Source of the DNA: an uncultured Gammaproteobacteria bacterium
GTDB taxonomy: Bacteria > Pseudomonadota > Gammaproteobacteria > Steroidobacterales > UBA11654
Reading direction: 5' to 3'
Length of the DNA: 59,990 nt
Assembly (NCBI GenBank): GCA_902634075.1
Contig: CACPJA010000005.1
Location: 1 to 59,990, forward strand
Each line of letters begins with the position of its first letter. The first letter of the stretch is position 1. The notes under the pieces were generated by a model, which worked only from the letters and a program-made list of their open reading frames with translations, ran no database searches and was not told the origin of the DNA. Made by a program: the position numbers and the translations under genes. This document shows positions 1 through 59,990 of the stretch, piece after piece.

Positions 1-1
1 T

Positions 2-274
2 GTTATCAGTGAAGCTATGCTATTTTCCAAAGCTATAATTAGCACCTATGTTGCTGGGATTCCTGAACAAGTAGATCATGGTAAAACAGGATACTTATGT
101 AAGCCAAAAAATATCAAAGAGCTAGCAATATCAATGGATTCGATAATTAACATGTCACCCAAAGATAGGTTAGAAATGGGTAAACAATCCCATGAAAAAT
201 ACCTTAATGAGTTTTCATATGCTAAATCAATGCAAAAATACTTTCATCTTTATAATAAACTGTCTCAAATTTAA
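2..274 (+). CDS. glycosyltransferase family 4, C-terminal fragment
   Basis: The reading frame is open from the left edge, so only the last 90 or so residues are seen; the first internal Met is at base 17 but is unlikely to be the start. The visible part begins VISEAMLFSKAIIST and continues AGIPEQVDHGKTGYL. This is the C-terminal nucleotide-sugar-binding E-x7-E region of GT4 (GT-B fold) retaining transferases, followed by the usual closing helices. It would transfer a sugar onto a lipid-linked acceptor at the inner face of the cytoplasmic membrane. It lies 20 bp upstream of a UDP-glucuronate decarboxylase gene in the same direction and is read as part of the polysaccharide operon. Donor and acceptor cannot be inferred. 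Confidence 0.85.
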   Translation, partial: VISEAMLFSKAIISTYVAGIPEQVDHGKTGYLCKPKNIKELAISMDSIINMSPKDRLEMGKQSHEKYLNEFSYAKSMQKYFHLYNKLSQI

Positions 275-294
275 ATGATTTTAATGGGCGATAT

Positions 295-1230
295 ATGAAG
301 AAAGTCTTAGTTACTGGTGGAGCAGGGTTTTTAGGCTCGCATCTATGTCGGGCCCTTCTTGACAAAGGCTACCTAGTTACATCATTGGATAATTTTTATA
401 CAGGCAGCAAGAAAAACTTATCTAACTGCATTAACCATGAAAATTTTAACTCTATAGAGCATGATGTTTCTGAACCCATTGATATGGATGTTGATATTAT
501 ATTTAATCTAGCTTCACCTGCTTCGCCGATTCATTATCAAAAAGATCCTATATATACTGCAAAAACTAATATTTTTGGTGCATATAACATGTTAAATCTA
601 GCTAAAAAAAATAATGCAGTTATCTTTCAAGCGTCCACTAGTGAAATTTATGGTGATCCTGAGACTCACCCGCAAGTAGAGTCATATTGGGGAAACGTTA
701 ATCCAATTGGTATACGATCTTGTTATGACGAATCAAAACGCTGCGCTGAAACATTATTCTTTGATTACCATAGAATGTATAACTTGGATATCAGAGTGGT
801 AAGAATTTTTAATACTTATGGGCCTCATATGTCCATTGAAGATGGAAGAGTTGTGACAAATTTGATTATTCAGGCACTTAAGAATAATGAATTGACAATT
901 AATGGTGACGGAAGCCAAACGAGATCTTTTTGTTATGTGAGTGATTTAATCGAAGGTTTCATTCGATTTATAGAGCAACCACAAAGGATTACAGGACCTA
1001 TAAATTTGGGAAATCCCCATGAAATCACAATTAATGAATTGGCAAAAAAGATAATTACACTTACTGGCTCTAAATCTAGAATAGAATATACTGTTATGCC
1101 TCAAGATGATCCATTGAAAAGGAATCCTGACATAAGTCTAGCTAAACAACATCTCGATTGGGAGCCAAAAGTTAGCCTTGAGGATGGACTTGAAGAAACA
1201 ATTTCATATTTTTCATCAGTGATTAAATAA
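295..1230 (+). CDS. UDP-glucuronate decarboxylase (UDP-xylose synthase), NAD-dependent SDR
   Basis: This extended short-chain dehydrogenase of 311 aa converts UDP-glucuronate to UDP-xylose in the cytosol, via a 4-keto intermediate with bound NAD. The Rossmann motif GGAGFLG is at residues 8-14. The family signature TSEIYGDPETHPQ lies near residue 116, followed by a YWGNVNPIG segment, and the catalytic Y144-x3-K148 is in SCYDESKR. These UXS-type signatures separate it from plain UDP-glucose 4-epimerases. Length fits the bacterial single-domain form. It is flanked by a GT4 gene and an SDR gene with short gaps. It suggests xylose, or a sugar derived from UDP-4-keto-pentose, in the surface glycan. 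No UDP-glucose dehydrogenase is in the window to supply UDP-glucuronate. Confidence 0.88.
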   Translation: MKKVLVTGGAGFLGSHLCRALLDKGYLVTSLDNFYTGSKKNLSNCINHENFNSIEHDVSEPIDMDVDIIFNLASPASPIHYQKDPIYTAKTNIFGAYNMLNLAKKNNAVIFQASTSEIYGDPETHPQVESYWGNVNPIGIRSCYDESKRCAETLFFDYHRMYNLDIRVVRIFNTYGPHMSIEDGRVVTNLIIQALKNNELTINGDGSQTRSFCYVSDLIEGFIRFIEQPQRITGPINLGNPHEITINELAKKIITLTGSKSRIEYTVMPQDDPLKRNPDISLAKQHLDWEPKVSLEDGLEETISYFSSVIK

Positions 1231-1245
1231 AAAAGAGACAGAGAT

Positions 1246-1920
1246 ATGAGTATATGTATTATAGGAGCTTCATCCAGTCTGGGTAAGGAGTTACTTAGAC
1301 AGTCACAATTCAGAAATGAGAAAGTTATAGCTACTTATAATAGCTCCTCCTTAGAAGACCCTAAAGCTGAATTAGTAAAACTTGATCTAGGGAAGACTAA
1401 TGAGATTAATGACTTCCAACCTAATAATGTTTCACACTTGATCTTTTCACAGGGACTTTTACTTGGCGAGACTATTGGAAAATATAATTCAGAAGATATA
1501 GATCATGCTATAGGTATTAACCTCACATCCACATTACATCTTTTGAATAATATGATTAAGAATGAATCTTTCAGCGATTCATCATTAATCACATTTGTTT
1601 CTTCTATATCTGCCATTAGAGGTAGTTATGATGTTGTATATTCTGCATCCAAATCCGCATTAATTGGTTGTGCAAAGTCTATAGCAATAAACTCTAATCC
1701 TAATTTGAGAGCTAATGTTATATGCCCTGGGTTAATAGATCAGAGTTCCATGTTTGAATCAATGTCAAGCTCAGATCATGAGAGGCATATTGTGCAAACG
1801 CCAACAGGTCAATTAACCAAAATAGAAGATCTAGCAGAATTTATTTTGATGCTTGATCAACCTATGTTTAAAAATTTGAATGGTGCAGTTATTAATCTGG
1901 ATGGAGGTAGGCATCTCTAA
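1246..1920 (+). CDS. short-chain dehydrogenase/reductase of the polysaccharide locus
   Basis: A classical SDR of 224 aa. The nucleotide-binding glycine motif GASSSLG is at residues 7-13. The catalytic Tyr132 and Lys136 lie in YSASK, with an upstream FVSSISA serine segment, and the chain ends in the usual INLDGG. The start has a purine-rich leader (agagacagagat) just upstream. It probably reduces or oxidises a sugar or a small polyol precursor with NAD(P)H, but the substrate cannot be read from sequence. Its 3' end overlaps the start of the next gene, an FAD-dependent oxidoreductase, so the two are probably translationally coupled and may act in one pathway. Confidence 0.8.
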   Translation: MSICIIGASSSLGKELLRQSQFRNEKVIATYNSSSLEDPKAELVKLDLGKTNEINDFQPNNVSHLIFSQGLLLGETIGKYNSEDIDHAIGINLTSTLHLLNNMIKNESFSDSSLITFVSSISAIRGSYDVVYSASKSALIGCAKSIAINSNPNLRANVICPGLIDQSSMFESMSSSDHERHIVQTPTGQLTKIEDLAEFILMLDQPMFKNLNGAVINLDGGRHL

Positions 1921-3001
1921 AAATATAGCAATTATTGGAGCCGGATTTTTTGGTTGTGCAATTGCTCATAGACTAGCTTCAAAAGGGCATCAATGCACTA
2001 TATATGAAAAAAAGGCAAATATATTGGAAGGTACTGCTAGTTCTAATGTCTATAGAATTCATAGGGGTCCACATTATCCCCGAAGTCTAGAAACAGCTTC
2101 TCAATGTATAGAGGGGTATGAAAAATTTTGTATTGAGTTTCCAGATTCAGTTTATACAGATTTTCCTAATTATTATCTAATTTCATCTCAAGAAAGCAGC
2201 ACTAATCTAAATGATTTTCTTCAATTTTGCTCGAAACTTGATATCCCAACTCAGGAAATGAAAAAGTCTGATCTTCCCAAAGAATTTGCAAATTGTGATG
2301 GCGGTGTTTTTTGCAAGGAAGGTACAATCAATGTTTACAAAATGAGAAATCAATATAATAAGATCTTCGAGGAAAAAAATATTGAACTATTACTAAATCG
2401 AGAAATTACATCCCTATCCAAAAAAGAAGATAAATTTATCATTAGTTCATATGAAAATGAGTATCAAGCTGACATAGTAATTAACTCTAGCTTTAACAAT
2501 ATGAATATGGGATACGATAGGATCCATGAGTCCTCAATGGAACTAAAATATCAAAGAACAGTCTGTTTTAAATGCAAAACATCTGAGCCACTTTTTGGGT
2601 TAACAGTCATGGACGGTAAATTTCCTACTATATTTCCAACCTTCTGGGATAAAGATAGCAATAAAATTGATGCTTTTATTTTATATCATGTTGAACACTC
2701 CGTTTGTCGTGAGACTCATTCTATTGAATATCCGATTTTTGATGAGATTTCAGAAGATGAACTTGATGATCGTTATCAGAAAACATTAGAAAAAGTAGAA
2801 ACCTTTATTCCACAATTTCAAGAAAAGATTCTGGATACTGAATATCTAATTGGCGATAGGATTATCCGTTCCAATGTTGAAAAATCTGATATGAGATTGA
2901 GCGAGATTATTAATCCTGTGGAAAATTATTTCATTATATTTCAAGGGAAGATTGATTATTCGCTTAATATAGCTGAAGAAATCAGCTCTTATATAAATTA
3001 G
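1901..3001 (+). CDS. FAD-dependent oxidoreductase (DAO-like family)
   Basis: The protein carries an N-terminal dinucleotide-binding motif IIGAGFFG (glycines at residues 13, 15 and 18 from the start used here) and a typical glutamate-bearing second strand (CTIYEKK), as in D-amino-acid-oxidase-like flavoproteins. I chose the ATG at 1901, which overlaps the upstream SDR gene by 20 nt; an earlier in-frame ATG at 1880 would add seven poorly matching residues. About 366 aa, cytosolic, no signal peptide. It presumably oxidises a sugar- or amino-acid-derived intermediate of the polysaccharide pathway together with the SDR. Substrate unknown. The family call is firm, the function is not. Confidence 0.72.
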   Translation: MEVGISKNIAIIGAGFFGCAIAHRLASKGHQCTIYEKKANILEGTASSNVYRIHRGPHYPRSLETASQCIEGYEKFCIEFPDSVYTDFPNYYLISSQESSTNLNDFLQFCSKLDIPTQEMKKSDLPKEFANCDGGVFCKEGTINVYKMRNQYNKIFEEKNIELLLNREITSLSKKEDKFIISSYENEYQADIVINSSFNNMNMGYDRIHESSMELKYQRTVCFKCKTSEPLFGLTVMDGKFPTIFPTFWDKDSNKIDAFILYHVEHSVCRETHSIEYPIFDEISEDELDDRYQKTLEKVETFIPQFQEKILDTEYLIGDRIIRSNVEKSDMRLSEIINPVENYFIIFQGKIDYSLNIAEEISSYIN

Positions 3002-3023
3002 TGCTTTAAAGATTATTAGCTAA

Positions 3024-4349
3024 ATGAGAAATAAGTTAAGAACACTTTTTAAGATCATGGGCATTATCTCCTCCAGAGAATACTATGGTTTTGTCGGACC
3101 TCATAGTTACTTAACTGATTCACAAAAGAAAGCTATTGCCGCTGAGCTAGATTATCCAAATGAAAACACCTTAAGAGAATATGAAAGAAGATTTTCTCAA
3201 TTGATTGGTATTGGAACAGGTGTAAGTTTTGCAGCCGGAAGAATGGCTTTTTATAGTTTAATGAAAGTTCTGGAACTAAAGGCAGGCGATGAAGTTATCC
3301 TTCTTGGATTTACATGTTCGGTTATGCCTAATGCCATTTTAAGGATGGGTGCTAAGCCTGTTTATATTGATTTAGATAAAGAAACATTAGGATCGCTCCC
3401 ATCTTCAATTGAAGATAATATTACATCAAAAACTAAAATCATTGTTGCTCAGCATTCGTTTGGCATTCCATGTAAAGTTAATGAAATAGTGGATATAGCC
3501 AAAAAGCATAATATTTTTCTTTTAGAAGATTGTGCCATTTCTATTGAATCCTCTTTAAATAATGTTTCTGTAGGTAATTGGGGAGATGCAGCTATTTTCT
3601 CAACGGATCATACAAAACCAATTAATACATTGATAGGTGGCTTTTTATATTCAAACAATGACGCATTAATGAAGAAAGTTAAAGCCTATCAACAATCTTT
3701 ACCGTATCTTTCAAAAGATCATTCTAAAAGAATTCTTAATCAATTTATTTTTGAGATGCGATTTTTCAATCCTAGTCTTTATGGAATCACTAAATATTTT
3801 AATAGTTTAAATAAGAAGATTATGCAAAATCAGTTTGTTTTTTTAGAACAAGATTATTCCAAGCCTTCTGTAGATAAAACCTCCTACCCTTACCCTGCAA
3901 GATTTCCTTCATTTCTAGCCAAATTAGGCCTTTATGAAATAGAACACTGGTCAGATGATAAGCATAACAGGGTAAAAATGATGAATGCTTATCTAGATAT
4001 AATAAAAAAATATGGTTTGGAAGAGATCGTACCTTCAGCTTATTTCTCAAGTGATTTTAATGTGATTCCTCATAGATTTTGTTTCGTTTCAGAGAACGCA
4101 AAACAAATTAAATCCAATATACAGAATAAAATTGATATAGATTCTATCTGGTTTGATAAGCCTATAGTTTGCACAGAAGATCTGATGGCATTGGACTATA
4201 AGCCTGGTTTATGTCAATCTGCAGAAAAAATCAGTAGAATGATAATCAATTTTCCCACAAACATAGAAAAGAAATACCACAATAAGTTACTTAATTTATT
4301 TGAAACAGAAATGGCTTTTTTAAAGAATCAACCCAAAAAAAATGAGTGA
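3024..4349 (+). CDS. DegT/DnrJ/EryC1-family PLP aminotransferase (sugar aminotransferase)
   Basis: A fold-type I PLP enzyme of the DegT/DnrJ/EryC1/StrS family (441 aa, longer than the usual 360-400). The segment DEVILLGFTCSVMPNAILRMG and an LEDCA stretch carry the cofactor-binding region. The predicted Schiff-base lysine is K198 in DHTKPINT. Having Lys rather than His here argues for an aminotransferase and against the RfbH-type 3-dehydratase of CDP-dideoxysugar pathways. It directly precedes, and overlaps by 8 nt, the CDP-glucose 4,6-dehydratase gene. A role in transaminating a CDP-4-keto-6-deoxyhexose (or its isomer) is therefore a reasonable inference. Amino donor is probably glutamate, as in the family. 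Confidence 0.78.
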   Translation: MRNKLRTLFKIMGIISSREYYGFVGPHSYLTDSQKKAIAAELDYPNENTLREYERRFSQLIGIGTGVSFAAGRMAFYSLMKVLELKAGDEVILLGFTCSVMPNAILRMGAKPVYIDLDKETLGSLPSSIEDNITSKTKIIVAQHSFGIPCKVNEIVDIAKKHNIFLLEDCAISIESSLNNVSVGNWGDAAIFSTDHTKPINTLIGGFLYSNNDALMKKVKAYQQSLPYLSKDHSKRILNQFIFEMRFFNPSLYGITKYFNSLNKKIMQNQFVFLEQDYSKPSVDKTSYPYPARFPSFLAKLGLYEIEHWSDDKHNRVKMMNAYLDIIKKYGLEEIVPSAYFSSDFNVIPHRFCFVSENAKQIKSNIQNKIDIDSIWFDKPIVCTEDLMALDYKPGLCQSAEKISRMIINFPTNIEKKYHNKLLNLFETEMAFLKNQPKKNE

Positions 4350-5451
4350 AGAATTTAAAAATATATATAGAGGGAAGACAGTTCTTGTTACCGGGCATTC
4401 AGGATTCAAGGGCAGCTGGCTTTCATTATGGTTGAACCAATTAGGGGCAAAGGTTGTAGGAATTTCTATTGATATACCTTCAGAGCCCTCTAATTTTAAG
4501 GTTTCTGGTCTAGAAGACTCTATAGAAAGTCATTTTATTGATATTAGAGATTTTGAATTACTAACTAAAGTATTTCAGAAGGTGAAACCCGATTATGTTT
4601 TTCATCTTGCGGCACAAGCTTTAGTCAGAAAATCACACATTGAGCCTCTATCAACTTATACAACTAATGCTATTGGCACAGCCAATATTTTAGAGTGCTT
4701 AAGGTTGATGGAAGAAAGAACGATTGCAGTTTTGATAACAAGCGATAAAGCCTATGATAATGTTGAATGGAACTGGGGCTATAGAGAAAATGATCGCCTT
4801 GGTGGCAAGGATCCTTATAGCGCCTCTAAAGGTATGGCAGAATTAGCAATTAAAGCTTACTTTCATTCATATTTTATCGATAGTTCCGAAAATATCAGTC
4901 TAGGTATAGCCAGAGCAGGCAATGTTATTGGCGGAGGTGATTGGGCTGAGGATAGATTAGTCCCAGACTGTGTTAAGTGTTGGTCTGACAAAAGATCTGT
5001 AGAAATAAGGAAACCTAACTCAACTAGACCATGGCAACACGTTTTAGAACCTCTCAGTGGATATTTAAGTCTAGGGCATCAGTTGTCTGTTGATAAAAGA
5101 GTAAATGGTGAAGCTTATAACTTTGGACCCAATTCCAATCAAGATAGAACTGTTAAAGATCTAATTATTGAAATGAAGAAATATTGGTCTGAAGCAGAAT
5201 GGAAAGACACTTCAGGTGGAGAAGAGGGTTTTCATGAAGCAAGTTTGCTAAAGCTAAATTGTGACAAGGCATTAAAAGATTTAGATTGGAGGCCAACATT
5301 AAATTTTCCAGAAACTGTAAAGATGACTTCAGAATGGTATAACAACTTTTATGAAAATAAATTACATGATATGTCTGATTTCACTATTCAACAGATCAGC
5401 GAGTATACAAGTCTAGCAAAGAAAAGAGGTATGTCATGGACCAACAAATAA
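4342..5451 (+). CDS. rfbG: CDP-glucose 4,6-dehydratase
   Basis: Converts CDP-D-glucose to CDP-4-keto-6-deoxy-D-glucose, the entry step to CDP-6-deoxy and 3,6-dideoxy sugars of O-antigens. It is an extended SDR of 369 aa. The Rossmann motif TGHSGFKGSW has glycines at 18, 21 and 24, with the active-site Tyr159 and Lys163 in DPYSASK. Family-typical stretches include FHLAAQALVRKS, TSDKAYDN and the RPWQHVLEPLSGYL block. It follows the aminotransferase gene with an 8-nt overlap and overlaps the cupin gene downstream by 16 nt. rfbF, which supplies CDP-glucose, is two genes further. The operon context makes this assignment secure. Confidence 0.93.
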   Translation: MSEEFKNIYRGKTVLVTGHSGFKGSWLSLWLNQLGAKVVGISIDIPSEPSNFKVSGLEDSIESHFIDIRDFELLTKVFQKVKPDYVFHLAAQALVRKSHIEPLSTYTTNAIGTANILECLRLMEERTIAVLITSDKAYDNVEWNWGYRENDRLGGKDPYSASKGMAELAIKAYFHSYFIDSSENISLGIARAGNVIGGGDWAEDRLVPDCVKCWSDKRSVEIRKPNSTRPWQHVLEPLSGYLSLGHQLSVDKRVNGEAYNFGPNSNQDRTVKDLIIEMKKYWSEAEWKDTSGGEEGFHEASLLKLNCDKALKDLDWRPTLNFPETVKMTSEWYNNFYENKLHDMSDFTIQQISEYTSLAKKRGMSWTNK

Positions 5452-5888
5452 TCCAAGACCTTGTTTTAACAGAATTAAATATTATAAAAACAGATGGAGG
5501 TGATGTCTTACATGGTATGAAGAAATCTGATCCCGGCTTCATAAGTTTTGGGGAAGCCTACTTTTCAACTGTCACCAAAAATTCAATCAAGGCTTGGAAA
5601 AGACATCATAAAATGACTATGAACTTGATCGTTCCATCTGGAGAGATAGGCTTTGGTATTTTTGATGATAGAGAAGAATCAGAGTCATTTGGTAAATTTA
5701 GTACAATTGTCCTATCACAGTCGAATTATTTCAGATTAACAGTACCACCTATGCTTTGGTTAGGTTTTAAAGGTTTATCAAAAGATTTAAGCTATTTACT
5801 TAACATAGCTGATATTGCACATGATCCTAATGAAGTGGATCATCTAGATTTGAACGAGATTGATTATGATTGGAGTTATTTAAAATGA
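5436..5888 (+). CDS. RmlC-like cupin, putative keto-sugar 3,5-epimerase
   Basis: A 150-aa cupin related to dTDP-4-dehydrorhamnose 3,5-epimerases but lacking their N-terminal arm (about 180 aa is usual). Recognisable parts are GDVLHGMK near residue 25, a histidine pair in KRHHKMT where RmlC has its catalytic HxQ region, the VPSGEIGFGIFDDRE strand pair, and a C-terminal HDPNE-x-D block ending in YDW. It sits between rfbG and rfbF with overlaps at both ends (16 nt and 4 nt), so it most likely acts on the CDP-4-keto-6-deoxyhexose from RfbG. Whether it epimerises C3, C5 or both, or isomerises the keto group, cannot be decided here. Confidence 0.7.
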   Translation: MDQQIIQDLVLTELNIIKTDGGDVLHGMKKSDPGFISFGEAYFSTVTKNSIKAWKRHHKMTMNLIVPSGEIGFGIFDDREESESFGKFSTIVLSQSNYFRLTVPPMLWLGFKGLSKDLSYLLNIADIAHDPNEVDHLDLNEIDYDWSYLK

Positions 5889-6643
5889 AAGTAGTAATTT
5901 TAGCTGGAGGTTTTGGAACAAGGCTTTCAGAGTTCACAGATGTTATTCCAAAACCTATGGCAAAAGTAGGAGATAAGCCAATTATCTGGCATGTCATGAA
6001 CATATTTGCAAAATATGGCCACAACGATTTTTATATAGCATGTGGATATAAGTCAGAAGTTATTAAAGACTACTTTCTAAATTACAGGAGTTTAAATTCT
6101 GATTTTTCTATAGACCTATCTAATGGCCAGATAAAAATTCATAATAATGAAACCGAGGACTGGAAGATTACACTTGTGGATACCGGCAGAGATACTATGA
6201 CAGGTGGAAGAGTTAAAAGATTGCAGAGGTATGTAGATAACGACAAGTTCTTTCTTACCTATGGTGATGGATTAGCTGATATAGATATTAACTCATTACT
6301 AGATTTTCATGTTAACCATAAGAAATTAGCTACTGTTACAGCAGTAAGACCCGCAGCAAGATTTGGCGAACTAAATATTAAAGATAACGTAGTTAAAACA
6401 TTTCAAGAGAAGCCTCAAATTACTCAAGGCTGGATCAATGGGGGTTTCTTTGTTTTAGAATCAGAATTCCTAGATTTTATCAAAGGTGATGCAACAGTTT
6501 TAGAAAAGGAGCCACTAGAGAAAGTTACGAGTATGGGCGAACTTATGGCATATACTCATGAGGGTTTTTGGCAGTGTATGGACACAAAAAGGGATTTAGA
6601 TTTACTTAATGAAATGTGGTCTTCTAAAACTAATCCTTGGTAA
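5885..6643 (+). CDS. rfbF: glucose-1-phosphate cytidylyltransferase
   Basis: Makes CDP-glucose from CTP and glucose 1-phosphate, feeding RfbG. The N-terminal nucleotidyltransferase signature LAGGFGTRLSEFT is at residues 6-18, followed by PKPMAKVGDKPIIWH. The sugar-binding stretch NGGFFVLESEF lies in the second half, and the C-terminal part has FWQCMDTKRDLDLLNE, all typical of RfbF. I placed the start at the ATG at 5885, which forms an ATGA overlap with the cupin stop; the longer frame from 5870 adds five residues not found in the family. Length 252 aa is normal. The gene order rfbG-cupin-rfbF shows a dedicated CDP-sugar module. Confidence 0.93.
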   Translation: MKVVILAGGFGTRLSEFTDVIPKPMAKVGDKPIIWHVMNIFAKYGHNDFYIACGYKSEVIKDYFLNYRSLNSDFSIDLSNGQIKIHNNETEDWKITLVDTGRDTMTGGRVKRLQRYVDNDKFFLTYGDGLADIDINSLLDFHVNHKKLATVTAVRPAARFGELNIKDNVVKTFQEKPQITQGWINGGFFVLESEFLDFIKGDATVLEKEPLEKVTSMGELMAYTHEGFWQCMDTKRDLDLLNEMWSSKTNPW

Positions 6644-6658
6644 TTATTAGGTTTTAAA

Positions 6659-7777
6659 TTGAAGGAAATCAGATTATCAAAGTCATGCCTAACTAATAAA
6701 GAGAAGGAAGCAGTTGCTTCTGTTCTTAATAAAGAATTCTTGGGCATGGGAAAAGAAGTAGAGGTCTTTGAAAATCTATTAGAAAATTTTTTCAATAGGC
6801 CTGTAGTATGTGTTGCGAATGGAACAGCTGCACTTCATCTGGCAATCCAATGCTCAGGTATTGGATCTAATGATGAGGTACTTGTACAATCAATTACATA
6901 TCTTGCTTCTGCCCAGGCAATTACGGCTTCAGGCGCAAAACCTATATTCTGTGAAGTTGATCAAAAAACTCTCACTATCGACATAGATGATGCCGAGAAA
7001 AGAATAAATAAGAATACCAAAGCAATTATGCCAGTTCACTATGGTGGTGGCGTAGGAGAATTAAATTCTATATATGAATTTGCCAAAAAGCATAATTTAG
7101 TTGTTATTGAAGATGCTGCGCACGCATTCGGGACTAATTATGAAGATAATAAAGTAGGATCTTTTGGTGATGTTGCCTGCTTTAGTTTTGATGGAATAAA
7201 GAATATTACATCTGGAGAAGGAGGCTGCATAGTCACTGATAATGAAGAGATGATTAATAACTTAAAGGATGCGAGACTGTTGGGTGTTCATGGTGATACT
7301 AAAAAAAGATATTCAAATCAACGCTCTTGGAATATAAAGGTGACATCTCAAGGATGGCGTTATCATATGAGCAATATTATGGCTGCAATAGGAATAGAGC
7401 AACTAAAAAGATTTGAAGAACTCTCCAGCAAAAGAAAAAATTTGGCGAAGACATATGATCAGAAATTTCTAAATGTAGAGTCTCTTAATAGAATCGGGAG
7501 TGATTTTAAGAACATCGTGCCTCATATATACCCTATTATGATTAATAAAGAAATCGATAGAGATAAGCTCAGGGCAAATTTAGCTGAAAAAAATATTCAA
7601 ACAGGTATTCATTATTTTCCTAACCATTTATTAGAATTTTTTAATACAAGCGAATCTGAAAGCTTACAGCTTTCTGAAGAAATCTATACTAGATTAATCT
7701 CTTTACCCCTTCATCCCGACTTATCTTCATCTGAGGTAGAATATGTTGCAGAAAATTTATTAGAACATTTGAATTAG
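6659..7777 (+). CDS. DegT/DnrJ/EryC1-family sugar aminotransferase
   Basis: A second PLP-dependent sugar aminotransferase (372 aa, standard length). It starts with the typical IRLSKSC and has a GMGKEVEVFE segment, ANGTAALHLA phosphate-binding region, IEDAAHAFG (aspartate to the pyridine nitrogen) and the Schiff-base lysine K181 in SFDGIKNITSGEGG. The start is TTG at 6659; no better ATG precedes the conserved N-terminus. It lies 15 bp after rfbF. It could aminate the CDP-keto sugar, with the gene at 3024-4349 acting on another sugar, or serve a different nucleotide sugar. It is much closer to the canonical family than the first aminotransferase. Confidence 0.85.
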   Translation: MKEIRLSKSCLTNKEKEAVASVLNKEFLGMGKEVEVFENLLENFFNRPVVCVANGTAALHLAIQCSGIGSNDEVLVQSITYLASAQAITASGAKPIFCEVDQKTLTIDIDDAEKRINKNTKAIMPVHYGGGVGELNSIYEFAKKHNLVVIEDAAHAFGTNYEDNKVGSFGDVACFSFDGIKNITSGEGGCIVTDNEEMINNLKDARLLGVHGDTKKRYSNQRSWNIKVTSQGWRYHMSNIMAAIGIEQLKRFEELSSKRKNLAKTYDQKFLNVESLNRIGSDFKNIVPHIYPIMINKEIDRDKLRANLAEKNIQTGIHYFPNHLLEFFNTSESESLQLSEEIYTRLISLPLHPDLSSSEVEYVAENLLEHLN

Positions 7778-7795
7778 TCTAGGAATATCTAAGAA

Positions 7796-8641
7796 ATGAA
7801 ACAGCCTTTGATAAGCGTGATTATAAATTGCTTTAACGGTGAAAAATATCTTAGCGAAACAATCAAAAGCGTTATAGGTCAAACTTATGAAAATTGGGAA
7901 CTTATTTTCTGGGATAATCAGTCGACCGATAATAGTAGAGAGATTTTCGAAAAATTTGATGATAATAGATTAAATTATTTTTATGCAGATAGTCATACAA
8001 CTTTAGGTCAAGCAAGAAATCTAGCGATTGCTAAATCTAAAGGCGAATGGATAGGTTTTCTTGATACCGATGATTTATGGCATAAAACAAAATTAGAAAA
8101 GCAAACTTCTATAATTAATACTAATCATGAAATAGGTTTTGTTTATGGGCAAGCAGAAATAATTTATTCTGGGATTAGGAAAAAAAATAAAATCAATAAT
8201 GAGAAATTGCCAGAAGGCAATATTTTTGAAGAGCTATTAAAGGATAACTTTATTTATTATGTAAGTGCTCTAATAAATAAGGATAAATTATCAAGGATAC
8301 CAAAGATCCCTGATACTTTTAATCAGGTTGAGGATTACTACATCTTTCTTCATCTTTCTAAGTTCTATGAGGTCAAGGCACTACAGGAAATATGTTGTTC
8401 CTATAGAATTCATGATAATAACTTAAGTAGAAACATGCCTGTAGAAGGGGCGACAGAATCACTAGAATTGGTAAGATCATTCTTACCAGATGTTAGAGCA
8501 CAGGATGCGATAGGTTATAAACTTAGTTCACTCGCAATTGCACAAATTAGAGAAAGGGAATATGTTAAAGCTTTTTTATCATTGCTGAAAGGGGGTTTTA
8601 CTAAGTTTATTAAAAGATTCATCCTCCATATATTTAAATGA
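7796..8641 (+). CDS. glycosyltransferase family 2
   Basis: An inverting GT-A-fold transferase of 281 aa. The N-terminal segment ISVIINCFNGEKYLSETI and the WDNQSTDNS stretch bind the nucleotide. The metal-binding DxD is D90-x-D92 in GFLDTDDLW. The C-terminal third carries a basic, weakly hydrophobic tail that may touch the membrane. It would add one sugar to the growing repeat unit at the cytoplasmic face. It ends with an ATGA overlap into the following GT4 gene, so the two are probably co-translated. The linkage made is not predictable. Confidence 0.88.
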   Translation: MKQPLISVIINCFNGEKYLSETIKSVIGQTYENWELIFWDNQSTDNSREIFEKFDDNRLNYFYADSHTTLGQARNLAIAKSKGEWIGFLDTDDLWHKTKLEKQTSIINTNHEIGFVYGQAEIIYSGIRKKNKINNEKLPEGNIFEELLKDNFIYYVSALINKDKLSRIPKIPDTFNQVEDYYIFLHLSKFYEVKALQEICCSYRIHDNNLSRNMPVEGATESLELVRSFLPDVRAQDAIGYKLSSLAIAQIREREYVKAFLSLLKGGFTKFIKRFILHIFK

Positions 8642-9804
8642 ACCAGAAGAAAATGAAAACAAAGAAAACATTGGCTATTAATCTTCTTTATAACCCAAGT
8701 GGAGGTTCATTAGAGCAGATTAAAAAGATACTTGAGAATCTTGAAGAGTATAAGTTTGACTCATATATAATCTATACAATACCTAGTAATTTGAATCTGA
8801 TTAATGATTCTTTTTCAAATAAAGTGAGAACCAGGTCTTTCAAATTTGCTCAATATAATCTCATCACTAGAACAATCTTTGAGCAATTATTTTTACCATT
8901 TTATTTATTTATAGATGACGTAACTATCTTATTTTGCCCTGGAAATATTGCCCCAATCTTTTCACTAACAAAAAAAGCACAATGGATAGGAACTATAGGA
9001 CCTTTTGAAAAAGAATTTGTGAAAATATATTCTCAATATTCCTTATGGAAAAGGTTTGTCCTTTTTTTTAACAAAGTACTTATGTTGTCTTCAGCAAAAA
9101 CATCAGACCATGTTTTCTTTGAATCCTTTTATACAAGAGATATGTTCGTAAGAAAATATAATTTTCATAAACAAAAAGCATCAGTTTTACAAATAGGTAG
9201 AGATGATTATTTTAAACCTGAAAAGATTATTAAAAATAAAGAATACTCATCTCTTTTAGCAAAAAAATATATTTTATCAGTTTCTCATTTGTATCCCTAT
9301 AAAAACATAGAGACGCTCATACATTCTTTCAAAGAAATCTCATTAAATCATAAAAGCTTAAATTTAGTTCTGGCTGGATCTACCCAAAACCAGGAGTATC
9401 TAGATAATTTAAATAAACTAGTGGATGATTATAACTTACAAGATAATGTTTTTTTTCTAGGTAATTTAGATCGCTTTCAACTAAGGCAATTTTACTCAAA
9501 TTGCTATGCTTTGATTTTTACATCTCCTTTTGAGAATTTTGCTTATACCCTTGTTGAGGCAATGTCATGTGGTGCTCCAATTATAAGTACTAATACAACA
9601 GCTATGCCAGAAACATGCAGTGATGCAGCTATTTATTTTGAGCCTTATTCTGTTGATGATTTATCTCAAAAAGTTAACCTAGTCCTTGTTAAACAGAATT
9701 TAAGAGAGAAACTTTCAAACAAATCAATGAAAAGATCGAATGAATTGGAAACATATAAGACTATAAATATAAAAACTAATACAATATTGCAATCCCTTCT
9801 CTGA
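8638..9804 (+). CDS. glycosyltransferase family 4
   Basis: A GT-B-fold retaining transferase of 388 aa. The C-terminal half has the hallmarks: VSHLYPYKNIETLI at the start of the second Rossmann domain, LAGSTQN, VFFLGNLDR, and the E-x7-E motif in the segment FAYTLVEAMSCGAPIIS followed by TAMPE. The N-terminal half has the expected PSGGSLEQI glycine loop. It starts at the ATGA overlap with the GT2 gene. An 11-bp inverted repeat brackets its 3' end and the following 79-bp gap. Sugar donor unknown. Confidence 0.87.
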   Translation: MNQKKMKTKKTLAINLLYNPSGGSLEQIKKILENLEEYKFDSYIIYTIPSNLNLINDSFSNKVRTRSFKFAQYNLITRTIFEQLFLPFYLFIDDVTILFCPGNIAPIFSLTKKAQWIGTIGPFEKEFVKIYSQYSLWKRFVLFFNKVLMLSSAKTSDHVFFESFYTRDMFVRKYNFHKQKASVLQIGRDDYFKPEKIIKNKEYSSLLAKKYILSVSHLYPYKNIETLIHSFKEISLNHKSLNLVLAGSTQNQEYLDNLNKLVDDYNLQDNVFFLGNLDRFQLRQFYSNCYALIFTSPFENFAYTLVEAMSCGAPIISTNTTAMPETCSDAAIYFEPYSVDDLSQKVNLVLVKQNLREKLSNKSMKRSNELETYKTINIKTNTILQSLL

Positions 9805-9869
9805 GTTTTTCTTAGATCTGTATCTTCTAAAATTTGTTCTGTTTGGTTTAAAAAGGATAATATTGTATT
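9778..9869. repeat. 11-bp inverted repeat around the GT4/dehydrogenase gap
   Basis: AATACAATATT at 9778-9788, inside the last codons of the GT4 gene, is the exact reverse complement of AATATTGTATT at 9859-9869, just before the two-domain dehydrogenase start. The arms are 70 bp apart and could close a long hairpin over the whole intergenic gap in the transcript. All bases but one per arm are A/T, so chance cannot be excluded. There is no U-run, so it is not an ordinary terminator. Confidence 0.4.
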
Positions 9870-9883
9870 AACAACTATAAGAA

Positions 9884-12034
9884 ATGAAGCAAATACTACA
9901 AAATCTATCAAATGGAGAAACATCTCTAGTAGAAACCCCTTGTCCTAAAAATGTTAATGGAAGCTTGCTTATTGAGACTAGAAATACAGTGGTGTCTCTA
10001 GGAACAGAGAGAATGCTTGTTGAGTTTAGTGAGGCTAATTATCTTAATAAAGCAAGACAACAGCCAGATAAAGTCAGAGAAGTCTTAAGTAAAATAAAAA
10101 CAGATGGTTTTTTGCAAACTGCCGATGCAGTAAGGTCAAAATTAGATCAGCCTATATCTTTAGGCTATTGCAATTCAGGAATAGTTATGGAGAGTTCTGT
10201 GGAGACTTTTTCAGTTGGAGATAGAGTGGTATCAAACGGTAATCACGCAGAAGTTGTTAGAGTTCCTAAAAATTTATGTGCAAAAATTCCTGATAATGTT
10301 GATGATGAATCAGCTGCTTTTACTGTTCTTGGATCTATTGCTCTCCAGGGTATTAGGCTTGCTAAGCCTACACTAGGAGAGTGTTTCATTGTATCAGGAT
10401 TGGGAATGATAGGCTTAATTACAGTTCAGTTATTAAGAGCAAACGGCTGCCGTGTTCTGGGTATCGACTTAAATTCTGAAAGGTGCGCCATTGCAAGAAA
10501 GTTTGGCGCTCAAACTGTCGATATGTCAAAAGGTGAAGACCCCATAGCTATTGCTAATATTTTTAGCAAAGGCAGAGGTGTTGACGGGGTGCTAATTGCA
10601 GCTTCTAGCAATAGTGATGAGATTATTCATCAAGCAGCTACAATGACTAGGAAACAGGGAAGAATAGTCTTAGTTGGAGTAGTTAATCTTAATCTGAGAA
10701 GAGATGATTTTTATGAGAAGGAAATAACTTTCCAAGTTTCTGCATCTTACGGACCTGGTCGTTATGACCAAGAATATGAAGACAAGGGAAAAGATTATCC
10801 TTTTGGATATGTAAGATGGACAGAGCAAAGAAACTTTGAAGCTATTTTAGATATGCTTTCTATAGGTGTTCTTGATTTTAGTTCCTTGATTTCGCATCGA
10901 TTCAAGATTGACAAAGCAATTGAAGCTTATAGTTTATTAAAAGATAAAAAAGCATTAGGAATAGTTATTGAGTATCCCAAAAAAGGAAAGGACCAATTGA
11001 TAGAGGATAACCTATTACTTTCTGAAAAAATTCCGTTAAATTTTTCACATTCATTGCCAAGAATAGGCTTTATTGGCGCCGGTAATTATGCTTCAAGAAC
11101 TCTGATACCTGCGTTTAAGAATTCAGATGCATATCTAGATACCTTGATGTCAATAGGTGGTATTAATGCTCTCCATCATGGAAAAAATAATGGTTTTAAG
11201 TCAGTAACTACAGAATCAAGTAATTTGCTAGAAAATAAAAATATTAACACTGTAGTAATAGCGACAAGACACAATCAACATGCTCAACAAGTTATCGAAG
11301 GCCTTGAAGCTAAAAAAAATATATTCGTTGAAAAGCCTTTAGCTTTAACTATAGGGGAATTAGATTTAATTGATAAAGCTTATAAAAAGGTCAACAACAA
11401 TAAAAACAAGGGTAAGAATGTAAGGTTGATGGTCGGATTTAATAGAAGGTTTGCTCCACACATATTAAAAATGAAAGAGTTATTAGAAAAAAAACCAGAT
11501 TCCAAAACTATTTTAATGACAATAAATTCAGGATTGATTCCAGAAGATCATTGGATACATGACAAAAAAGTTGGGGGAGGTGTTATTTTGGGAGAGGGAT
11601 GTCATTTTATAGATCTTATGAGGTTCTTAATTGGTTCGCCCATACTGGATTTCAAGGTCACTCAAACAAAAGATCCAAGACTAATCAACACATCTAATAT
11701 TAATGCCGTTATAAATTTAATCTTTGATGGAGGATCATTAGGAACAATAAATTACTATACGAATGGGGGTAATATTTTCCAAAAAGAAAGAATTGAAGTG
11801 TTTTCTGGAAATTCCGTGCTACAAATGAATAATTATAGATCTTTGCAAGGCTATGGATGGGATGGATTTAAAAAATTTACTACATTTAAACAAGACAAAG
11901 GACAAAATAATTGCGTTAATTCATTTACAAAATCTATAGCTAAAGGATTACCTTCACCTATTGGATATGATGAAATAATGGAAACTTCTAAAGCTGCAAT
12001 AGAGATAGCACAAGAATTATCCAATAAATATTAA
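9884..12034 (+). CDS. fused medium-chain dehydrogenase and Gfo/Idh/MocA-type oxidoreductase
   Basis: A 716-aa two-domain enzyme. Residues 1 to about 365 form a medium-chain dehydrogenase/reductase (SLGTERMLVEFS, then VSGLGMIGLITVQLL as the cofactor-binding motif), without an obvious GHE catalytic-zinc motif. Residues from about 393 form a Gfo/Idh/MocA dehydrogenase with a second Rossmann motif, GFIGAGNYA at 395-403, and the family's EKP in FVEKPLAL. Such bi-domain oxidoreductases are found in bacterial polysaccharide loci, commonly next to a heparinase-like gene, as here (8 bp downstream). It probably carries out a paired oxidation and reduction on a nucleotide sugar or glycan; no substrate is evident. 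No signal peptide. Confidence 0.82.
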   Translation: MKQILQNLSNGETSLVETPCPKNVNGSLLIETRNTVVSLGTERMLVEFSEANYLNKARQQPDKVREVLSKIKTDGFLQTADAVRSKLDQPISLGYCNSGIVMESSVETFSVGDRVVSNGNHAEVVRVPKNLCAKIPDNVDDESAAFTVLGSIALQGIRLAKPTLGECFIVSGLGMIGLITVQLLRANGCRVLGIDLNSERCAIARKFGAQTVDMSKGEDPIAIANIFSKGRGVDGVLIAASSNSDEIIHQAATMTRKQGRIVLVGVVNLNLRRDDFYEKEITFQVSASYGPGRYDQEYEDKGKDYPFGYVRWTEQRNFEAILDMLSIGVLDFSSLISHRFKIDKAIEAYSLLKDKKALGIVIEYPKKGKDQLIEDNLLLSEKIPLNFSHSLPRIGFIGAGNYASRTLIPAFKNSDAYLDTLMSIGGINALHHGKNNGFKSVTTESSNLLENKNINTVVIATRHNQHAQQVIEGLEAKKNIFVEKPLALTIGELDLIDKAYKKVNNNKNKGKNVRLMVGFNRRFAPHILKMKELLEKKPDSKTILMTINSGLIPEDHWIHDKKVGGGVILGEGCHFIDLMRFLIGSPILDFKVTQTKDPRLINTSNINAVINLIFDGGSLGTINYYTNGGNIFQKERIEVFSGNSVLQMNNYRSLQGYGWDGFKKFTTFKQDKGQNNCVNSFTKSIAKGLPSPIGYDEIMETSKAAIEIAQELSNKY

Positions 12035-12042
12035 GTTCTCTC

Positions 12043-13710
12043 ATGTTTTATATCTTTAAGAAAGCCAGACGTTATTGGCATACAGTTAAGTATTTAAAGC
12101 CTATTCAGATACTAGGTCAAATCAAGAAAAGAACTTTCCTAAAAAGGAATAAAGTATCCTTAGAAATTGACATTGATGTTAATAAAAGAACCAGCAAATG
12201 GATTTATCCTCCTCGAAAAAAACAATCCATGTTTAAATTTAAAGAATTCAATTTTTTTGATGAACAGCGAAAGATAGTCCATCAGAATGATTGGAACTCA
12301 GTATCAAATTCAAAATTATGGCTTTATAATTTGCACTACTTTGATGACTTATTGTCAGTTCATTCAAAAGATCGTAAAGAAGACCATAAGAAAATTATAC
12401 ACTCTTGGATTGATCAAAATACACCCTTCGAAGATATAGGTTGGGACCCATACCCAACTTCACTCAGAATAGTTAATTGGATTAAATGGTCAATGGAAGA
12501 TAATAATCTTTGTGGGAAATCATTAGAGTCATTAGCAATACAAGCAAGATATCTATTTAATAATATGGAAACACATCTTCTCGGGAATCATCTTTTGGCT
12601 AACGCTAAAGCATTAATTTTTTCAGGTTTATTTTTTAACACTTCAGAGTCGAATATTTGGTATTCAAAAGGAATAAAGATTTTCAAAAGAGAACTAAAAG
12701 AACAGATCTTATTTGATGGCGGTCATTTTGAGCTTTCAACTATGTATCACTCAATTATTCTTGAAGATATATTAGATGTTATTAATTTACACCAAGCCTT
12801 AGATATTAAATTAGACATTGACTTGACCGAAACACTTAGGAGCATGGTTTCCTGGTTAAAAGTCATGTGTCACCCTGATCAGCAAATTAGTTTTTTTAAT
12901 GACGCATCTTTTGGAATAGCATCGGCACCAGAGGATTTATTAGATTATGCAACTAGCCTTTTTCCCAAAGAAGAGAGTGTACTAAGAAAGAAACCAAAGC
13001 TTGGCTTTATAGATCTTATTGCTAGTGGATATTCAAGATTATCTAATCAAAGTGCAGTTCTAATTGTCGATAGAGCAAAGATAGGAGCAGATTATATACC
13101 TGGCCATGCCCATGCAGATACATTAAGTTTTGAAATGTCATTGTTTGGGAAAAGAGTAATAGTTAATTCAGGTACTTCTACATATGAATATACTGATGAA
13201 AGAGCTAATCAAAGGGCGACACATAGTCATTCTTCCGTAGTTATAGATAAAGCCAATTCAAGCGAAGTCTGGAGTAGTTTTAGAGTTGGGAGACGAGCAG
13301 AAATTATCAATAAACATAATAATATTACCGACCAGAAAATTGATATTAAAGGATCGCATGATGGTTATACCTTTTTAAAAGGAAGCCCTATCCATGAAAG
13401 GAATTGGATATTAGAAAATAACTGCCTGATATTGAAAGATAGTATAGAGGGATTGGGAAAGCATTTAGTTGAGATTAACTTCTGTTTTCACCCAGATATA
13501 AATTTAACTAAAGTTGGAGAAAATGAAGTCTTAATAGATTCAGATGAAAACCTTGTAAGCATGGAATTTTCTGAATCTGGAAAATTAAATATAGAAGAAA
13601 CATATTACTATCCCGAATTCGGTAAATATATACAAAATAAAAAACTTATATATAGTTTCAATATAAATTTACCTATAAAGGTTGAGACACATATTATTTG
13701 GAAACCTTAA
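12043..13710 (+). CDS. heparinase II/III-like protein
   Basis: 555 aa. The N-terminal part is an (alpha/alpha) toroid (LWLYNLHYFDDL, then WDPYPTSLRIVNWIKW), and the C-terminal part is the heparinase II/III beta-sandwich region with GHAHADTLSFEMSLFGKR and VNSGTSTYEY. These match polysaccharide lyases that cleave uronic-acid-containing chains. I see no signal peptide; the start MFYIFKKARRYWHTVKYLKP is basic, not secretory, so the protein looks cytoplasmic or membrane-attached. It sits within a biosynthetic operon directly after the two-domain oxidoreductase. A role in chain editing, or a repurposed non-lytic role, is inferred rather than shown. Confidence 0.8.
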   Translation: MFYIFKKARRYWHTVKYLKPIQILGQIKKRTFLKRNKVSLEIDIDVNKRTSKWIYPPRKKQSMFKFKEFNFFDEQRKIVHQNDWNSVSNSKLWLYNLHYFDDLLSVHSKDRKEDHKKIIHSWIDQNTPFEDIGWDPYPTSLRIVNWIKWSMEDNNLCGKSLESLAIQARYLFNNMETHLLGNHLLANAKALIFSGLFFNTSESNIWYSKGIKIFKRELKEQILFDGGHFELSTMYHSIILEDILDVINLHQALDIKLDIDLTETLRSMVSWLKVMCHPDQQISFFNDASFGIASAPEDLLDYATSLFPKEESVLRKKPKLGFIDLIASGYSRLSNQSAVLIVDRAKIGADYIPGHAHADTLSFEMSLFGKRVIVNSGTSTYEYTDERANQRATHSHSSVVIDKANSSEVWSSFRVGRRAEIINKHNNITDQKIDIKGSHDGYTFLKGSPIHERNWILENNCLILKDSIEGLGKHLVEINFCFHPDINLTKVGENEVLIDSDENLVSMEFSESGKLNIEETYYYPEFGKYIQNKKLIYSFNINLPIKVETHIIWKP

Positions 13711-13728
13711 TTAAAAGAAAGGCATCTT

Positions 13729-14859
13729 TTGAAAAAAATCTTATCAGTATTTGGAACTAGACCTGAAGCTATAAAAACTATTCCAGTTATGAAGGAATTA
13801 TCTAATAGTTTTAATGTGGTTAATTGTGTTTCTGCACAGCATAGAGAAATGCTTGATCAAGTCCTATCTTTCTTTGAGATTCAGCCAGATTACGATTTAA
13901 ACACTATGATAAAAGCACAAGATTTGTTTGATATCACTGTTAATATTCTAAATGAAGTCAAAAAAGTACTTATAAAAGAAGAACCAGACTTGGTAGTTGT
14001 TCAAGGCGATACAACTACAACAATGTCAGTTGCTTTAGCCTCATATTATTTAAAGATACCACTAGCTCATATAGAAGCTGGCCTAAGAACTTATAATATA
14101 TATTCTCCATATCCGGAGGAGGTTAATAGGCAAATAGTTAGCAGGATCGCTAGTGTTCATTTCTCTCCCACAGAGACTGCAAAACAAAATTTAATTAAAG
14201 AAGGTATTTCTGAAGAATTAATTTTTGTAACTGGCAATACTGTCATAGATTCGATTTTATATACAATTGAAAAAACTCAAGCAGAAGGTTTTGAGCAACA
14301 GTTCACAAAAAAATTTCCTTTTTTATATAACCATAGTGATAAGAGTGGGTCAGTTATTTTAATTACTGGTCATAGGAGAGAGAGTTTTGGCAGAGGATTT
14401 GAGCAAATATGCTATGCTATAAAAGAATTAGCTGAGATATACCCAAACTTCAAATTTGTTTATCCTGTTCACCTTAATCCAAATGTTAGAGAGCCAGTAA
14501 ACAAAATTTTATCTAATCAATCAAATATTTTCTTAATCGAACCTTTAGGATACTCAGATTTTGTCATGTTAATGAGTAAATCTTATATTATTCTTACTGA
14601 TAGTGGAGGCATACAGGAGGAAGCATCGTCTTTAGATATACCAGTATTAGTTATGAGAGAGGTTACAGAGAGAGTTGAGGCTATTGAAACTGGAGTAGCT
14701 AAATTAATTGGCACAAATAAAGACTCAATAATAGAATCTGCAAAAGATATTTTAGAGGATGATGAGAAATATAAACTAATGGCAAATGGCTCCAATCCTT
14801 ATGGCGATGGAACGGCGAGTGTCAAAATAAAAGAGATTATTGAAAATTTAGAATTATGA
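13729..14859 (+). CDS. wecB: UDP-N-acetylglucosamine 2-epimerase (non-hydrolysing)
   Basis: Interconverts UDP-GlcNAc and UDP-ManNAc. The N-terminal SVFGTRPEAIKTIPVM is diagnostic, followed by VVQGDTTTTMS, HIEAGLRTYN and PYPEEVNRQ, and later ITGHRRESFG and LTDSGGIQEEA. Length of 376 aa fits the family. The start is TTG at 13729 with a purine-rich stretch (aaaagaaagg) upstream. It overlaps wecC through ATGA. Together the two genes make UDP-ManNAcA, a common component of enterobacterial common antigen-like glycans and many capsules. Confidence 0.93.
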   Translation: MKKILSVFGTRPEAIKTIPVMKELSNSFNVVNCVSAQHREMLDQVLSFFEIQPDYDLNTMIKAQDLFDITVNILNEVKKVLIKEEPDLVVVQGDTTTTMSVALASYYLKIPLAHIEAGLRTYNIYSPYPEEVNRQIVSRIASVHFSPTETAKQNLIKEGISEELIFVTGNTVIDSILYTIEKTQAEGFEQQFTKKFPFLYNHSDKSGSVILITGHRRESFGRGFEQICYAIKELAEIYPNFKFVYPVHLNPNVREPVNKILSNQSNIFLIEPLGYSDFVMLMSKSYIILTDSGGIQEEASSLDIPVLVMREVTERVEAIETGVAKLIGTNKDSIIESAKDILEDDEKYKLMANGSNPYGDGTASVKIKEIIENLEL

Positions 14860-16112
14860 ATGTAGCTATTTTTGGCCTTGGATACATCGGACTACCAACT
14901 GCTGCCTTGGTGGCATCTTCTGGCACTAATGTAGTAGGAATAGATAATAATACAAACATTATTAATAATATCAGTAAAGGCGACATTATTAATTTTGAGG
15001 CTAACCTTAAAGAGTCTGTTTTAAAAGTTTTAGATAATGGAAATCTAAAAGTTACAGACCAGCCTACATCAGCTGAAATATATGTCGTAACTGTCCCTAC
15101 CCCAATAGATAATAAAAACTGCCCTGATCTTTCATATGTGAAAGAAGTCACGAAGACAATTGCTCCTATGCTGATTAAAGGCAATATGATTATTCTAGAA
15201 TCAACACTTCCTGTGGGAGGAACTGAAAAAATGATCGAATGGTTGCTTGAGGAAAGGGTGGATTTAAATATTCCTTTCAACTCTTCTGAACATTCTATAG
15301 AAACCGATATAAACATTGCTTATTGTCCGGAAAGAGTTCTTCCGGGCAATATTTTAAAAGAGTTAATAAATAACGATAGAATTATTGGTGGATTAACTGA
15401 GGAGTGTTCTCAAAAAGCATATGAGTTTTACAAAGGATTTGTTAATGGGGATTGCTTAAAAACAAATATAAAAACTGCTGAGCTATGTAAGTTAGTAGAG
15501 AATTCTTATAGGGATGTAAATATTGCATTTGCAAATGAATTATCTCTTATATGTGAGGAAGAGAATATTGATGTCTGGGAGCTGATAGAGTTAGCAAATA
15601 AGCATCCTAGGGTTGAAATCTTAAAACCCGGTCCAGGAGTCGGCGGCCACTGTATCGCAATTGATCCATGGTTTATTGTGGATAACAATCAAGAAATCTC
15701 TCAAATAATTAAAACAGCAAGGATAGTTAATGATAGCATCCCTGCTAGTGTAATTAAGAAAGTTCAAGTTGAGATAACAAAACAGAAAAAACCAATAAAT
15801 AAGATTGTTATTGCTACTTTAGGCTTGACTTATAAGGCAAACGTTGATGATACGAGAGAAAGTCCTGCGTTAGAAATCTCCAAACAGATCGATAATATGG
15901 ATATTCTTAAACAGCTTGTAGTAGAGCCAAATATCAAAGAACTTCCTAAGGAGCTTAATAGTACAAAGACTTCTATTTCTTCATTAGTTGCTGCTATAAA
16001 TCAATCAGACATCTTGGTTTTATTGGTTGACCATAAAGAGTTTTATGACATTGATAGAACTAAACTCAGTGATAAAATTATTGTTGACACGAAAGGCATT
16101 CTAAGGAATTAA
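14856..16112 (+). CDS. wecC: UDP-N-acetyl-D-mannosamine dehydrogenase
   Basis: A nucleotide-sugar dehydrogenase that oxidises UDP-ManNAc to UDP-ManNAcA in two NAD-dependent steps. The N-terminal Rossmann motif is FGLGYIGLPTAAL, with VTVPTPID and AYCPERVLPG in the middle. The catalytic cysteine is C266 in GPGVGGHCIAIDPWF; the IAIDPWFIV wording favours the WecC/WbpA branch over UDP-glucose dehydrogenases (Ugd). The C-terminal UDP-binding domain starts near LGLTYKANVDDTRESP. 418 aa, normal. The 4-nt overlap with wecB confirms a shared pathway. Its uronate product is a plausible target for the heparinase-like protein upstream. Confidence 0.93.
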   Translation: MNVAIFGLGYIGLPTAALVASSGTNVVGIDNNTNIINNISKGDIINFEANLKESVLKVLDNGNLKVTDQPTSAEIYVVTVPTPIDNKNCPDLSYVKEVTKTIAPMLIKGNMIILESTLPVGGTEKMIEWLLEERVDLNIPFNSSEHSIETDINIAYCPERVLPGNILKELINNDRIIGGLTEECSQKAYEFYKGFVNGDCLKTNIKTAELCKLVENSYRDVNIAFANELSLICEEENIDVWELIELANKHPRVEILKPGPGVGGHCIAIDPWFIVDNNQEISQIIKTARIVNDSIPASVIKKVQVEITKQKKPINKIVIATLGLTYKANVDDTRESPALEISKQIDNMDILKQLVVEPNIKELPKELNSTKTSISSLVAAINQSDILVLLVDHKEFYDIDRTKLSDKIIVDTKGILRN

Positions 16113-17215
16113 TGGATAATGAAGTCTCATGTGAATGTCTAGTAATAGGTGCTGGAGCTATTGGTTTGGCTTGTGGAGCTGAATTATCCAAGAAAGGCAT
16201 TGAGGTTATTGTACTAGATTCAGAATCTAATCCTCTTCAACACGCTAGCAGTCATAATTCTGAAGTTATTCATGCAGGAATATATTATAAACCAGGTAGC
16301 CTAAAGGCTAAATTTTGCACTGAAGGGAATGAAAGACTATATAGCTACTGTGACGCTAGAGGTATTAATTATAAAAAGCTAGGGAAACTTATTGTTTTAG
16401 GTAAGGATGATAATCAATCTATACTTGAAAGAATTTTTGAAAATGCAGAAGCTAACGCAGTCAAAGATATTTATTTTCTTGAGAAAGACGCAATACAAAA
16501 AATTGAACCAGCAATCAATAATCCAGCAGCTTTATTTTCTAAAACTAGCGGTATATTTGATAGCCATGGGTTTTGTTTGAGTCTAGAAGCAGAGATTCAG
16601 AAAAATGGAGGTAATATCATAATGAATTCTCCTGTAATAAATGGCTATCAAAATAAAGAAAGTTGGAATTTGGAAATTGGAGGAAGATCACCATGTAATT
16701 TAAAGACAGAGATGGTAATTAATGCCTCAGGTTTTAACTCAATAAATGTTGCAAAAAAATTAGGAGTAAGCATTGATTTAGATTCGTTATTCTTTATCGG
16801 ACATTATTATCAGTATAATGGTAAGAACCCATTTAATCATCTGATATACCCCGTACCAGATATTTTTGGACTTGGCATACATACTTCATTAGATTTAAGC
16901 GGCAAGATCCGTTTCGGCCCAGACGCAGAATTAATTCAAGAATATAAATATACTTTTAATGATTCTGAAGAAAGGCGGAGAAGCTTTATTCAATCTATTA
17001 GTACGTATTTTCCTAAATTCAACCCAGATCTTATGACACCAGACTTCGTTGGAATTAGAACAAGATCTGAAATGAATCACAATGACGCCGATTTCTCTAT
17101 TCTTTTTGAAGAAGATCATGGACTTTCAGGGCTTGTTAATCTAGCTAATATAGAGTCCCCAGGATTAACATCGTCATTAGCCATTGCAAACTATGTTTCT
17201 AAACGATTGTTATAA
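16112..17215 (+). CDS. L-2-hydroxyglutarate dehydrogenase/oxidase-like flavoprotein
   Basis: A 367-aa FAD enzyme with glycine motif VIGAGAIGLACG (glycines at 13, 15, 18). The signature SSHNSEVIHAGIYYKPGSLK near residue 47 is the hallmark of the L2HGDH/LhgO family; FIGHYYQYNG and a PGLTSSLAIA C-terminal FAD contact also fit. The start overlaps the wecC stop by one base (TAATG). Its place in a sugar operon is odd. One possible reason is removal of 2-hydroxyglutarate made when a sugar dehydrogenase recycles its NADH with 2-oxoglutarate, as reported for WbpB-type enzymes; another is oxidation of a different 2-hydroxyacid. Family assignment is firm, the pathway role is inferred. Confidence 0.8.
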   Translation: MDNEVSCECLVIGAGAIGLACGAELSKKGIEVIVLDSESNPLQHASSHNSEVIHAGIYYKPGSLKAKFCTEGNERLYSYCDARGINYKKLGKLIVLGKDDNQSILERIFENAEANAVKDIYFLEKDAIQKIEPAINNPAALFSKTSGIFDSHGFCLSLEAEIQKNGGNIIMNSPVINGYQNKESWNLEIGGRSPCNLKTEMVINASGFNSINVAKKLGVSIDLDSLFFIGHYYQYNGKNPFNHLIYPVPDIFGLGIHTSLDLSGKIRFGPDAELIQEYKYTFNDSEERRRSFIQSISTYFPKFNPDLMTPDFVGIRTRSEMNHNDADFSILFEEDHGLSGLVNLANIESPGLTSSLAIANYVSKRLL

Positions 17216-17233
17216 TTACAATTCTGATATAAT
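17207..17233 (+). promoter_or_regulatory. predicted extended -10 promoter for gmhA
   Basis: TGATATAAT at 17225-17233 is a perfect extended -10 element. A weak TTGTTA at 17207-17212 stands 15 bp upstream of the -10 hexamer; extended -10 promoters tolerate a poor -35. It is 31 bp upstream of the gmhA ATG, whose ribosome site AGAGGA lies at about 17252-17257. It would let gmhA and the genes after it be transcribed independently of the upstream sugar genes. Confidence 0.5.
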
Positions 17234-17264
17234 CTCCTACTTAAAAGATCCAGAGGAATAGACT

Positions 17265-17858
17265 ATGACAAGTAATATGAATGATTATGTTATAAAAGAG
17301 ATCAATGAAAGGATTGAGCTTAAACAAAAGGTCATTTCATCTTCTTCTCTAATAGATAGCATTACTGAGACTTCTTCAATCTGTATTAAGGCACTTCAAA
17401 ATGGAAGAAAGATAATGTTAGCAGGAAATGGAGGATCTGCTGGAGACTCTCAGCACATAGCAGGAGAATTGGTAAACCGTTTTCATTTTGACAGAGATGG
17501 TTTAGCAGCAGTAGCATTAACAACAGACACATCTGTCATAACAGCAATAGCTAATGATTATGATTATAATCAGATATTTTCACGTCAAATTGAGTCTATT
17601 GGCAAACCAGGAGATATATTTTTTGCAATAACAACATCAGGAAACTCTGGGAACATAATAACAGCTGCAAAAGCTGCAAATAAGATAGGAGTAAAAGTAG
17701 TAGGACTCACTGGGGAAGATGGTGGTCAATTGGCTGAATTTTGTGATGTCTTGATTGCGGTGCCTTCAAAGGGAACACCTGAGATACAGGAAATACATAT
17801 ACTTGTTGCTCATATGGTGTGTTCTATTATTGAGTCTGAAATATTTTCTAAAACATAA
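17265..17858 (+). CDS. gmhA: sedoheptulose 7-phosphate isomerase (phosphoheptose isomerase)
   Basis: Converts sedoheptulose 7-phosphate to D-glycero-D-manno-heptose 7-phosphate, the first step of ADP-heptose synthesis for the LPS inner core. 197 aa, one SIS domain: LAGNGGSAGDSQHIAGEL near residue 50, AVALTTDTSVITAIAND, then ITTSGNSGNI and the C-terminal EIHILVAHMVC. A good ribosome site (AGAGGA, 7-nt spacing) supports the ATG at 17265; ATG at 17277 is a less likely alternative. It is the only heptose gene in the polysaccharide locus; gmhB is at 33200-33763 and a heptosyltransferase-family gene at 39144-40211. Confidence 0.92.
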   Translation: MTSNMNDYVIKEINERIELKQKVISSSSLIDSITETSSICIKALQNGRKIMLAGNGGSAGDSQHIAGELVNRFHFDRDGLAAVALTTDTSVITAIANDYDYNQIFSRQIESIGKPGDIFFAITTSGNSGNIITAAKAANKIGVKVVGLTGEDGGQLAEFCDVLIAVPSKGTPEIQEIHILVAHMVCSIIESEIFSKT

Positions 17859-17863
17859 AACTT

Positions 17864-19060
17864 GTGAAAATAGTTTTTTTTTCCTATTTTTTTGAGCCAG
17901 ATCTTTCTGCTGGGGCATTTAGAGCTAAATCACTTACCGAATCTTTGTCAAATATTAAAAATGATATAAATGAGATTCATGTTATAACAACTCATCCTAA
18001 TCGATATGCATCTTTTAAAGCAGAATCAAATGACACCTCGGTAGAATCTAATGTAGTGATTAGAAGAATAAGTGTAAGGCAGCATGCATCTTCTATCACA
18101 GGACAGTTTTACTCATTTTTTACTTATTTTCTAAAAAGTTATCTAATTGTGAGGAAGATAGATCCTGACTTGATGATTTGCACAACCTCAAGACATATGA
18201 CTGGGTTGATGACTGCTATTTTTTCATTAATGTTTAAAAAAAAATATTTTATTGATATTAGAGATATTTTTTCAGAAACAATCTCGAATATATATTCAAA
18301 AAAATCAAGGCTTGCAGGTTTTATATTGAGACATTTTTTGTTATTTATTGAAAAATTAGTAATAAGAAGGGCTCAGGGTGTTAATGTGGTTTCTCATGCA
18401 TTTAAAGATTATTACAATGAGCAAAACCTAGATACCTCAAGCTGGACTTTTTATCCAAATGGTATTGACTTAGACTTTGATCTTAATATAAATATCAAAA
18501 AAAATAATAAAGAGAAGAAAATAATCCTATATGCTGGGAACATAGGGCAAGGGCAAGGACTTGAAAAAATAATTCCAAAAGTTGCTAAATCTTTAGGTAA
18601 TAAATATCAATTTAGAATTATTGGAGACGGCGCTAGAAGAATAAGACTCGAAAAGTTTATAAAAGATATTGGTATTGAAAATATCGAGCTTTTAGACCCA
18701 ATACCCAGATCAGAGCTTATAGATGAGTATAAGAAAAGTGACATTTTATTTTTGCATTTAAATGATTTTAAAGCCTTTGAAAGAGTCTTACCTTCAAAAT
18801 TATTTGAATACGCAGTTCAATGCAAACCTATAATTGGAGGTTTGTCAGGTTATGCTAAAGATTTTTCTTTAAAAAATATTCCTCACATACGAATTTTCCA
18901 TCCTCTTGATTATAGAGAATGTATTCATTTAATTATGGAATCAGACCTTATCGATATCGACCTTAATAAGATTCAAGATTTCTATCGAAAATATAATAGA
19001 GAAAATATTATGAATAGTTATGTAAACTCAATAATTGACAATTACAATTACTCTCGTTGA
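17864..19060 (+). CDS. glycosyltransferase family 4 (WbuB-like)
   Basis: 398 aa with GT-B architecture. The N-terminus reads IVFFSYFFEPDLSAGAFR, the pattern of WbuB-type transferases that add sugars to polyprenyl-linked intermediates. The second domain begins ILYAGNIGQGQGLE, with IIGDGARR, and ends in VLPSKLFEYAVQCKPII, where the usual second glutamate motif is weaker. The start is GTG at 17864, six bases after the gmhA stop. It ends with a TTGA overlap into the WecA-like gene. Being next to the initiating transferase, it may add the second sugar of the repeat unit. Confidence 0.83.
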   Translation: MKIVFFSYFFEPDLSAGAFRAKSLTESLSNIKNDINEIHVITTHPNRYASFKAESNDTSVESNVVIRRISVRQHASSITGQFYSFFTYFLKSYLIVRKIDPDLMICTTSRHMTGLMTAIFSLMFKKKYFIDIRDIFSETISNIYSKKSRLAGFILRHFLLFIEKLVIRRAQGVNVVSHAFKDYYNEQNLDTSSWTFYPNGIDLDFDLNINIKKNNKEKKIILYAGNIGQGQGLEKIIPKVAKSLGNKYQFRIIGDGARRIRLEKFIKDIGIENIELLDPIPRSELIDEYKKSDILFLHLNDFKAFERVLPSKLFEYAVQCKPIIGGLSGYAKDFSLKNIPHIRIFHPLDYRECIHLIMESDLIDIDLNKIQDFYRKYNRENIMNSYVNSIIDNYNYSR

Positions 19061-20157
19061 GAAAAGTCATGTTGATTAAGATTGCTAATTTTTTCGTACT
19101 CTCAATATATTTTTTAGTTTTGATAGTTGCTTTAGATGTTGGGCCTTTTAAACCTACTATAGCTTCTCTTATTCTAGGTATTTTGGGTTTATCAGCCTTC
19201 CTTACCATTCTATCTTCCATAGCAAAATATATTAATCTAGTAGATAAACCTGATGAGCGAAGAAAGAGTCATTTAGGCGCTATTCCTTTAATTGGTGGCT
19301 TAGCTATTTTTATTTCTCTGATATATGGATCAATACTATTAGGCATAGATTATTTCTTTCAAATTCTATTGATATCACTAGTACCTCTAATTTTTATTGG
19401 TATTTTGGATGACTTCAAAGGCGTTTCAATAATTCTTAGACTTGTTGTGCAAGTAATATCAAGTTGGATTGTTATTATATTTACGGATATTTATATAAAA
19501 GATTTAGGTGACTTATTTGGGCAAGGCGTAATCAACTTAAATGAGTTTGGTATACCTTTTACTATATTTTGCGTTGTTGGTATTTGTAATGCATTTAATA
19601 TGCTTGATGGTAAAGATGGTTTAACAGGATCAGTATCTCTTCTGGTATTTATGGGACTGCTCATCCTATTATCATTTAATAGTATGGAATACCAATTAGG
19701 GATGATATTAATACCAACATTATTAGTATTCTTAGCCTTTAACATGAATTTATTTGGCATTAATAGGAAAATCTTCTTAGGAGATCATGGAGCCCTTGGA
19801 TTGGGACACCTGATTGCTTGGAATTTAATATATTTTTCCCAGGAAGTTAATGTACTAACACCTGCTTCAGCTTTATGGTTAGTATTCTATCCATTAACAG
19901 ATACTCTTGTTACATTTATTAGAAGATTAAAATCTGAAAAATCCATTTTTAAACCTGATAGGCATCATCTTCATTTTATATTAACTGACTACGGGTTATC
20001 TGATCTTAAAGTTTATTTATTGGTTGTATTTATTAGTATTATTGGCGCAGTTATTTCAATAACTTCAAATATCTTTATATTCCCAGAATATTTGGTTTTC
20101 TATACTTATTTAACAGCTCTATTTTTCTTCTTTTTAATCACAAGGAAAAAACTATAA
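19057..20157 (+). CDS. WecA-like undecaprenyl-phosphate sugar-1-phosphate transferase
   Basis: A polytopic membrane protein (about 11 segments, 366 aa) of the MraY/WecA family. It moves a HexNAc-1-phosphate from a UDP-sugar to undecaprenyl phosphate and starts repeat-unit assembly. Motifs are VDKPDERRKSHLGAIPLIGG, DDFKGVS, the catalytic NMLDGKDGLTG, the LGDHGALGLG loop and RHHLHF (histidine-rich cytoplasmic loop). The annotated start is TTG at 19057, overlapping the previous stop; the ATG at 19069 is a real alternative and gives 362 aa. It is the last gene of the + strand polysaccharide block and its TAA abuts the convergent cysQ stop with no spacer. Confidence 0.9.
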   Translation: MRKVMLIKIANFFVLSIYFLVLIVALDVGPFKPTIASLILGILGLSAFLTILSSIAKYINLVDKPDERRKSHLGAIPLIGGLAIFISLIYGSILLGIDYFFQILLISLVPLIFIGILDDFKGVSIILRLVVQVISSWIVIIFTDIYIKDLGDLFGQGVINLNEFGIPFTIFCVVGICNAFNMLDGKDGLTGSVSLLVFMGLLILLSFNSMEYQLGMILIPTLLVFLAFNMNLFGINRKIFLGDHGALGLGHLIAWNLIYFSQEVNVLTPASALWLVFYPLTDTLVTFIRRLKSEKSIFKPDRHHLHFILTDYGLSDLKVYLLVVFISIIGAVISITSNIFIFPEYLVFYTYLTALFFFFLITRKKL

Positions 20158-20976
20158 CTATTCACTCATAACAGAAAATATTTTTTTTAATACTTCTTTA
20201 TTCTTAGATACTAAGAAATTTTTTTTAATATATGTTTCACTTTGATTATATTTAATCTTCCCCCCATTCAAATCCCTTACATAACATCCAGCATACTTTG
20301 CTATAGCATGACCCGCGGCAATATCCCACTCCGATGTTGGACCAAGCCTGAAATATATATCTGCTTCACCAGCGGCAATAAGGCAAAATTTGAGTGAACT
20401 CCCTTTTTTTATAACTTTATAATCATTAAATTTATTAAATAAGACTTTTTCTGCTTCGCTTAAATGTGATCTGCTAGCCAATATTTTCATAGAATCTAGT
20501 TCTTTTTCATCAGCATATATTCTCTTTATTTCCTGGCTATCTTTTTGGTAAAAGGAACCATTGATATCTGAACCCCAATAGGTTTCTTTGGTAACTGGAA
20601 TATTTATGATGCCCAGAGTAGGAGTACTATTTTCAATTAATGCAATATTAATTGTAAATTCACCATTCCTTTTTATGAATTCTCTTGTTCCATCTAAGGG
20701 GTCTACTAACCAATAGCGCTTCCATTTTGATCTTAATTCAAAAGGGATATTACTATCTTCTTCAGAAATTATTGGGACTTCAGGTGTTAGGCTCTTTAGG
20801 TTTTCTTTAATTATATTATGTGCAGTAATGTCTGCTTCAGTGAGTGGGGTTAAATCATCTTTTAACTGGAAATCTGAATCTGATTTATTATAGATTTCCA
20901 ATATAATTTCTCCAACATCTTTCGAGATTCTTATTATTTCTTCAATAAGTTTTGGATTTTTAGTTAGAAAGCTCAT
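20158..20976 (-). CDS. cysQ: 3'(2'),5'-bisphosphate nucleotidase
   Basis: An inositol-monophosphatase-superfamily, Mg-dependent, lithium-sensitive-type phosphatase that hydrolyses 3'-phosphoadenosine 5'-phosphate from sulfate assimilation. Metal-binding motifs are LTEADITAH, ISEEDS and the central DPLDGTREFIKRNGEF, with SEWDIAAGHAIA near the C-terminus. The GTREF wording is typical of CysQ rather than SuhB. I used the ATG at 20976 (272 aa); a TTG three codons upstream is possible. It has a divergent promoter region shared with trxA and a stop codon directly abutting the WecA-like gene. Confidence 0.9.
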   Translation of the reverse strand: MSFLTKNPKLIEEIIRISKDVGEIILEIYNKSDSDFQLKDDLTPLTEADITAHNIIKENLKSLTPEVPIISEEDSNIPFELRSKWKRYWLVDPLDGTREFIKRNGEFTINIALIENSTPTLGIINIPVTKETYWGSDINGSFYQKDSQEIKRIYADEKELDSMKILASRSHLSEAEKVLFNKFNDYKVIKKGSSLKFCLIAAGEADIYFRLGPTSEWDIAAGHAIAKYAGCYVRDLNGGKIKYNQSETYIKKNFLVSKNKEVLKKIFSVMSE

Positions 20977-21034
20977 AATTATCAATTATTATATATATAT
21001 AAATTGTTGATATTTATAACTATTATTATATTTT

Positions 21035-21054
21035 TAGCTAAAAATAGCTAAAAA
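21035..21054. repeat. tandem 10-bp repeat in the cysQ/trxA divergent region
   Basis: TAGCTAAAAA occurs twice in direct succession (21035-21044 and 21045-21054) within the 193-bp, very AT-rich gap between the divergent cysQ and trxA starts. The phased A-tracts could bend the DNA, and this is one helical turn apart. No convincing -35/-10 pair with good spacing was found in the gap, although it must hold promoters for both genes. Confidence 0.45.
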
Positions 21055-21169
21055 AACTTGCAATGACATACTCTTAAGAGGGAGAATGTACATATTCTTA
21101 ACCGTAACCACGGAATAAAAATCAACTTTTAATTACAAAAATACTAATATCTATCATTAATACCAATAA

Positions 21170-21490
21170 ATGGGAATAAGCCAGACTACTGACAAAGACT
21201 TTGAGCAAGATGTAATCTTGTCGGATTTACCCGTTCTAATAGACTTTTGGGCAGAATGGTGTGGGCCATGCAAAATGATAGGTCCTATATTAGAAGAATT
21301 AGCTACTGAGTTAGACGGTAAGATTAAGATTGTAAAGGTTAATGTTGATGATAATAACCAAACTGCAGTTCAATATTCAATTCGATCTATACCAACACTA
21401 ATGGTGATAAAAAATCGTCAAGTTCAAGGGCAGCACATAGGAGCTGCTTCAAAAACTCAAATACAAGAATTTATTAATCAAAATATATAA
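21170..21490 (+). CDS. trxA: thioredoxin
   Basis: A cytosolic disulfide reductase of 106 aa. The active site WCGPC has Cys31 and Cys34 in [11 protein letters not shown]. The buried Asp25 (LIDFW) and the cis-proline loop [10 protein letters not shown] are present. Reduced by thioredoxin reductase, it supplies electrons to ribonucleotide reductase, MsrB (41906-42298) and, through DsbD (31459-33198), the periplasm. It lies four bases upstream of rho, the arrangement seen in many gammaproteobacteria. The ribosome site is weak (AT-rich leader). Confidence 0.95.
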
Positions 21491-21494
21491 AAAG

Positions 21495-22880
21495 ATGCCA
21501 GCAAACGGAAAAAATAGAAGAAAGAGAAACTCTAGACATAAAAAGGATTTTCAGCAAGATAGAAAAGCTACCTTTACAAGTGAAGATGTTATTTCTAAGT
21601 CAGAGGTCGAAGGTGACGATGTTCTTAGCTTGCCAGAATTAAGAATAAAATCTATTACAGAATTGCAAACAACTGCGGAAGAAATTGGAATAGAGAACAT
21701 CTCAAGAGCAAGACGTCAAGATATAACTTTTTCCATACTAAAAGCACATGCAGATGAAGATAAAAGAATTTTTGGTGAAGGTGTTTTGGAAATTTTACAA
21801 GATGGCTTTGGATTTTTAAGATCATCAGATACTTCATATATAGCTGGACCTGATGATGTATATGTTTCTCCAACCCAGATCAGAAAATTTAACCTAAGAA
21901 CTGGGGATACTGTTTCTGGTTCAGTTAGGCCTCCTAAAGATAATGAAAGATATTTTGCTCTATTAAAAGTTTCTGAGATTAACTTTGAGGATCCTGAGAA
22001 TGTAAGGTCAAAGGTTCTATTTGAGAATCTAACGCCATACTTTCCTGAAGAAAGATTTAAGCTTGAGCAAGGAACTGGAAGTCTTGAAGACCTTACAGCA
22101 AGAATCATTGATTTAGCTTCTCCTGTTGGTAAAGGCCAGAGGGGGCTGATAGTTTCTCCTCCTAAAGCTGGTAAAACAATATTACTCCAAAATATAGCTT
22201 CATCTATTACAACTAATTACCCAGATGCTCATTTGATTGTCCTTTTAATTGATGAAAGACCAGAGGAAGTTACTGATATGATTAGGACTGTAAGGGGAGA
22301 AGTAGTATCAAGTACATTTGATGAACCTGCCTCTAGACATGTTCAAGTTGCTGACATGGTAATTGAGAAAGCAAAAAGATTATCAGAGCATAAAAAGGAT
22401 GTTGTAATCCTTCTAGATTCAATCACGAGATTAGCAAGAGCTTATAATACTGTAGCACCTGCCTCTGGAAAAGTACTTACTGGAGGGGTGGATGCAAATG
22501 CCCTACAAAAGCCAAAACGATTCTTTGGTGCTGCAAGAAATATAGAAGAAGGCGGAAGCTTAACAATAATTGCTACAGCACTGGTAGATACTGGTTCAAG
22601 GATGGATGAAGTAATTTTTGAAGAATTTAAAGGCACAGGTAATATGGAAATAGCTCTCGATAGGAGAATTGCAGATAAAAGAGTTTATCCGGCTATACAT
22701 ATAAATAAATCTGGTACTAGAAGAGAAGATTTACTAATGGATCCTGAGGAACTCCAGAAAATGTGGGTACTTAGAAAAGTTGTACATGATATGGATGAAA
22801 TCGCTGCAGTTGAATTCCTAATTAATAAGATGAAAGATACAAAAACTAATAGTGAATTTTTTGAATCAATGAAAAAGTAA
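21495..22880 (+). CDS. rho: transcription termination factor Rho
   Basis: A hexameric RNA-DNA helicase that ends transcription. 461 aa, about 40 longer than the E. coli protein because of a basic N-terminal extension rich in Arg and Lys, followed by an acidic patch. Then come the Rho N-terminal domain ([18 protein letters not shown]), the cold-shock-like RNA-binding domain ([15 protein letters not shown]), Walker A PPKAGKT at 222-228, Walker [14 protein letters not shown] and the Q/R loops. It is co-transcribed with trxA. Its TAA directly abuts the purD stop on the other strand (TAATTA), leaving no room for a terminator between them. Confidence 0.96.
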
Positions 22881-24167
22881 TTATCTAATTACTCTAAATC
22901 CTATATCTTTCCTAAAATAACATCCCTTCCAATTAACTTTTGATACAGCTGAATATGCTAAATCCCTAGATTCTTGGATATTCTGCCCTAGCGCTGAAAC
23001 ACAAAGCACTCTACCACCATTAGTCATAATCTTATTTTTTTCTTTTTTGGTTCCTGAATGGAAAACCTTCAGAATATCATTATTAAGATTATCAAGACCG
23101 GAGATCTCAAAACCTGTCTCATATTCTCCAGGGTAACCTCTGCTTGACATCATTACACCTAAGGCGACTTTAGAACTCCACTCAATTGGAAACTTATCTA
23201 AGCTACCCTTGAAAGAACTATCAATCAGATCATATAAATCTGATTCCATTCTCATCATAATTGGTTGAGTCTCAGGGTCACCAAACCTACAATTATATTC
23301 TAAAACTTTAGCTTCCAGATTCTCATCAATCATCAAACCAGCATATAAAAAACCACGAAAATGAATTCCTTCACTAAGGAGTCCTTTCACAGTTGGTTTT
23401 ATTACACTATCAAGAATCTTCTCATTTAGTTTCTCATTTACAAAAGGAACTGGAGAATAGGCTCCCATTCCACCTGTATTAAGTCCTTTATCACCTTCTC
23501 CAATTGTTTTGTGATCTTGTGATGTTGCTAGAGGTAATATTTCTTCACCATTAACCATAACGATAAAGCTTACTTCTTGGCCTGTCAGAAATTCTTCAAT
23601 AACAATAGTGTTCCCAGCTTCGCCGAATTTCTTTTGATCCAAAAATTCATCTATATTTTTTGAAGCTGAAGCATAATTTTCTACAATAACAACACCTTTT
23701 CCAGCAGCTAGACCATCAGCTTTTATAACTAAAGGGTAAGTTTTATCTTTAGCATAATCTTTAGCTTCTACTACGTTATCAAATGTAGAATAATCCGCTG
23801 TTGGTATACCATATTTCTGCATAAACATTTTAGAATATCCTTTTGATCCTTCAAGTTTTGCAGCTTCTGCAGAAGGACCGAAACAGTTTATGCCCTCAAT
23901 ATTGAATTGATCAGTTATACCATTAACTAATGGATCTTCAGGACCAACAACTACGAGGTTTATATTTTCATTTTTAGAGAATCTGATTAGTGAATCAATA
24001 TCACTTGGCGATATGTCTATATTTGTGGTTTTAATTTCACCTTCTGTACCCGCATTACCTGGAGCCACAAATATTTTCTCGACTTTTTGAGACTGAGATA
24101 TTTTCCATGCGAACGCATGCTCTCTACCACCACTTCCAACTATTAGAACTCTATTTTTTGATTCCAT
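22881..24167 (-). CDS. purD: phosphoribosylamine-glycine ligase (GAR synthetase)
   Basis: The second step of purine synthesis: ATP-dependent joining of phosphoribosylamine and glycine. 428 aa, with the N-terminal VLIVGSGGREHAFAWK, VVGPEDPLVNGI, the ATP-grasp region (LVIKADGLAAGKGVV) and LNTGGMGAYSPVPF. The later EYNCRFGDPETQP carries metal-binding residues. It follows purH by four bases on the minus strand and ends the fis-purH-purD series. Confidence 0.96.
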   Translation of the reverse strand: MESKNRVLIVGSGGREHAFAWKISQSQKVEKIFVAPGNAGTEGEIKTTNIDISPSDIDSLIRFSKNENINLVVVGPEDPLVNGITDQFNIEGINCFGPSAEAAKLEGSKGYSKMFMQKYGIPTADYSTFDNVVEAKDYAKDKTYPLVIKADGLAAGKGVVIVENYASASKNIDEFLDQKKFGEAGNTIVIEEFLTGQEVSFIVMVNGEEILPLATSQDHKTIGEGDKGLNTGGMGAYSPVPFVNEKLNEKILDSVIKPTVKGLLSEGIHFRGFLYAGLMIDENLEAKVLEYNCRFGDPETQPIMMRMESDLYDLIDSSFKGSLDKFPIEWSSKVALGVMMSSRGYPGEYETGFEISGLDNLNNDILKVFHSGTKKEKNKIMTNGGRVLCVSALGQNIQESRDLAYSAVSKVNWKGCYFRKDIGFRVIR

Positions 24168-24171
24168 TTAT

Positions 24172-25740
24172 TTAATGTCTAAAATGCCTCATACCAGTGA
24201 AAACCATGGAAATATTTTGTTTATTGGCCTCATCAATCACCTCTTGATCTTTTATTGAGCCTCCAGGTTGAATAATGCATGCAATCTCGTTCTCAGAGGC
24301 CATGTGTATACTGTCACTAAATGGGAAAAAGCCATCAGATGCCATCACAGCACCTTTAGTTGAGAGATCACTAGCAGCAGCCTTTAAGGCTGCAATTTTA
24401 GCCGAATTTACTCTACTCATTTGTCCTGCGCCAATGCCAATTGTCTGAAGATTTCTAGCAAAAACAATTGCATTTGACTTTATATACTTCACTACTTTCC
24501 ATGCAAAAATAAGATCTTTTAGTTGTGCTTGATCTGGCTCTTTATTAGTAACAACATTTAGATTATTAGTTGCAATAATTTCATTATCATCCTGTTGGAT
24601 TAGGAATCCACCATCTATTGCCTGTATTTGAAGATCAATTTGATTCTTTTTATAATTCTCTACTGAGATTACCCTAATACTTTCTTTTTCCTTAAAGGTT
24701 TCTATAGCTTCTTCATCATAGGAGGGAGCAATTATGACTTCTACAAACTGATTATTTATCAAATATTTTGCAAAGTTTTTATCTACAACTCTATTAACTG
24801 CTATTACACCCCCAAATGCAGATTCTGGGTCAGTCTCAAATGCTTTTTTGTAAGCCTCATGTATGTTTTTTGAAACTGCTACACCACAAGGATTCACGTG
24901 TTTTACAATTACACAGCAGGGCGCTTCAAATTCTTGTGAGCATCTCATAGCTGTATTTGTATCTAAGAAATTATTGTAAGAAAGGTCTTTACCTTGGAAA
25001 ATATTAGCACCAGCGAGTGATTTATTATCTAAATTGTTAAATGAATATAGTCCTGCTTTTTGATGTGGGTTTTCTCCATACCTAAGGTCATTTTTCTTGC
25101 TTAATCTTAAGATGATATTTTTTGGTAGTTGATTATTATCTATACTATTTTGAAAATAGTTTTGAATATTAGCATCGTATAAAGAAGTTAAATTAAAAGC
25201 TTTTATAGCTAATTCCCTCCTCATTAGATAAGAAATTGAATGACTGTTTTTCTTTAATTCATCGATTAGGCTCTTATAGTCATCTGGATCAGTTACTATT
25301 GTTTTGCTATAGAAGTTCTTAGCAGATGCTCTAATCATACTTGGTCCACCAATATCAATATTTTCTATAGCATTTTCTTCATTGACATTATCTTTGATTA
25401 CTTTTTTTTCAAATGGATAGAGATTCACTATTATTAGATCTATATTTGTTATCCCTAGTTCATTTTGAATCTCATCATCTAACAAAGGTCTATTTAAGAG
25501 GCCACCATAAATTAGTGGATTGAGGGTTTTAACTCTTCCATTCATTATTTCAGGAAAATTTGTCAGGTCAGACACTCGATCTACTTTGATGCCTAGATTT
25601 TCTATATACTTAGCTGTTCCTCCTGTCGAGATAATTCTTGTGTTATTTTTATTGAGATAGTTCACGAGTGTGTCGAGACCAGTCTTATCGGAAACACTTA
25701 TGAGTGCAGCTTTAATTTTAACTAACTTGTCCTTAGACAT
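24172..25740 (-). CDS. purH: bifunctional AICAR formyltransferase / IMP cyclohydrolase
   Basis: Catalyses the last two steps of IMP synthesis. 522 aa. The N-terminal IMP cyclohydrolase (MGS-like) domain has ALISVSDKTGLDTLV and the STGGTAKYIENLG phosphate loop. The larger transformylase domain contains the catalytic KHVNPCGVA, the YGENPHQKAGLY segment and the late SDGFFPFSDSI. It is 16 bp downstream of fis and 4 bp upstream of purD. Confidence 0.96.
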   Translation of the reverse strand: MSKDKLVKIKAALISVSDKTGLDTLVNYLNKNNTRIISTGGTAKYIENLGIKVDRVSDLTNFPEIMNGRVKTLNPLIYGGLLNRPLLDDEIQNELGITNIDLIIVNLYPFEKKVIKDNVNEENAIENIDIGGPSMIRASAKNFYSKTIVTDPDDYKSLIDELKKNSHSISYLMRRELAIKAFNLTSLYDANIQNYFQNSIDNNQLPKNIILRLSKKNDLRYGENPHQKAGLYSFNNLDNKSLAGANIFQGKDLSYNNFLDTNTAMRCSQEFEAPCCVIVKHVNPCGVAVSKNIHEAYKKAFETDPESAFGGVIAVNRVVDKNFAKYLINNQFVEVIIAPSYDEEAIETFKEKESIRVISVENYKKNQIDLQIQAIDGGFLIQQDDNEIIATNNLNVVTNKEPDQAQLKDLIFAWKVVKYIKSNAIVFARNLQTIGIGAGQMSRVNSAKIAALKAAASDLSTKGAVMASDGFFPFSDSIHMASENEIACIIQPGGSIKDQEVIDEANKQNISMVFTGMRHFRH

Positions 25741-25756
25741 AGGTTCTTGAACTTGA

Positions 25757-26020
25757 TTATATGATTTTGAAATCTTTAAGTTTTTTTCTAAGAGTAGTCC
25801 TATTTATACCAAGAATTTTAGCTGCTTCACTCTGATTCCTATCGGTATATTTCATAACTTCCTTCATAAGAGGTCTTTCTACTTCTTTAATTACGAATTT
25901 ATAGAGATCTACAGGCTTATGTCCGTTCAAAGTCTTAAAATATTTTTTTAATGCGTTCTCAGTTAAGTGGTTTAGGGAGCCATTCAGTTTTTGATTTTTC
26001 TTATTGTTTTTCTTTTTCAA
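25757..26020 (-). CDS. fis: Fis-family DNA-binding protein
   Basis: A small nucleoid-associated regulator (87 aa; E. coli Fis has 98). The C-terminal helix-turn-helix reads NQSEAAKILGINRTTLRKKL, almost the family consensus, and the core has PLMKEVMKYT. The N-terminus is shortened and very basic, so the beta-hairpin arm of enteric Fis is poorly preserved. The start is TTG at 26020 behind a strong AGGGGAAG ribosome site. It heads purH-purD, a conserved neighbourhood, but dusB, which usually precedes fis, is absent. Confidence 0.9.
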   Translation of the reverse strand: MKKKNNKKNQKLNGSLNHLTENALKKYFKTLNGHKPVDLYKFVIKEVERPLMKEVMKYTDRNQSEAAKILGINRTTLRKKLKDFKII

Positions 26021-26066
26021 AAGAATACTTCCCCTAGCAAATAAATGCGTATTTTTTAAACGGATT

Positions 26067-26082
26067 CCTTAAATAAATAAGG
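26067..26082. repeat. imperfect palindrome upstream of fis
   Basis: The 112-bp gap between accC and fis holds CCTTAAATAAATAAGG, an inverted pair CCTTA/TAAGG with a 6-bp centre, about 47 bp before the fis start codon. It could be an operator or part of a promoter; Fis sites are themselves degenerate AT-centred palindromes, so autoregulation is possible but unproven. Low complexity makes chance likely. Confidence 0.3.
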
Positions 26083-26132
26083 ACATTAACTATAACATGT
26101 ACTAAAAAAAAATTTGAGTGATTAATTAGTAA

Positions 26133-27473
26133 TTATAGTCCAAGCCTTTTTTCAAGATAGTGTATATCTGTCCCACCTCTTTTAAAGGCGTTATGTTGCA
26201 TAATCTCAATTTGAAGTTCTAGGTTAGTTTCAATGCCTTCAACAATCATTTCAGATAATGCTATGCCCATTCTTGTAATGGCTGATTCTCTTGTATTTGC
26301 TTTAGCGATTACTTTAGCAATCATAGAATCATAATAAGGAGGTACTTCATAGCCTGTGTATAAATGACTATCTATCCTGATTCCAGGACCTCCTGGCGGG
26401 TGCCATAGAGTAACTTTTCCAGGTGAAGGCGTGAAAGTTTTTGAATCTTCAGCGTTAATTCTGCATTCAATAGCATGACCACGCTGAATAATATCTTCTT
26501 GTTTAATTGAAAGTGGTAAACCCATAGCAACTTTTATCTGTTCTTTTACAATATCAATTCCTGTAATCATCTCTGTGACCGGATGTTCGACCTGTAACCT
26601 CGTATTCATTTCAATAAAATAGAACTCATTATTTTCATATAGAAATTCAAGTGTGCCAGCACTTTGATAACCTATGTATTTACAAAATGAGACACATTTT
26701 TCAATCATTTCCTTTCTTTTTTCTTCAGGTATCTTTGGCGCAGGAGCTTCTTCAATAATTTTTTGATGATTTCTCTGCATTGAGCAATCTCGATCGCCTA
26801 GACAAACTGCGTTACCATGCTGATCAGCTAAAACCTGGAATTCAATGTGTCTTGGTTCTTCCAGTAACTTTTCCATAAAGATAGTGTCGTCTCCAAATGC
26901 TGATTTAGATTCTGCTTTGGTTATATCCATAGTGTGTTGAAGGTTGGCTTTAGTATGAGCGATTCTCATTCCTTTTCCACCCCCACCAGCTGCAGCTTTG
27001 ATCAGGACAGGATAACCAATCTCATCAGCTAACTGATAAATCTTATCAATATCCTCGCCTAATGCACTGTCAGATCCTGGTATGCAATTAATTTCAACTT
27101 CTTTGACTGCATCTTTAGCATTTATTTTATTTCCCATTAGCTTAATAGTTTCTGATTTAGGACCTATAAAGCTATACCCACTTTCTTCAACCTGTTCGGC
27201 AAAATCGCCATTCTCAGCAAGAAATCCATAACCTGGATGAATAGCCATTGAATCCGTGACTTCTGCAGCACTGATTATTGAAGGCATATTTAAATAACTG
27301 TTTGCAGATTCTGGCGGGCCTATACAAACTGACTCATCTGCTAGGAGTACGTGTTTTTGTTTGGCATCAGCTTTGGAATATACCGCTACTGTTTTGATTC
27401 CCAATTCCCTGCAGGCTCTTTGGATCCTGAGTGCAATTTCACCTCGGTTAGCTATCAGAATCTTATCTAACAT
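26133..27473 (-). CDS. accC: biotin carboxylase subunit of acetyl-CoA carboxylase
   Basis: Carboxylates the biotin on AccB using ATP and bicarbonate, the first half of malonyl-CoA synthesis. 446 aa. The N-terminus is [21 protein letters not shown]; the ATP-grasp loop is [13 protein letters not shown]; catalytic stretches include [35 protein letters not shown] and the late ECRINAED. Four bases follow accB. accA and accD are not in the window, as usual for this group. Confidence 0.97.
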
Positions 27474-27477
27474 CGAT

Positions 27478-27924
27478 TTATTCTTGGCTAATCAAAAATA
27501 GGACTTCATCAAATTCAACAGGATCTCCATTTTGCACTAGAACTCTCTCTATTATCCCATCAGCATCAGACTCAATTTTGTTCATCATCTTCATTGCTTC
27601 AATAATGCATAAAGTATCGCCTTGTGAAACTGGATCACCCACTTTAACAAAAGCTTCTGCTCCAGGCTCAGCTGCTTGATAGTAGGTGCCAATCATCGGT
27701 GCTTTGACTTCATAAAAGCCATTTCTAGGAATTTGTTTATGATTACTTGAACCATCATTATTTTCTTGCATCTCATTTGAATAAACTACGGTTTCACTAA
27801 AGTTGGATTTGGAAGTAGTTTGTTTAGAAATTCTTACCTTATCCTCACCTTCAGTAATCTCAATTTCTGATAATCCAGATTCTTCAAGTAACTCTATAAG
27901 TTTTTTTACTTTTCGAATATCCAT
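27478..27924 (-). CDS. accB: biotin carboxyl carrier protein
   Basis: 148 aa. The N-terminal 70 residues form the usual dimerising helix and a linker rich in Asn and Ser. The C-terminal biotinyl domain carries the modified Lys112 in EAMKMMNKI and ends in a [10 protein letters not shown] strand. It delivers carboxybiotin from AccC to the AccAD transferase. It sits two bases after aroQ and four before accC, so the three are an operon. Confidence 0.96.
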
Positions 27925-27926
27925 GA

Positions 27927-28367
27927 CTATTTCTTATTACATAGATTTATAGCCGCATCTAATGCAAGATTATATCCCTCAAATCCAAGGCCTGAGATTA
28001 TGCCAACTGCAATATCTGAAAAATATGATTTTTTTCTAAATTCTTCTCTCGCAAAAATATTACTGATATGTACCTCTATGAATGGAACCTCAACTGCTAG
28101 AAAAGCATCACGGATTGCAATGCTGGTATGAGTATAACCACCAGGGTTAATTATTATGACATCCGTGCTTTGAGATTTTTTCTGGATCAAATCAACGATT
28201 TCAGATTCAGAATTACTTTGAAAGCACTCTAAATTGCAATCTAATTTAGACGCCTTATCTACTAGTTCTTGTTCGATGAGCTCTAAATCCTTATCACCAT
28301 AAATACTAGGTTCTCGTTTCCCTAATAAGTTAAGATTAGGGCCATTAATTAACAGTATATTTGCCAT
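27927..28367 (-). CDS. aroQ: type II 3-dehydroquinate dehydratase
   Basis: The third step of the shikimate pathway. 146 aa, dodecameric type II fold: INGPNLNLLGKREPSIYG with the lid arginine and active-site tyrosine, INPGGYTHTSIAIRDA, and VEVHISNIFAREEFRKKSYF carrying the catalytic histidine and second arginine. It precedes accB by two bases. aroQ-accB-accC is a common gammaproteobacterial order. Confidence 0.96.
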   Translation of the reverse strand: MANILLINGPNLNLLGKREPSIYGDKDLELIEQELVDKASKLDCNLECFQSNSESEIVDLIQKKSQSTDVIIINPGGYTHTSIAIRDAFLAVEVPFIEVHISNIFAREEFRKKSYFSDIAVGIISGLGFEGYNLALDAAINLCNKK

Positions 28368-28438
28368 GTTTAATTGCTTATTTATGGAAGTTATCTACAT
28401 ATTCGCAGAATATAGCAGCATATTCAACGAAAATAGTC

Positions 28439-28531
28439 CTAATTATTTATTTTAAGGTTTCTAATTCTCGTTAGAATTGTAAGCAAGAAACCACTTATTA
28501 CTGAATAAAAAGCTGAGATTGTAGGAATATT
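28439..28531 (-). pseudogene. read-through remnant of a duplicated symporter 3' segment
   Basis: Directly after the TGA of the sodium symporter gene, the same frame stays open for 30 codons to a TAG at 28439-28441. It encodes NIPTISAFYSVISGFLLTIL plus ten unrelated residues. This repeats an internal stretch of the symporter (NIPANSAFYSVISGFSLTIL). The DNA copies, 28472-28549 and 28631-28708, match at 71 of 78 positions and are offset by exactly 159 bp (53 codons). One mismatch turns the tryptophan codon TGG of the internal copy into the TGA that now ends the gene. The rest of the 164-bp gap before aroQ holds no recognised signal. Confidence 0.8.
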
Positions 28532-29929
28532 TCATTTAAAGACTTTAGAAAAATAAAGGATACTCAATCCCACACTCATTGGCACTACCCTTTCAACAAT
28601 ATCGCCAGGGGTATCTGGAAGAAAGTGAAATAGAATTGTAAGGGAGAAACCACTTATTACTGAATAAAAAGCTGAGTTGGCAGGAATATTCCATTTAAAG
28701 ACTTTGGAAAGGACCATTGGAACAAATGCTGCTCCTAAAGCTGTCCAAGCAAAAACAACCCTATTAAAAATAGTATCTGGTGCAAATAAGGAGAACAAAG
28801 TCGCTAAAACAACCACTACAATGATTGCCAGCCGAGCTGTTTTTAAAGTTGATTTTTTACCACTGTTCCAGTCATGGCTCACTGATGTTGCTACAGTAAG
28901 TAGCTGGCTATCTGCGGTTGACATAATTGCTGAGAGGACAGCAGCGGTAATAATTCCTGCAAAAATTGGTCCAAATAATCGATTACTTACAAAAAACAGA
29001 ACACTTTCAGGGTCACCAACAGTTGTGTACATAACTTTTGCTGATAAACCTAAGACAATCATTCCAGTAAATATGATAATTGCCCAGATAATGGCAATGA
29101 TTCGACCTCTTTTTATAGCTTGGAGATCTTTTGCTGCCATAAATCTATTCACCACAAACGGCTGACCTGGATAACCAAAGCCAATAGCAATTGTTCCTAA
29201 TGCAAAACCGGCTCCCATTAATCCTGTATGCAGTCCAGTAAGATTTTGTTCTTCGTCACTCCAAGTCGCATTTATAGCTAATGATAAATCTGCGAATCCT
29301 CCAATTCCAATGAGCAAGAGCATCCAGGGCAATATTATAGCTACGATAACCATTAAGACAGCCTGAATTGAATCAGTCAAACTAACCGCCCAGAATCCAC
29401 CGATAAAGGTGTAAATAAGAATAACTAGAGCGCCAATGATTATGCTCAGTTCTTGGGAAATTCCTAAAATTGAAGAGAAAGTAGTGCCAGCAGCTTGGAA
29501 TTGTGCTGCCACATAAAGAATCAAGGTTGAAGTTATAATAATCACGCTTAATCGCATTAGTGATTGTTTTTCATTTTCATCGAAATTATGAAATAAGACA
29601 CCAGCTAAGCTCACTTCACCCGTTTCCTGGCTTAATTCCATTAATCTAGGGGCAACCCATGTCCAACTGACATAGTAACCAATTAACACTCCCGGTAATA
29701 ACCACACAGCAGATAAGCCCCATGCGTATGCAGCTCCACTGACTCCTAATAAAGTCCATGCTGATGATGAACTCGCTGAAGCACTTAAGGCTGCTACCCA
29801 AGGCCCTAATCCTCTGTTGGCTAGGAAAAAATCATCTTCTGTTTTATTTTTTCTTTTGGTAATTAAGCCAATACAAATAAGTATTAGGTTATAGACAACA
29901 ATCGTAATTATTACTTCTTGGTTAGCCAT
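28532..29929 (-). CDS. sodium:solute symporter family protein (PutP-like)
   Basis: A 465-aa inner-membrane transporter of the SSS family with about 13 membrane segments. Typical are the DFFLANRGLGPWVAALSASA start of helix 1, GFWAVSLTDSIQA, FGYPGQPFVVNRFMA and the sodium-site-linked IMSTADSQLLTVATSVSHD. These resemble proline permease PutP and panthothenate-type relatives; the actual solute (proline, another amino acid or a carboxylate) is not certain. The C-terminus SILYFSKVFK lies in a 3' segment duplicated from about 53 codons upstream, so the present stop may not be ancestral. It follows an enoyl-reductase-like gene by eight bases. Confidence 0.87.
   Translation of the reverse strand: MANQEVIITIVVYNLILICIGLITKRKNKTEDDFFLANRGLGPWVAALSASASSSSAWTLLGVSGAAYAWGLSAVWLLPGVLIGYYVSWTWVAPRLMELSQETGEVSLAGVLFHNFDENEKQSLMRLSVIIITSTLILYVAAQFQAAGTTFSSILGISQELSIIIGALVILIYTFIGGFWAVSLTDSIQAVLMVIVAIILPWMLLLIGIGGFADLSLAINATWSDEEQNLTGLHTGLMGAGFALGTIAIGFGYPGQPFVVNRFMAAKDLQAIKRGRIIAIIWAIIIFTGMIVLGLSAKVMYTTVGDPESVLFFVSNRLFGPIFAGIITAAVLSAIMSTADSQLLTVATSVSHDWNSGKKSTLKTARLAIIVVVVLATLFSLFAPDTIFNRVVFAWTALGAAFVPMVLSKVFKWNIPANSAFYSVISGFSLTILFHFLPDTPGDIVERVVPMSVGLSILYFSKVFK
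28631..28708 (-). repeat. internal copy of the symporter 3' direct repeat
   Basis: This is the in-gene copy of a 78-bp direct repeat whose partner is at 28472-28549, 91% identical by hand count (7 mismatches). It encodes SKVFKWNIPANSAFYSVISG and the next few residues, while the partner spans the gene's stop codon. Confidence 0.85.
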
Positions 29930-29937
29930 TAATGCGT

Positions 29938-30933
29938 TTAGTGGTTTGGTAAAAGCACAATCTTACCATCTCTTTGATTACCAGACTTATCAATATGTTC
30001 ATAAGCTGATAAATAATTCTCAATAGAGTAGGTTGCTGCGATTTTTGTTTGTAATGATTTTTTATTAACGAGTGATGCTAGTTCTTGATGGATCTCCTTG
30101 ACCCTCTTCTTTGTTCTTTTTTCAAATCCATTTAGAGTAGACATTCCACAAAGCTTAATATCTTTTCTAAATAAGGTCCAAAAGGTTATATGGCAAGGCT
30201 GCTTTGTCACAGTTCCGTAGTTAATAAGCAAACCTTGATCTGCCAACGATTTAGCTAAATATTCTGTTGCCTCACCTGCTACAGCATCAATCCCAAGCTT
30301 TATGTTTTTTTTGAGGATTTCGTTCAAGCAAGCTGATTCTCTGTGCTCGGAATCCATAATTAGTTTTGTCGCTCCAAGCTTTTTTAACTCAGGCATGACT
30401 TCTTTTCGACGAACAATATTGAAGGTTTTAACACCATGAATTTTAGCTAAAGCTATCAAATAACGTCCGACATTAGAGTTAGCTGCATTTTGGATCAACC
30501 AATCACCTTTTTCTAGGTTCACAAAATCTTTTAATAAAAAGTATGCTGTAAAACCATTAACCGTGATCAATGAGAGCTGTTCATCTGGAGCATAGGGCTG
30601 TTTAATTTTAGTAAGGTCTCGAGCCTTGATTTTAAGTTCTTGCCTCATGGATCCTGTGCCCATTGGCAATAGGACTTTATCGCCCTCCTTAAGGATACTC
30701 ACTTTCTTACCCACTTTTTTTATAGTTCCAACGCCTTCAAAACCAGGTGTCGATGCTAATGGTTTAAGGACTTCTTCACCTCTTACCGCAAGACCATCTG
30801 CAATGTGCATACCTACAGCATCAATAGAAACAACAACTTCATTATTTCTTGGTTCCTCAAAAGGTATCTCCAATAATTCAAGAGCCACATCAGGTGGCCC
30901 ATATTTTTTAATATTTAAGGCGAGATAACCCAT
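29938..30933 (-). CDS. zinc-independent medium-chain reductase, enoyl-thioester reductase-like
   Basis: 331 aa from the ATG at 30933, one base after the tlpA-like stop; a longer frame to 30999 would overlap that gene and adds nothing conserved. It is a medium-chain dehydrogenase without zinc ligands. The NADPH-binding part reads WLIQNAANSNVGRYLIALAK then TFNIVRRKE, the pattern of MECR/ETR-type 2-enoyl thioester reductases and related quinone reductases; TPGFEGVGTIKKVG and INYGTVTKQP also fit. It may reduce an enoyl-CoA or quinone in the cytosol. The neighbours (symporter, thioredoxin) do not identify the substrate. Confidence 0.75.
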   Translation of the reverse strand: MGYLALNIKKYGPPDVALELLEIPFEEPRNNEVVVSIDAVGMHIADGLAVRGEEVLKPLASTPGFEGVGTIKKVGKKVSILKEGDKVLLPMGTGSMRQELKIKARDLTKIKQPYAPDEQLSLITVNGFTAYFLLKDFVNLEKGDWLIQNAANSNVGRYLIALAKIHGVKTFNIVRRKEVMPELKKLGATKLIMDSEHRESACLNEILKKNIKLGIDAVAGEATEYLAKSLADQGLLINYGTVTKQPCHITFWTLFRKDIKLCGMSTLNGFEKRTKKRVKEIHQELASLVNKKSLQTKIAATYSIENYLSAYEHIDKSGNQRDGKIVLLPNH

Positions 30934-30934
30934 A

Positions 30935-31462
30935 TCAGAGCAGGTTAAGTATTTGCTCCAAGTCTTCTGTTTTAATTTCAGTGTTCTTGCTCCAAACAAT
31001 CATACCTTCTTGATTTACAAGTATTGTGTAAGGTAGAGTGAGTATAGAATTGCCTAAGGATTCCATTAAATCATAGGCTTCACTCTGACCAACCAATATT
31101 GGAAAATCAATTCCCAACTCGGCAACGAAGTTATTAACTTGATCAAGCTCATCAATAGCAATTCCTATAACATTTGGATAATCCTCGCTTTTTGTTAAAT
31201 GATAGTTGTTCAAAAGAGGCATTTCCTTTCTGCATGGCGCACACCATGTTGCCCAGAAGTTAATAATCAAGAACTTACTTTGATGCATTTCAATTAGATC
31301 AGATTGATCTCCATTAAGATCTGTTAATACGAACGATTCTATGAAGACAGGCTCAGGTTCAGGCTCAAGGATTGGTAATATTAAATAGATAGCACCTATA
31401 GAAATTAGGATTAATAGACCTATAATTTTAAGAGATGGTTTTTTTTGGTTAAATCCTTTCAC
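30935..31462 (-). CDS. TlpA/ResA-like membrane-anchored thioredoxin
   Basis: 175 aa. One N-terminal membrane anchor (about residues 13-32) follows a basic start, placing the thioredoxin domain in the periplasm. The active site is FWATWCAPCRKEMPLL; the proline loop appears as LTLPYTILV. It likely reduces periplasmic disulfides, for instance in cytochrome c maturation, with electrons from DsbD. It overlaps the dsbD stop by 4 nt, which supports that partnership. Confidence 0.88.
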   Translation of the reverse strand: MKGFNQKKPSLKIIGLLILISIGAIYLILPILEPEPEPVFIESFVLTDLNGDQSDLIEMHQSKFLIINFWATWCAPCRKEMPLLNNYHLTKSEDYPNVIGIAIDELDQVNNFVAELGIDFPILVGQSEAYDLMESLGNSILTLPYTILVNQEGMIVWSKNTEIKTEDLEQILNLL

Positions 31463-33198
31463 AGTGATAGTTTCTCTATCTCTCTGATCAATTCATTTGA
31501 GCTTACAACACCTACTTTCCTGGATGATTCAATTTCACTGCCAGTTTTACTGATCATCACGATGGTAGGAGGTCCAAAAACATTGAACTCTTTCATTAGT
31601 TTTTTATCATCCAGATCATTTTCAGTGACATCCACTTTCATTGCATTGACTGTCCCTAGTAGATTTAAGAAATCTTGATTATTAAATGTGTCTTTTTCCA
31701 AAGTTCGACACGAAACACACCAATCTGCTGTGAAATAAAGGAGTGAGATTTGCTCATTATTGCTTGCCACTTTAATAAAATCATCTAGCTCGTCAAGCGA
31801 TTGCACTGAATCAAAATATTGGTTAGTGATTTTCTTATCTGCTTCAGCATCTGTAAAGCTTAGATAAGAAGGAGAGAAGGTATAAAGTCCGATCAAGCTT
31901 CCAATTAGGGTTAATCTTGATATCGAGCTTAATTGATAACCCATAAAGCGTTTTTGTAAACGACCTAAATAGTAAAAAATTGTGACAAAGCCAAGAAGAA
32001 TCCAAAGTGTAATCAGGGCGTTTTGGCTAATGATCGGATTGATAACCCAGATGGCCAGACCAAACATTACGAAGCCAAAAAGGCTCTTTATAACTTCGAG
32101 ATATTCTCCTGAGGTTGGCAACCATCTGGATGCAGATAAACCAATAATGATTAAGGGTATTCCTAAGCCAAGACTTAGAGATGACAAGGCTATGACTCCT
32201 CTAAGAATGTCTCCACTTTGACCAATCACCATCAATGTGGCTACTAATGGAGGAGCAACACATGCAGTTACAAGCAATGCCGAGAGTGAGCCAATAATGA
32301 CCACACCTATATAATTGCCTCCAACCTGATTTGATAGAGTTGAGTTGACCTTATTCAATAGATTATTAGGAAGCTGAATGTTAAATGTACCCAGCATACC
32401 CAGACCCAAGATCAAGAATAAAACCGATATTGAAATAATAAATCCTGGGAGAGTAAATAAAGCTTGGAGCTGCTGTCCTGCAACTGCTGCAGCTACTCCA
32501 GCTGCACAGTAGGTAATTGCCATTCCTAAAACATAACTCATTGATAAACCTAGGCTCTTTAACTTATTATTTCCGGCTTGTCCAATAATTATAGAAGACA
32601 GTATAGGTATCGTTGGTAAGTGACAGGGCGTAAATGCTAATGCAAATCCAAGACCTAGAAATATAAGCGAGACAAGAAATATATTAGTTTCAGTAATAAT
32701 ATTCCCCAATCTGGCTTGATCAGATAGCTCAATATTATCTGTGTTCACTGATGCTTCTATGAGTCTTCCGCTTTTGACATTTTTTATCCATTGCTGAGGC
32801 GGGTAACACAGGCCGATATCTGCACACCCTTGAGAATTAATTTGGATATCAAAATTATCGATCTCTTCACCTGTCTTGATAGAAATAGGGATGTAGATTG
32901 TGAAATCATATCTAAATATCTCGGTTTTACCAAAAAACTCATCTTCGTACTTTATTCCTTCAGGAAGTCTAACTGAGCCTAGTAAGATCCTCTTATCCCG
33001 AGTCTCATATGAAATCTTATCCCTATAAAGATAATAGCCTTCTTTGATTTGATGAGAGACTTGAAGAACATTATTTTGATATGCAACTTCAACAGGAAAT
33101 GCCTCTTGAGGATTTAGTACTTGCTGAGAGAAGCTAGCTTCTGTGGTTGATAAAATTAAAAATAATAGTGCTACAATTTTTTGAGACATTTTGTTCAT
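31459..33198 (-). CDS. dsbD: thiol:disulfide interchange protein DsbD
   Basis: Carries electrons from cytosolic thioredoxin across the inner membrane. 579 aa. A signal peptide is followed by the alpha domain with its cysteine pair in GCADIGLCYPP. The eight-helix beta domain has the two redox cysteines in ALAFTPCHLPTIP and VTACVAPPLVA. The gamma thioredoxin domain has WCVSCRTLEKDTF. All six cysteines are kept. It lies in an operon gmhB-dsbD-tlpA-like with one base or less between genes. Confidence 0.95.
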   Translation of the reverse strand: MNKMSQKIVALLFLILSTTEASFSQQVLNPQEAFPVEVAYQNNVLQVSHQIKEGYYLYRDKISYETRDKRILLGSVRLPEGIKYEDEFFGKTEIFRYDFTIYIPISIKTGEEIDNFDIQINSQGCADIGLCYPPQQWIKNVKSGRLIEASVNTDNIELSDQARLGNIITETNIFLVSLIFLGLGFALAFTPCHLPTIPILSSIIIGQAGNNKLKSLGLSMSYVLGMAITYCAAGVAAAVAGQQLQALFTLPGFIISISVLFLILGLGMLGTFNIQLPNNLLNKVNSTLSNQVGGNYIGVVIIGSLSALLVTACVAPPLVATLMVIGQSGDILRGVIALSSLSLGLGIPLIIIGLSASRWLPTSGEYLEVIKSLFGFVMFGLAIWVINPIISQNALITLWILLGFVTIFYYLGRLQKRFMGYQLSSISRLTLIGSLIGLYTFSPSYLSFTDAEADKKITNQYFDSVQSLDELDDFIKVASNNEQISLLYFTADWCVSCRTLEKDTFNNQDFLNLLGTVNAMKVDVTENDLDDKKLMKEFNVFGPPTIVMISKTGSEIESSRKVGVVSSNELIREIEKLSL

Positions 33199-33199
33199 T

Positions 33200-33763
33200 T
33201 TATTTTTCTAAATGATTGAAAACAAAATCATTTAAATTTTTAAAACAACCATTAATATAACTTTTTTTATTAGATAATTCATAAGAAGGATCTATTAGAA
33301 AATATTGATATAAGTTCGCATTTTTCCCAGCCATAAGATCGGTTTCTTTATCACCTATAATAATAGACCGTGAAAGATCTAGACTATATTTTTCGGCTGC
33401 AGCTAGGATCATACCTGGCTTAGGTTTACGGTAATTACAATCCATTGATAGTTTTGGAATATTGCCATCTTTATGATGAGGGCAATAGAATGTATCAAGA
33501 ATTTTTATATCATTTGAGCGCATTCTATCAATCATTTTTTTATTTAACTCTTGGAAATCCTCTTCCGTATAAAATCCTTTGGCAATTCCTCCTTGGTTAG
33601 TGACGATGATTAGCTTAATACCAAGTTTTGTTAAATATTTAAGCGCTTCAAGCGTACCTTCTATGAACTCGAATTCTGACCATTTATGAACATAGCCGCT
33701 ATCTATATTTATTACACCGTCACGGTCTAGAAATATATTATCTATTTTGTTTTTAAGAGGCAT
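33200..33763 (-). CDS. gmhB: D-glycero-beta-D-manno-heptose 1,7-bisphosphate 7-phosphatase
   Basis: A HAD-superfamily phosphatase (187 aa) in ADP-heptose synthesis. The nucleophile motif is IFLDRDGVINIDSGYVH, with VTNQGGIAKGFYTEEDF, RKPKPGM and IIGDKETDLMAGKNA. The zinc loop is changed: C94, H96 and C109 match the ligands C92, H94 and C107 of the E. coli enzyme, but the fourth ligand (C109 there) is Tyr111 here, in DCNYRKP. It probably still works, perhaps without tight zinc. It complements gmhA at 17265-17858 and precedes dsbD by one base. Confidence 0.88.
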   Translation of the reverse strand: MPLKNKIDNIFLDRDGVINIDSGYVHKWSEFEFIEGTLEALKYLTKLGIKLIIVTNQGGIAKGFYTEEDFQELNKKMIDRMRSNDIKILDTFYCPHHKDGNIPKLSMDCNYRKPKPGMILAAAEKYSLDLSRSIIIGDKETDLMAGKNANLYQYFLIDPSYELSNKKSYINGCFKNLNDFVFNHLEK

Positions 33764-33838
33764 CCTAATTTCAAAAATTATTTATAGAGATTTTATTTAA
33801 AATTTTTTTAAAAAATTAAAAAAATTAAGTGTTTTAAA

Positions 33839-33867
33839 CTTGAATTTTTTAAAAGCATCCTTATTAT
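33839..33867 (+). promoter_or_regulatory. groESL promoter
   Basis: TTGAAT at 33840-33845 and TATTAT at 33862-33867 are separated by 16 bp, a good sigma-70 pair. The same -35 area reads CTTGAA (33839-33844) with CCTTATTA about 14 bp on, so a weak sigma-32-like heat-shock promoter may overlap it. The -10 touches the CIRCE operator, the usual layout for HrcA repression. Both readings are inferred. Confidence 0.55.
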
Positions 33868-33893
33868 TAGCACTCTTCTATTGAGACTGCTAA
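33867..33893 (+). promoter_or_regulatory. CIRCE operator (HrcA binding site) upstream of groESL
   Basis: The sequence is TTAGCACTC, nine bases, then GACTGCTAA. The CIRCE consensus is TTAGCACTC-N9-GAGTGCTAA, so the left arm is perfect and the right arm differs at one base (third position C for G). It lies 49 bp before the groES ATG and directly after the -10. HrcA would repress groESL until heat or misfolded protein titrates GroEL. hrcA itself is not in the window. Confidence 0.88.
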
Positions 33894-33942
33894 TTCTCAA
33901 ATAGGATATAAAGTTGATAATAACAAATTAAGGAGATCAGAG

Positions 33943-34230
33943 ATGAATATTCGTCCACTACAAGATCGAGTGATTGTGAGACGCATGGAGGAAGAGACAA
34001 CTTCTCCAGGTGGAATAGTAATTCCTGATAGCGCTGCTGAGAAACCTAGTAGAGGTGAAGTTGTTGCTGTGGGTAATGGTTTAGTTTTAGACAATGGAGA
34101 ATTAAGGCCATTGGATCTAAAAGTAGGAGATAAAGTTCTTTTTGGTAAATACAGTGGAACTGAAGTCAAAGTTGATGGCGAAGATCTTCTGGTTATGAAA
34201 GAAGACGATGTGATGGCAGTGTTTGGATAA
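33943..34230 (+). CDS. groES: co-chaperonin GroES
   Basis: The heptameric lid of the GroEL folding chamber. 95 aa, beginning [17 protein letters not shown], with the mobile loop [14 protein letters not shown] and ending [13 protein letters not shown]. An AAGGAG ribosome site is 9 bp upstream. It is followed by groEL after 46 bp and controlled by the CIRCE element. Confidence 0.97.
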
Positions 34231-34252
34231 GCCGGTCATCAATAAATATTAA

Positions 34253-35920
<1,668 letters not shown>

Positions 35921-35945
35921 ATTTTACCCATCATCGTATAGATAT

Positions 35946-35973
35946 AAAAAGCCCTGCAATGCAGGGCTTTTTT
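35946..35973 (+). terminator. intrinsic terminator of groESL
   Basis: GCCCTGC, loop AAT, GCAGGGC, followed by TTTTTT, with five As on the left that pair with the U-run. It is the clearest intrinsic terminator in the window and could work in both directions because of the A-run. It lies 25 bp after groEL. Confidence 0.93.
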
Positions 35974-36024
35974 AATGCGTTTGTGTTTATTAGTAGAGAG
36001 TTATTCTTGATAGAATAGATAGAT

Positions 36025-36204
36025 ATGGCAACAAATGAAGAAAAACTAATACAAATCTCAAAAAATGATTTACCTTTAGCTTGTCCTCTAGAAGAATTTG
36101 ATGATTGGGACGGTCATCCAAGAGTGTATTTGCAAGTGGACGCAAAAAGAACAATTTGCCCTTATTGCGGCACTACTTATGAAGTAACTGATTTTGATGA
36201 ATAG
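36025..36204 (+). CDS. small zinc-finger protein (zf-CHCC type)
   Basis: A 59-aa gene. Cys20, His31, Cys45 and Cys48 (LACPLEEF, DGHPRVYL, CPYCGTTYEV) form the C-x10-H-x13-C-x2-C pattern of the zf-CHCC family, related to the zinc domain of the mitochondrial complex I subunit NDUFS6. Its function in bacteria is not established, to my knowledge. It overlaps the next gene, a GT4, by 8 nt, and small zinc-finger genes of this kind are often found near LPS core genes. Confidence 0.82.
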   Translation: MATNEEKLIQISKNDLPLACPLEEFDDWDGHPRVYLQVDAKRTICPYCGTTYEVTDFDE

Positions 36205-37255
36205 CCAAACTTCATCAATCACCCACATTAATTTAGCAAATGGCTTTAGAGGAGGGGAAAGGCAAACTTTTCTTCTGATGCAAGAATTATCTTCCAGAGG
36301 TTATGATCAAAGCTTAATAGCAAAAAAAAATTCTCTCTTAGCAACTCAATCAAATTCAATACATAATCTTAATATCGTAGAATCTAGATTAAATGGGTTA
36401 GACTGTTTTAAGTCTCTGAAAAGAGATACAATCCTGCATTTTCATGAACCAAGAGCTTTTGTTTTTGCTTGGCTCTTTGGAATTACCAAAGGGCATAAAT
36501 ATTTGGTTACTCGAAGGGTTCAAAGATTACCTAGATCAAATTATATAAACAAAGCCATTTATTTAAATGCAAATTCAATCGTTACATTAAGCAATGCTAT
36601 TGGAGACTCCATTGAAACAGCACTAGGCTCAGGAATAGATTACGAAGTCATCCCTAGTGCAAAGACAGGATTTACTCCTAATGAATCAGAAGTTAAACGA
36701 CTAAAATCTGCCTTTGAAGGTAATTTCATTGTGGGCCATATTGGAGAAATTGATGATAGCCACAAAGGCCAGCAACAAATCATTGAATTAGCTAAAAGCA
36801 TCCAGGTATCTGAGCCGGATATAAATTTTATACTCATCGGTTCTGGAAGAGATTTACAGCAACTTAAGCAACAAAGCGAAGGGTTAGAGAATCTTAAGTT
36901 TATTGGACAAATTGATAATGTTGGAGATTACCTAGCGCTGTTCGATGTGTTTATATTTCCTTCGAGACATGAAGGCCTAGGCTCCATCTTATTGGATGCG
37001 ATGGATTTTGGTTTGCCGATTGTGGGTTCTAATATGGGAGGTATCCAGGAATTAATTGAAGACGGTGTTAACGGTTTCTTAGTCGATGTTAATAATATTG
37101 AAGGCTATAAAGATGCCCTTTACAAGATCTATAGTGATAAAGAGTTGAGGGCAAAAATACAAAAAAATAATCTTGAGAAATCAAAAAAATACACGTCTGG
37201 GATTATGGCCGATGAATACATAAAGCTTTATGATAGGATAAATAATGGACTCTAA
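36197..37255 (+). CDS. glycosyltransferase family 4, probable LPS core transferase
   Basis: 352 aa from the ATG at 36197 (a TTG one codon earlier is possible). N-terminal domain with LANGFRGGERQTFLLMQEL; C-terminal domain with VGHIGEIDDSHKGQQQII, LIGSGRD, FIGQIDNVGDYLALFDVFIF, SRHEGLGSILLDAM and GGIQELIEDGVNGFLVD, the E-x7-E region of GT4. Its place beside heptosyltransferase-like, kdkA and lpxL genes suggests inner-core assembly at the cytoplasmic face. The donor is unknown. Confidence 0.85.
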   Translation: MNSQTSSITHINLANGFRGGERQTFLLMQELSSRGYDQSLIAKKNSLLATQSNSIHNLNIVESRLNGLDCFKSLKRDTILHFHEPRAFVFAWLFGITKGHKYLVTRRVQRLPRSNYINKAIYLNANSIVTLSNAIGDSIETALGSGIDYEVIPSAKTGFTPNESEVKRLKSAFEGNFIVGHIGEIDDSHKGQQQIIELAKSIQVSEPDINFILIGSGRDLQQLKQQSEGLENLKFIGQIDNVGDYLALFDVFIFPSRHEGLGSILLDAMDFGLPIVGSNMGGIQELIEDGVNGFLVDVNNIEGYKDALYKIYSDKELRAKIQKNNLEKSKKYTSGIMADEYIKLYDRINNGL

Positions 37256-38204
37256 TTTCCATAAACATGTTGACGAGGCATTAAGCCGTATTTCCAGCCT
37301 AATACGCAAGACTCCACTTCAGTACTCACCATCACTTAGTGTAAAAACAGGATCAGAGGTTTATTTAAAACTGGAGAACTTTCAAGTCACTGGTTCCTTT
37401 AAAGCTAGGGGTGCAGCCAATAAGCTGATGATTTTATCTGAAGACAAATCTGAGCGAATTATAACAGCCTCTTCAGGTAATCACGGTTCAGCTGTTGCTA
37501 ATGCAGCTGCTGAATTAGGACTTGAAGTATTAATATTTCTACCAAAAACAGTTTCTCCAGCCAAGCTAAACAAAATTAAGTTGTTTGGCGCTGAAGTCGT
37601 ATTAACTGAAGCTGATGGTAGAACAGATGCTGAGACTTCTGCCAGAGCATATGCTGAAGAAAATAATTTCCCTTATTTATCTCCATACAATGATCTCGAT
37701 GTCATAACAGGGCAAGCTACAACTGCAGCAGAGGTCCTTAAAGAAAATAAAAATTTTGATTCAGTTTTTATTGCAATGGGTGGAGGCGGATTAATTTCTG
37801 GTATGGGCGGTTACCTTAAACAAAAAATATCAGACATCAGAATTATTGCGTGTTCGCCAGAAAATTCTGCAGCCATGCATCATGCAATAGAAGCAGGACG
37901 AATAGAAACAATAGAACACTTGGACACTCTTTCTGATGGTACTGCTGGAGCTCTAGAGTTTGGAACCATAACCTTTGAATTTTGTAAATCTGTAGTCGAT
38001 CATTCAATAACTGTTAGCGAGGAAGAAATAGCTTCAGCTATGAAAGACTTTATAGGCGAGCATCAGATGATGATTGAAGGAGCAGCTGGTGTGGCTATAG
38101 CTGGCTTACTGAAAGAAAAAGAGAAATACAGAGATAAGAAAGTTTTGATTGTGATCTGCGGTGGCAATATTAGTAATCAAACATTAGTTGAAGTTCTGAA
38201 ATGA
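37245..38204 (+). CDS. threonine/serine dehydratase-like PLP enzyme (EutB-like)
   Basis: A fold-type II PLP enzyme of 319 aa, without the regulatory ACT domain of IlvA. The Schiff-base lysine is in VTGSFKARGAANK, substrate-binding in SSGNHGSAVA, and the phosphate loop in MGGGGLISG. It could deaminate threonine or serine, or racemise. Because it overlaps an ornithine-cyclodeaminase-family gene by four bases, the pair resembles EutB-EutC of ectoine/hydroxyectoine use. The other ectoine genes are not here, so substrate assignment stays open. Confidence 0.82.
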   Translation: MDSNFHKHVDEALSRISSLIRKTPLQYSPSLSVKTGSEVYLKLENFQVTGSFKARGAANKLMILSEDKSERIITASSGNHGSAVANAAAELGLEVLIFLPKTVSPAKLNKIKLFGAEVVLTEADGRTDAETSARAYAEENNFPYLSPYNDLDVITGQATTAAEVLKENKNFDSVFIAMGGGGLISGMGGYLKQKISDIRIIACSPENSAAMHHAIEAGRIETIEHLDTLSDGTAGALEFGTITFEFCKSVVDHSITVSEEEIASAMKDFIGEHQMMIEGAAGVAIAGLLKEKEKYRDKKVLIVICGGNISNQTLVEVLK

Positions 38205-39160
38205 ATAATAGTTTCGTCATGGATTGGGATGAGATTTCTTCGTTATTAAATGGAATTAACGTTCATGAAGGAATGAGAAAAGCATTTATAGAATACTCTA
38301 AGGGTAATTCAGAGATTCCTCCTGTTGGCGAATTATTATTTGAAGATCCACCTGGAGAAGTACATATCAAATATGGCTATATAAAAGGTGGCTCACACTA
38401 TGTGGTTAAGATTGCATCTGGTTTCCCAGGAAATCATAGTCTTAATATAAAACCAGGGCAGGGAATGATGCTGCTTTTCGATATTAACAGTGGTCTACCA
38501 AGGGCAATTCTTATAGATGATGCAAACCTAACCGATTTAAGAACCGGTATTGCTGGTGCTATTTCATCTGAGCTACTTTCTGTTCAAGGGGTTGATTCTG
38601 CATCGATTATCGGCAGTGGTGTTCAAGCACGTTATCAAATTAGATGTCTTGTCGATTTACTCCCACTCCGTGGAATTAAAATATGGGCTAGAAATGCTCA
38701 AAAAGCAAAAGAGCTGATCAATGATTTAAAGGATTTAAATCTTGATATAGAGTTCAAAGATGATCTTGAGGTATTGGTTAAAGAATCAAAATTAATCATA
38801 ACTACAACATCTTCAAGAGAGCCTCTGATTGAGTCAGATTGGGTCCAACCCGGCACACATATTACAGCTGTAGGCTCTGATACTCCTGAAAAGTGTGAGC
38901 TTGAACCAAAGCTCCTTTCCAGAGCTTCAGTTATAGTTGCTGATAGTATTTCTCAGAATAAGTTAAGAGGCGAGATTCACCAAGCGCTTAAAGAAAACTA
39001 TGTCTCAGAGCATGACCTTATTGAGCTTGGAGAATTGCTCGATGATAAAAAGGAAGGAAGAACTGATGATGAGCAGATATCAATAGCGGACTTAACTGGA
39101 GTAGCCGTTCAAGATTTGGTTATCGCAGAAGCCGTTTACAATGCTAAGATTGGTGCTTAA
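38201..39160 (+). CDS. ornithine cyclodeaminase/mu-crystallin family protein (EutC-like)
   Basis: 319 aa, NAD-binding. Typical stretches are GQGMMLLFDINSGLPRAIL, the LTDLRTGIAGAIS substrate loop, the Rossmann IIGSGVQARYQIRCL, and THITAVGSDTPEKCEL. The family includes ornithine cyclodeaminases, ketimine reductases and EutC. It overlaps the EutB-like gene by 4 nt (ATGA), implying a two-step reaction on one amino acid. The 3' end overlaps the convergent heptosyltransferase-like gene by 17 bp. Confidence 0.85.
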   Translation: MNNSFVMDWDEISSLLNGINVHEGMRKAFIEYSKGNSEIPPVGELLFEDPPGEVHIKYGYIKGGSHYVVKIASGFPGNHSLNIKPGQGMMLLFDINSGLPRAILIDDANLTDLRTGIAGAISSELLSVQGVDSASIIGSGVQARYQIRCLVDLLPLRGIKIWARNAQKAKELINDLKDLNLDIEFKDDLEVLVKESKLIITTTSSREPLIESDWVQPGTHITAVGSDTPEKCELEPKLLSRASVIVADSISQNKLRGEIHQALKENYVSEHDLIELGELLDDKKEGRTDDEQISIADLTGVAVQDLVIAEAVYNAKIGA

Positions 39161-40211
39161 TTAAACGTTCAACTTTTTCTATAACATCTCTAGTTTCTAT
39201 CAAATCCATAGCCTCTGGCTGCTTGATTTTTTGCCCGAATTTGACCTCTTTCGGTGATTTATTCATGAATACTTTCAAGGCTTGATCGTACTTATTGATT
39301 AACCACTCATCTGAATTATAAGGGCCAGACCTTTTGGGATTACTCATTGCATACAAGCCAATTACTGGTTTACCCATGATCGTTGCAATATGAGCTGGAC
39401 CAGAGTCTGGACTAATTATCAAATTCGAATGCTTTATTAGTGCTGCCATTTCTCTTATCGAGGTTTTACCGATTAAGTTAAGAATATTATTACCAAACAA
39501 AGCATCAAATTCTTTGGAGTAAGCCTTTTCTGGCGGACTATTACCACCGGTCATTATTATTTGAAGGTTCTCTAGTTTGATTAAATATTTAATCAGTGCC
39601 GCAAAATTGTTGATAGACCAACTGCGGTTATATTGATCGCCATATCGTTGACTGCTGCATGGACTAATCAAGCATGTGATCTTGTTTGAATGAATATACT
39701 CTTTTGCAAAACCTTCTTCTGGCTCCAGTATGAGAGGAGTCCATTTAGCATTACTGTCGAGATTAATATATTTTACAAACTCTAACATTCCATCAACCAC
39801 ATGCTGATTTTTTATGGGTGGAATATATTCATTGCAAAACAAGTTTTGTAGATCCCTAGCTCTATCCTTATCAAAGCCAATCTTCTTTTTTGCTTTAATA
39901 GCTAGGCTTATAAGATTCGCTGAGAAAGACGCATGCATATTCAAAAGCACATCGAAATATTTTCCTCGAAGTTCTTTCTTGATCTTGAAGAAGGATTCAA
40001 AGAGTTTCTTTTTATCAGCAACAATGAACTCCACACCTTTAATATCCTTAAATAATTGATGTTCCGTCTTTCCAATAATCCAAGTAATTTTAGTCTTTGG
40101 GCTTGAACGCTGAATGTTTTCTATTACTGCAAGTGCGTGACAGCAATCCCCAAGTGCTGATAACCTAATTAAACAAATTTGGTTCAAGGGCTGCTTTTTA
40201 TTAGTCGCCAT
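39144..40211 (-). CDS. glycosyltransferase family 9 (LPS heptosyltransferase-like)
   Basis: 355 aa. N-terminus ICLIRLSALGDCCHALAV is the classic GT9/WaaC-WaaF start; later come IISPDSGPAHIATIMGKPVIGLY, with the catalytic-region DSGPAH, and GLYAMSNPKRSGPY. It would add heptose from ADP-heptose to Kdo or to a heptose of the inner core. The ATG at 40211 is four bases from the divergent kdkA start; a TTG at 40187 would give the more usual short N-terminus. Which heptosyltransferase it is cannot be told. Confidence 0.87.
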   Translation of the reverse strand: MATNKKQPLNQICLIRLSALGDCCHALAVIENIQRSSPKTKITWIIGKTEHQLFKDIKGVEFIVADKKKLFESFFKIKKELRGKYFDVLLNMHASFSANLISLAIKAKKKIGFDKDRARDLQNLFCNEYIPPIKNQHVVDGMLEFVKYINLDSNAKWTPLILEPEEGFAKEYIHSNKITCLISPCSSQRYGDQYNRSWSINNFAALIKYLIKLENLQIIMTGGNSPPEKAYSKEFDALFGNNILNLIGKTSIREMAALIKHSNLIISPDSGPAHIATIMGKPVIGLYAMSNPKRSGPYNSDEWLINKYDQALKVFMNKSPKEVKFGQKIKQPEAMDLIETRDVIEKVERLIKHQS

Positions 40212-40215
40212 AAAA

Positions 40216-40941
40216 ATGAATAGTCAATTATTAAAAATTAAACAAAATACAATCATATACGATGATACTTTAATCAGTGAACCTGATGAGAATCTTTTTG
40301 ACCTTGAATTTTGGGCTAATGATGAAGAGACTCGATTAATAAATAAAGGAAGAGGAAAGGCTTTATTAATAAATTGTCAGGGCCTTCCCTCTGTTTTAAA
40401 GCACTACTATAGGGGAGGGTTGGTGAGCAATTTTTTAAGCGAAACATATCTTTGGCAAGGAAAGAGGAATGCACGATCAATCAAGGAATTCATGGTCTTG
40501 CAAGAAATGTTTCAGGCTGGATTACCGGTTCCTCGACCGATAGCAGCTAGGGTTAACAGGCAGGGCATCTTTTATACCGCTGATCTTATTACATCAAGAA
40601 TAGATAATTCATCTTCAATGGGAGATCTTTTAAAGAAGGACTGTATGAGTTCTGATCTTTGGAAAAATATAGGGTCGTGCATTGCATCATTTCACATGAA
40701 AGGTTTCTATCATCATGATCTTAATGTAGAAAATATTTTAATCGATTCAGATCAGAAGGTGTTTTTATTGGATTTTGACAAAGCTGTTCAAATGGATCCT
40801 AGTAATAGCATGGCTCAGAAGAATATCAATCGTCTTCAACGATCACTCAATAAAAACTTTTCAAATCCCAGCAAGTCATTTCCTAAGCCAGAATGGGAGA
40901 TTTTGATTACAGAGCACTCCAAGCAATTGAATCAAGATTGA
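40216..40941 (+). CDS. kdkA: 3-deoxy-D-manno-octulosonic acid kinase
   Basis: Phosphorylates the 4-position of Kdo in LPS using ATP. 241 aa, protein-kinase-like: the LKHYYRGG motif, the catalytic HHDLNVENILID (kinase HxDLxxxN) and the metal-binding DFDKAV. The RGKGRA-like KGRGKALLI stretch also fits. Kdo kinase usually means a core with a single phosphorylated Kdo, as in Haemophilus and Vibrio. Its start is head-to-head with the GT9 gene and its end overlaps lpxL by 10 bp. Confidence 0.9.
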   Translation: MNSQLLKIKQNTIIYDDTLISEPDENLFDLEFWANDEETRLINKGRGKALLINCQGLPSVLKHYYRGGLVSNFLSETYLWQGKRNARSIKEFMVLQEMFQAGLPVPRPIAARVNRQGIFYTADLITSRIDNSSSMGDLLKKDCMSSDLWKNIGSCIASFHMKGFYHHDLNVENILIDSDQKVFLLDFDKAVQMDPSNSMAQKNINRLQRSLNKNFSNPSKSFPKPEWEILITEHSKQLNQD

Positions 40942-41876
40942 TTGTAGGGATCCTTGCTACTTGTCGTGTTCTTGAATCGTCTGTGCACCCAGTAATATTG
41001 TTCTGGATGTTGAAGGATATGCTCTTCTAGGACCGTGTAAATATTTTGCATATATTTTTGAGGGTCTGATGTATCAGGATCTACTTCTGGATATATTTGC
41101 AACACATAGCCTTTCCCATTCTCCAGTCTCTTAGCAAAATAGGGGAGGACTGGTGAACCAGTCATTTCAACGAATCTGCATATGGCAGAAGTTGTCGATG
41201 CTTGATGCCCAAAAAAATCTACTTCAACAGCGTTTTTCCCAGCAAAGCTTTGGTCAGAGGCATACCAAACAATTTTTTTATCCTTTAAAGCTCTAATTAA
41301 TCCCTTAATCTCGAATTTAGTGACTAAACTTTCAACCGATCTCAATCGCGTTGCCCGAAAGAATCGGTTAATTATAGGATTACTGCCTACTCTATACATG
41401 CCAACGAGTGGCGGCAAATTTTCTGTGATACCTTCTCTGGCAATTAATGCAGTGATTTCTAAAAGTGTGAAATGCGCGCTCATTAAGATCACTCCCTTAT
41501 CTTTTTTTACTGCTTCTTTTAGATACTCAATACCTTCTACCTTAACAATCTTCTTTAAACTCTTGTTAGATTTCCAACGCGCTATACCAACCTCTAAAAA
41601 ACCAATGCCTAGTGAAGCAAAATGTTTTCTTAATAGACCATCTCGTTCTTTTTCAGAGAGATCTGGGAAGCATAATTCTATATTTCTTTTGGCAATATAT
41701 TTTCTGCTTGATGGCAATAGATATAGCAATGAACCAAGCATTGAACCCAGTCCAAGAAGAGCCTTAAAAGGGAGAATTGATATGATTCTAGTGAGACCTA
41801 ATAATAAGAGGATGATCCAGTTCTTTGGTAGAAAATAATCACCAATTGTTACTTTTTTTGGGTCAGGGTTGTTCAT
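40932..41876 (-). CDS. LpxL/HtrB-family lipid A late acyltransferase
   Basis: 314 aa with an N-terminal membrane anchor around residues 19-55. It transfers an acyl chain from acyl-ACP onto Kdo-lipid A. The catalytic HxxxxD/E motif is HFTLLE in [30 protein letters not shown] and [20 protein letters not shown] are also typical of the family. Whether it is LpxL- or LpxM-like cannot be decided. It converges on kdkA with a 10-bp overlap. Confidence 0.9.
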
Positions 41877-41905
41877 ATGATGCGGTTTGCATTAAAGTAT
41901 ACTCC

Positions 41906-42298
41906 ATGACATCAGACAAAGACAAAAGATCGATTGATCATTTATCGCCTGATCAAGTTTATGTAACTCAACAAAAAGGTACGGAAGCACCCTTTAGTGG
42001 CGATCTCTTGTATAACAAAGACAAGGGTACTTATGTTTGTGTCTGCTGCGACCAAGCTTTGTTTGATTCTGATACTAAATTTGATTCAGGTACTGGGTGG
42101 CCGAGTTTTTATGATGTTATTAATTCTGATGCTGTTCATGTTGAGGTGGACAGAAGTCATGGCATGGTTAGAGAGGAAGCTTTATGTGGAAACTGCGACG
42201 CCCATCTAGGCCATGTGTTTTCAGACGGACCTCAGCCTACAGGTTTAAGGTATTGTATTAATTCCCTATCTTTGGGTTTTGATTCAGAGTCTGATTAA
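41906..42298 (+). CDS. msrB: peptide-methionine (R)-S-oxide reductase
   Basis: Repairs oxidised methionine (R form), using thioredoxin as donor. 130 aa from the ATG at 41906; an upstream in-frame extension to 41825 runs into the divergent lpxL-like gene and is not conserved. Zinc-binding pairs are CVCC and [16 protein letters not shown] is the substrate loop, and the catalytic cysteine is in [13 protein letters not shown]. Its TAA abuts the convergent PEBP gene's stop with no gap (TAATTA). Confidence 0.95.
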
Positions 42299-42925
42299 TT
42301 AACCCACATCTGGGTTTAGGCTATACAGTCCAGTCAATTCTGTTTCTGCTATAACATGCCCTTCAATGGCTTTGAGCACGTCACTTCCGGTAAAGGCGCC
42401 ATCAACAGGACATCTTTCTATATCACAAGCAAAAAGCTTGAAGCGATAATGATGTGGGATCTCATCGTTCCAAGGTGGACAAGGACCCTCGTAACCGAAA
42501 TAATTTCCCTCCATTTCTGGATCACCTGCCATGAAGTTAGTGTAACCATTGATCCCCTGCCTCGATCCTGGAGGACCGTTTGGATTTTGCTTCCCTTTTG
42601 GCGTGATGCCATCTGAGCATTCAGCTTCCTCTACACCTCCATCAACCGCTTCAATATCCACCATCACCCAATGCATGAAATCAACCCGTGGAAGATTTGC
42701 TGAAATTGTTCTGCCTTCTTTATTAAAATTCTCCAATGAGGATGGAACGTCTGTGTCAACACAAATAAGCACCAATGATTGAGCTTCATCGGGGATATTT
42801 GACCAAGTCAGCTCAGGGTTTTTATTTTCTCCCAAAGCCATGCGTGTCTCGTCATCTTTGATACCAAAAGCACATTTTTCAGGGATCCAACCGTTGTGAT
42901 CAAATGTTTTAGATGTTAGTTGCAT
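42299..42925 (-). CDS. YbhB/YbcL-type PEBP-family protein
   Basis: 208 aa, phosphatidylethanolamine-binding-protein fold (Raf kinase inhibitor-like). It has NPELTWSNIPDEAQSLVLIC with the ligand-site aspartates in VDTDVPS, the FMHWVMVDI strand, and GYEGPCPPW near the anion pocket. No signal peptide is visible. The bacterial role is not established. It overlaps nothing but sits two bases from the membrane-protein gene upstream on the same strand. Confidence 0.88.
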   Translation of the reverse strand: MQLTSKTFDHNGWIPEKCAFGIKDDETRMALGENKNPELTWSNIPDEAQSLVLICVDTDVPSSLENFNKEGRTISANLPRVDFMHWVMVDIEAVDGGVEEAECSDGITPKGKQNPNGPPGSRQGINGYTNFMAGDPEMEGNYFGYEGPCPPWNDEIPHHYRFKLFACDIERCPVDGAFTGSDVLKAIEGHVIAETELTGLYSLNPDVG

Positions 42926-42927
42926 AG

Positions 42928-43947
42928 TTAATTAGCTCTTCCAGTGATACGTTTCATAAAATCAGATTGTATGAATAATATCAAACCCGCGAATAAAATT
43001 GCACAAGCCCATTCTGTGCCTGCAATGAAAATAACTTCGTAAGATGTTTCCCATCCTTTGAAGCTATAGACTGTAATTACTAGACCAATAAACAAAGACC
43101 ATATCAACCATCTCATTTTCTGACTGAGGGGTAATCCATACATTTGAGTAACTACAAATACACCCAAGAAACCAAATAAGAACATTGGCCAATTATCTCC
43201 ATTCATTAAGGCTACAAGAAGGGCATGAATGACCACCATAACTTCAACAAAGATTGTCCATTTAGGGTTTAGGTGAGCACGCGTGAAAAACAGACTGCCT
43301 TGCAGCAACAATAGAAACATGTATAAAAACCCAACAATATGGCCTGAAGTTCCCACCATGGGGTGATACCAAAAGGTGTAGATTGTAGCCCAAGCAAAGT
43401 AATACCCGTGATATTTTCTTAATCCACTCGATGCTGCTGTGACAAAATTTAGCTTTTTACCAAAAAACATTCCTCGACGTTGATTTTCCATCATAAGCAC
43501 AACAAACAATAAGACTATTACCGACCATTGTGCTGATTGTTCTATGACGTCTTGTGCTAGCCCGTCATACCAGATCGCTGTCTGAATTAGATGTAAGGTA
43601 ATAAAAATAGCGTTGGCTGCTAGTGCAGCGATATTGAACCAATGAAGACCATCGGTGTATTGTGGACGTTCTTTTTGGGCTGCATATATCAACCACCATA
43701 TAGAAACTTGATGTCCAATGTATAGACCCCAGGCACTTAACCTGGTTATAAAATTTGGTTCATTGAGTTGCCAAAAATACCAAAACGGCACGCCTTCAGG
43801 CTTGGGAAGTAATTGTTGTTCTAGAAATAGATACTGCTCTGCCACCCATATAAATGCTGAAAATACCAAACTAAAAGCAACCCCCAGCTTGAGTGCTTTT
43901 GATGAATTAATATTTTCGACTGTCGCTGTCATTATTCTTTGGAGCAT
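42928..43947 (-). CDS. unrecognised polytopic membrane protein
   Basis: 339 aa and about ten hydrophobic segments, so an integral inner-membrane protein. I do not recognise the family. Notable are several histidines in or at the ends of membrane segments (GLYIGHQVS, GLHWFN, ITLHLIQ, KYHGYYFA, FWYHPM, SGHIVGF, VVIHALL), together with many Trp residues. Such histidines could bind heme or metal or take part in proton movement, but this is speculation. It lies two bases upstream of the PEBP gene on the same strand and diverges from the TerB-like gene. A start at 43932 is possible. Confidence 0.7.
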   Translation of the reverse strand: MLQRIMTATVENINSSKALKLGVAFSLVFSAFIWVAEQYLFLEQQLLPKPEGVPFWYFWQLNEPNFITRLSAWGLYIGHQVSIWWLIYAAQKERPQYTDGLHWFNIAALAANAIFITLHLIQTAIWYDGLAQDVIEQSAQWSVIVLLFVVLMMENQRRGMFFGKKLNFVTAASSGLRKYHGYYFAWATIYTFWYHPMVGTSGHIVGFLYMFLLLLQGSLFFTRAHLNPKWTIFVEVMVVIHALLVALMNGDNWPMFLFGFLGVFVVTQMYGLPLSQKMRWLIWSLFIGLVITVYSFKGWETSYEVIFIAGTEWACAILFAGLILFIQSDFMKRITGRAN

Positions 43948-44007
43948 TCTATGTTATTTAGCAATCATATAAAACTTTTCAAACATAGTTTATTATTAAG
44001 CCCTTAA

Positions 44008-44013
44008 TATAAT
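44008..44013 (+). promoter_or_regulatory. possible -10 element for the TerB-like gene
   Basis: A perfect TATAAT lies 15 bp before the ATG at 44029. No good -35 is present at 16-18 bp, and no clear ribosome site follows, so the transcript would have a leader of only about nine bases. Plausible but weak; the AT-rich background makes such hexamers common. Confidence 0.35.
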
Positions 44014-44028
44014 TCGGTAATTAAGCGT

Positions 44029-44475
44029 ATGGTAGATTTCTTTAAGTTCTTTAAATCTAAAAAAGATCAAGTCTCAGAAGAGGAGCCTTTGGATCCTGTC
44101 CAAATGGCAACAGCAGTTTTACTGATCGAAATGGCTCGAGCTGATTTTGATCAGGCTGAAAATGAAAATGAGGTGATCAAGCAATTACTCAAGGATCATT
44201 TTGATCTTAACAACCAGGGGACTAACAATCTTTTTGAGGAGGCAGAAAACATAGCCGATGATTCTATTTCCTTGCATGAGTTTACTAGAACGCTTCACGA
44301 AACTCTTGAACCTGAAGCTAAAGAGGAAATTATCGAGATGTTATGGCGATTGGCAATGTCAGATGACGATCTAGACAAGCACGAGGATTACTTGGTTAGA
44401 AAGGTGGCAGATCTGCTCTATGTTTCTAATACTATTGTTCTCAAAATTAGACACAAGGTCACACAAGAATCTTAA
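44029..44475 (+). CDS. TerB-like protein
   Basis: A 148-aa helical, acidic protein matching the TerB family: DPVQMATAVLLIEMARADFD at the start of the helical repeat and the paired LWRLAMSDDDLDKHEDYLVRK. TerB-like domains are found in tellurite-resistance and membrane-stress contexts, but single chromosomal copies like this one have no assigned role. The conserved acidic clusters could bind metal. Its stop overlaps the convergent PepSY gene's stop within a shared TTAA. Confidence 0.82.
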   Translation: MVDFFKFFKSKKDQVSEEEPLDPVQMATAVLLIEMARADFDQAENENEVIKQLLKDHFDLNNQGTNNLFEEAENIADDSISLHEFTRTLHETLEPEAKEEIIEMLWRLAMSDDDLDKHEDYLVRKVADLLYVSNTIVLKIRHKVTQES

Positions 44476-45545
44476 GCTCTTTTTCTGTTTGAGTAATAAA
44501 TAATAAATCCAGAGATCAGCCATAGGATGACTATAAAACCTATGAATGTCATCATCAAGCCACCAAAAGATCCAAAGTAATAGCCGCTATGAATGGGTAG
44601 AAGGTATTTTCTAAAACCCTCGCCTTTTTCTAATTTTCCAGCAGGGTAAATACCAATGAGATCTCCGTTCGCCCCATTGATCAATATATCTTGTCTAAAC
44701 ATTTTGTCATCGAAGAAGGCAAACCAATAGTTTGGGCTGTGATCTGAGGCGAAGGAGTAGGCCCCCAGATAGTAGTTATCAGGCAGGACAGATTGTGCAG
44801 TTTTCAGTGCCAAATCTGCATTGATATAGTTCATATCCAAAGACCCATGATTTTGATGTGATGACTCCATCAAACTTGAGAACACCGATCGACCAGCATT
44901 TTTATCCTCCCAAGCTGTAATACTCATGAGAATCCCTGTTGCGGATGTAGCAATTAGAAAAAAAGCGGCAATAAAGCCTAATGATCTATGCATCCGATTA
45001 ATAAGGGGTAATTTTTTGGCACTTTGCCTGGTTTTAAAGAATAGATATAAACCTGAGAGAGACATTAATATTGTGGCTAATCCAAGAATACAGACAATAT
45101 AAACTCCTGCTTTATCGAATAATATCCATCGATGTAACACGGTCAAAGTTCCAATCCAACCAGATCTCATCATAGAATGTTCATTAATGATACGTCGTTC
45201 ATACTGATCAAAATTAATAATGATGGATGACATATGAGGATTATCTGGATCTCTTCCTCCCATTAAAACTGTGGCTGAATTTGGAGTAGAGGGAGAGGGC
45301 AGCATCACATGGGCAATATTAAATCCAGGTTCTTGATCACTGACAGCCTTAAGTAGTTCACTCGGGCTAGCGGCTATGATTCTGGATTCAACCTTATTCG
45401 TTTCTGGTGTCAAGAGTTGCATCAGCAAGTACCTCTCTTGTGCAACACTCCCAGATGTAATCTGGAAAACAATGAAAATACCTAAGATAAACGCAAGCCA
45501 CCTGTGAATTATCTTAATTGCCTTGGCAGAAAAGATATTTTTCAC
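44472..45545 (-). CDS. PepSY-associated transmembrane protein
   Basis: 357 aa. Four membrane segments, the first in RWLAFILGIFIVFQITSGS after an IIHRW start, then LHRWILFDKAGVYIVCILGL, IAAFFLIATSATGILMS, and the C-terminal MTFIGFIVILWLISGFI. A large periplasmic loop lies between segments, as in PiuB-like iron-regulated PepSY proteins. These often work with siderophore or flavin-dependent ferric reduction. Here it overlaps dgcN by 4 nt, which is an unusual partner. Confidence 0.82.
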   Translation of the reverse strand: MKNIFSAKAIKIIHRWLAFILGIFIVFQITSGSVAQERYLLMQLLTPETNKVESRIIAASPSELLKAVSDQEPGFNIAHVMLPSPSTPNSATVLMGGRDPDNPHMSSIIINFDQYERRIINEHSMMRSGWIGTLTVLHRWILFDKAGVYIVCILGLATILMSLSGLYLFFKTRQSAKKLPLINRMHRSLGFIAAFFLIATSATGILMSITAWEDKNAGRSVFSSLMESSHQNHGSLDMNYINADLALKTAQSVLPDNYYLGAYSFASDHSPNYWFAFFDDKMFRQDILINGANGDLIGIYPAGKLEKGEGFRKYLLPIHSGYYFGSFGGLMMTFIGFIVILWLISGFIIYYSNRKRA

Positions 45546-46588
45546 AATAGACTATCTTTGATTGATTCTGAGATAGCCCTGATACTTTCCTTCATTGGGT
45601 TCACCACAGGGATCTTAAGTTCATTTTGAAGTTTGAGAGCATCGATCTCTTGTTTTGAGTTGATACAAACTCCCATAACATTCTTACCGTAGGTTTTAAT
45701 TAGGTTAATTTCGTCCTTAAGGCTTGGTAACACACAGCCAACATCTTCAAAATTATCAAAATATTCTCGATCAAATGGATGAACAAGAATCACACCGTCC
45801 ACATCGCCTGATAATAGTAATTCTGATCCGCATGGGCCTGATGGGTTTCGAAGAGATGATTGGCCTTCAATTAGAATAATTTCAGGGTTGCTTTCTTTTG
45901 CGCATTCTAAGATAGCCTTTTCGAGCTCCCCTGACACAAAATCATTCAAGGTAGAATCAAGAATGAAGCCGTGTTTGAACCCTTGTAAAAATCCGGTTTG
46001 TCCTGTGTAGATAACTTCAGTTTTAATATCACTTTCAGTGAGATCTTGAACAAGAAATTGACACACAGTCCTTTTACCGGTCGCACAATCGGTTCCCAAA
46101 ACCGCAATCTTAGGTGTCTTTAAATCAAGTATTTTCCCACTCCAAAATGAGAGTTCATCAATGGTTTTTGGTTTACGAATATCATAAATGGTTGTTCTCG
46201 ATGTGGATGCAAGTGCCTTAAATTCCGCATCCTCTGATAACACTTCATGAAGTCCGCTAACAACGTCGATATTATTCTTTATGGAATCTTCTACAATGCC
46301 TCGGTGCTCAATGGGTAATTTTCCACCCCCAAAAGCAACACCTATGACGATATAATCAGGTTTGTTATCCATGGTCTCAAGCGAAAGAGCTAGATTTTTG
46401 AATATGGGGACATTTTTGGCACAGTGGCTAACAATATCATCGCTCATTTGATTATGATGCTGATGATCAATAACACCTAATATCTCGAATCGATCCGAAA
46501 GACGCAACAAACCATGTGCAGTCTTAGCATGTAGATCATCTAACAAGCCTCCACTGTAGACCAAAGCTGTGCCCTTTATGTTATTCAT
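45542..46588 (-). CDS. DUF1611 protein, DgcN-like N-acyltransferase of D-glutamate catabolism
   Basis: 348 aa from the ATG at 46588, preceded by an AGGAG ribosome site at 6 nt; the TTG two codons upstream lacks one. A P-loop is visible as LGTDCATGKRT, typical of the DUF1611 family, and an N-terminal Rossmann-like domain has VIGVAFGGGKLP. DgcN was described as N-acetylating D-glutamate, after which DgcA epimerises the product. The neighbour downstream on the transcript is a PepSY gene; the upstream neighbour is a DgcA-like gene overlapping by 8 nt. Assignment to DgcN rests on family and this pairing. Confidence 0.78.
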   Translation of the reverse strand: MNNIKGTALVYSGGLLDDLHAKTAHGLLRLSDRFEILGVIDHQHHNQMSDDIVSHCAKNVPIFKNLALSLETMDNKPDYIVIGVAFGGGKLPIEHRGIVEDSIKNNIDVVSGLHEVLSEDAEFKALASTSRTTIYDIRKPKTIDELSFWSGKILDLKTPKIAVLGTDCATGKRTVCQFLVQDLTESDIKTEVIYTGQTGFLQGFKHGFILDSTLNDFVSGELEKAILECAKESNPEIILIEGQSSLRNPSGPCGSELLLSGDVDGVILVHPFDREYFDNFEDVGCVLPSLKDEINLIKTYGKNVMGVCINSKQEIDALKLQNELKIPVVNPMKESIRAISESIKDSLL

Positions 46589-47642
46589 GCTCAACTCCTA
46601 TGCCTATCTTTTCGTTGGTACGCATAACTCCTGACTCACAAATATAGCCTCCAGATACCAGATCCCATCCCAAATCAAAAAAACCATCCAAATCAATGTA
46701 ATGAGTATTTTTGCATGATAGGGCTGTATGTAAAGCGGCAGAAATGCTGACTTTACTCTCATCAAAACAACCCCACATGATTTTAATGCCATTCTCTTCG
46801 GCTAGCGAAGCAATTTTTCTTGCTGCAAAAATACCGCCACATTTCATCAGTTTTATATTAAAAACCCCAAATGGTTTTGGAGAACGAGCAAGAGAGACGG
46901 CATGATCCAAGTTTTGAAGACTTTCATCAGCAACACAAATATTTCTGATTTCTTTTGGGAAATATAGCATTTCTTGATTTTGATCAGTTTCCATTGGCTG
47001 CTCAATTAATTCCAAGCCAAGATCCTGAGTTTCTTCATAAAATTTAATCAAATCTTTTTTTGAATAACCCCGATTGGCATCAACCCTTATTTTTATTTTT
47101 TCAGGTTTTAAAGCAAAAAGTTCTTTCATCCTTTCAATGTCTTCCTCAAGACAGTCACCAATTTTGATTTTAAGAATTGAGAAGCCATTTTCAATATGCT
47201 TTTTTGCCATCTCCAAGGTTTTTTCTGTAGATGAAACACCGATCGTTATCGAGGTATTAAAACTCTCATATTTATTACCCAATGCTTGTGTCAACGACTT
47301 TTTCTCACGTTTTGCCCATAAGTCATGAATTGCAATATCCACAGCAGTCAAAGCCTCGGGTGTTGAGGATAACTCTGAACCAATCCACTTGAATATTTCC
47401 TCACTAGGGGTGACTTCTTTGTCAATCAATGATGATGAGAATGTGTTTAGCTTATTAAAGCAAGCCCTGGCAGCCTTCTCTGAGTCATCTCTAGTTGCAC
47501 AGGAGCCTATTCCAGTATTACCATCATCATCTTCAATTCTGATAAAAGTATTTTTGATTGACTCATGAACATGTCCTGCAATTGCATAAGGTTCTTTGAG
47601 TTGCATATCATGAGTTTTAACGCTAACTTTTTTAATTTTCAT
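46581..47642 (-). CDS. enolase-superfamily epimerase, DgcA-like (N-acetyl-D-glutamate racemase candidate)
   Basis: 353 aa from the ATG at 47642. It belongs to the muconate-lactonising/dipeptide-epimerase branch of the enolase superfamily. The two active-site lysines are in ILKIKIGD and NIKLMKCGG. The three metal ligands are in RVDANRGY, LIEQPM and VADES, and the C-terminal DLDGFFDLG fits the dipeptide-epimerase group. Together with the DgcN-like gene it would turn D-glutamate into L-glutamate through N-acetylated forms. A true L-Ala-D/L-Glu epimerase in peptidoglycan recycling is the main alternative. Confidence 0.82.
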   Translation of the reverse strand: MKIKKVSVKTHDMQLKEPYAIAGHVHESIKNTFIRIEDDDGNTGIGSCATRDDSEKAARACFNKLNTFSSSLIDKEVTPSEEIFKWIGSELSSTPEALTAVDIAIHDLWAKREKKSLTQALGNKYESFNTSITIGVSSTEKTLEMAKKHIENGFSILKIKIGDCLEEDIERMKELFALKPEKIKIRVDANRGYSKKDLIKFYEETQDLGLELIEQPMETDQNQEMLYFPKEIRNICVADESLQNLDHAVSLARSPKPFGVFNIKLMKCGGIFAARKIASLAEENGIKIMWGCFDESKVSISAALHTALSCKNTHYIDLDGFFDLGWDLVSGGYICESGVMRTNEKIGIGVEHE

Positions 47643-47652
47643 CAATTAGATT

Positions 47653-48228
47653 TTATAGGATTTGATTTAAATTAATACAAACAACATTATTGGTAAATTC
47701 ATACAAAGGGATAATCAACTTAATTGATTGAATGACAACTATGGCAATGAATGGAGAAAAATCCATCCCCGCAGGATACGGCAACCTTTTCTGTATTGGA
47801 TAGAGGATAGGAACGACAAGTTGTCTAATGAAGTCAGAAAAACTATTGTGTTGATTGCTTAGAATCCAGCTGAAAATTGCATGAGCGATGATGGCAAAGA
47901 AAAGAATGTTCAAAACAAAATGAATTAAGCTACCAACAGATAGGCCGATAAGTTGAAGAAGATTGGGAGCTACAATACATGAGAATTGCGTCATTACCCA
48001 AAGGGCGAAGAATTTTATCAAAAGACAAAGGGCAACAATGAGATAGATAAAGGTTTTGTTATTAATGCTTCCACGTAAGGGTCTCAGGATAGAATCAGTC
48101 ATTAGAATGACCGATCGGTGAATCTGATTATTAACCGAGACCCAATAGGCAGAAAATACCCTCAGCATTAAAATAAGAATTACAAAATCTATAAGAGTGG
48201 TAAAAAGGAATTGGAGTAGATTATTCAT
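47653..48228 (-). CDS. yggT: YggT family membrane protein
   Basis: 191 aa with two copies of a YggT-like unit, each two membrane segments followed by a conserved polar loop: VNNQIHRSVILMTDSILRPLRG in the first half and FIRQLVVPILYPIQKRLPYP in the second, which ends with the FSPFIAIVVIQ strand. Linked with osmotic or cell-envelope functions but not well defined. It follows proC by 20 bp, the common yggS-proC-yggT order. Confidence 0.9.
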   Translation of the reverse strand: MNNLLQFLFTTLIDFVILILMLRVFSAYWVSVNNQIHRSVILMTDSILRPLRGSINNKTFIYLIVALCLLIKFFALWVMTQFSCIVAPNLLQLIGLSVGSLIHFVLNILFFAIIAHAIFSWILSNQHNSFSDFIRQLVVPILYPIQKRLPYPAGMDFSPFIAIVVIQSIKLIIPLYEFTNNVVCINLNQIL

Positions 48229-48248
48229 CCGCTCTAATATTTAGTCTG

Positions 48249-49064
48249 TTAATCTTTTCCAAGATCAACTGATCTTTGCCTTGCTGCATCAATAGCTTCA
48301 TCCCAGATATCGTCTAATTTTTTTTCTTCCAAGAAATCAAACGCAGCTTCTGTTGTTCCGCCAGGAGACATGACTTTCTTTTTTAGGGTTAATAGATCAT
48401 CAGCACTGTTTAATGCCAGCTGACTCGAGCCAATGGCTGTTTGGATAGAAAGAGTTTCTGCTATTTCTTCTGGAATACCTGCCTTGATTGCAGCACTTTT
48501 TAAAATATGCATCATTTGAAAGAAGTAAGCAGGACCACTTCCAGATACTGCTGTCACAGCATGCATCCATTCCTCTTCTTGAATCCAGATGGTTTTTCCA
48601 ACGGAATTAAATATATAGGTTGCCATAACAATATCCGATTCATTTAAATTTGATTGGATCAATGCGGATACTCCACGACCAACTAGACAGGGTGTATTAG
48701 GCATAACTCTGCATATCTTCTTATCCTCGCCAAATAAATTCTTCATGGTCTCCATTTCAATACCAGCAGCAACTGAAATAATCATAGGGCTATTCTCTGA
48801 CCCTAAATCAAGGCCTTCTGCGACATTGGTAAATATTTGAGGTTTTACGGCCATAATCATTATTTCGACTTGTGATGCGATAGCCTGATTATCTGATTCA
48901 ACATTTAATTGCTTATTAAGGATAGATAGAACATCACGTCGAGACTCTGAAGGGTCTGAAACAAAAATTTTAGAGGCTTCATGACCATGCAGGATGAGAC
49001 CTCTAATGATTGCTTCAGCAACCATACCTCCTCCTATAAAGCCAATTTTTTTATTTTCATACAT
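48249..49064 (-). CDS. proC: pyrroline-5-carboxylate reductase
   Basis: The last step of proline synthesis, reducing P5C with NAD(P)H. 271 aa: Rossmann motif IGFIGGGMVAEAIIRG, VMPNTPCLVGRGVSALI, TAVSGSGPAYFFQMM and the VMSPGGTTEAAF signature near the C-terminus. Upstream yggS ends 11 bp away. It shares a transcript with the dgcA-dgcN-like pair, so glutamate and proline metabolism may be linked here. Confidence 0.95.
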   Translation of the reverse strand: MYENKKIGFIGGGMVAEAIIRGLILHGHEASKIFVSDPSESRRDVLSILNKQLNVESDNQAIASQVEIMIMAVKPQIFTNVAEGLDLGSENSPMIISVAAGIEMETMKNLFGEDKKICRVMPNTPCLVGRGVSALIQSNLNESDIVMATYIFNSVGKTIWIQEEEWMHAVTAVSGSGPAYFFQMMHILKSAAIKAGIPEEIAETLSIQTAIGSSQLALNSADDLLTLKKKVMSPGGTTEAAFDFLEEKKLDDIWDEAIDAARQRSVDLGKD

Positions 49065-49075
49065 TGTTTTTATTA

Positions 49076-49747
49076 TTAAGTTGATCGTTTACCAAATAAT
49101 GCGGTACCTATTCTAATCATATTTGAACGATTTTGAATGGCTAAATCATAATCTTCTGACATTCCCATAGAAATGGTATCCAAGTTGAAACCTTGATGGT
49201 TGAGGTTGTCAAATGCCTCGGTTAGTTTTTTGAAGTATTTTGAACGCTCATTAACTCGAAGGTCTCCACTGGTCATTCCCATTAAACCTCTTAGCCTGAT
49301 ATTTTTAAGATCTTTGACTTTCTCTGCAAGAGCAGGGAGATCATCAAACACGACACTATCACGTGGATCCTCGTTTTGAAGCTTGACTTGCAAACAAACA
49401 TTCATAGGTTCTTCTCTATGTTGGCTGATTTTTTGAGCAATCTTAAAACGTGTAATGGTATGAACCCACTGAAAATATTGAGCGATTTGCTTGGTTTTAT
49501 TCGATTGGATTGAACCAATAAAATGCCAGGTTAAAGAATGTTGGCAGGAATTGATTTTAGATACTGCCTCTTGAAGATAATTTTCCCCAAAATTTCTAAG
49601 ACCACACTTATAGGCTTCATCTATCTCTTTGAGCGTTCTCGTTTTACTGACTGCAATAATTGTGGGCAAGGCTTCTGCATCACCTTCTGATTGCGAGGAT
49701 TTAATAACGGATAATAAATTTTTATAATTTTGCTCAATCTTACTCAT
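49076..49747 (-). CDS. yggS: PLP homeostasis protein YggS (PLPBP)
   Basis: A 223-aa single-domain TIM-barrel PLP carrier that keeps free pyridoxal phosphate and amino-acid pools balanced. PLP is held by Lys35 in IIAVSKTRT; NFGENYLQEA, WHFIGSIQSNK, LRGLMGM and MSEDYDLAI are all standard. It overlaps the PyrK-like gene by 4 nt. Confidence 0.95.
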   Translation of the reverse strand: MSKIEQNYKNLLSVIKSSQSEGDAEALPTIIAVSKTRTLKEIDEAYKCGLRNFGENYLQEAVSKINSCQHSLTWHFIGSIQSNKTKQIAQYFQWVHTITRFKIAQKISQHREEPMNVCLQVKLQNEDPRDSVVFDDLPALAEKVKDLKNIRLRGLMGMTSGDLRVNERSKYFKKLTEAFDNLNHQGFNLDTISMGMSEDYDLAIQNRSNMIRIGTALFGKRST

Positions 49748-50619
49748 TGGGGATAGATGGCTTTAGCATCAAAGACAGGGCCATCCACACAGACTCGTTT
49801 CATAGCTATCTGTTCATCTACACTAACCTTCACTGTACAACCGGCGCAGCCACCAATGGCACAGGCCATAAACTCTTCGAGAGATAATTGGCAATCCAAT
49901 TTATGGTTTCTAGCTAATTTTGCTGCAGCTTCAAGCATCACTTCAGGGCCGCAGGCATAGAGGATAATTTTTTCTTTCTCTGAAGGATTGAGTTGGGATA
50001 ACCAAGTATCCACAAGTTCTGTGACATAACCATTATAACAACCTTTAAAGTTTGCCAGGCTGGCTAGTCGACAAGGAATTTGCTTTTCTTCCATGTCTTT
50101 AATTGTTGCAAAATTTGATTGTTCCAACCCTTCAATATTTATCTCAGATTCAGTTGTTTCAAATGGGAACGGAATTTCAGAACCAAAAAAGGCATATGGC
50201 GTCATCTCAGGATTATTTTCTTTAAGATATTCTGCAAGGAATAACACTGGAGGAATCCCAACACCGCCACCAACGAACACAGGTGTTTGTTTGGATAAGT
50301 CGTGACTAAAACCGTTTCCTATTGGCCCCATCATATTCACAGAATCACCGGCTGTCATTTTACTGAGAGCCTCCAAGCCAGGACCTATAATTTTATACAT
50401 GAATTCAACCGTGTCATTGTTTGGGTTAGTTCTCAAATAGGACAAAGGTCTTCTTAGTAGTGTTTGTTCTCCACAATCAACAAAAGCAAACTCACCAGGC
50501 TTAGCCGTCTTAGAGGCCTTAGGAGCCTTTAATGTAATCACAAATTGGTTTTCTTCAAAGGCTTCTTGATGAATTACCTCTGAAGTTTCCTCAAAGATAC
50601 TTGCCTTATGCGTACTCAC
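49744..50619 (-). CDS. pyrK: dihydroorotate dehydrogenase electron-transfer subunit-like protein
   Basis: 291 aa of the ferredoxin reductase-like PyrK family. FAD-binding RRPLSYLRT and the NAD-binding TPVFVGGGVGIPPVLFLA with YACGPEVM are present. The C-terminal cysteine cluster ACAIGGCAGCTVKV and RVCVDGPVF binds a [2Fe-2S] cluster. In its own pathway it hands electrons between NADH and class 1B PyrD. No pyrD lies next to it. It directly follows pyrB (2 bp), which supports a link to pyrimidine synthesis. Confidence 0.83.
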   Translation of the reverse strand: MSTHKASIFEETSEVIHQEAFEENQFVITLKAPKASKTAKPGEFAFVDCGEQTLLRRPLSYLRTNPNNDTVEFMYKIIGPGLEALSKMTAGDSVNMMGPIGNGFSHDLSKQTPVFVGGGVGIPPVLFLAEYLKENNPEMTPYAFFGSEIPFPFETTESEINIEGLEQSNFATIKDMEEKQIPCRLASLANFKGCYNGYVTELVDTWLSQLNPSEKEKIILYACGPEVMLEAAAKLARNHKLDCQLSLEEFMACAIGGCAGCTVKVSVDEQIAMKRVCVDGPVFDAKAIYPQ

Positions 50620-50621
50620 AA

Positions 50622-51545
50622 TTAGCCCTTTCCTCTTTCTATGATGGATAGAATAGCCATTCTAGTGGCTATACCATTGGTGACTTGTTCCGTGATTACT
50701 GAATGTTCGCCGTCTGCAACTGTGTTTTCAATCTCGACCCCTCGATTCATTGGTCCAGGGTGCATTACAATCACATCTTTTTTACACAGTTTAAGTCGGT
50801 CAGAGGTTAATCCGTAGTCTTTAAAATATTTTGATTGATCCAGGAATTGAGTTTCATCATCCATTCGCTCTTTTTGTACTCTAAGTGTAACTACCACATC
50901 GGCATCTGATAGCGCCGATTCAATATTATCCGTATATTCAGCGCCGTTAAATAATTTCATGTCCGGTTTATAGTCAATAGGTGAAACAATAACAATTTCT
51001 CCAGTACCCATAATGCTTAAACCTTCTGTCAATGACCGAGCAACACGAGAGTGAGATAGGTCTCCCAGGATGACAGTTTTTATATTTTTGAAATCTTTTT
51101 TATGTCGTCTGATGGTCAGAAGATCTAATAAGCCTTGAGTAGGATGAGATATATTAGATTCGCCTGCATTAATTAATCGTGAATTGTGATCAATGTTCTC
51201 TAGGATTTCATCAAATATTCCTGAATGCTTATTGCGGATTACAAAGTAATTAACTCCCATTGCCTCTAGGGATTTTAGGGTATCAAAAAGAGTTTCACCT
51301 TTAGCTCTTGAAGAATGTTCCTCATCGATATTAATAACATCGGCACCTAATTTTCTAGCGGCTATTTGAAAGGAGCTTCGAGTTCTGGTGCTGGGCTCAA
51401 AAAATACGTTTGCTAAGGTTTTATCTTGAAGAATTTTTTCTGAACCGATGGGTTGGTTATCATGATTTAGGAAGTGCTCTGCTGTGTCGAGAATCTCTGT
51501 GATTGTCTCTTGGTTTAAATTCTTTAAGTAGAGAAGATGCTTCAA
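50622..51545 (-). CDS. pyrB: aspartate carbamoyltransferase catalytic subunit
   Basis: The first committed step of pyrimidine synthesis. 307 aa, with FFEPSTRTRSSF (carbamoyl phosphate site), HPTQGLLDLLTI, ILGDLSHSRVARS and HPGPMNRGVEIE. No regulatory subunit PyrI or fused dihydroorotase is adjacent. Overlaps ruvX by 4 nt. In many gammaproteobacteria pyrB follows ruvX and pyrR; pyrR is missing here. Confidence 0.95.
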   Translation of the reverse strand: MKHLLYLKNLNQETITEILDTAEHFLNHDNQPIGSEKILQDKTLANVFFEPSTRTRSSFQIAARKLGADVINIDEEHSSRAKGETLFDTLKSLEAMGVNYFVIRNKHSGIFDEILENIDHNSRLINAGESNISHPTQGLLDLLTIRRHKKDFKNIKTVILGDLSHSRVARSLTEGLSIMGTGEIVIVSPIDYKPDMKLFNGAEYTDNIESALSDADVVVTLRVQKERMDDETQFLDQSKYFKDYGLTSDRLKLCKKDVIVMHPGPMNRGVEIENTVADGEHSVITEQVTNGIATRMAILSIIERGKG

Positions 51546-51979
51546 TTTATCTCCTCAAAATTCATCCACTCTTGAAGAATGATGCTCGCAGCCATGCTAT
51601 CAATCTGTCCTTTCTTTAATTGTCGCTGAAGGATACCTTCTTGTCTTTGTTCTTTCAATTGATCTTTTGCGATTTTAGAAGTGAGATGCTCGTTTACGAA
51701 TTTAATAGAGATACCATACCTTTTTGCTATCCCAGATGAGAAGGCCTTAATATTATCTATTAAAGTCTTGTTACTATTAATGGACTCTTCTGGCACACCA
51801 AAAACAGCACAACTTGGCTTGAAGTCTTCAAAAATCATATCTACCTCAGACCAATCTGGTTCTCCATTATCCATGGATAAAGAGGTTAATGGCGAAGCTG
51901 TCTTAGTGATGGATTGCCCTATAGCTACCCCTGTTTTCTTTAAACCATAATCAAAGGCAATATAGATTTTATGGTCCAT
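51542..51979 (-). CDS. ruvX: Holliday junction resolvase-like YqgF/RuvX
   Basis: 145 aa, RNase H-like fold. AFDYGLKKTGVAIGQS at the N-terminus, with the first catalytic aspartate, then VFGVPEES and FVNEHLTSKIA, and a C-terminal DSMAASIILQEW carrying the last acidic residue. In E. coli the family is linked to 16S rRNA 5' maturation and possibly to recombination. It lies in the conserved gshB-yqgE-ruvX-pyrB string. Confidence 0.93.
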   Translation of the reverse strand: MDHKIYIAFDYGLKKTGVAIGQSITKTASPLTSLSMDNGEPDWSEVDMIFEDFKPSCAVFGVPEESINSNKTLIDNIKAFSSGIAKRYGISIKFVNEHLTSKIAKDQLKEQRQEGILQRQLKKGQIDSMAASIILQEWMNFEEIN

Positions 51980-52000
51980 TCTTAAAGCTTATTAATGATG

Positions 52001-52567
52001 TTAGGCATGACCTATTTCCTCAGAGAGGTTTTGAGCGTTAATTCCTAATGAGCCAATCGATTTTTCCCATCGATCTTGAAAAGGGGTTTTGAATAAAATC
52101 TCATCACTAAAGGGAATAGACAACCAAGAGTTTGTTCTGATTTCAGACTCTAGTTGACCTGCCCCCCAGCCAGAATAGCCAAGAACCAACAAGCAATTAT
52201 CTGGACCCATACCATTGGAGATTGACTCCAAAATATCTTTAGAGGTGGTAATGTTAATCCAATCATTAATTTGGGAGGTGTGTTTCCATGCCCCTTGATT
52301 ATGAATGACGAAACCACGTTCTGTGCCTACAGGGCCGCCTTGGAGTATCGGTGTTGACTCCAACTGCTCATCAGAAGAAATTTGTAGCTCTTCAAGCAGT
52401 TGATTAAGATTGCCTTCTATCGGTCTATTAATAATCAGGCCTAATGACCCAGATTCATTGTGTTCACATATAAGAGTGACTGTTTTAGAAAAGTTAGGAT
52501 CATTCAGACTTGGAGTGGCTATTAAAAATTGGCCTACGAGATTCTCCGAGAGCGTATCCCAAGTCAT
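52001..52567 (-). CDS. yqgE: YqgE/AlgH family protein
   Basis: 188 aa of the UPF0301 family. Recognised by LVGQFLIATPSLNDPNFSKT, GSLGLIINRPIEG, the ILQGGPVGTERGFVIH stretch and LLVLGYSGWGAGQLESEI. The biochemical role is unknown; AlgH in Pseudomonas affects alginate production. Its start overlaps the gshB stop by one base. Confidence 0.95.
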   Translation of the reverse strand: MTWDTLSENLVGQFLIATPSLNDPNFSKTVTLICEHNESGSLGLIINRPIEGNLNQLLEELQISSDEQLESTPILQGGPVGTERGFVIHNQGAWKHTSQINDWINITTSKDILESISNGMGPDNCLLVLGYSGWGAGQLESEIRTNSWLSIPFSDEILFKTPFQDRWEKSIGSLGINAQNLSEEIGHA

Positions 52568-53505
52568 TATTTTTTTGACTCCAGAGTCTCGAAAAAGAAA
52601 CTCGAAACATCCTCGCCACTGTTACGTTTAATTTCCCTCATTCCCGTTGGGCTTGTGATATTGATTTCAGTTAAATAATCACCAATCACATCGATGCCAG
52701 CAAAATAGATCCCATTCTCTAAAAGAGTTGGCCCAATGGTTTCACAGATTTTTTGATCTCCAGATGATAGTTCTTGAGTTTCTCCAGTGGCTCCCATTAC
52801 AAGATTTCCACGGTTATCTTTATCATGGGGTATTCTAGCTAGAACCGTATTGCAATGTTCTCCATAAACAATATGGATTCGTTTATCTCCATGTTTGATT
52901 TCTGGAACATAGACCTGGGCCATAATTGTAGTAGCACCAAGATTGGTGATGGTTTCAAAGATTGAATGTGCATTTAGATCATTCTTTTCGACAACAAAAA
53001 CTGATTTTCCACCCATGCCATCTAGGGGCTTAACGACAATTTTTTCTTCAGCATCTAAAAAAGCCTTAATTTCGTTGAATGAGGAGGTAACCAAAGTTTT
53101 TGGTGTAAGAGATGGAAAGAGTGAGATCGAAACTTTTTCATTAAAATTTCTCAATGCTGAGGGATGATTTATCACCTTAACCCCGGTGTTCTCTGCCAGA
53201 TCTAATACATAAGTAGAGTAGATATATTCCATATTAAACGGAGGGTCTTTTCGCATAAGAATCACATCAAAATCAGCTAATGAATATTCATTCTGATTTG
53301 AAAATTCGAACCATTTTTCGTTGTTATCCTTAACCGAAAGTATCTTTCCTTTGGCTAAAGGACGGCCATCAATAATTTTAAGATCCTCTTGTTGGAAATA
53401 CGTCAGTTCATAATTTCTATCTTGTGCAGCAAGCAATAAATCAAGAGTTCCATCTTTTTCAGGAACAATCTTTTCAATAGGGTCCATGACTACTGCTAAT
53501 TTCAT
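52567..53505 (-). CDS. gshB: glutathione synthetase
   Basis: ATP-grasp enzyme of 312 aa adding glycine to gamma-glutamylcysteine. N-terminus LAVVMDPIEKIVPEKDGTLD, RKDPPFNMEYIYSTY, VVKPLDGMGGKSVF (ATP-binding loop) and GIDVIGDYLTEINITSPTGM, all standard. gshA is not in the window. Same strand and order as in other gammaproteobacteria (rsmE-gshB-yqgE). Confidence 0.96.
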   Translation of the reverse strand: MKLAVVMDPIEKIVPEKDGTLDLLLAAQDRNYELTYFQQEDLKIIDGRPLAKGKILSVKDNNEKWFEFSNQNEYSLADFDVILMRKDPPFNMEYIYSTYVLDLAENTGVKVINHPSALRNFNEKVSISLFPSLTPKTLVTSSFNEIKAFLDAEEKIVVKPLDGMGGKSVFVVEKNDLNAHSIFETITNLGATTIMAQVYVPEIKHGDKRIHIVYGEHCNTVLARIPHDKDNRGNLVMGATGETQELSSGDQKICETIGPTLLENGIYFAGIDVIGDYLTEINITSPTGMREIKRNSGEDVSSFFFETLESKK

Positions 53506-53540
53506 TTTTCTTCTCTGGATGTCTTTATATCTATTTTAAG

Positions 53541-54281
53541 CTAATTAGCAAGATCTCCATAGAGGTATTGGAGAATACTGATGGCCATAATTGGAGCGGT
53601 TTCAGTTCTTAATAATCTTGGTCCAGTTTTGATAATTTTATAGCCGCTATCTATAGCTGTCTCTTTTTCTGCGTTTGAAAAACCTCCTTCTGGGCCAACA
53701 ACGAGAGTTGTTTTTGAAATTTGTTTAGAGCTAAAGCTGTCTTCTCCTGTGGTATCGAGAAAATACGATTGATGACTTTTGTAATCATTGAGTAGTTGTT
53801 TGCTAAAAACCTGTGGCTCAATAATTTCAGGTAATTTGACACGACCAGATTGTTCTGCTGCGCTAATTATGATCTTTTGCCAATGCCTCATTTTATTTTC
53901 AATATTCGATTCATTTAACCTCACAACGGTATTTTGGCTTGTCATTGGGATAATTTTATTTACCCCTAACTCGGTTGCCTTTTGCATGACAAAGTCCATG
54001 CGTTGACTTCTTGAAATTGATTGTAACAAGGTGATGTTTAGAGGTGATTCTGATTGTATTGATTTTTTTGATAGCAACTTAACATCGACTTGTCGCTTTG
54101 TTGCCTTAAGAATCTGAGCTTCCCATTCTGAGCCTGAATTGTTAAATAAAACTAGATCTTGTCCATTTTTTAACCTTAGAACACGAGTTAAGTAGTGTGC
54201 ACTTTCTCCTTTGAGGCTTAGAACATCTTTTTTCTCAGGGATTGAGTTATGAAAGAATCTTTGTTTACGTTTTTGCTTCAT
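53541..54281 (-). CDS. rsmE: 16S rRNA (uracil-1498-N3)-methyltransferase
   Basis: 246 aa, SPOUT-type knotted methyltransferase with an N-terminal PUA-like RNA-binding domain (HYLTRVLRLKNGQDLVLF). Catalytic half: MQKATELGVNKIIPM, ISAAEQSGRVKLPEI, VGPEGGFSNAE and LGPRILRTETA-like GPRLLRTETAPIMAISILQ. It heads the 12-gene minus-strand series that ends with the PepSY gene at 44472. Confidence 0.95.
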   Translation of the reverse strand: MKQKRKQRFFHNSIPEKKDVLSLKGESAHYLTRVLRLKNGQDLVLFNNSGSEWEAQILKATKRQVDVKLLSKKSIQSESPLNITLLQSISRSQRMDFVMQKATELGVNKIIPMTSQNTVVRLNESNIENKMRHWQKIIISAAEQSGRVKLPEIIEPQVFSKQLLNDYKSHQSYFLDTTGEDSFSSKQISKTTLVVGPEGGFSNAEKETAIDSGYKIIKTGPRLLRTETAPIMAISILQYLYGDLAN

Positions 54282-54326
54282 CTTTGTCTATTATTCAATT
54301 CTAAACTATCGTATAAATAGAGTCTT

Positions 54327-55058
54327 ATGAAACACAAAAATATTTTTGGTCGAATTGGGTACACTTCGAAGAAACCAGAACTGATGGACCAGCCTAGAGG
54401 TCATGAGACCTTTCACATTACTAAACATGGAGATGGTAAGCTGACCTTGAGAGCGCATTGTGAAATAGAAGAACCTGATCCAAAAGTCATGCGTGATGTT
54501 GTTTTATCTATAGATCATAACAATCGACCTATGGATTGTTTTATTCGCTTGACTGTAGGCGACGAATTTATGGGTTCTGGTTGGTTTCGTTTTGATTTAG
54601 ACGAAACAGGTGACGGTATAATCGAGTGCGAATCTTATGGGCCATCAATTGATCGGATCTCACAAAAACAAAAAACCAATGGAAGATTTCATTCTTTCGG
54701 CACTCATCCTATTGTTGGAGATGGATTTAATTGCAAGTCTATTGATATTTCAAACGGCCCTGTCGTAGAGCAGATGAGATGTTTCATGCCATCACTAGAT
54801 CATAGAGGCGCCACACCACCTATGATTTCAGAATTAACCATAGGCTGCCAATATCACGGTAAGGAAGAAATTACCGTAAAAGCGGGAACTTTCATGTGCC
54901 ACCATTTTAGTTATATTGATGAAGTGGGATTCAATGAAGGTGTCAAGCATCCGCCCTACGAAATATGGTTGAGTGAAGATGATTTTATTGCCGTCCGTGC
55001 TTCAGTTACTGGTTATATGCAGACCTATTATGAGTTGGAAGAATTAATCTACGATTAA
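54327..55058 (+). CDS. conserved hypothetical protein, function unknown
   Basis: 243 aa, soluble, no signal peptide or membrane segment, rich in beta-strand patterns. I do not recognise the family. Notable are a histidine-rich start (HETFHITKHG), the repeated FRFDLDETGDG and FMGSGWF strands, and a late FMCHHFSYIDEVGF that could hold a metal. The shape suggests a lipocalin-like or cupin-like barrel, but this is only an impression. It diverges from rsmE (45-bp gap with TATAAA at 54312-54317, ten bases before the ATG) and converges on the nucleotidase gene, sharing a TTAA stop overlap. Confidence 0.75.
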   Translation: MKHKNIFGRIGYTSKKPELMDQPRGHETFHITKHGDGKLTLRAHCEIEEPDPKVMRDVVLSIDHNNRPMDCFIRLTVGDEFMGSGWFRFDLDETGDGIIECESYGPSIDRISQKQKTNGRFHSFGTHPIVGDGFNCKSIDISNGPVVEQMRCFMPSLDHRGATPPMISELTIGCQYHGKEEITVKAGTFMCHHFSYIDEVGFNEGVKHPPYEIWLSEDDFIAVRASVTGYMQTYYELEELIYD

Positions 55059-55567
55059 ATTACAGAATCTGTAATCTGACCAAATGCTGAACTGATCACT
55101 TCTAATTTATCTTGGTCGGCTTGAAACCTGATGGCAATGCCTCCTTGCTTTTCCCAAGCATAAATATTATGAGGTCTATCATCAATGAGAATATTCTTTG
55201 TTCCTTTGTGCATTGCATAATCTCCTTTGGATCTCTCTATAAAGATTTCAGAAGGGGGTGGTGAGAGATTATTGTTGATCCAGACTCTTTTCCAGTGAGC
55301 ACAATTTTCTTCATCGCCATCCAGAGGTGAGGAAAGGATAGAATAGCCTCCTGCATAATCTATGGTCATTTTAATCAGTTCGTCACAGCACCATGTTTTG
55401 GGAATCGTCCCAAAAAAATCACTTCCGATAATAGCATCTAGTGTTTGTGCTAATTCAGAGGGACCTAAATCCTTCCAATGGTTAACTTTGGCGAAATTGG
55501 AGAACGCGCCAAAAAAATCAGCTAGCACGCCGTCCATATCAAGGAAAACAATAGGTCGATTGTCCAC
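55055..55567 (-). CDS. HAD-family 5'(3')-deoxyribonucleotidase (NT5C type)
   Basis: About 170 aa. Motif I is FLDMDGVLADFF (DxD nucleophile pair), motif II is YSILSSPLDGD and motif III/IV is KNILIDDRPHN, the layout of the NT5C group that dephosphorylates deoxynucleoside monophosphates. I place the start at GTG 55567, directly after the upstream SDR stop and close to the conserved N-terminus. An ATG at 55636 would overlap the SDR gene by 64 nt and add an unlikely tail. The substrate could also be another small phosphate ester. Confidence 0.75.
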   Translation of the reverse strand: MDNRPIVFLDMDGVLADFFGAFSNFAKVNHWKDLGPSELAQTLDAIIGSDFFGTIPKTWCCDELIKMTIDYAGGYSILSSPLDGDEENCAHWKRVWINNNLSPPPSEIFIERSKGDYAMHKGTKNILIDDRPHNIYAWEKQGGIAIRFQADQDKLEVISSAFGQITDSVI

Positions 55568-55572
55568 AGAGA

Positions 55573-56316
55573 CTATATGCTTAAAATTTTCATTCCAAAA
55601 AATCTTGAAAGGGCAATCACTGGGCGCCATTGCCATGGAAGAATATAGGTCTTTTTACCTACTTTGATTGCATTCACCATTTTTTTAGCAGCAACATCAG
55701 TATCCATAAGAAACGGCATCTTAAATTCATTAACATCGGTCATTTCACTTTTGATGTAGCCGGGACATATAGTCGTCACCCTGACATTATGTTTTTTGAG
55801 CGTTGTCCTCCAGGTATCACCCAATCTTCTGACCGCAACTTTTGAGGCAGCATATCCCCCAAAGTAGGCAGGCGCAGTGAAACTTGCAATTGAGGACATG
55901 ATGACAATATTACCTGCTTTTTGAGATTTCATCGTCGGCACAAAGGGAACAATGGAGTTTGTTACACCGATGATATTAATGTTTAAATTTTGATTAATTT
56001 TTGTAGGATCCCCTGAAGAAAGGTTGTCTGAGGCAGCTACTCCTGCGTTAGCGATAACAATATCAATACCTTCTTTGTCAAAGGCAACAAAATCTTTTGC
56101 AACAGAGATAGATTCCTTTGTATCTGAGACATCGAGTGAATAGTTTTTTACATTCTTGGCGCCTAATTCCATACATTTGGCTTTGACCGTCTTAAGTTTT
56201 TCTGATCGTCTTGCAGCGAGACCAAGGATTGCACCCTGGCTAGCATATTCGTAGGCAATTGCCTCACCAATACCACTGCTGGAACCGGTGATAAATATTT
56301 TTTGATTCGATTTCAT
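55573..56316 (-). CDS. short-chain dehydrogenase/reductase
   Basis: Classical SDR of 247 aa. Glycine motif ITGSSSGIGEAIA, VIANAGVA, SSIASFTAP, the catalytic YAASKVAVRRL and TTICPGYIKSEMT are present, and the C-terminus ILPWQWRPVIALSRFFG resembles SDRs that associate with membranes or lipids. The substrate is unknown. The downstream nucleotidase gene begins six bases after its stop. Confidence 0.88.
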   Translation of the reverse strand: MKSNQKIFITGSSSGIGEAIAYEYASQGAILGLAARRSEKLKTVKAKCMELGAKNVKNYSLDVSDTKESISVAKDFVAFDKEGIDIVIANAGVAASDNLSSGDPTKINQNLNINIIGVTNSIVPFVPTMKSQKAGNIVIMSSIASFTAPAYFGGYAASKVAVRRLGDTWRTTLKKHNVRVTTICPGYIKSEMTDVNEFKMPFLMDTDVAAKKMVNAIKVGKKTYILPWQWRPVIALSRFFGMKILSI

Positions 56317-56362
56317 AATTCTGTTCCTTATTATTTAGGACATATAATTTATCTTAATTATT

Positions 56363-57688
56363 TCACTCTTGCATTAATTTGATGGTTTCCTCAATCAACC
56401 AAATCCTGTCCTGGCCCCAAACTGTAAGCAGCTGTTCCTCATCAGCATTTAACAGTGTCATTGTAGGGACTCCCCATTTACCCAAAGCGAATAAGTTTTC
56501 TCTATTGGCGTCAGTTTCAGATCTCCATTCATCAGTATCTAGAACAGTCTTTGCTTCCTCCCAATTTAATCCTGCCTCTTCAATGATTGCCTCTAATGAG
56601 CTATCCATATACCCATGTCTTCCCTCAGCCCAAACCGATTTAGCAAAGGCATGTAAGTATTCCTCTTCTTTATGATTATCTTTGGCATATTCAAACATGG
56701 AATAGCATCGTTCAACGGCTTTTCCTACAGGATCAATGATATTTCCAAAAGGGGTATTATCTTCTTCAGCTATCCGTTTGCAGTCTTTAATAATATAAAT
56801 ACCTTTTTCGGGGTTAATTTGCATACCTCTCATTACCATCGGTAGGATGATTTTATATCTAAGTTCAACATTATATTTTTCTCTAAGCTTAGCCAGAGGT
56901 TTCATCGCAAGATAGCTATAGGGACTTCTTGCAGACCAAAAAATATCAATACATAGCTTTGATTTTGAATTGTTTTCTATGTTTGGTGACTCCTCTCTAT
57001 TCACTAACCAACCTTGATTGGTTTTTTTGGCCCCCAAACTATGAAGCCGTTTTTCAAGGTATGGCAGGCGATCAATAGCCCAATAGCATTCACCCTCGTA
57101 AGCGAAAACACCTCCAAAATAATGACCCATTTTCTTCCTAGTGGCATCATTCTTTTCTAAGATCTCAGACAATGTATCTTCATTCATGAGATTATCTTTG
57201 ACACACAAATTTTTTAGAGCATCTAAATTTTTAGACCAAATGAATTCACCCACTTTAACAGCATTGTCTGCGAACAGTTCAATTGGCGTGTTCATTAAAA
57301 TGCATTGAGCTAATCTTATAGTCTCACTATCAATTTCGTTCGTCAGGGGTTTAAAATCAAGATTAAAATAAGGGGCGATCATTGCTGCATCTTCAACACT
57401 ATGATGATGATATAGTTGAGGTTCAGGAGTTGATGATTCAGGGGGCTGCCCAACCACGAGAGGCACAAGATTAATATCATACTCATCGTTTAAGGGTTTC
57501 AGCATTTGTGCACACAAATGGCTATAAGGGTCATTGACTTGGTGAAAATAATAAACCGTATGAGGTCGCTGTTCTCTTTGACGTTTTTGCTCTCTTTTTA
57601 ATCGGATCTTTTTTTGGGTGGATGGATTGAGCATATAGCTGATGTATTGATTCCGAAGTTCAAGCCCTAACCACTTAAAAATATTCAT
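56363..57688 (-). CDS. tandem DsbA-like / 2-hydroxychromene-2-carboxylate isomerase-like protein
   Basis: 441 aa with two thioredoxin-fold domains of the DsbA/HCCA-isomerase kind. The first runs from about residue 43 (HTVYYFHQVNDPYSHL), the second from about residue 245 (CIDIFWSARSPYSYL). Neither has a CxxC, so it is not a disulfide oxidoreductase; the second keeps the SPYSYL signature of glutathione-dependent HCCA isomerases and KWGVPTMTL at the cis-proline. It may bind glutathione, consistent with gshB in the window. It is followed on the transcript by an SDR and preceded by an LLM oxidoreductase, a set often linked to degradation of cyclic compounds. Substrate unknown. Confidence 0.8.
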   Translation of the reverse strand: MNIFKWLGLELRNQYISYMLNPSTQKKIRLKREQKRQREQRPHTVYYFHQVNDPYSHLCAQMLKPLNDEYDINLVPLVVGQPPESSTPEPQLYHHHSVEDAAMIAPYFNLDFKPLTNEIDSETIRLAQCILMNTPIELFADNAVKVGEFIWSKNLDALKNLCVKDNLMNEDTLSEILEKNDATRKKMGHYFGGVFAYEGECYWAIDRLPYLEKRLHSLGAKKTNQGWLVNREESPNIENNSKSKLCIDIFWSARSPYSYLAMKPLAKLREKYNVELRYKIILPMVMRGMQINPEKGIYIIKDCKRIAEEDNTPFGNIIDPVGKAVERCYSMFEYAKDNHKEEEYLHAFAKSVWAEGRHGYMDSSLEAIIEEAGLNWEEAKTVLDTDEWRSETDANRENLFALGKWGVPTMTLLNADEEQLLTVWGQDRIWLIEETIKLMQE

Positions 57689-57693
57689 CTAAT

Positions 57694-58764
57694 TTATGCT
57701 AGTGCTGGAAGGACTTTTTCTCCTATCATTTTCAGGCCTGCCATAGGGTCATCAAATAAACGTATTGATAAATCTGTCATTCCAGCCTTTTTAAATTCAT
57801 AAAACCTTTCAAGCTCTCTATCAATATCATTTAAATCCCCCGCTGAACTTAGGTCGGCAATCAATTTTGATACCAGTTCTTCAGGAACATTTTCTATAAC
57901 ACCAGATCGACTAATGTAGGCTTTTGCAAATTCATTCTCTGGACCTGCATTATAGTTATCGATAACGATCTGTGCTTCATCTTCATTTAAAAAATGATGC
58001 AGCGAGAAAGGTGGCAGCAAAGACCCACGAAAAATCAATTCTCTTCGCGCTTCTTTAAATGATACTTCTCTGTCTTCCTTGATATGCCAGGCCCAGAAAT
58101 TTCCAATTCTAAAGTCCTCAATTTCATTCTCTCGTTTTGACAGACCTGTTTTAATATCTTTCATGGCGTCTTCAAGCATTGGTAGAGCGACATCACTCAT
58201 CTGAAGACCATCTGCATACTGACCACCAAGTCTAAGCATTTGCGGTTCAGTGGAGCAGGTATATATTTTTGGGCGATCAGACTGTGCCCAAGTGAATCCT
58301 TGCATATAGGGTCTAGTGATTTTAAAAATATCACCTTCAAATTTTAAATTAAATTTCTTTTCAGAAGCACTTGTTAGGATTTCAACTGCTTCTTTAACAG
58401 CTCTGATAATCCGGAACGGTTGGAGGCCAGGGCAACTATCTTTTACGCATGAAAACTTCATTGCTCCGAGTGTCCCACCTCCCGCACCAACTGCAATAAT
58501 TGCTCTTCCATTAGAGAGTTCATTGAGCGTGAGAAGCGCATTAGCCATTTTTAGTGGATGCATTTCAAAGGGGCTTACTGCTAAAGGTCCAAGAAGAATT
58601 TTCTTCGTTTGTTGTGCAGCAGGTATTAAGCTCATAAAGGCATCCCATTGCTGATGATAATTAGAAGCCCACAGTGCCCTTACTCCATACTCTTCTGCTT
58701 TCACTGCCAGTTCAGCAAGTTCATTTGGATGCAAGTCTGGTTCCAGTATAATTTCTATATCCAT
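57694..58764 (-). CDS. LLM-class flavin-dependent oxidoreductase
   Basis: 356 aa of the luciferase-like monooxygenase superfamily, TIM barrel using reduced FMN or F420. Visible are ALWASNYHQQWDAFMSLIPA, LGPLAVSPFEMHPLKMANAL, and AIIAVGAGGG; the C-terminal half has YADGLQMSDVALPM. The family oxidises aldehydes, sulfonates, alkanes and others; bound substrate cannot be told. It is five bases from the tandem DsbA-like gene, so they probably share a pathway. Confidence 0.87.
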   Translation of the reverse strand: MDIEIILEPDLHPNELAELAVKAEEYGVRALWASNYHQQWDAFMSLIPAAQQTKKILLGPLAVSPFEMHPLKMANALLTLNELSNGRAIIAVGAGGGTLGAMKFSCVKDSCPGLQPFRIIRAVKEAVEILTSASEKKFNLKFEGDIFKITRPYMQGFTWAQSDRPKIYTCSTEPQMLRLGGQYADGLQMSDVALPMLEDAMKDIKTGLSKRENEIEDFRIGNFWAWHIKEDREVSFKEARRELIFRGSLLPPFSLHHFLNEDEAQIVIDNYNAGPENEFAKAYISRSGVIENVPEELVSKLIADLSSAGDLNDIDRELERFYEFKKAGMTDLSIRLFDDPMAGLKMIGEKVLPALA

Positions 58765-58767
58765 AAT

Positions 58768-59325
58768 TTATTTTTCCTGGCGTTGGTGGTCCCAGACAAC
58801 TTCATTTTCATTTTCATCTCTTGCTAATTTTCTAGCGACAACAAAAAAAGCATCAGATAATCGGTTGAGATATTTCAAAGAGTTTGGATTAACTTCTTTT
58901 TCTAAAGCTAGTTTTACTAATTCTCTTTCAGCCCTTCTGCAGATTGCTCTAGCTAGATGAGTTCGAGAGGATTGAAGATTAACGCCTGGAACAACAAATT
59001 CTTTCAATGGCGGTAACTGACTGTTAATGCTCTCTATGAAAACTTCAATTTCTTCAACTTTCTCTTCATCGATGGATTTAAACTCTGGAGCCGACAGTTC
59101 TCCAGCAATATTGAATAGGTCCTGTTGAGCATTGCATAAAAACGCTTGAATATTTTCGGAAATATCTCCTTCTGCAACTAATATTCCAATAGCAGCACTT
59201 AATTCATCAAGGCAACCATAAACTTCAATTTGTTGGTCATATTTAGGTACACGTTGGTTGCCACCGAGGTCAGTGGTTCCATCATCACCTTTTTTTGTAT
59301 AAATTTTTGTTAAACGATTACCCAT
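58768..59325 (-). CDS. PduO-type corrinoid adenosyltransferase
   Basis: 185 aa. Converts reduced cobalamin and ATP to adenosylcobalamin. The signature IYTKKGDDGTTDLGG at the start binds ATP, with ELSAAIGIL, RTHLARAICRRAERELV and LKYLNRLSDAFFVVAR on the helical bundle. It sits 41 bp upstream... of nothing else on its strand except the BtuB-like gene at 59367-59990, whose stop is 41 bp before its start. The LLM gene follows after three bases. It implies use of an adenosylcobalamin enzyme. Confidence 0.93.
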   Translation of the reverse strand: MGNRLTKIYTKKGDDGTTDLGGNQRVPKYDQQIEVYGCLDELSAAIGILVAEGDISENIQAFLCNAQQDLFNIAGELSAPEFKSIDEEKVEEIEVFIESINSQLPPLKEFVVPGVNLQSSRTHLARAICRRAERELVKLALEKEVNPNSLKYLNRLSDAFFVVARKLARDENENEVVWDHQRQEK

Positions 59326-59366
59326 TCATTTATCTTAGCGTTTATTTATATTATGAAGCAAAAAGT

Positions 59367-59990
59367 TTAGCCATTGGGGAAATAAACAAAACCAATATTT
59401 ATTTTTCTGTCCGGAGTCATATAACCATTTGCGAGTGTGTACTTTTCGTTACCAAGATTTGTTATTGATCCATTAAAGATCCAGTTAGTGTTAAGACGAT
59501 ACTGAATTGAAGTATTGGCTAAAGTGTAAGCCCCAAGAACAACGCCTCCAAAATCGTTTCTTGATGAATTTTTTTCTAAGTTTAGATTAATTGTTAGTTT
59601 GTTAAATGTACGCCTTAGACCCATATTCATTGAATTCTTTGGTCGTCGAAGTAACTGGGTTGAAGTTGTTAAGTTTTTAGGATCTTGCAATGTGGCATTA
59701 AGGCTTAGAATCCAATTATTTATATCTTTTTCAAAGATAACATCAAACCCAGAAGTCTTTGATTCTTCAATATTGTAAAGTTTGAAATCACTATAGTTAA
59801 AGGCAACAAGATCTTTGATCCTATTATCAAAGTAGCGAAGGTCAAAATTGGTAGACGAATTAGGCTGGTAATTAAGACCAACACTTATTTTTTTTGAATA
59901 TTCAGGACGAAGTAAGGGATTGCCTCCAAAACCATAGAGATCAAAAGATGATGGATTCCTATGTGCTTTACCTGCGCTGAATAATAATCT
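59367..59990 (-). CDS. btuB: BtuB-like TonB-dependent cobalamin receptor, C-terminal part
   Basis: The frame is open to the right edge; the last 207 aa of the outer-membrane barrel are seen. Alternating beta-strand patterns run throughout. Segments that parallel E. coli BtuB in order are LYGFGGNPLLRPEYSK, TQLLRRPKNSMN and the closing ITNLGNEKYTLANGYMTP. It differs by ending in FVYFPNG instead of the classical terminal Phe, so the BAM recognition signal is less typical. It is followed by a PduO adenosyltransferase gene, which supports a cobalamin role. The N-terminal plug, signal peptide and any B12 riboswitch lie outside. Confidence 0.85.
   Translation of the reverse strand, partial: RLLFSAGKAHRNPSSFDLYGFGGNPLLRPEYSKKISVGLNYQPNSSTNFDLRYFDNRIKDLVAFNYSDFKLYNIEESKTSGFDVIFEKDINNWILSLNATLQDPKNLTTSTQLLRRPKNSMNMGLRRTFNKLTINLNLEKNSSRNDFGGVVLGAYTLANTSIQYRLNTNWIFNGSITNLGNEKYTLANGYMTPDRKINIGFVYFPNG

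Follow-up and report, generated by a model that had tools for sequence, protein, structure and literature searches.

DgcN–DgcA, a D-glutamate pathway named in Shewanella (PMC10845958), and the routes by which bacteria make or recycle the wall stem peptide are among the closest described systems. By published account, bacteria cannot survive without the Mur ligase genes, and growth does not require Mpl, an accessory recycling enzyme (PMC3060825). The lack of MurI is answered in Xanthomonas by the MurD2–MurL pathway, which needs a MurD-type ligase (PMC8788868), and the bifunctional DapF/glutamate racemase of Chlamydia is a further MurI-less way to D-Glu (PMC5885031). Another reduced marine lineage has also been described (PMC9418006). 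Among the titles and abstract openings searched, none concerned a wall pathway with Mpl alone or the combination of a DUF1611 protein with the epimerase considered below.

The window, a stretch of 59,990 nucleotides from an uncultured gammaproteobacterium of a Woeseia-related marine family (contig CACPJA010000005.1), carries a gene pair that is, as we read its sequence, related to yet distinct from the known D-glutamate pair.

Organization of the locus

The pair lies near the downstream end of a series of genes on one strand, as follows.

44472–45545, minus strand: PepSY_TM membrane protein, GTG start (Pfam PF03929, 106.6 bits; cut-off, 28.8)
45542–46588, minus strand: DUF1611 protein, 348 residues from ATG at 46588 (open reading frame, 45542–46594), with a Rossmann-like N-domain and a P-loop C-domain
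46581–47642, minus strand: predicted enolase-superfamily dipeptide epimerase, called AEE, 353 residues from ATG at 47642 (open reading frame, 46581–47645; Pfam MR_MLE_N and MR_MLE_C over cut-offs)
47653–48228, minus strand: yggT (Pfam YGGT, 61.5 bits; cut-off, 27), 10 nt upstream of the epimerase ATG
48249–49064, minus strand: proC (NCBIfam proC, 232 bits; cut-off, 196.75)
49076–49747, minus strand: yggS (NCBIfam TIGR00044, 190.6 bits; cut-off, 106.25)
49744–50619, minus strand: dihydroorotate dehydrogenase electron-transfer-subunit-like gene (138 bits, under the model cut-off of 219)
50622–51545, minus strand: pyrB (351.7 bits; cut-off, 263)
51542–54281, minus strand: start of the co-oriented series, four genes in the same order in ten other family genomes, which by their sequences we take to be ruvX, yqgE, gshB, and rsmE

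The trio of epimerase, DUF1611, and PepSY_TM genes, in this order, is located downstream of yggS–proC–yggT. The epimerase and DUF1611 genes overlap by 8 nt (46588–46581, ATGAATAA), and the DUF1611 and PepSY genes by 4 nt (45545–45542, GTGA), both read directly off the sequence. These overlaps and the three gene identities, as given in a preliminary description of the locus, are borne out by the sequence and the Pfam cut-offs, and the presence of proC and yggS upstream in the series by scores over the NCBIfam cut-offs. Twelve genes of the same orientation occupy 54281–44472 with intergenic gaps of at most 35 nt, and a single transcript across this region is plausible; promoter-like matches (32, with 32.8 expected) and terminator-like matches (8, with 7.3 expected) are at chance level in the region.

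The enolase-family protein

AEE is very probably a dipeptide epimerase, a class that can be read from its sequence by the catalytic lysines and metal ligands, the DxD pair, and the closest structures. The best solved structure by sequence is the dipeptide epimerase 3RIT (261 bits), which also leads the fold search (Z-score, 51.0; root-mean-squared deviation, 1.4 over 349 aligned residues; identity, 39% at best) and is placed within the pair's own clade of the enolase tree. The top four rows of that search are 3RIT, 3RO6, 3JVA, and 3Q45 (Z-scores, 51.0–45.3), with the N-succinyl Arg/Lys racemase 2P88 (Z-score, 45.0) level with the lower of them; the fold is shared with the dipeptide epimerases of Methylococcus capsulatus (3RIT/3RO6), Thermotoga maritima, Bacillus subtilis (1JPM), and Bacteroides (3IJQ). 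Lys160, Lys162, Asp191, Glu219, Asp244, and Lys268, as well as the DxD pair Asp321/Asp323 (1JPM numbering), are kept in all 57 aligned proteins, which include all 11 family members and five DgcA-type rows, and are common to AEE, 1JPM, and 3RIT. We take the KxK motif with the third lysine and the Asp/Glu/Asp ligands to have catalytic and metal-binding roles, and the DxD motif presumably binds the ammonium group of the dipeptide. Since DxD also occurs in the five DgcA-type rows, it does not discriminate a dipeptide epimerase from the DgcA type.

A murein dipeptide is modestly favored as the substrate of AEE. Specificity position 24, at which AEE differs from the known dipeptide epimerases, is His in eight, Arg in two, and Lys in one of the 11 aligned family members, and is not uniformly Arg as in the Bacillus L-Ala-D/L-Glu enzyme. 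Against the NCBIfam model of L-Ala-D/L-Glu epimerase (NF041118), AEE scores 173.1 bits, under the cut-off of 500. The nearest solved epimerase, 3RIT, holds the cationic dipeptide L-Arg-D-Lys and not L-Ala-D-Glu, an observation that speaks against a murein substrate.

The DUF1611 protein and its relation to DgcN–DgcA

The DUF1611 protein matches PF07755 (160.7 bits) and PF17396 (DUF1611_N; 70.3 bits) over both cut-offs and contains the P-loop GTDCATGKRT. Among solved structures, it scores 159 bits with 2G0T (TM0796), 78 with 2OBN (Ava_3511), and 73 with 7XRJ (DgcN). Its predicted model (pLDDT, 94.2) shares the whole-length fold of TM0796 and Ava_3511 (Z-score, 38; identity, 34% and 26%, respectively), which are DUF1611 proteins without a stated function, and superposes on 7XRJ with a Z-score of 31. 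Once DUF1611 proteins are set aside, the P-loop domain most resembles a group of ATPases, among them dethiobiotin synthetase, CTP synthase, and cobyrinic acid a,c-diamide synthase (Z-scores, 13–14). MinD/ParA-type ATPases equal these synthetases in score; therefore, the fold singles out no ligase, and we claim no activity for the DUF1611 protein from it.

The preliminary description likened the pair to DgcN–DgcA. The kind of arrangement and the folds agree: both are two-gene units composed of a DUF1611 fold and an enolase-family racemase fold with its catalytic residues. Membership in either DgcN or DgcA is not supported, given sub-cut-off scores and tree separation. The DUF1611 protein reaches 109.4 bits against the DgcN model (NF041892; equivalog cut-off, 480), and AEE 148.1 bits against the DgcA model (NF042940; equivalog cut-off, 400), whereas three DgcN-type pairs from the same taxonomic order score 461–472 bits for DgcN, just under 480, and 373–427 bits for DgcA, two of the three being over 400. 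In the enolase tree, the five DgcA-type rows stand apart from the 56 others with a support of 100/100. The gene order also differs, being epimerase–DUF1611 in the family and DgcN–DgcA in the five DgcN-type loci read. Altogether, the pair is very probably not DgcN/DgcA.

D-Glutamate catabolism as such, in which the DUF1611 protein would N-acetylate D-Glu and the enolase-family enzyme would racemize N-acetyl-D-Glu to N-acetyl-L-Glu, is the alternative that survives best. It draws on the match in folds and kind of adjacency, the similarity to 7XRJ, which is titled N-acetyltransferase DgcN, the DxD motif of the DgcA-type rows, and 23 columns that are invariant over 36 DUF1611 proteins of the pair's clade and two DgcN-type proteins. 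However, the low scores beside those of the pairs from the same order, the clean split of the DgcA-type rows with 3RIT on the pair's side, and four genomes (G016, G030, G076, and G136) that carry both a DUF1611 protein of this clade and weaker matches in the DgcN score range make it unlikely.

Conservation and gene neighborhoods of the pair

The epimerase–DUF1611 adjacency is found in all 11 family genomes (the window and ten others), in each case within the housekeeping series, and such recurrence is more than chance. A wider survey covered the best 80 of at least 479 confirmed candidate DUF1611 loci, including seven of the family and L123, L135, and L142 (the same as G091, G136, and G016). 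With same-strand genes up to 400 nt away counted as partners, the DUF1611 gene among these best 80 of at least 479 is accompanied by the epimerase at 56 loci, by an Orr-like PLP racemase at 13, and by neither at 11; the 56 include six provisional cases (L084, L103, L104, L109, L120, and L141), in which the called open reading frame and DUF1611 share over 340 nt. The proposed tie to proline and PLP handling found no echo outside the family: proC, yggS, and yggT form one same-strand run with the pair at seven of the best 80 of at least 479 loci, all of them family members.

Wall-related neighbors of the pair occur in Bacteroidota and Calditrichota. The neighbors seen outside the family include genes for NamZ and GH3/beta-lactamase (L089, scanned; L093, by clustering), an S13 D-Ala-D-Ala carboxypeptidase (L074), and peptide ABC transporters (L088 and L116, by eye). 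The link to peptidoglycan-derived D-amino acids suggested earlier is favored in part, both by these neighbors in some other phyla and by the genes for wall-peptide synthesis that the family has lost. In Marinimicrobia, the operons that contain the pair also encode an amidohydrolase, cysteine dioxygenase, and what looks by eye like an S9-type peptidase. Together with the ligand of 3RIT, these operons would fit an ordinary catabolism of dietary dipeptides, cationic or other, with no tie to the wall and with the wall-gene losses as a separate matter; this is improbable, given the wall-related neighbors and the retention of the pair within a housekeeping series in 11 of 11 small genomes. Salvage of peptidoglycan peptides, the reading that we prefer, is considered below with the wall genes.

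Wall-peptide genes in the family

The loss of MurI, MurC, MurD, and MurE with Mpl and MurF kept is, like the pair and its conservation, seen at the level of sequence. MurI was found in all three larger relatives and in none of the 11 family genomes; among 14 named control genomes, 10 gave a match, 8 of these over cut-off. MurD was over cut-off in one family genome (G007) and in both of two larger relatives (control, 12/14). Mur-ligase-domain matches number two or three in nine family genomes, five in G009, and six in G007, and eight in each of two larger relatives; they were assigned to MurF, Mpl, or FolC (FolC mostly by length only), those of G009 being MurF, a split Mpl, and two FolC-like genes. 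By this search, ten of the 11 genomes lack MurC, MurD, and MurE. As in the Mpl recycling pathway, Mpl and MurF are found over cut-offs and the downstream lipid II machinery is present. MurF was identified in 11/11 (over cut-off in G008, by blastp in the other ten), and so was Mpl (over cut-offs in G000 and G008, by blastp in five more, and by eye in G004, G005, G007, and G010). FtsI–MraY–FtsW–MurG–MurB–Ddl genes are contiguous without murE, murF, murD, and murC in eight genomes, and MraY, FtsW, MurG, MurB, and Ddl of G008 are over cut-offs. Assembly gaps as a cause of the missing mur genes were rejected, the division/wall clusters being contiguous; the product of the incompleteness values over the 11 genomes, a rough figure that assumes independence, is 1.4e-9.

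The loss of mur genes is not universal in the family, since G007 carries murE–murD–murC–dapF and dap genes. Contamination as their origin was rejected because most flanking genes on the contig match G008 in order with 40–66% identity and because it and a second G007 contig have equal GC contents (0.336 and 0.338). The dapF gene, read in G007 only, scores 181 with the DapF model (cut-off, 115) and 90 of 350 with the bifunctional model, and no tblastn match to dapF was found in the part of G008 that was searched. Matches to dapB occur in two of the 11 genomes, both under the model cut-off, so that divergent DAP genes could be missed; with dapB not found in the other nine, an external source of mDAP is probably needed whichever reading holds. 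An OppA-type binding protein is present in six of the 11, the window's genome included, and was not found in five. One standard recycling enzyme is missing, as the L,D-carboxypeptidase S66 turned up in none of the 14 genomes examined, the larger relatives among them (control, 6/14).

The family thus differs from Mpl recycling elsewhere, described as accessory (PMC3060825), in lacking MurC, MurD, and MurE in 10/11 genomes and MurI in 11/11, and from the MurD2–MurL pathway in that MurF and Mpl are the only Mur ligases found in 10/11, with no MurD-type ligase for L-Glu. An Mpl-dependent wall in most members is likely. The pair itself is not bound to the loss of D-Glu synthesis, since it also occurs in genomes with MurI: among 46 other carriers, hand-picked from the best 80 of at least 479 loci, 18 have MurI over cut-off and 23 any match (in the 14 named control genomes, an unmatched set, 8 and 10, respectively). 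The pair as a general stand-in for MurI was considered and set aside. A biosynthetic unit, in which the DUF1611 protein as an ATP-dependent ligase would make L-Ala-L-Glu and the epimerase L-Ala-D-Glu for a MurC/MurD/MurI-free tripeptide route to Mpl, would suit a family without MurI and, except for G007, without MurC/D/E, the synthetase-type neighbors of the P-loop domain, and the housekeeping setting in 11/11, but it is the least probable reading in view of the equal scores of MinD/ParA-type ATPases, the nine genomes with no dapB found, no identified mDAP-adding gene, and the MurI-containing carriers.

Proposed role of the pair

On balance, we favor the pair as a dipeptide epimerase with a DUF1611 partner, serving peptidoglycan peptide salvage in an Mpl-dependent family. 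Most members would have abandoned stepwise assembly of the wall stem peptide; the ready-made L-Ala-D-Glu-DAP tripeptide, presumably imported, would enter the wall through Mpl, and surplus peptide would be cut to L-Ala-D-Glu, epimerized, and used as L-Ala and L-Glu. The epimerase would convert L,D-dipeptides to their L,L-forms and back, the likeliest substrates being L-Ala-D-Glu and L-Ala-L-Glu; substrate and direction are both assumed. By analogy with DgcN, the DUF1611 protein would most likely transfer an acyl group to the amino nitrogen of that D-residue, although its role as an N-acylating partner is a possibility that we are inclined to doubt.

The simplest reading is that the ready-made tripeptide reaches the wall of most members via Mpl, with the pair handling D-Glu-containing dipeptides. 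The family seems to have lost the usual wall-peptide-making enzymes and probably reuses scavenged peptides, so that the pair may help the cells live on the wall fragments of others. In its fullest form, the proposal is tentative, being plausible and somewhat short of probable: all members but one would have given up de novo stem-peptide synthesis, mostly with no DAP synthesis, and kept Mpl, MurF, and the lipid II machinery, with the wall made from scavenged murein tripeptides and the pair as a conserved side branch by which dipeptides containing D-Glu join or leave the pool.

If so, a plankton lineage with wall machinery and Mpl as the only entry would rely on other bacteria to supply its wall components, and seawater peptidoglycan would gain a direct anabolic consumer; this might also help explain why its relatives are known from environmental genomes. 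The DUF1611 clade, partnered at some loci by an enolase-fold epimerase and at others by a PLP racemase unrelated to it, offers a handle on DUF1611 function.

The PepSY_TM gene

Membership of the PepSY gene in the pathway was set aside, and the functional link to the pair that its overlap had suggested is not supported: the PepSY junction recurs in only two of the 11 family genomes, G000 and its close relative G009, with matches at other loci in three and no match in six. Because of this distribution, the gene is judged to be a recent passenger. In G004, G006, and G008, the PepSY homologue (58–61% identity) is convergent with another gene, PepSY-like by eye.

Arrangement and conservation of the epimerase–DUF1611 pair

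Three genes, delimited by Pfam and by reading of the sequence, stand at the end of a twelve-gene co-oriented series whose intergenic gaps do not exceed 35 nt:

47642 (ATG) to 46581 (stop), minus strand, enolase-superfamily gene
46588 (ATG) to 45542 (stop), minus strand, DUF1611 gene
45545 (GTG) to 44472 (stop), minus strand, PepSY_TM gene

The window sequence bears out the overlaps given in the preliminary description (8 nt between the enolase-family and DUF1611 genes, and 4 nt between the DUF1611 and PepSY genes), and promoter- and terminator-like matches within the series showed no excess over the chance level. In the family of the window (f1, comprising the window's genome G000, nine genomes of its genus, and one of another genus), the epimerase–DUF1611 pair is present in 11/11 genomes, always directly after yggT. 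Downstream, each genome has terB on the opposite strand and a membrane gene, with two departures: in G000 and G009 PepSY stands between the pair and these genes, and in G009 no terB ORF was called. A 339-aa membrane protein (window 42928–43947), unmatched in Pfam at E 0.001, is retained close to the pair in all ten other f1 genomes. The DUF1611 frame is broken in G009 and G010; assembly errors are likely in G009, because other frames of that genome (PepSY, MurB, and Mpl) are broken as well; its broken frames, DUF1611 included, were read in loci L032, L267, and L300.

PepSY had been regarded as joined to the pair. It adjoins the pair in only two of the eleven f1 genomes, G000 and G009; G004, G006, and G008 have homologues (58–61%) at another site, where each converges with a gene that is PepSY-like by eye, and the remaining six genomes gave no match. 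PepSY is therefore a recent passenger.

Distinction from DgcN–DgcA

The pair had also been likened to DgcN–DgcA, the known D-glutamate pair of a DUF1611-fold N-acetyltransferase and an enolase-family racemase. It is distinct from that pair, as the window's DUF1611 protein scored 109.4 bits with the DgcN model (cut-off, 480) and its enolase protein 148.1 bits with the DgcA model (cut-off, 400), both far under the cut-offs, and the DgcA-type proteins are separate in the tree. Three DgcN-type pairs scanned in the window's order scored 460.6, 471.8, and 467.0 with the DgcN model, all slightly below 480, and 418.6, 427.4, and 373.4 with the DgcA model (cut-off, 400). In the enolase-family tree of 61 rows (57 plus four PDB chains), the five DgcA-type rows split off with 100/100 support, and 3RIT, a dipeptide epimerase, was placed inside the clade of the pair. 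Likewise, the window's DUF1611 protein is nearer by sequence to TM0796 (2G0T; 159 bits in phmmer) than to DgcN (7XRJ; 73 bits). Four genomes (G016, G030, G076, and G136) have a DUF1611 protein of the pair's clade together with weaker matches whose scores lie in the DgcN range.

Fold comparison of the enolase protein model (pLDDT, 93.6) placed dipeptide epimerases in the top rows, with 3RIT, solved with L-Arg-D-Lys, first (Z 51.0; rmsd 1.4; 349 aligned). All 57 non-PDB rows keep the catalytic lysines Lys160, Lys162, and Lys268, the metal ligands Asp191, Glu219, and Asp244, and both Asp residues of the DxD motif (1JPM numbering). At position 24, where the Bacillus enzyme has Arg, eight of the 11 f1 proteins have His, two Arg, and one Lys. 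The epimerase of G000/G009 shows 75–77% to those of G002, G003, G004, G006, and G008 versus 65% to that of G005, and this kinship departs from that of the other genes with a G005 match, 13 of 15 of which resemble the G005 copy more closely (all but msrB and lpxL), so that the epimerase gene of G000/G009 looks like a replacement of a single gene in place.

The DUF1611 protein model (pLDDT, 94.2) matched 2OBN, 2G0T, and 7XRJ over nearly the full length (Z 38.4, 38.0, and 31.2, respectively). The next fold matches concern the P-loop domain and have similar Z (13–14): dethiobiotin synthetase, CTP synthase, cobyrinic acid a,c-diamide synthase, and MinD/ParA-type ATPases. The 23 invariant columns in an alignment of 36 pair-clade and two DgcN-type proteins suggest that the two groups share a chemistry, which the alignment does not name.

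Partners of the DUF1611 protein in other genomes

Partners, defined as same-strand genes no more than 400 nt away, were surveyed in the best 80 of at least 479 confirmed DUF1611 relatives from public genomes. An epimerase accompanies the DUF1611 gene in 56 (32 downstream and 24 upstream; six of these loci have implausible ORF overlaps), an Orr-like PLP racemase lies downstream in 13, with a 4-nt overlap in 11 of these, and 11 loci have neither racemase type. The Orr-like loci are L044:2176-4427, L124, L128, L129, L131–L135, L138–L140, L142, and L143; the Orr-like protein of G016 scored 352 (cut-off, 480). Judged by these neighbourhoods, then, one DUF1611 clade works beside two unrelated racemase types. 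Two Acidobacteria loci (L125:7074-7895 and L126:4783-5604), with no racemase within 400 nt of DUF1611, encode after it a 273-aa protein that is SAM methyltransferase-like by eye.

A tie of the pair to proC and yggS had been proposed for the window; one run of proC, yggS, and yggT with the pair occurs in seven of the same best 80, all of f1. The proposed link to peptidoglycan fared unevenly. Some neighbours point to wall peptides: two Bacteroidota loci have NamZ and a GH3/beta-lactamase protein (identified by scanning in L089 and by clustering in L093), the Calditrichia locus L074 has an S13 D-Ala-D-Ala carboxypeptidase, and L088 and L116 have genes that by eye are those of a peptide ABC transporter. 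The neighbours in four Marinimicrobia loci (L073, L075, L076, and L078) do not: there the pair occurs with an amidohydrolase, a membrane protein (which in L073 matches nothing in Pfam), and a cysteine dioxygenase, identified by scanning in L073 and by clustering in the other three, and three of the four loci also have an S9-type peptidase, named by eye.

Loss of wall-peptide genes in the family

More surprising than the pair itself is a gap in the wall-peptide genes of f1, of which we found no description in the literature searched. MurI was found in 0/11 f1 genomes, versus 3/3 larger relatives of the same order and 10/14 named control genomes (8 over the cut-off). MurD exceeded the cut-off among f1 only in G007, and in both larger relatives searched. 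Mur-ligase-domain matches number three in eight f1 genomes, two in G002, six in G007, and five in G009, compared with eight in each of two larger relatives. NCBIfam identified Mpl in G000 (489.7) and G008 (464.2; cut-off, 388.7), MurF in G008 (319.1; cut-off, 288.6), and FolC in G000 (311.8; cut-off, 162.65). When compared by blastp with the NCBIfam-named proteins and with MurC, MurD, and MurE, the long ligase proved to be MurF in each f1 genome besides G008; Mpl was confirmed by blastp in five more genomes and picked out by eye in G004, G005, G007, and G010. In G009, MurF, a split Mpl, and two FolC-like genes account for the five matches.

With the cluster of the larger relative G091 as query, the wall/division cluster of G008 was intact but for the missing ligases and a moved FtsZ:

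ending at 1987, FtsI
2050–3129, MraY
3131–4282, FtsW
4275–5402, MurG
5399–6268, MurB

These coordinates leave no room for murE, murF, murD, or murC. MraY (423/192, score/cut-off), FtsW (374/337.5), MurG (251.4/250.25), MurB (340.5/259), and Ddl (355/243) of G008 all exceed their cut-offs. The order MraZ-FtsZ-RsmH-(small gene)-FtsI-MraY recurs in nine f1 genomes and continues with FtsW-MurG-MurB-Ddl in the eight whose contigs extend, and the four ligase genes were not found in the cluster of these genomes. In 9/9 f1 genomes read (L224:17436-18611 and the corresponding place in eight others), ftsZ is at the cluster front, flanked by mraZ and rsmH, and in G091 it follows ftsA. MraY gave no match in G000 and G010, and the G000 assembly is for this reason too incomplete to show its own wall cluster; Mpl, a MurF fragment, and a peptide-transporter operon were seen in it.

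G007 has an island on contig C14 (L266:2529-11931) with the order murE-murD-murC-dapF-(unnamed)-lysA-dapD-dapA-dapB, in which lysA and dapB are under their cut-offs and the unnamed gene, without an NCBIfam match, is peptidase- or deacylase-like by eye. The G008 homologues of its flanks (40–66% identity) lie close together with one 208-aa ORF between them, and the island is missing there. G004 has dapB-dapA-dapD-lysA without mur genes. Of the eleven f1 genomes, only these two gave a dapB match (73 and 62 bits, both under the cut-off); dapB was over the cut-off in both larger relatives, with 11/14 among the controls. From the scarcity of dapB together with the ligase losses, most f1 members seem to lack the known routes to both mDAP and the stem peptide.

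Possible salvage of ready-made tripeptide

The L,D-carboxypeptidase S66 was found in 0/14 f1 and larger-relative genomes (controls, 6/14), and an SBP_bac_5 binding protein in 6/11 f1 genomes (controls, 11/14); the best NCBIfam match of that of G000 is OppA (502 bits, short of the 947 cut-off). In G000 and G008, the gene for this protein belongs to a peptide ABC transporter operon (L291:7557-12696 and L292) flanked by genes that by eye are mnmG-like and rsmG-like.

Two MurI-less solutions are known. MurD2-MurL (PMC8788868) needs a MurD-type ligase, none of which was found in ten of the eleven f1 genomes; the other is a bifunctional DapF (PMC5885031), and dapF of f1 was read in G007 only. Mpl is described as a recycling enzyme, non-essential for growth (PMC3060825), and E. 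coli without DAP synthesis is reported to be able to use fed tripeptide via Mpl or a tripeptide peptidase, a route in which YcjG, an L-Ala-D-Glu epimerase, has been put (PMC9928106).

On their gene content, most f1 members should depend on ready-made tripeptide, which would be joined by Mpl to UDP-MurNAc, and MurF would then complete the UDP-MurNAc-tripeptide. The epimerase may constitute a branch by which L-Ala-D-Glu leaves (or enters) the tripeptide pool, a role that fits its retention throughout f1 (11/11). The pair is not merely a MurI substitute, since it occurs together with MurI over the cut-off in 18 of 46 other carriers picked from the best 80 of at least 479 loci.
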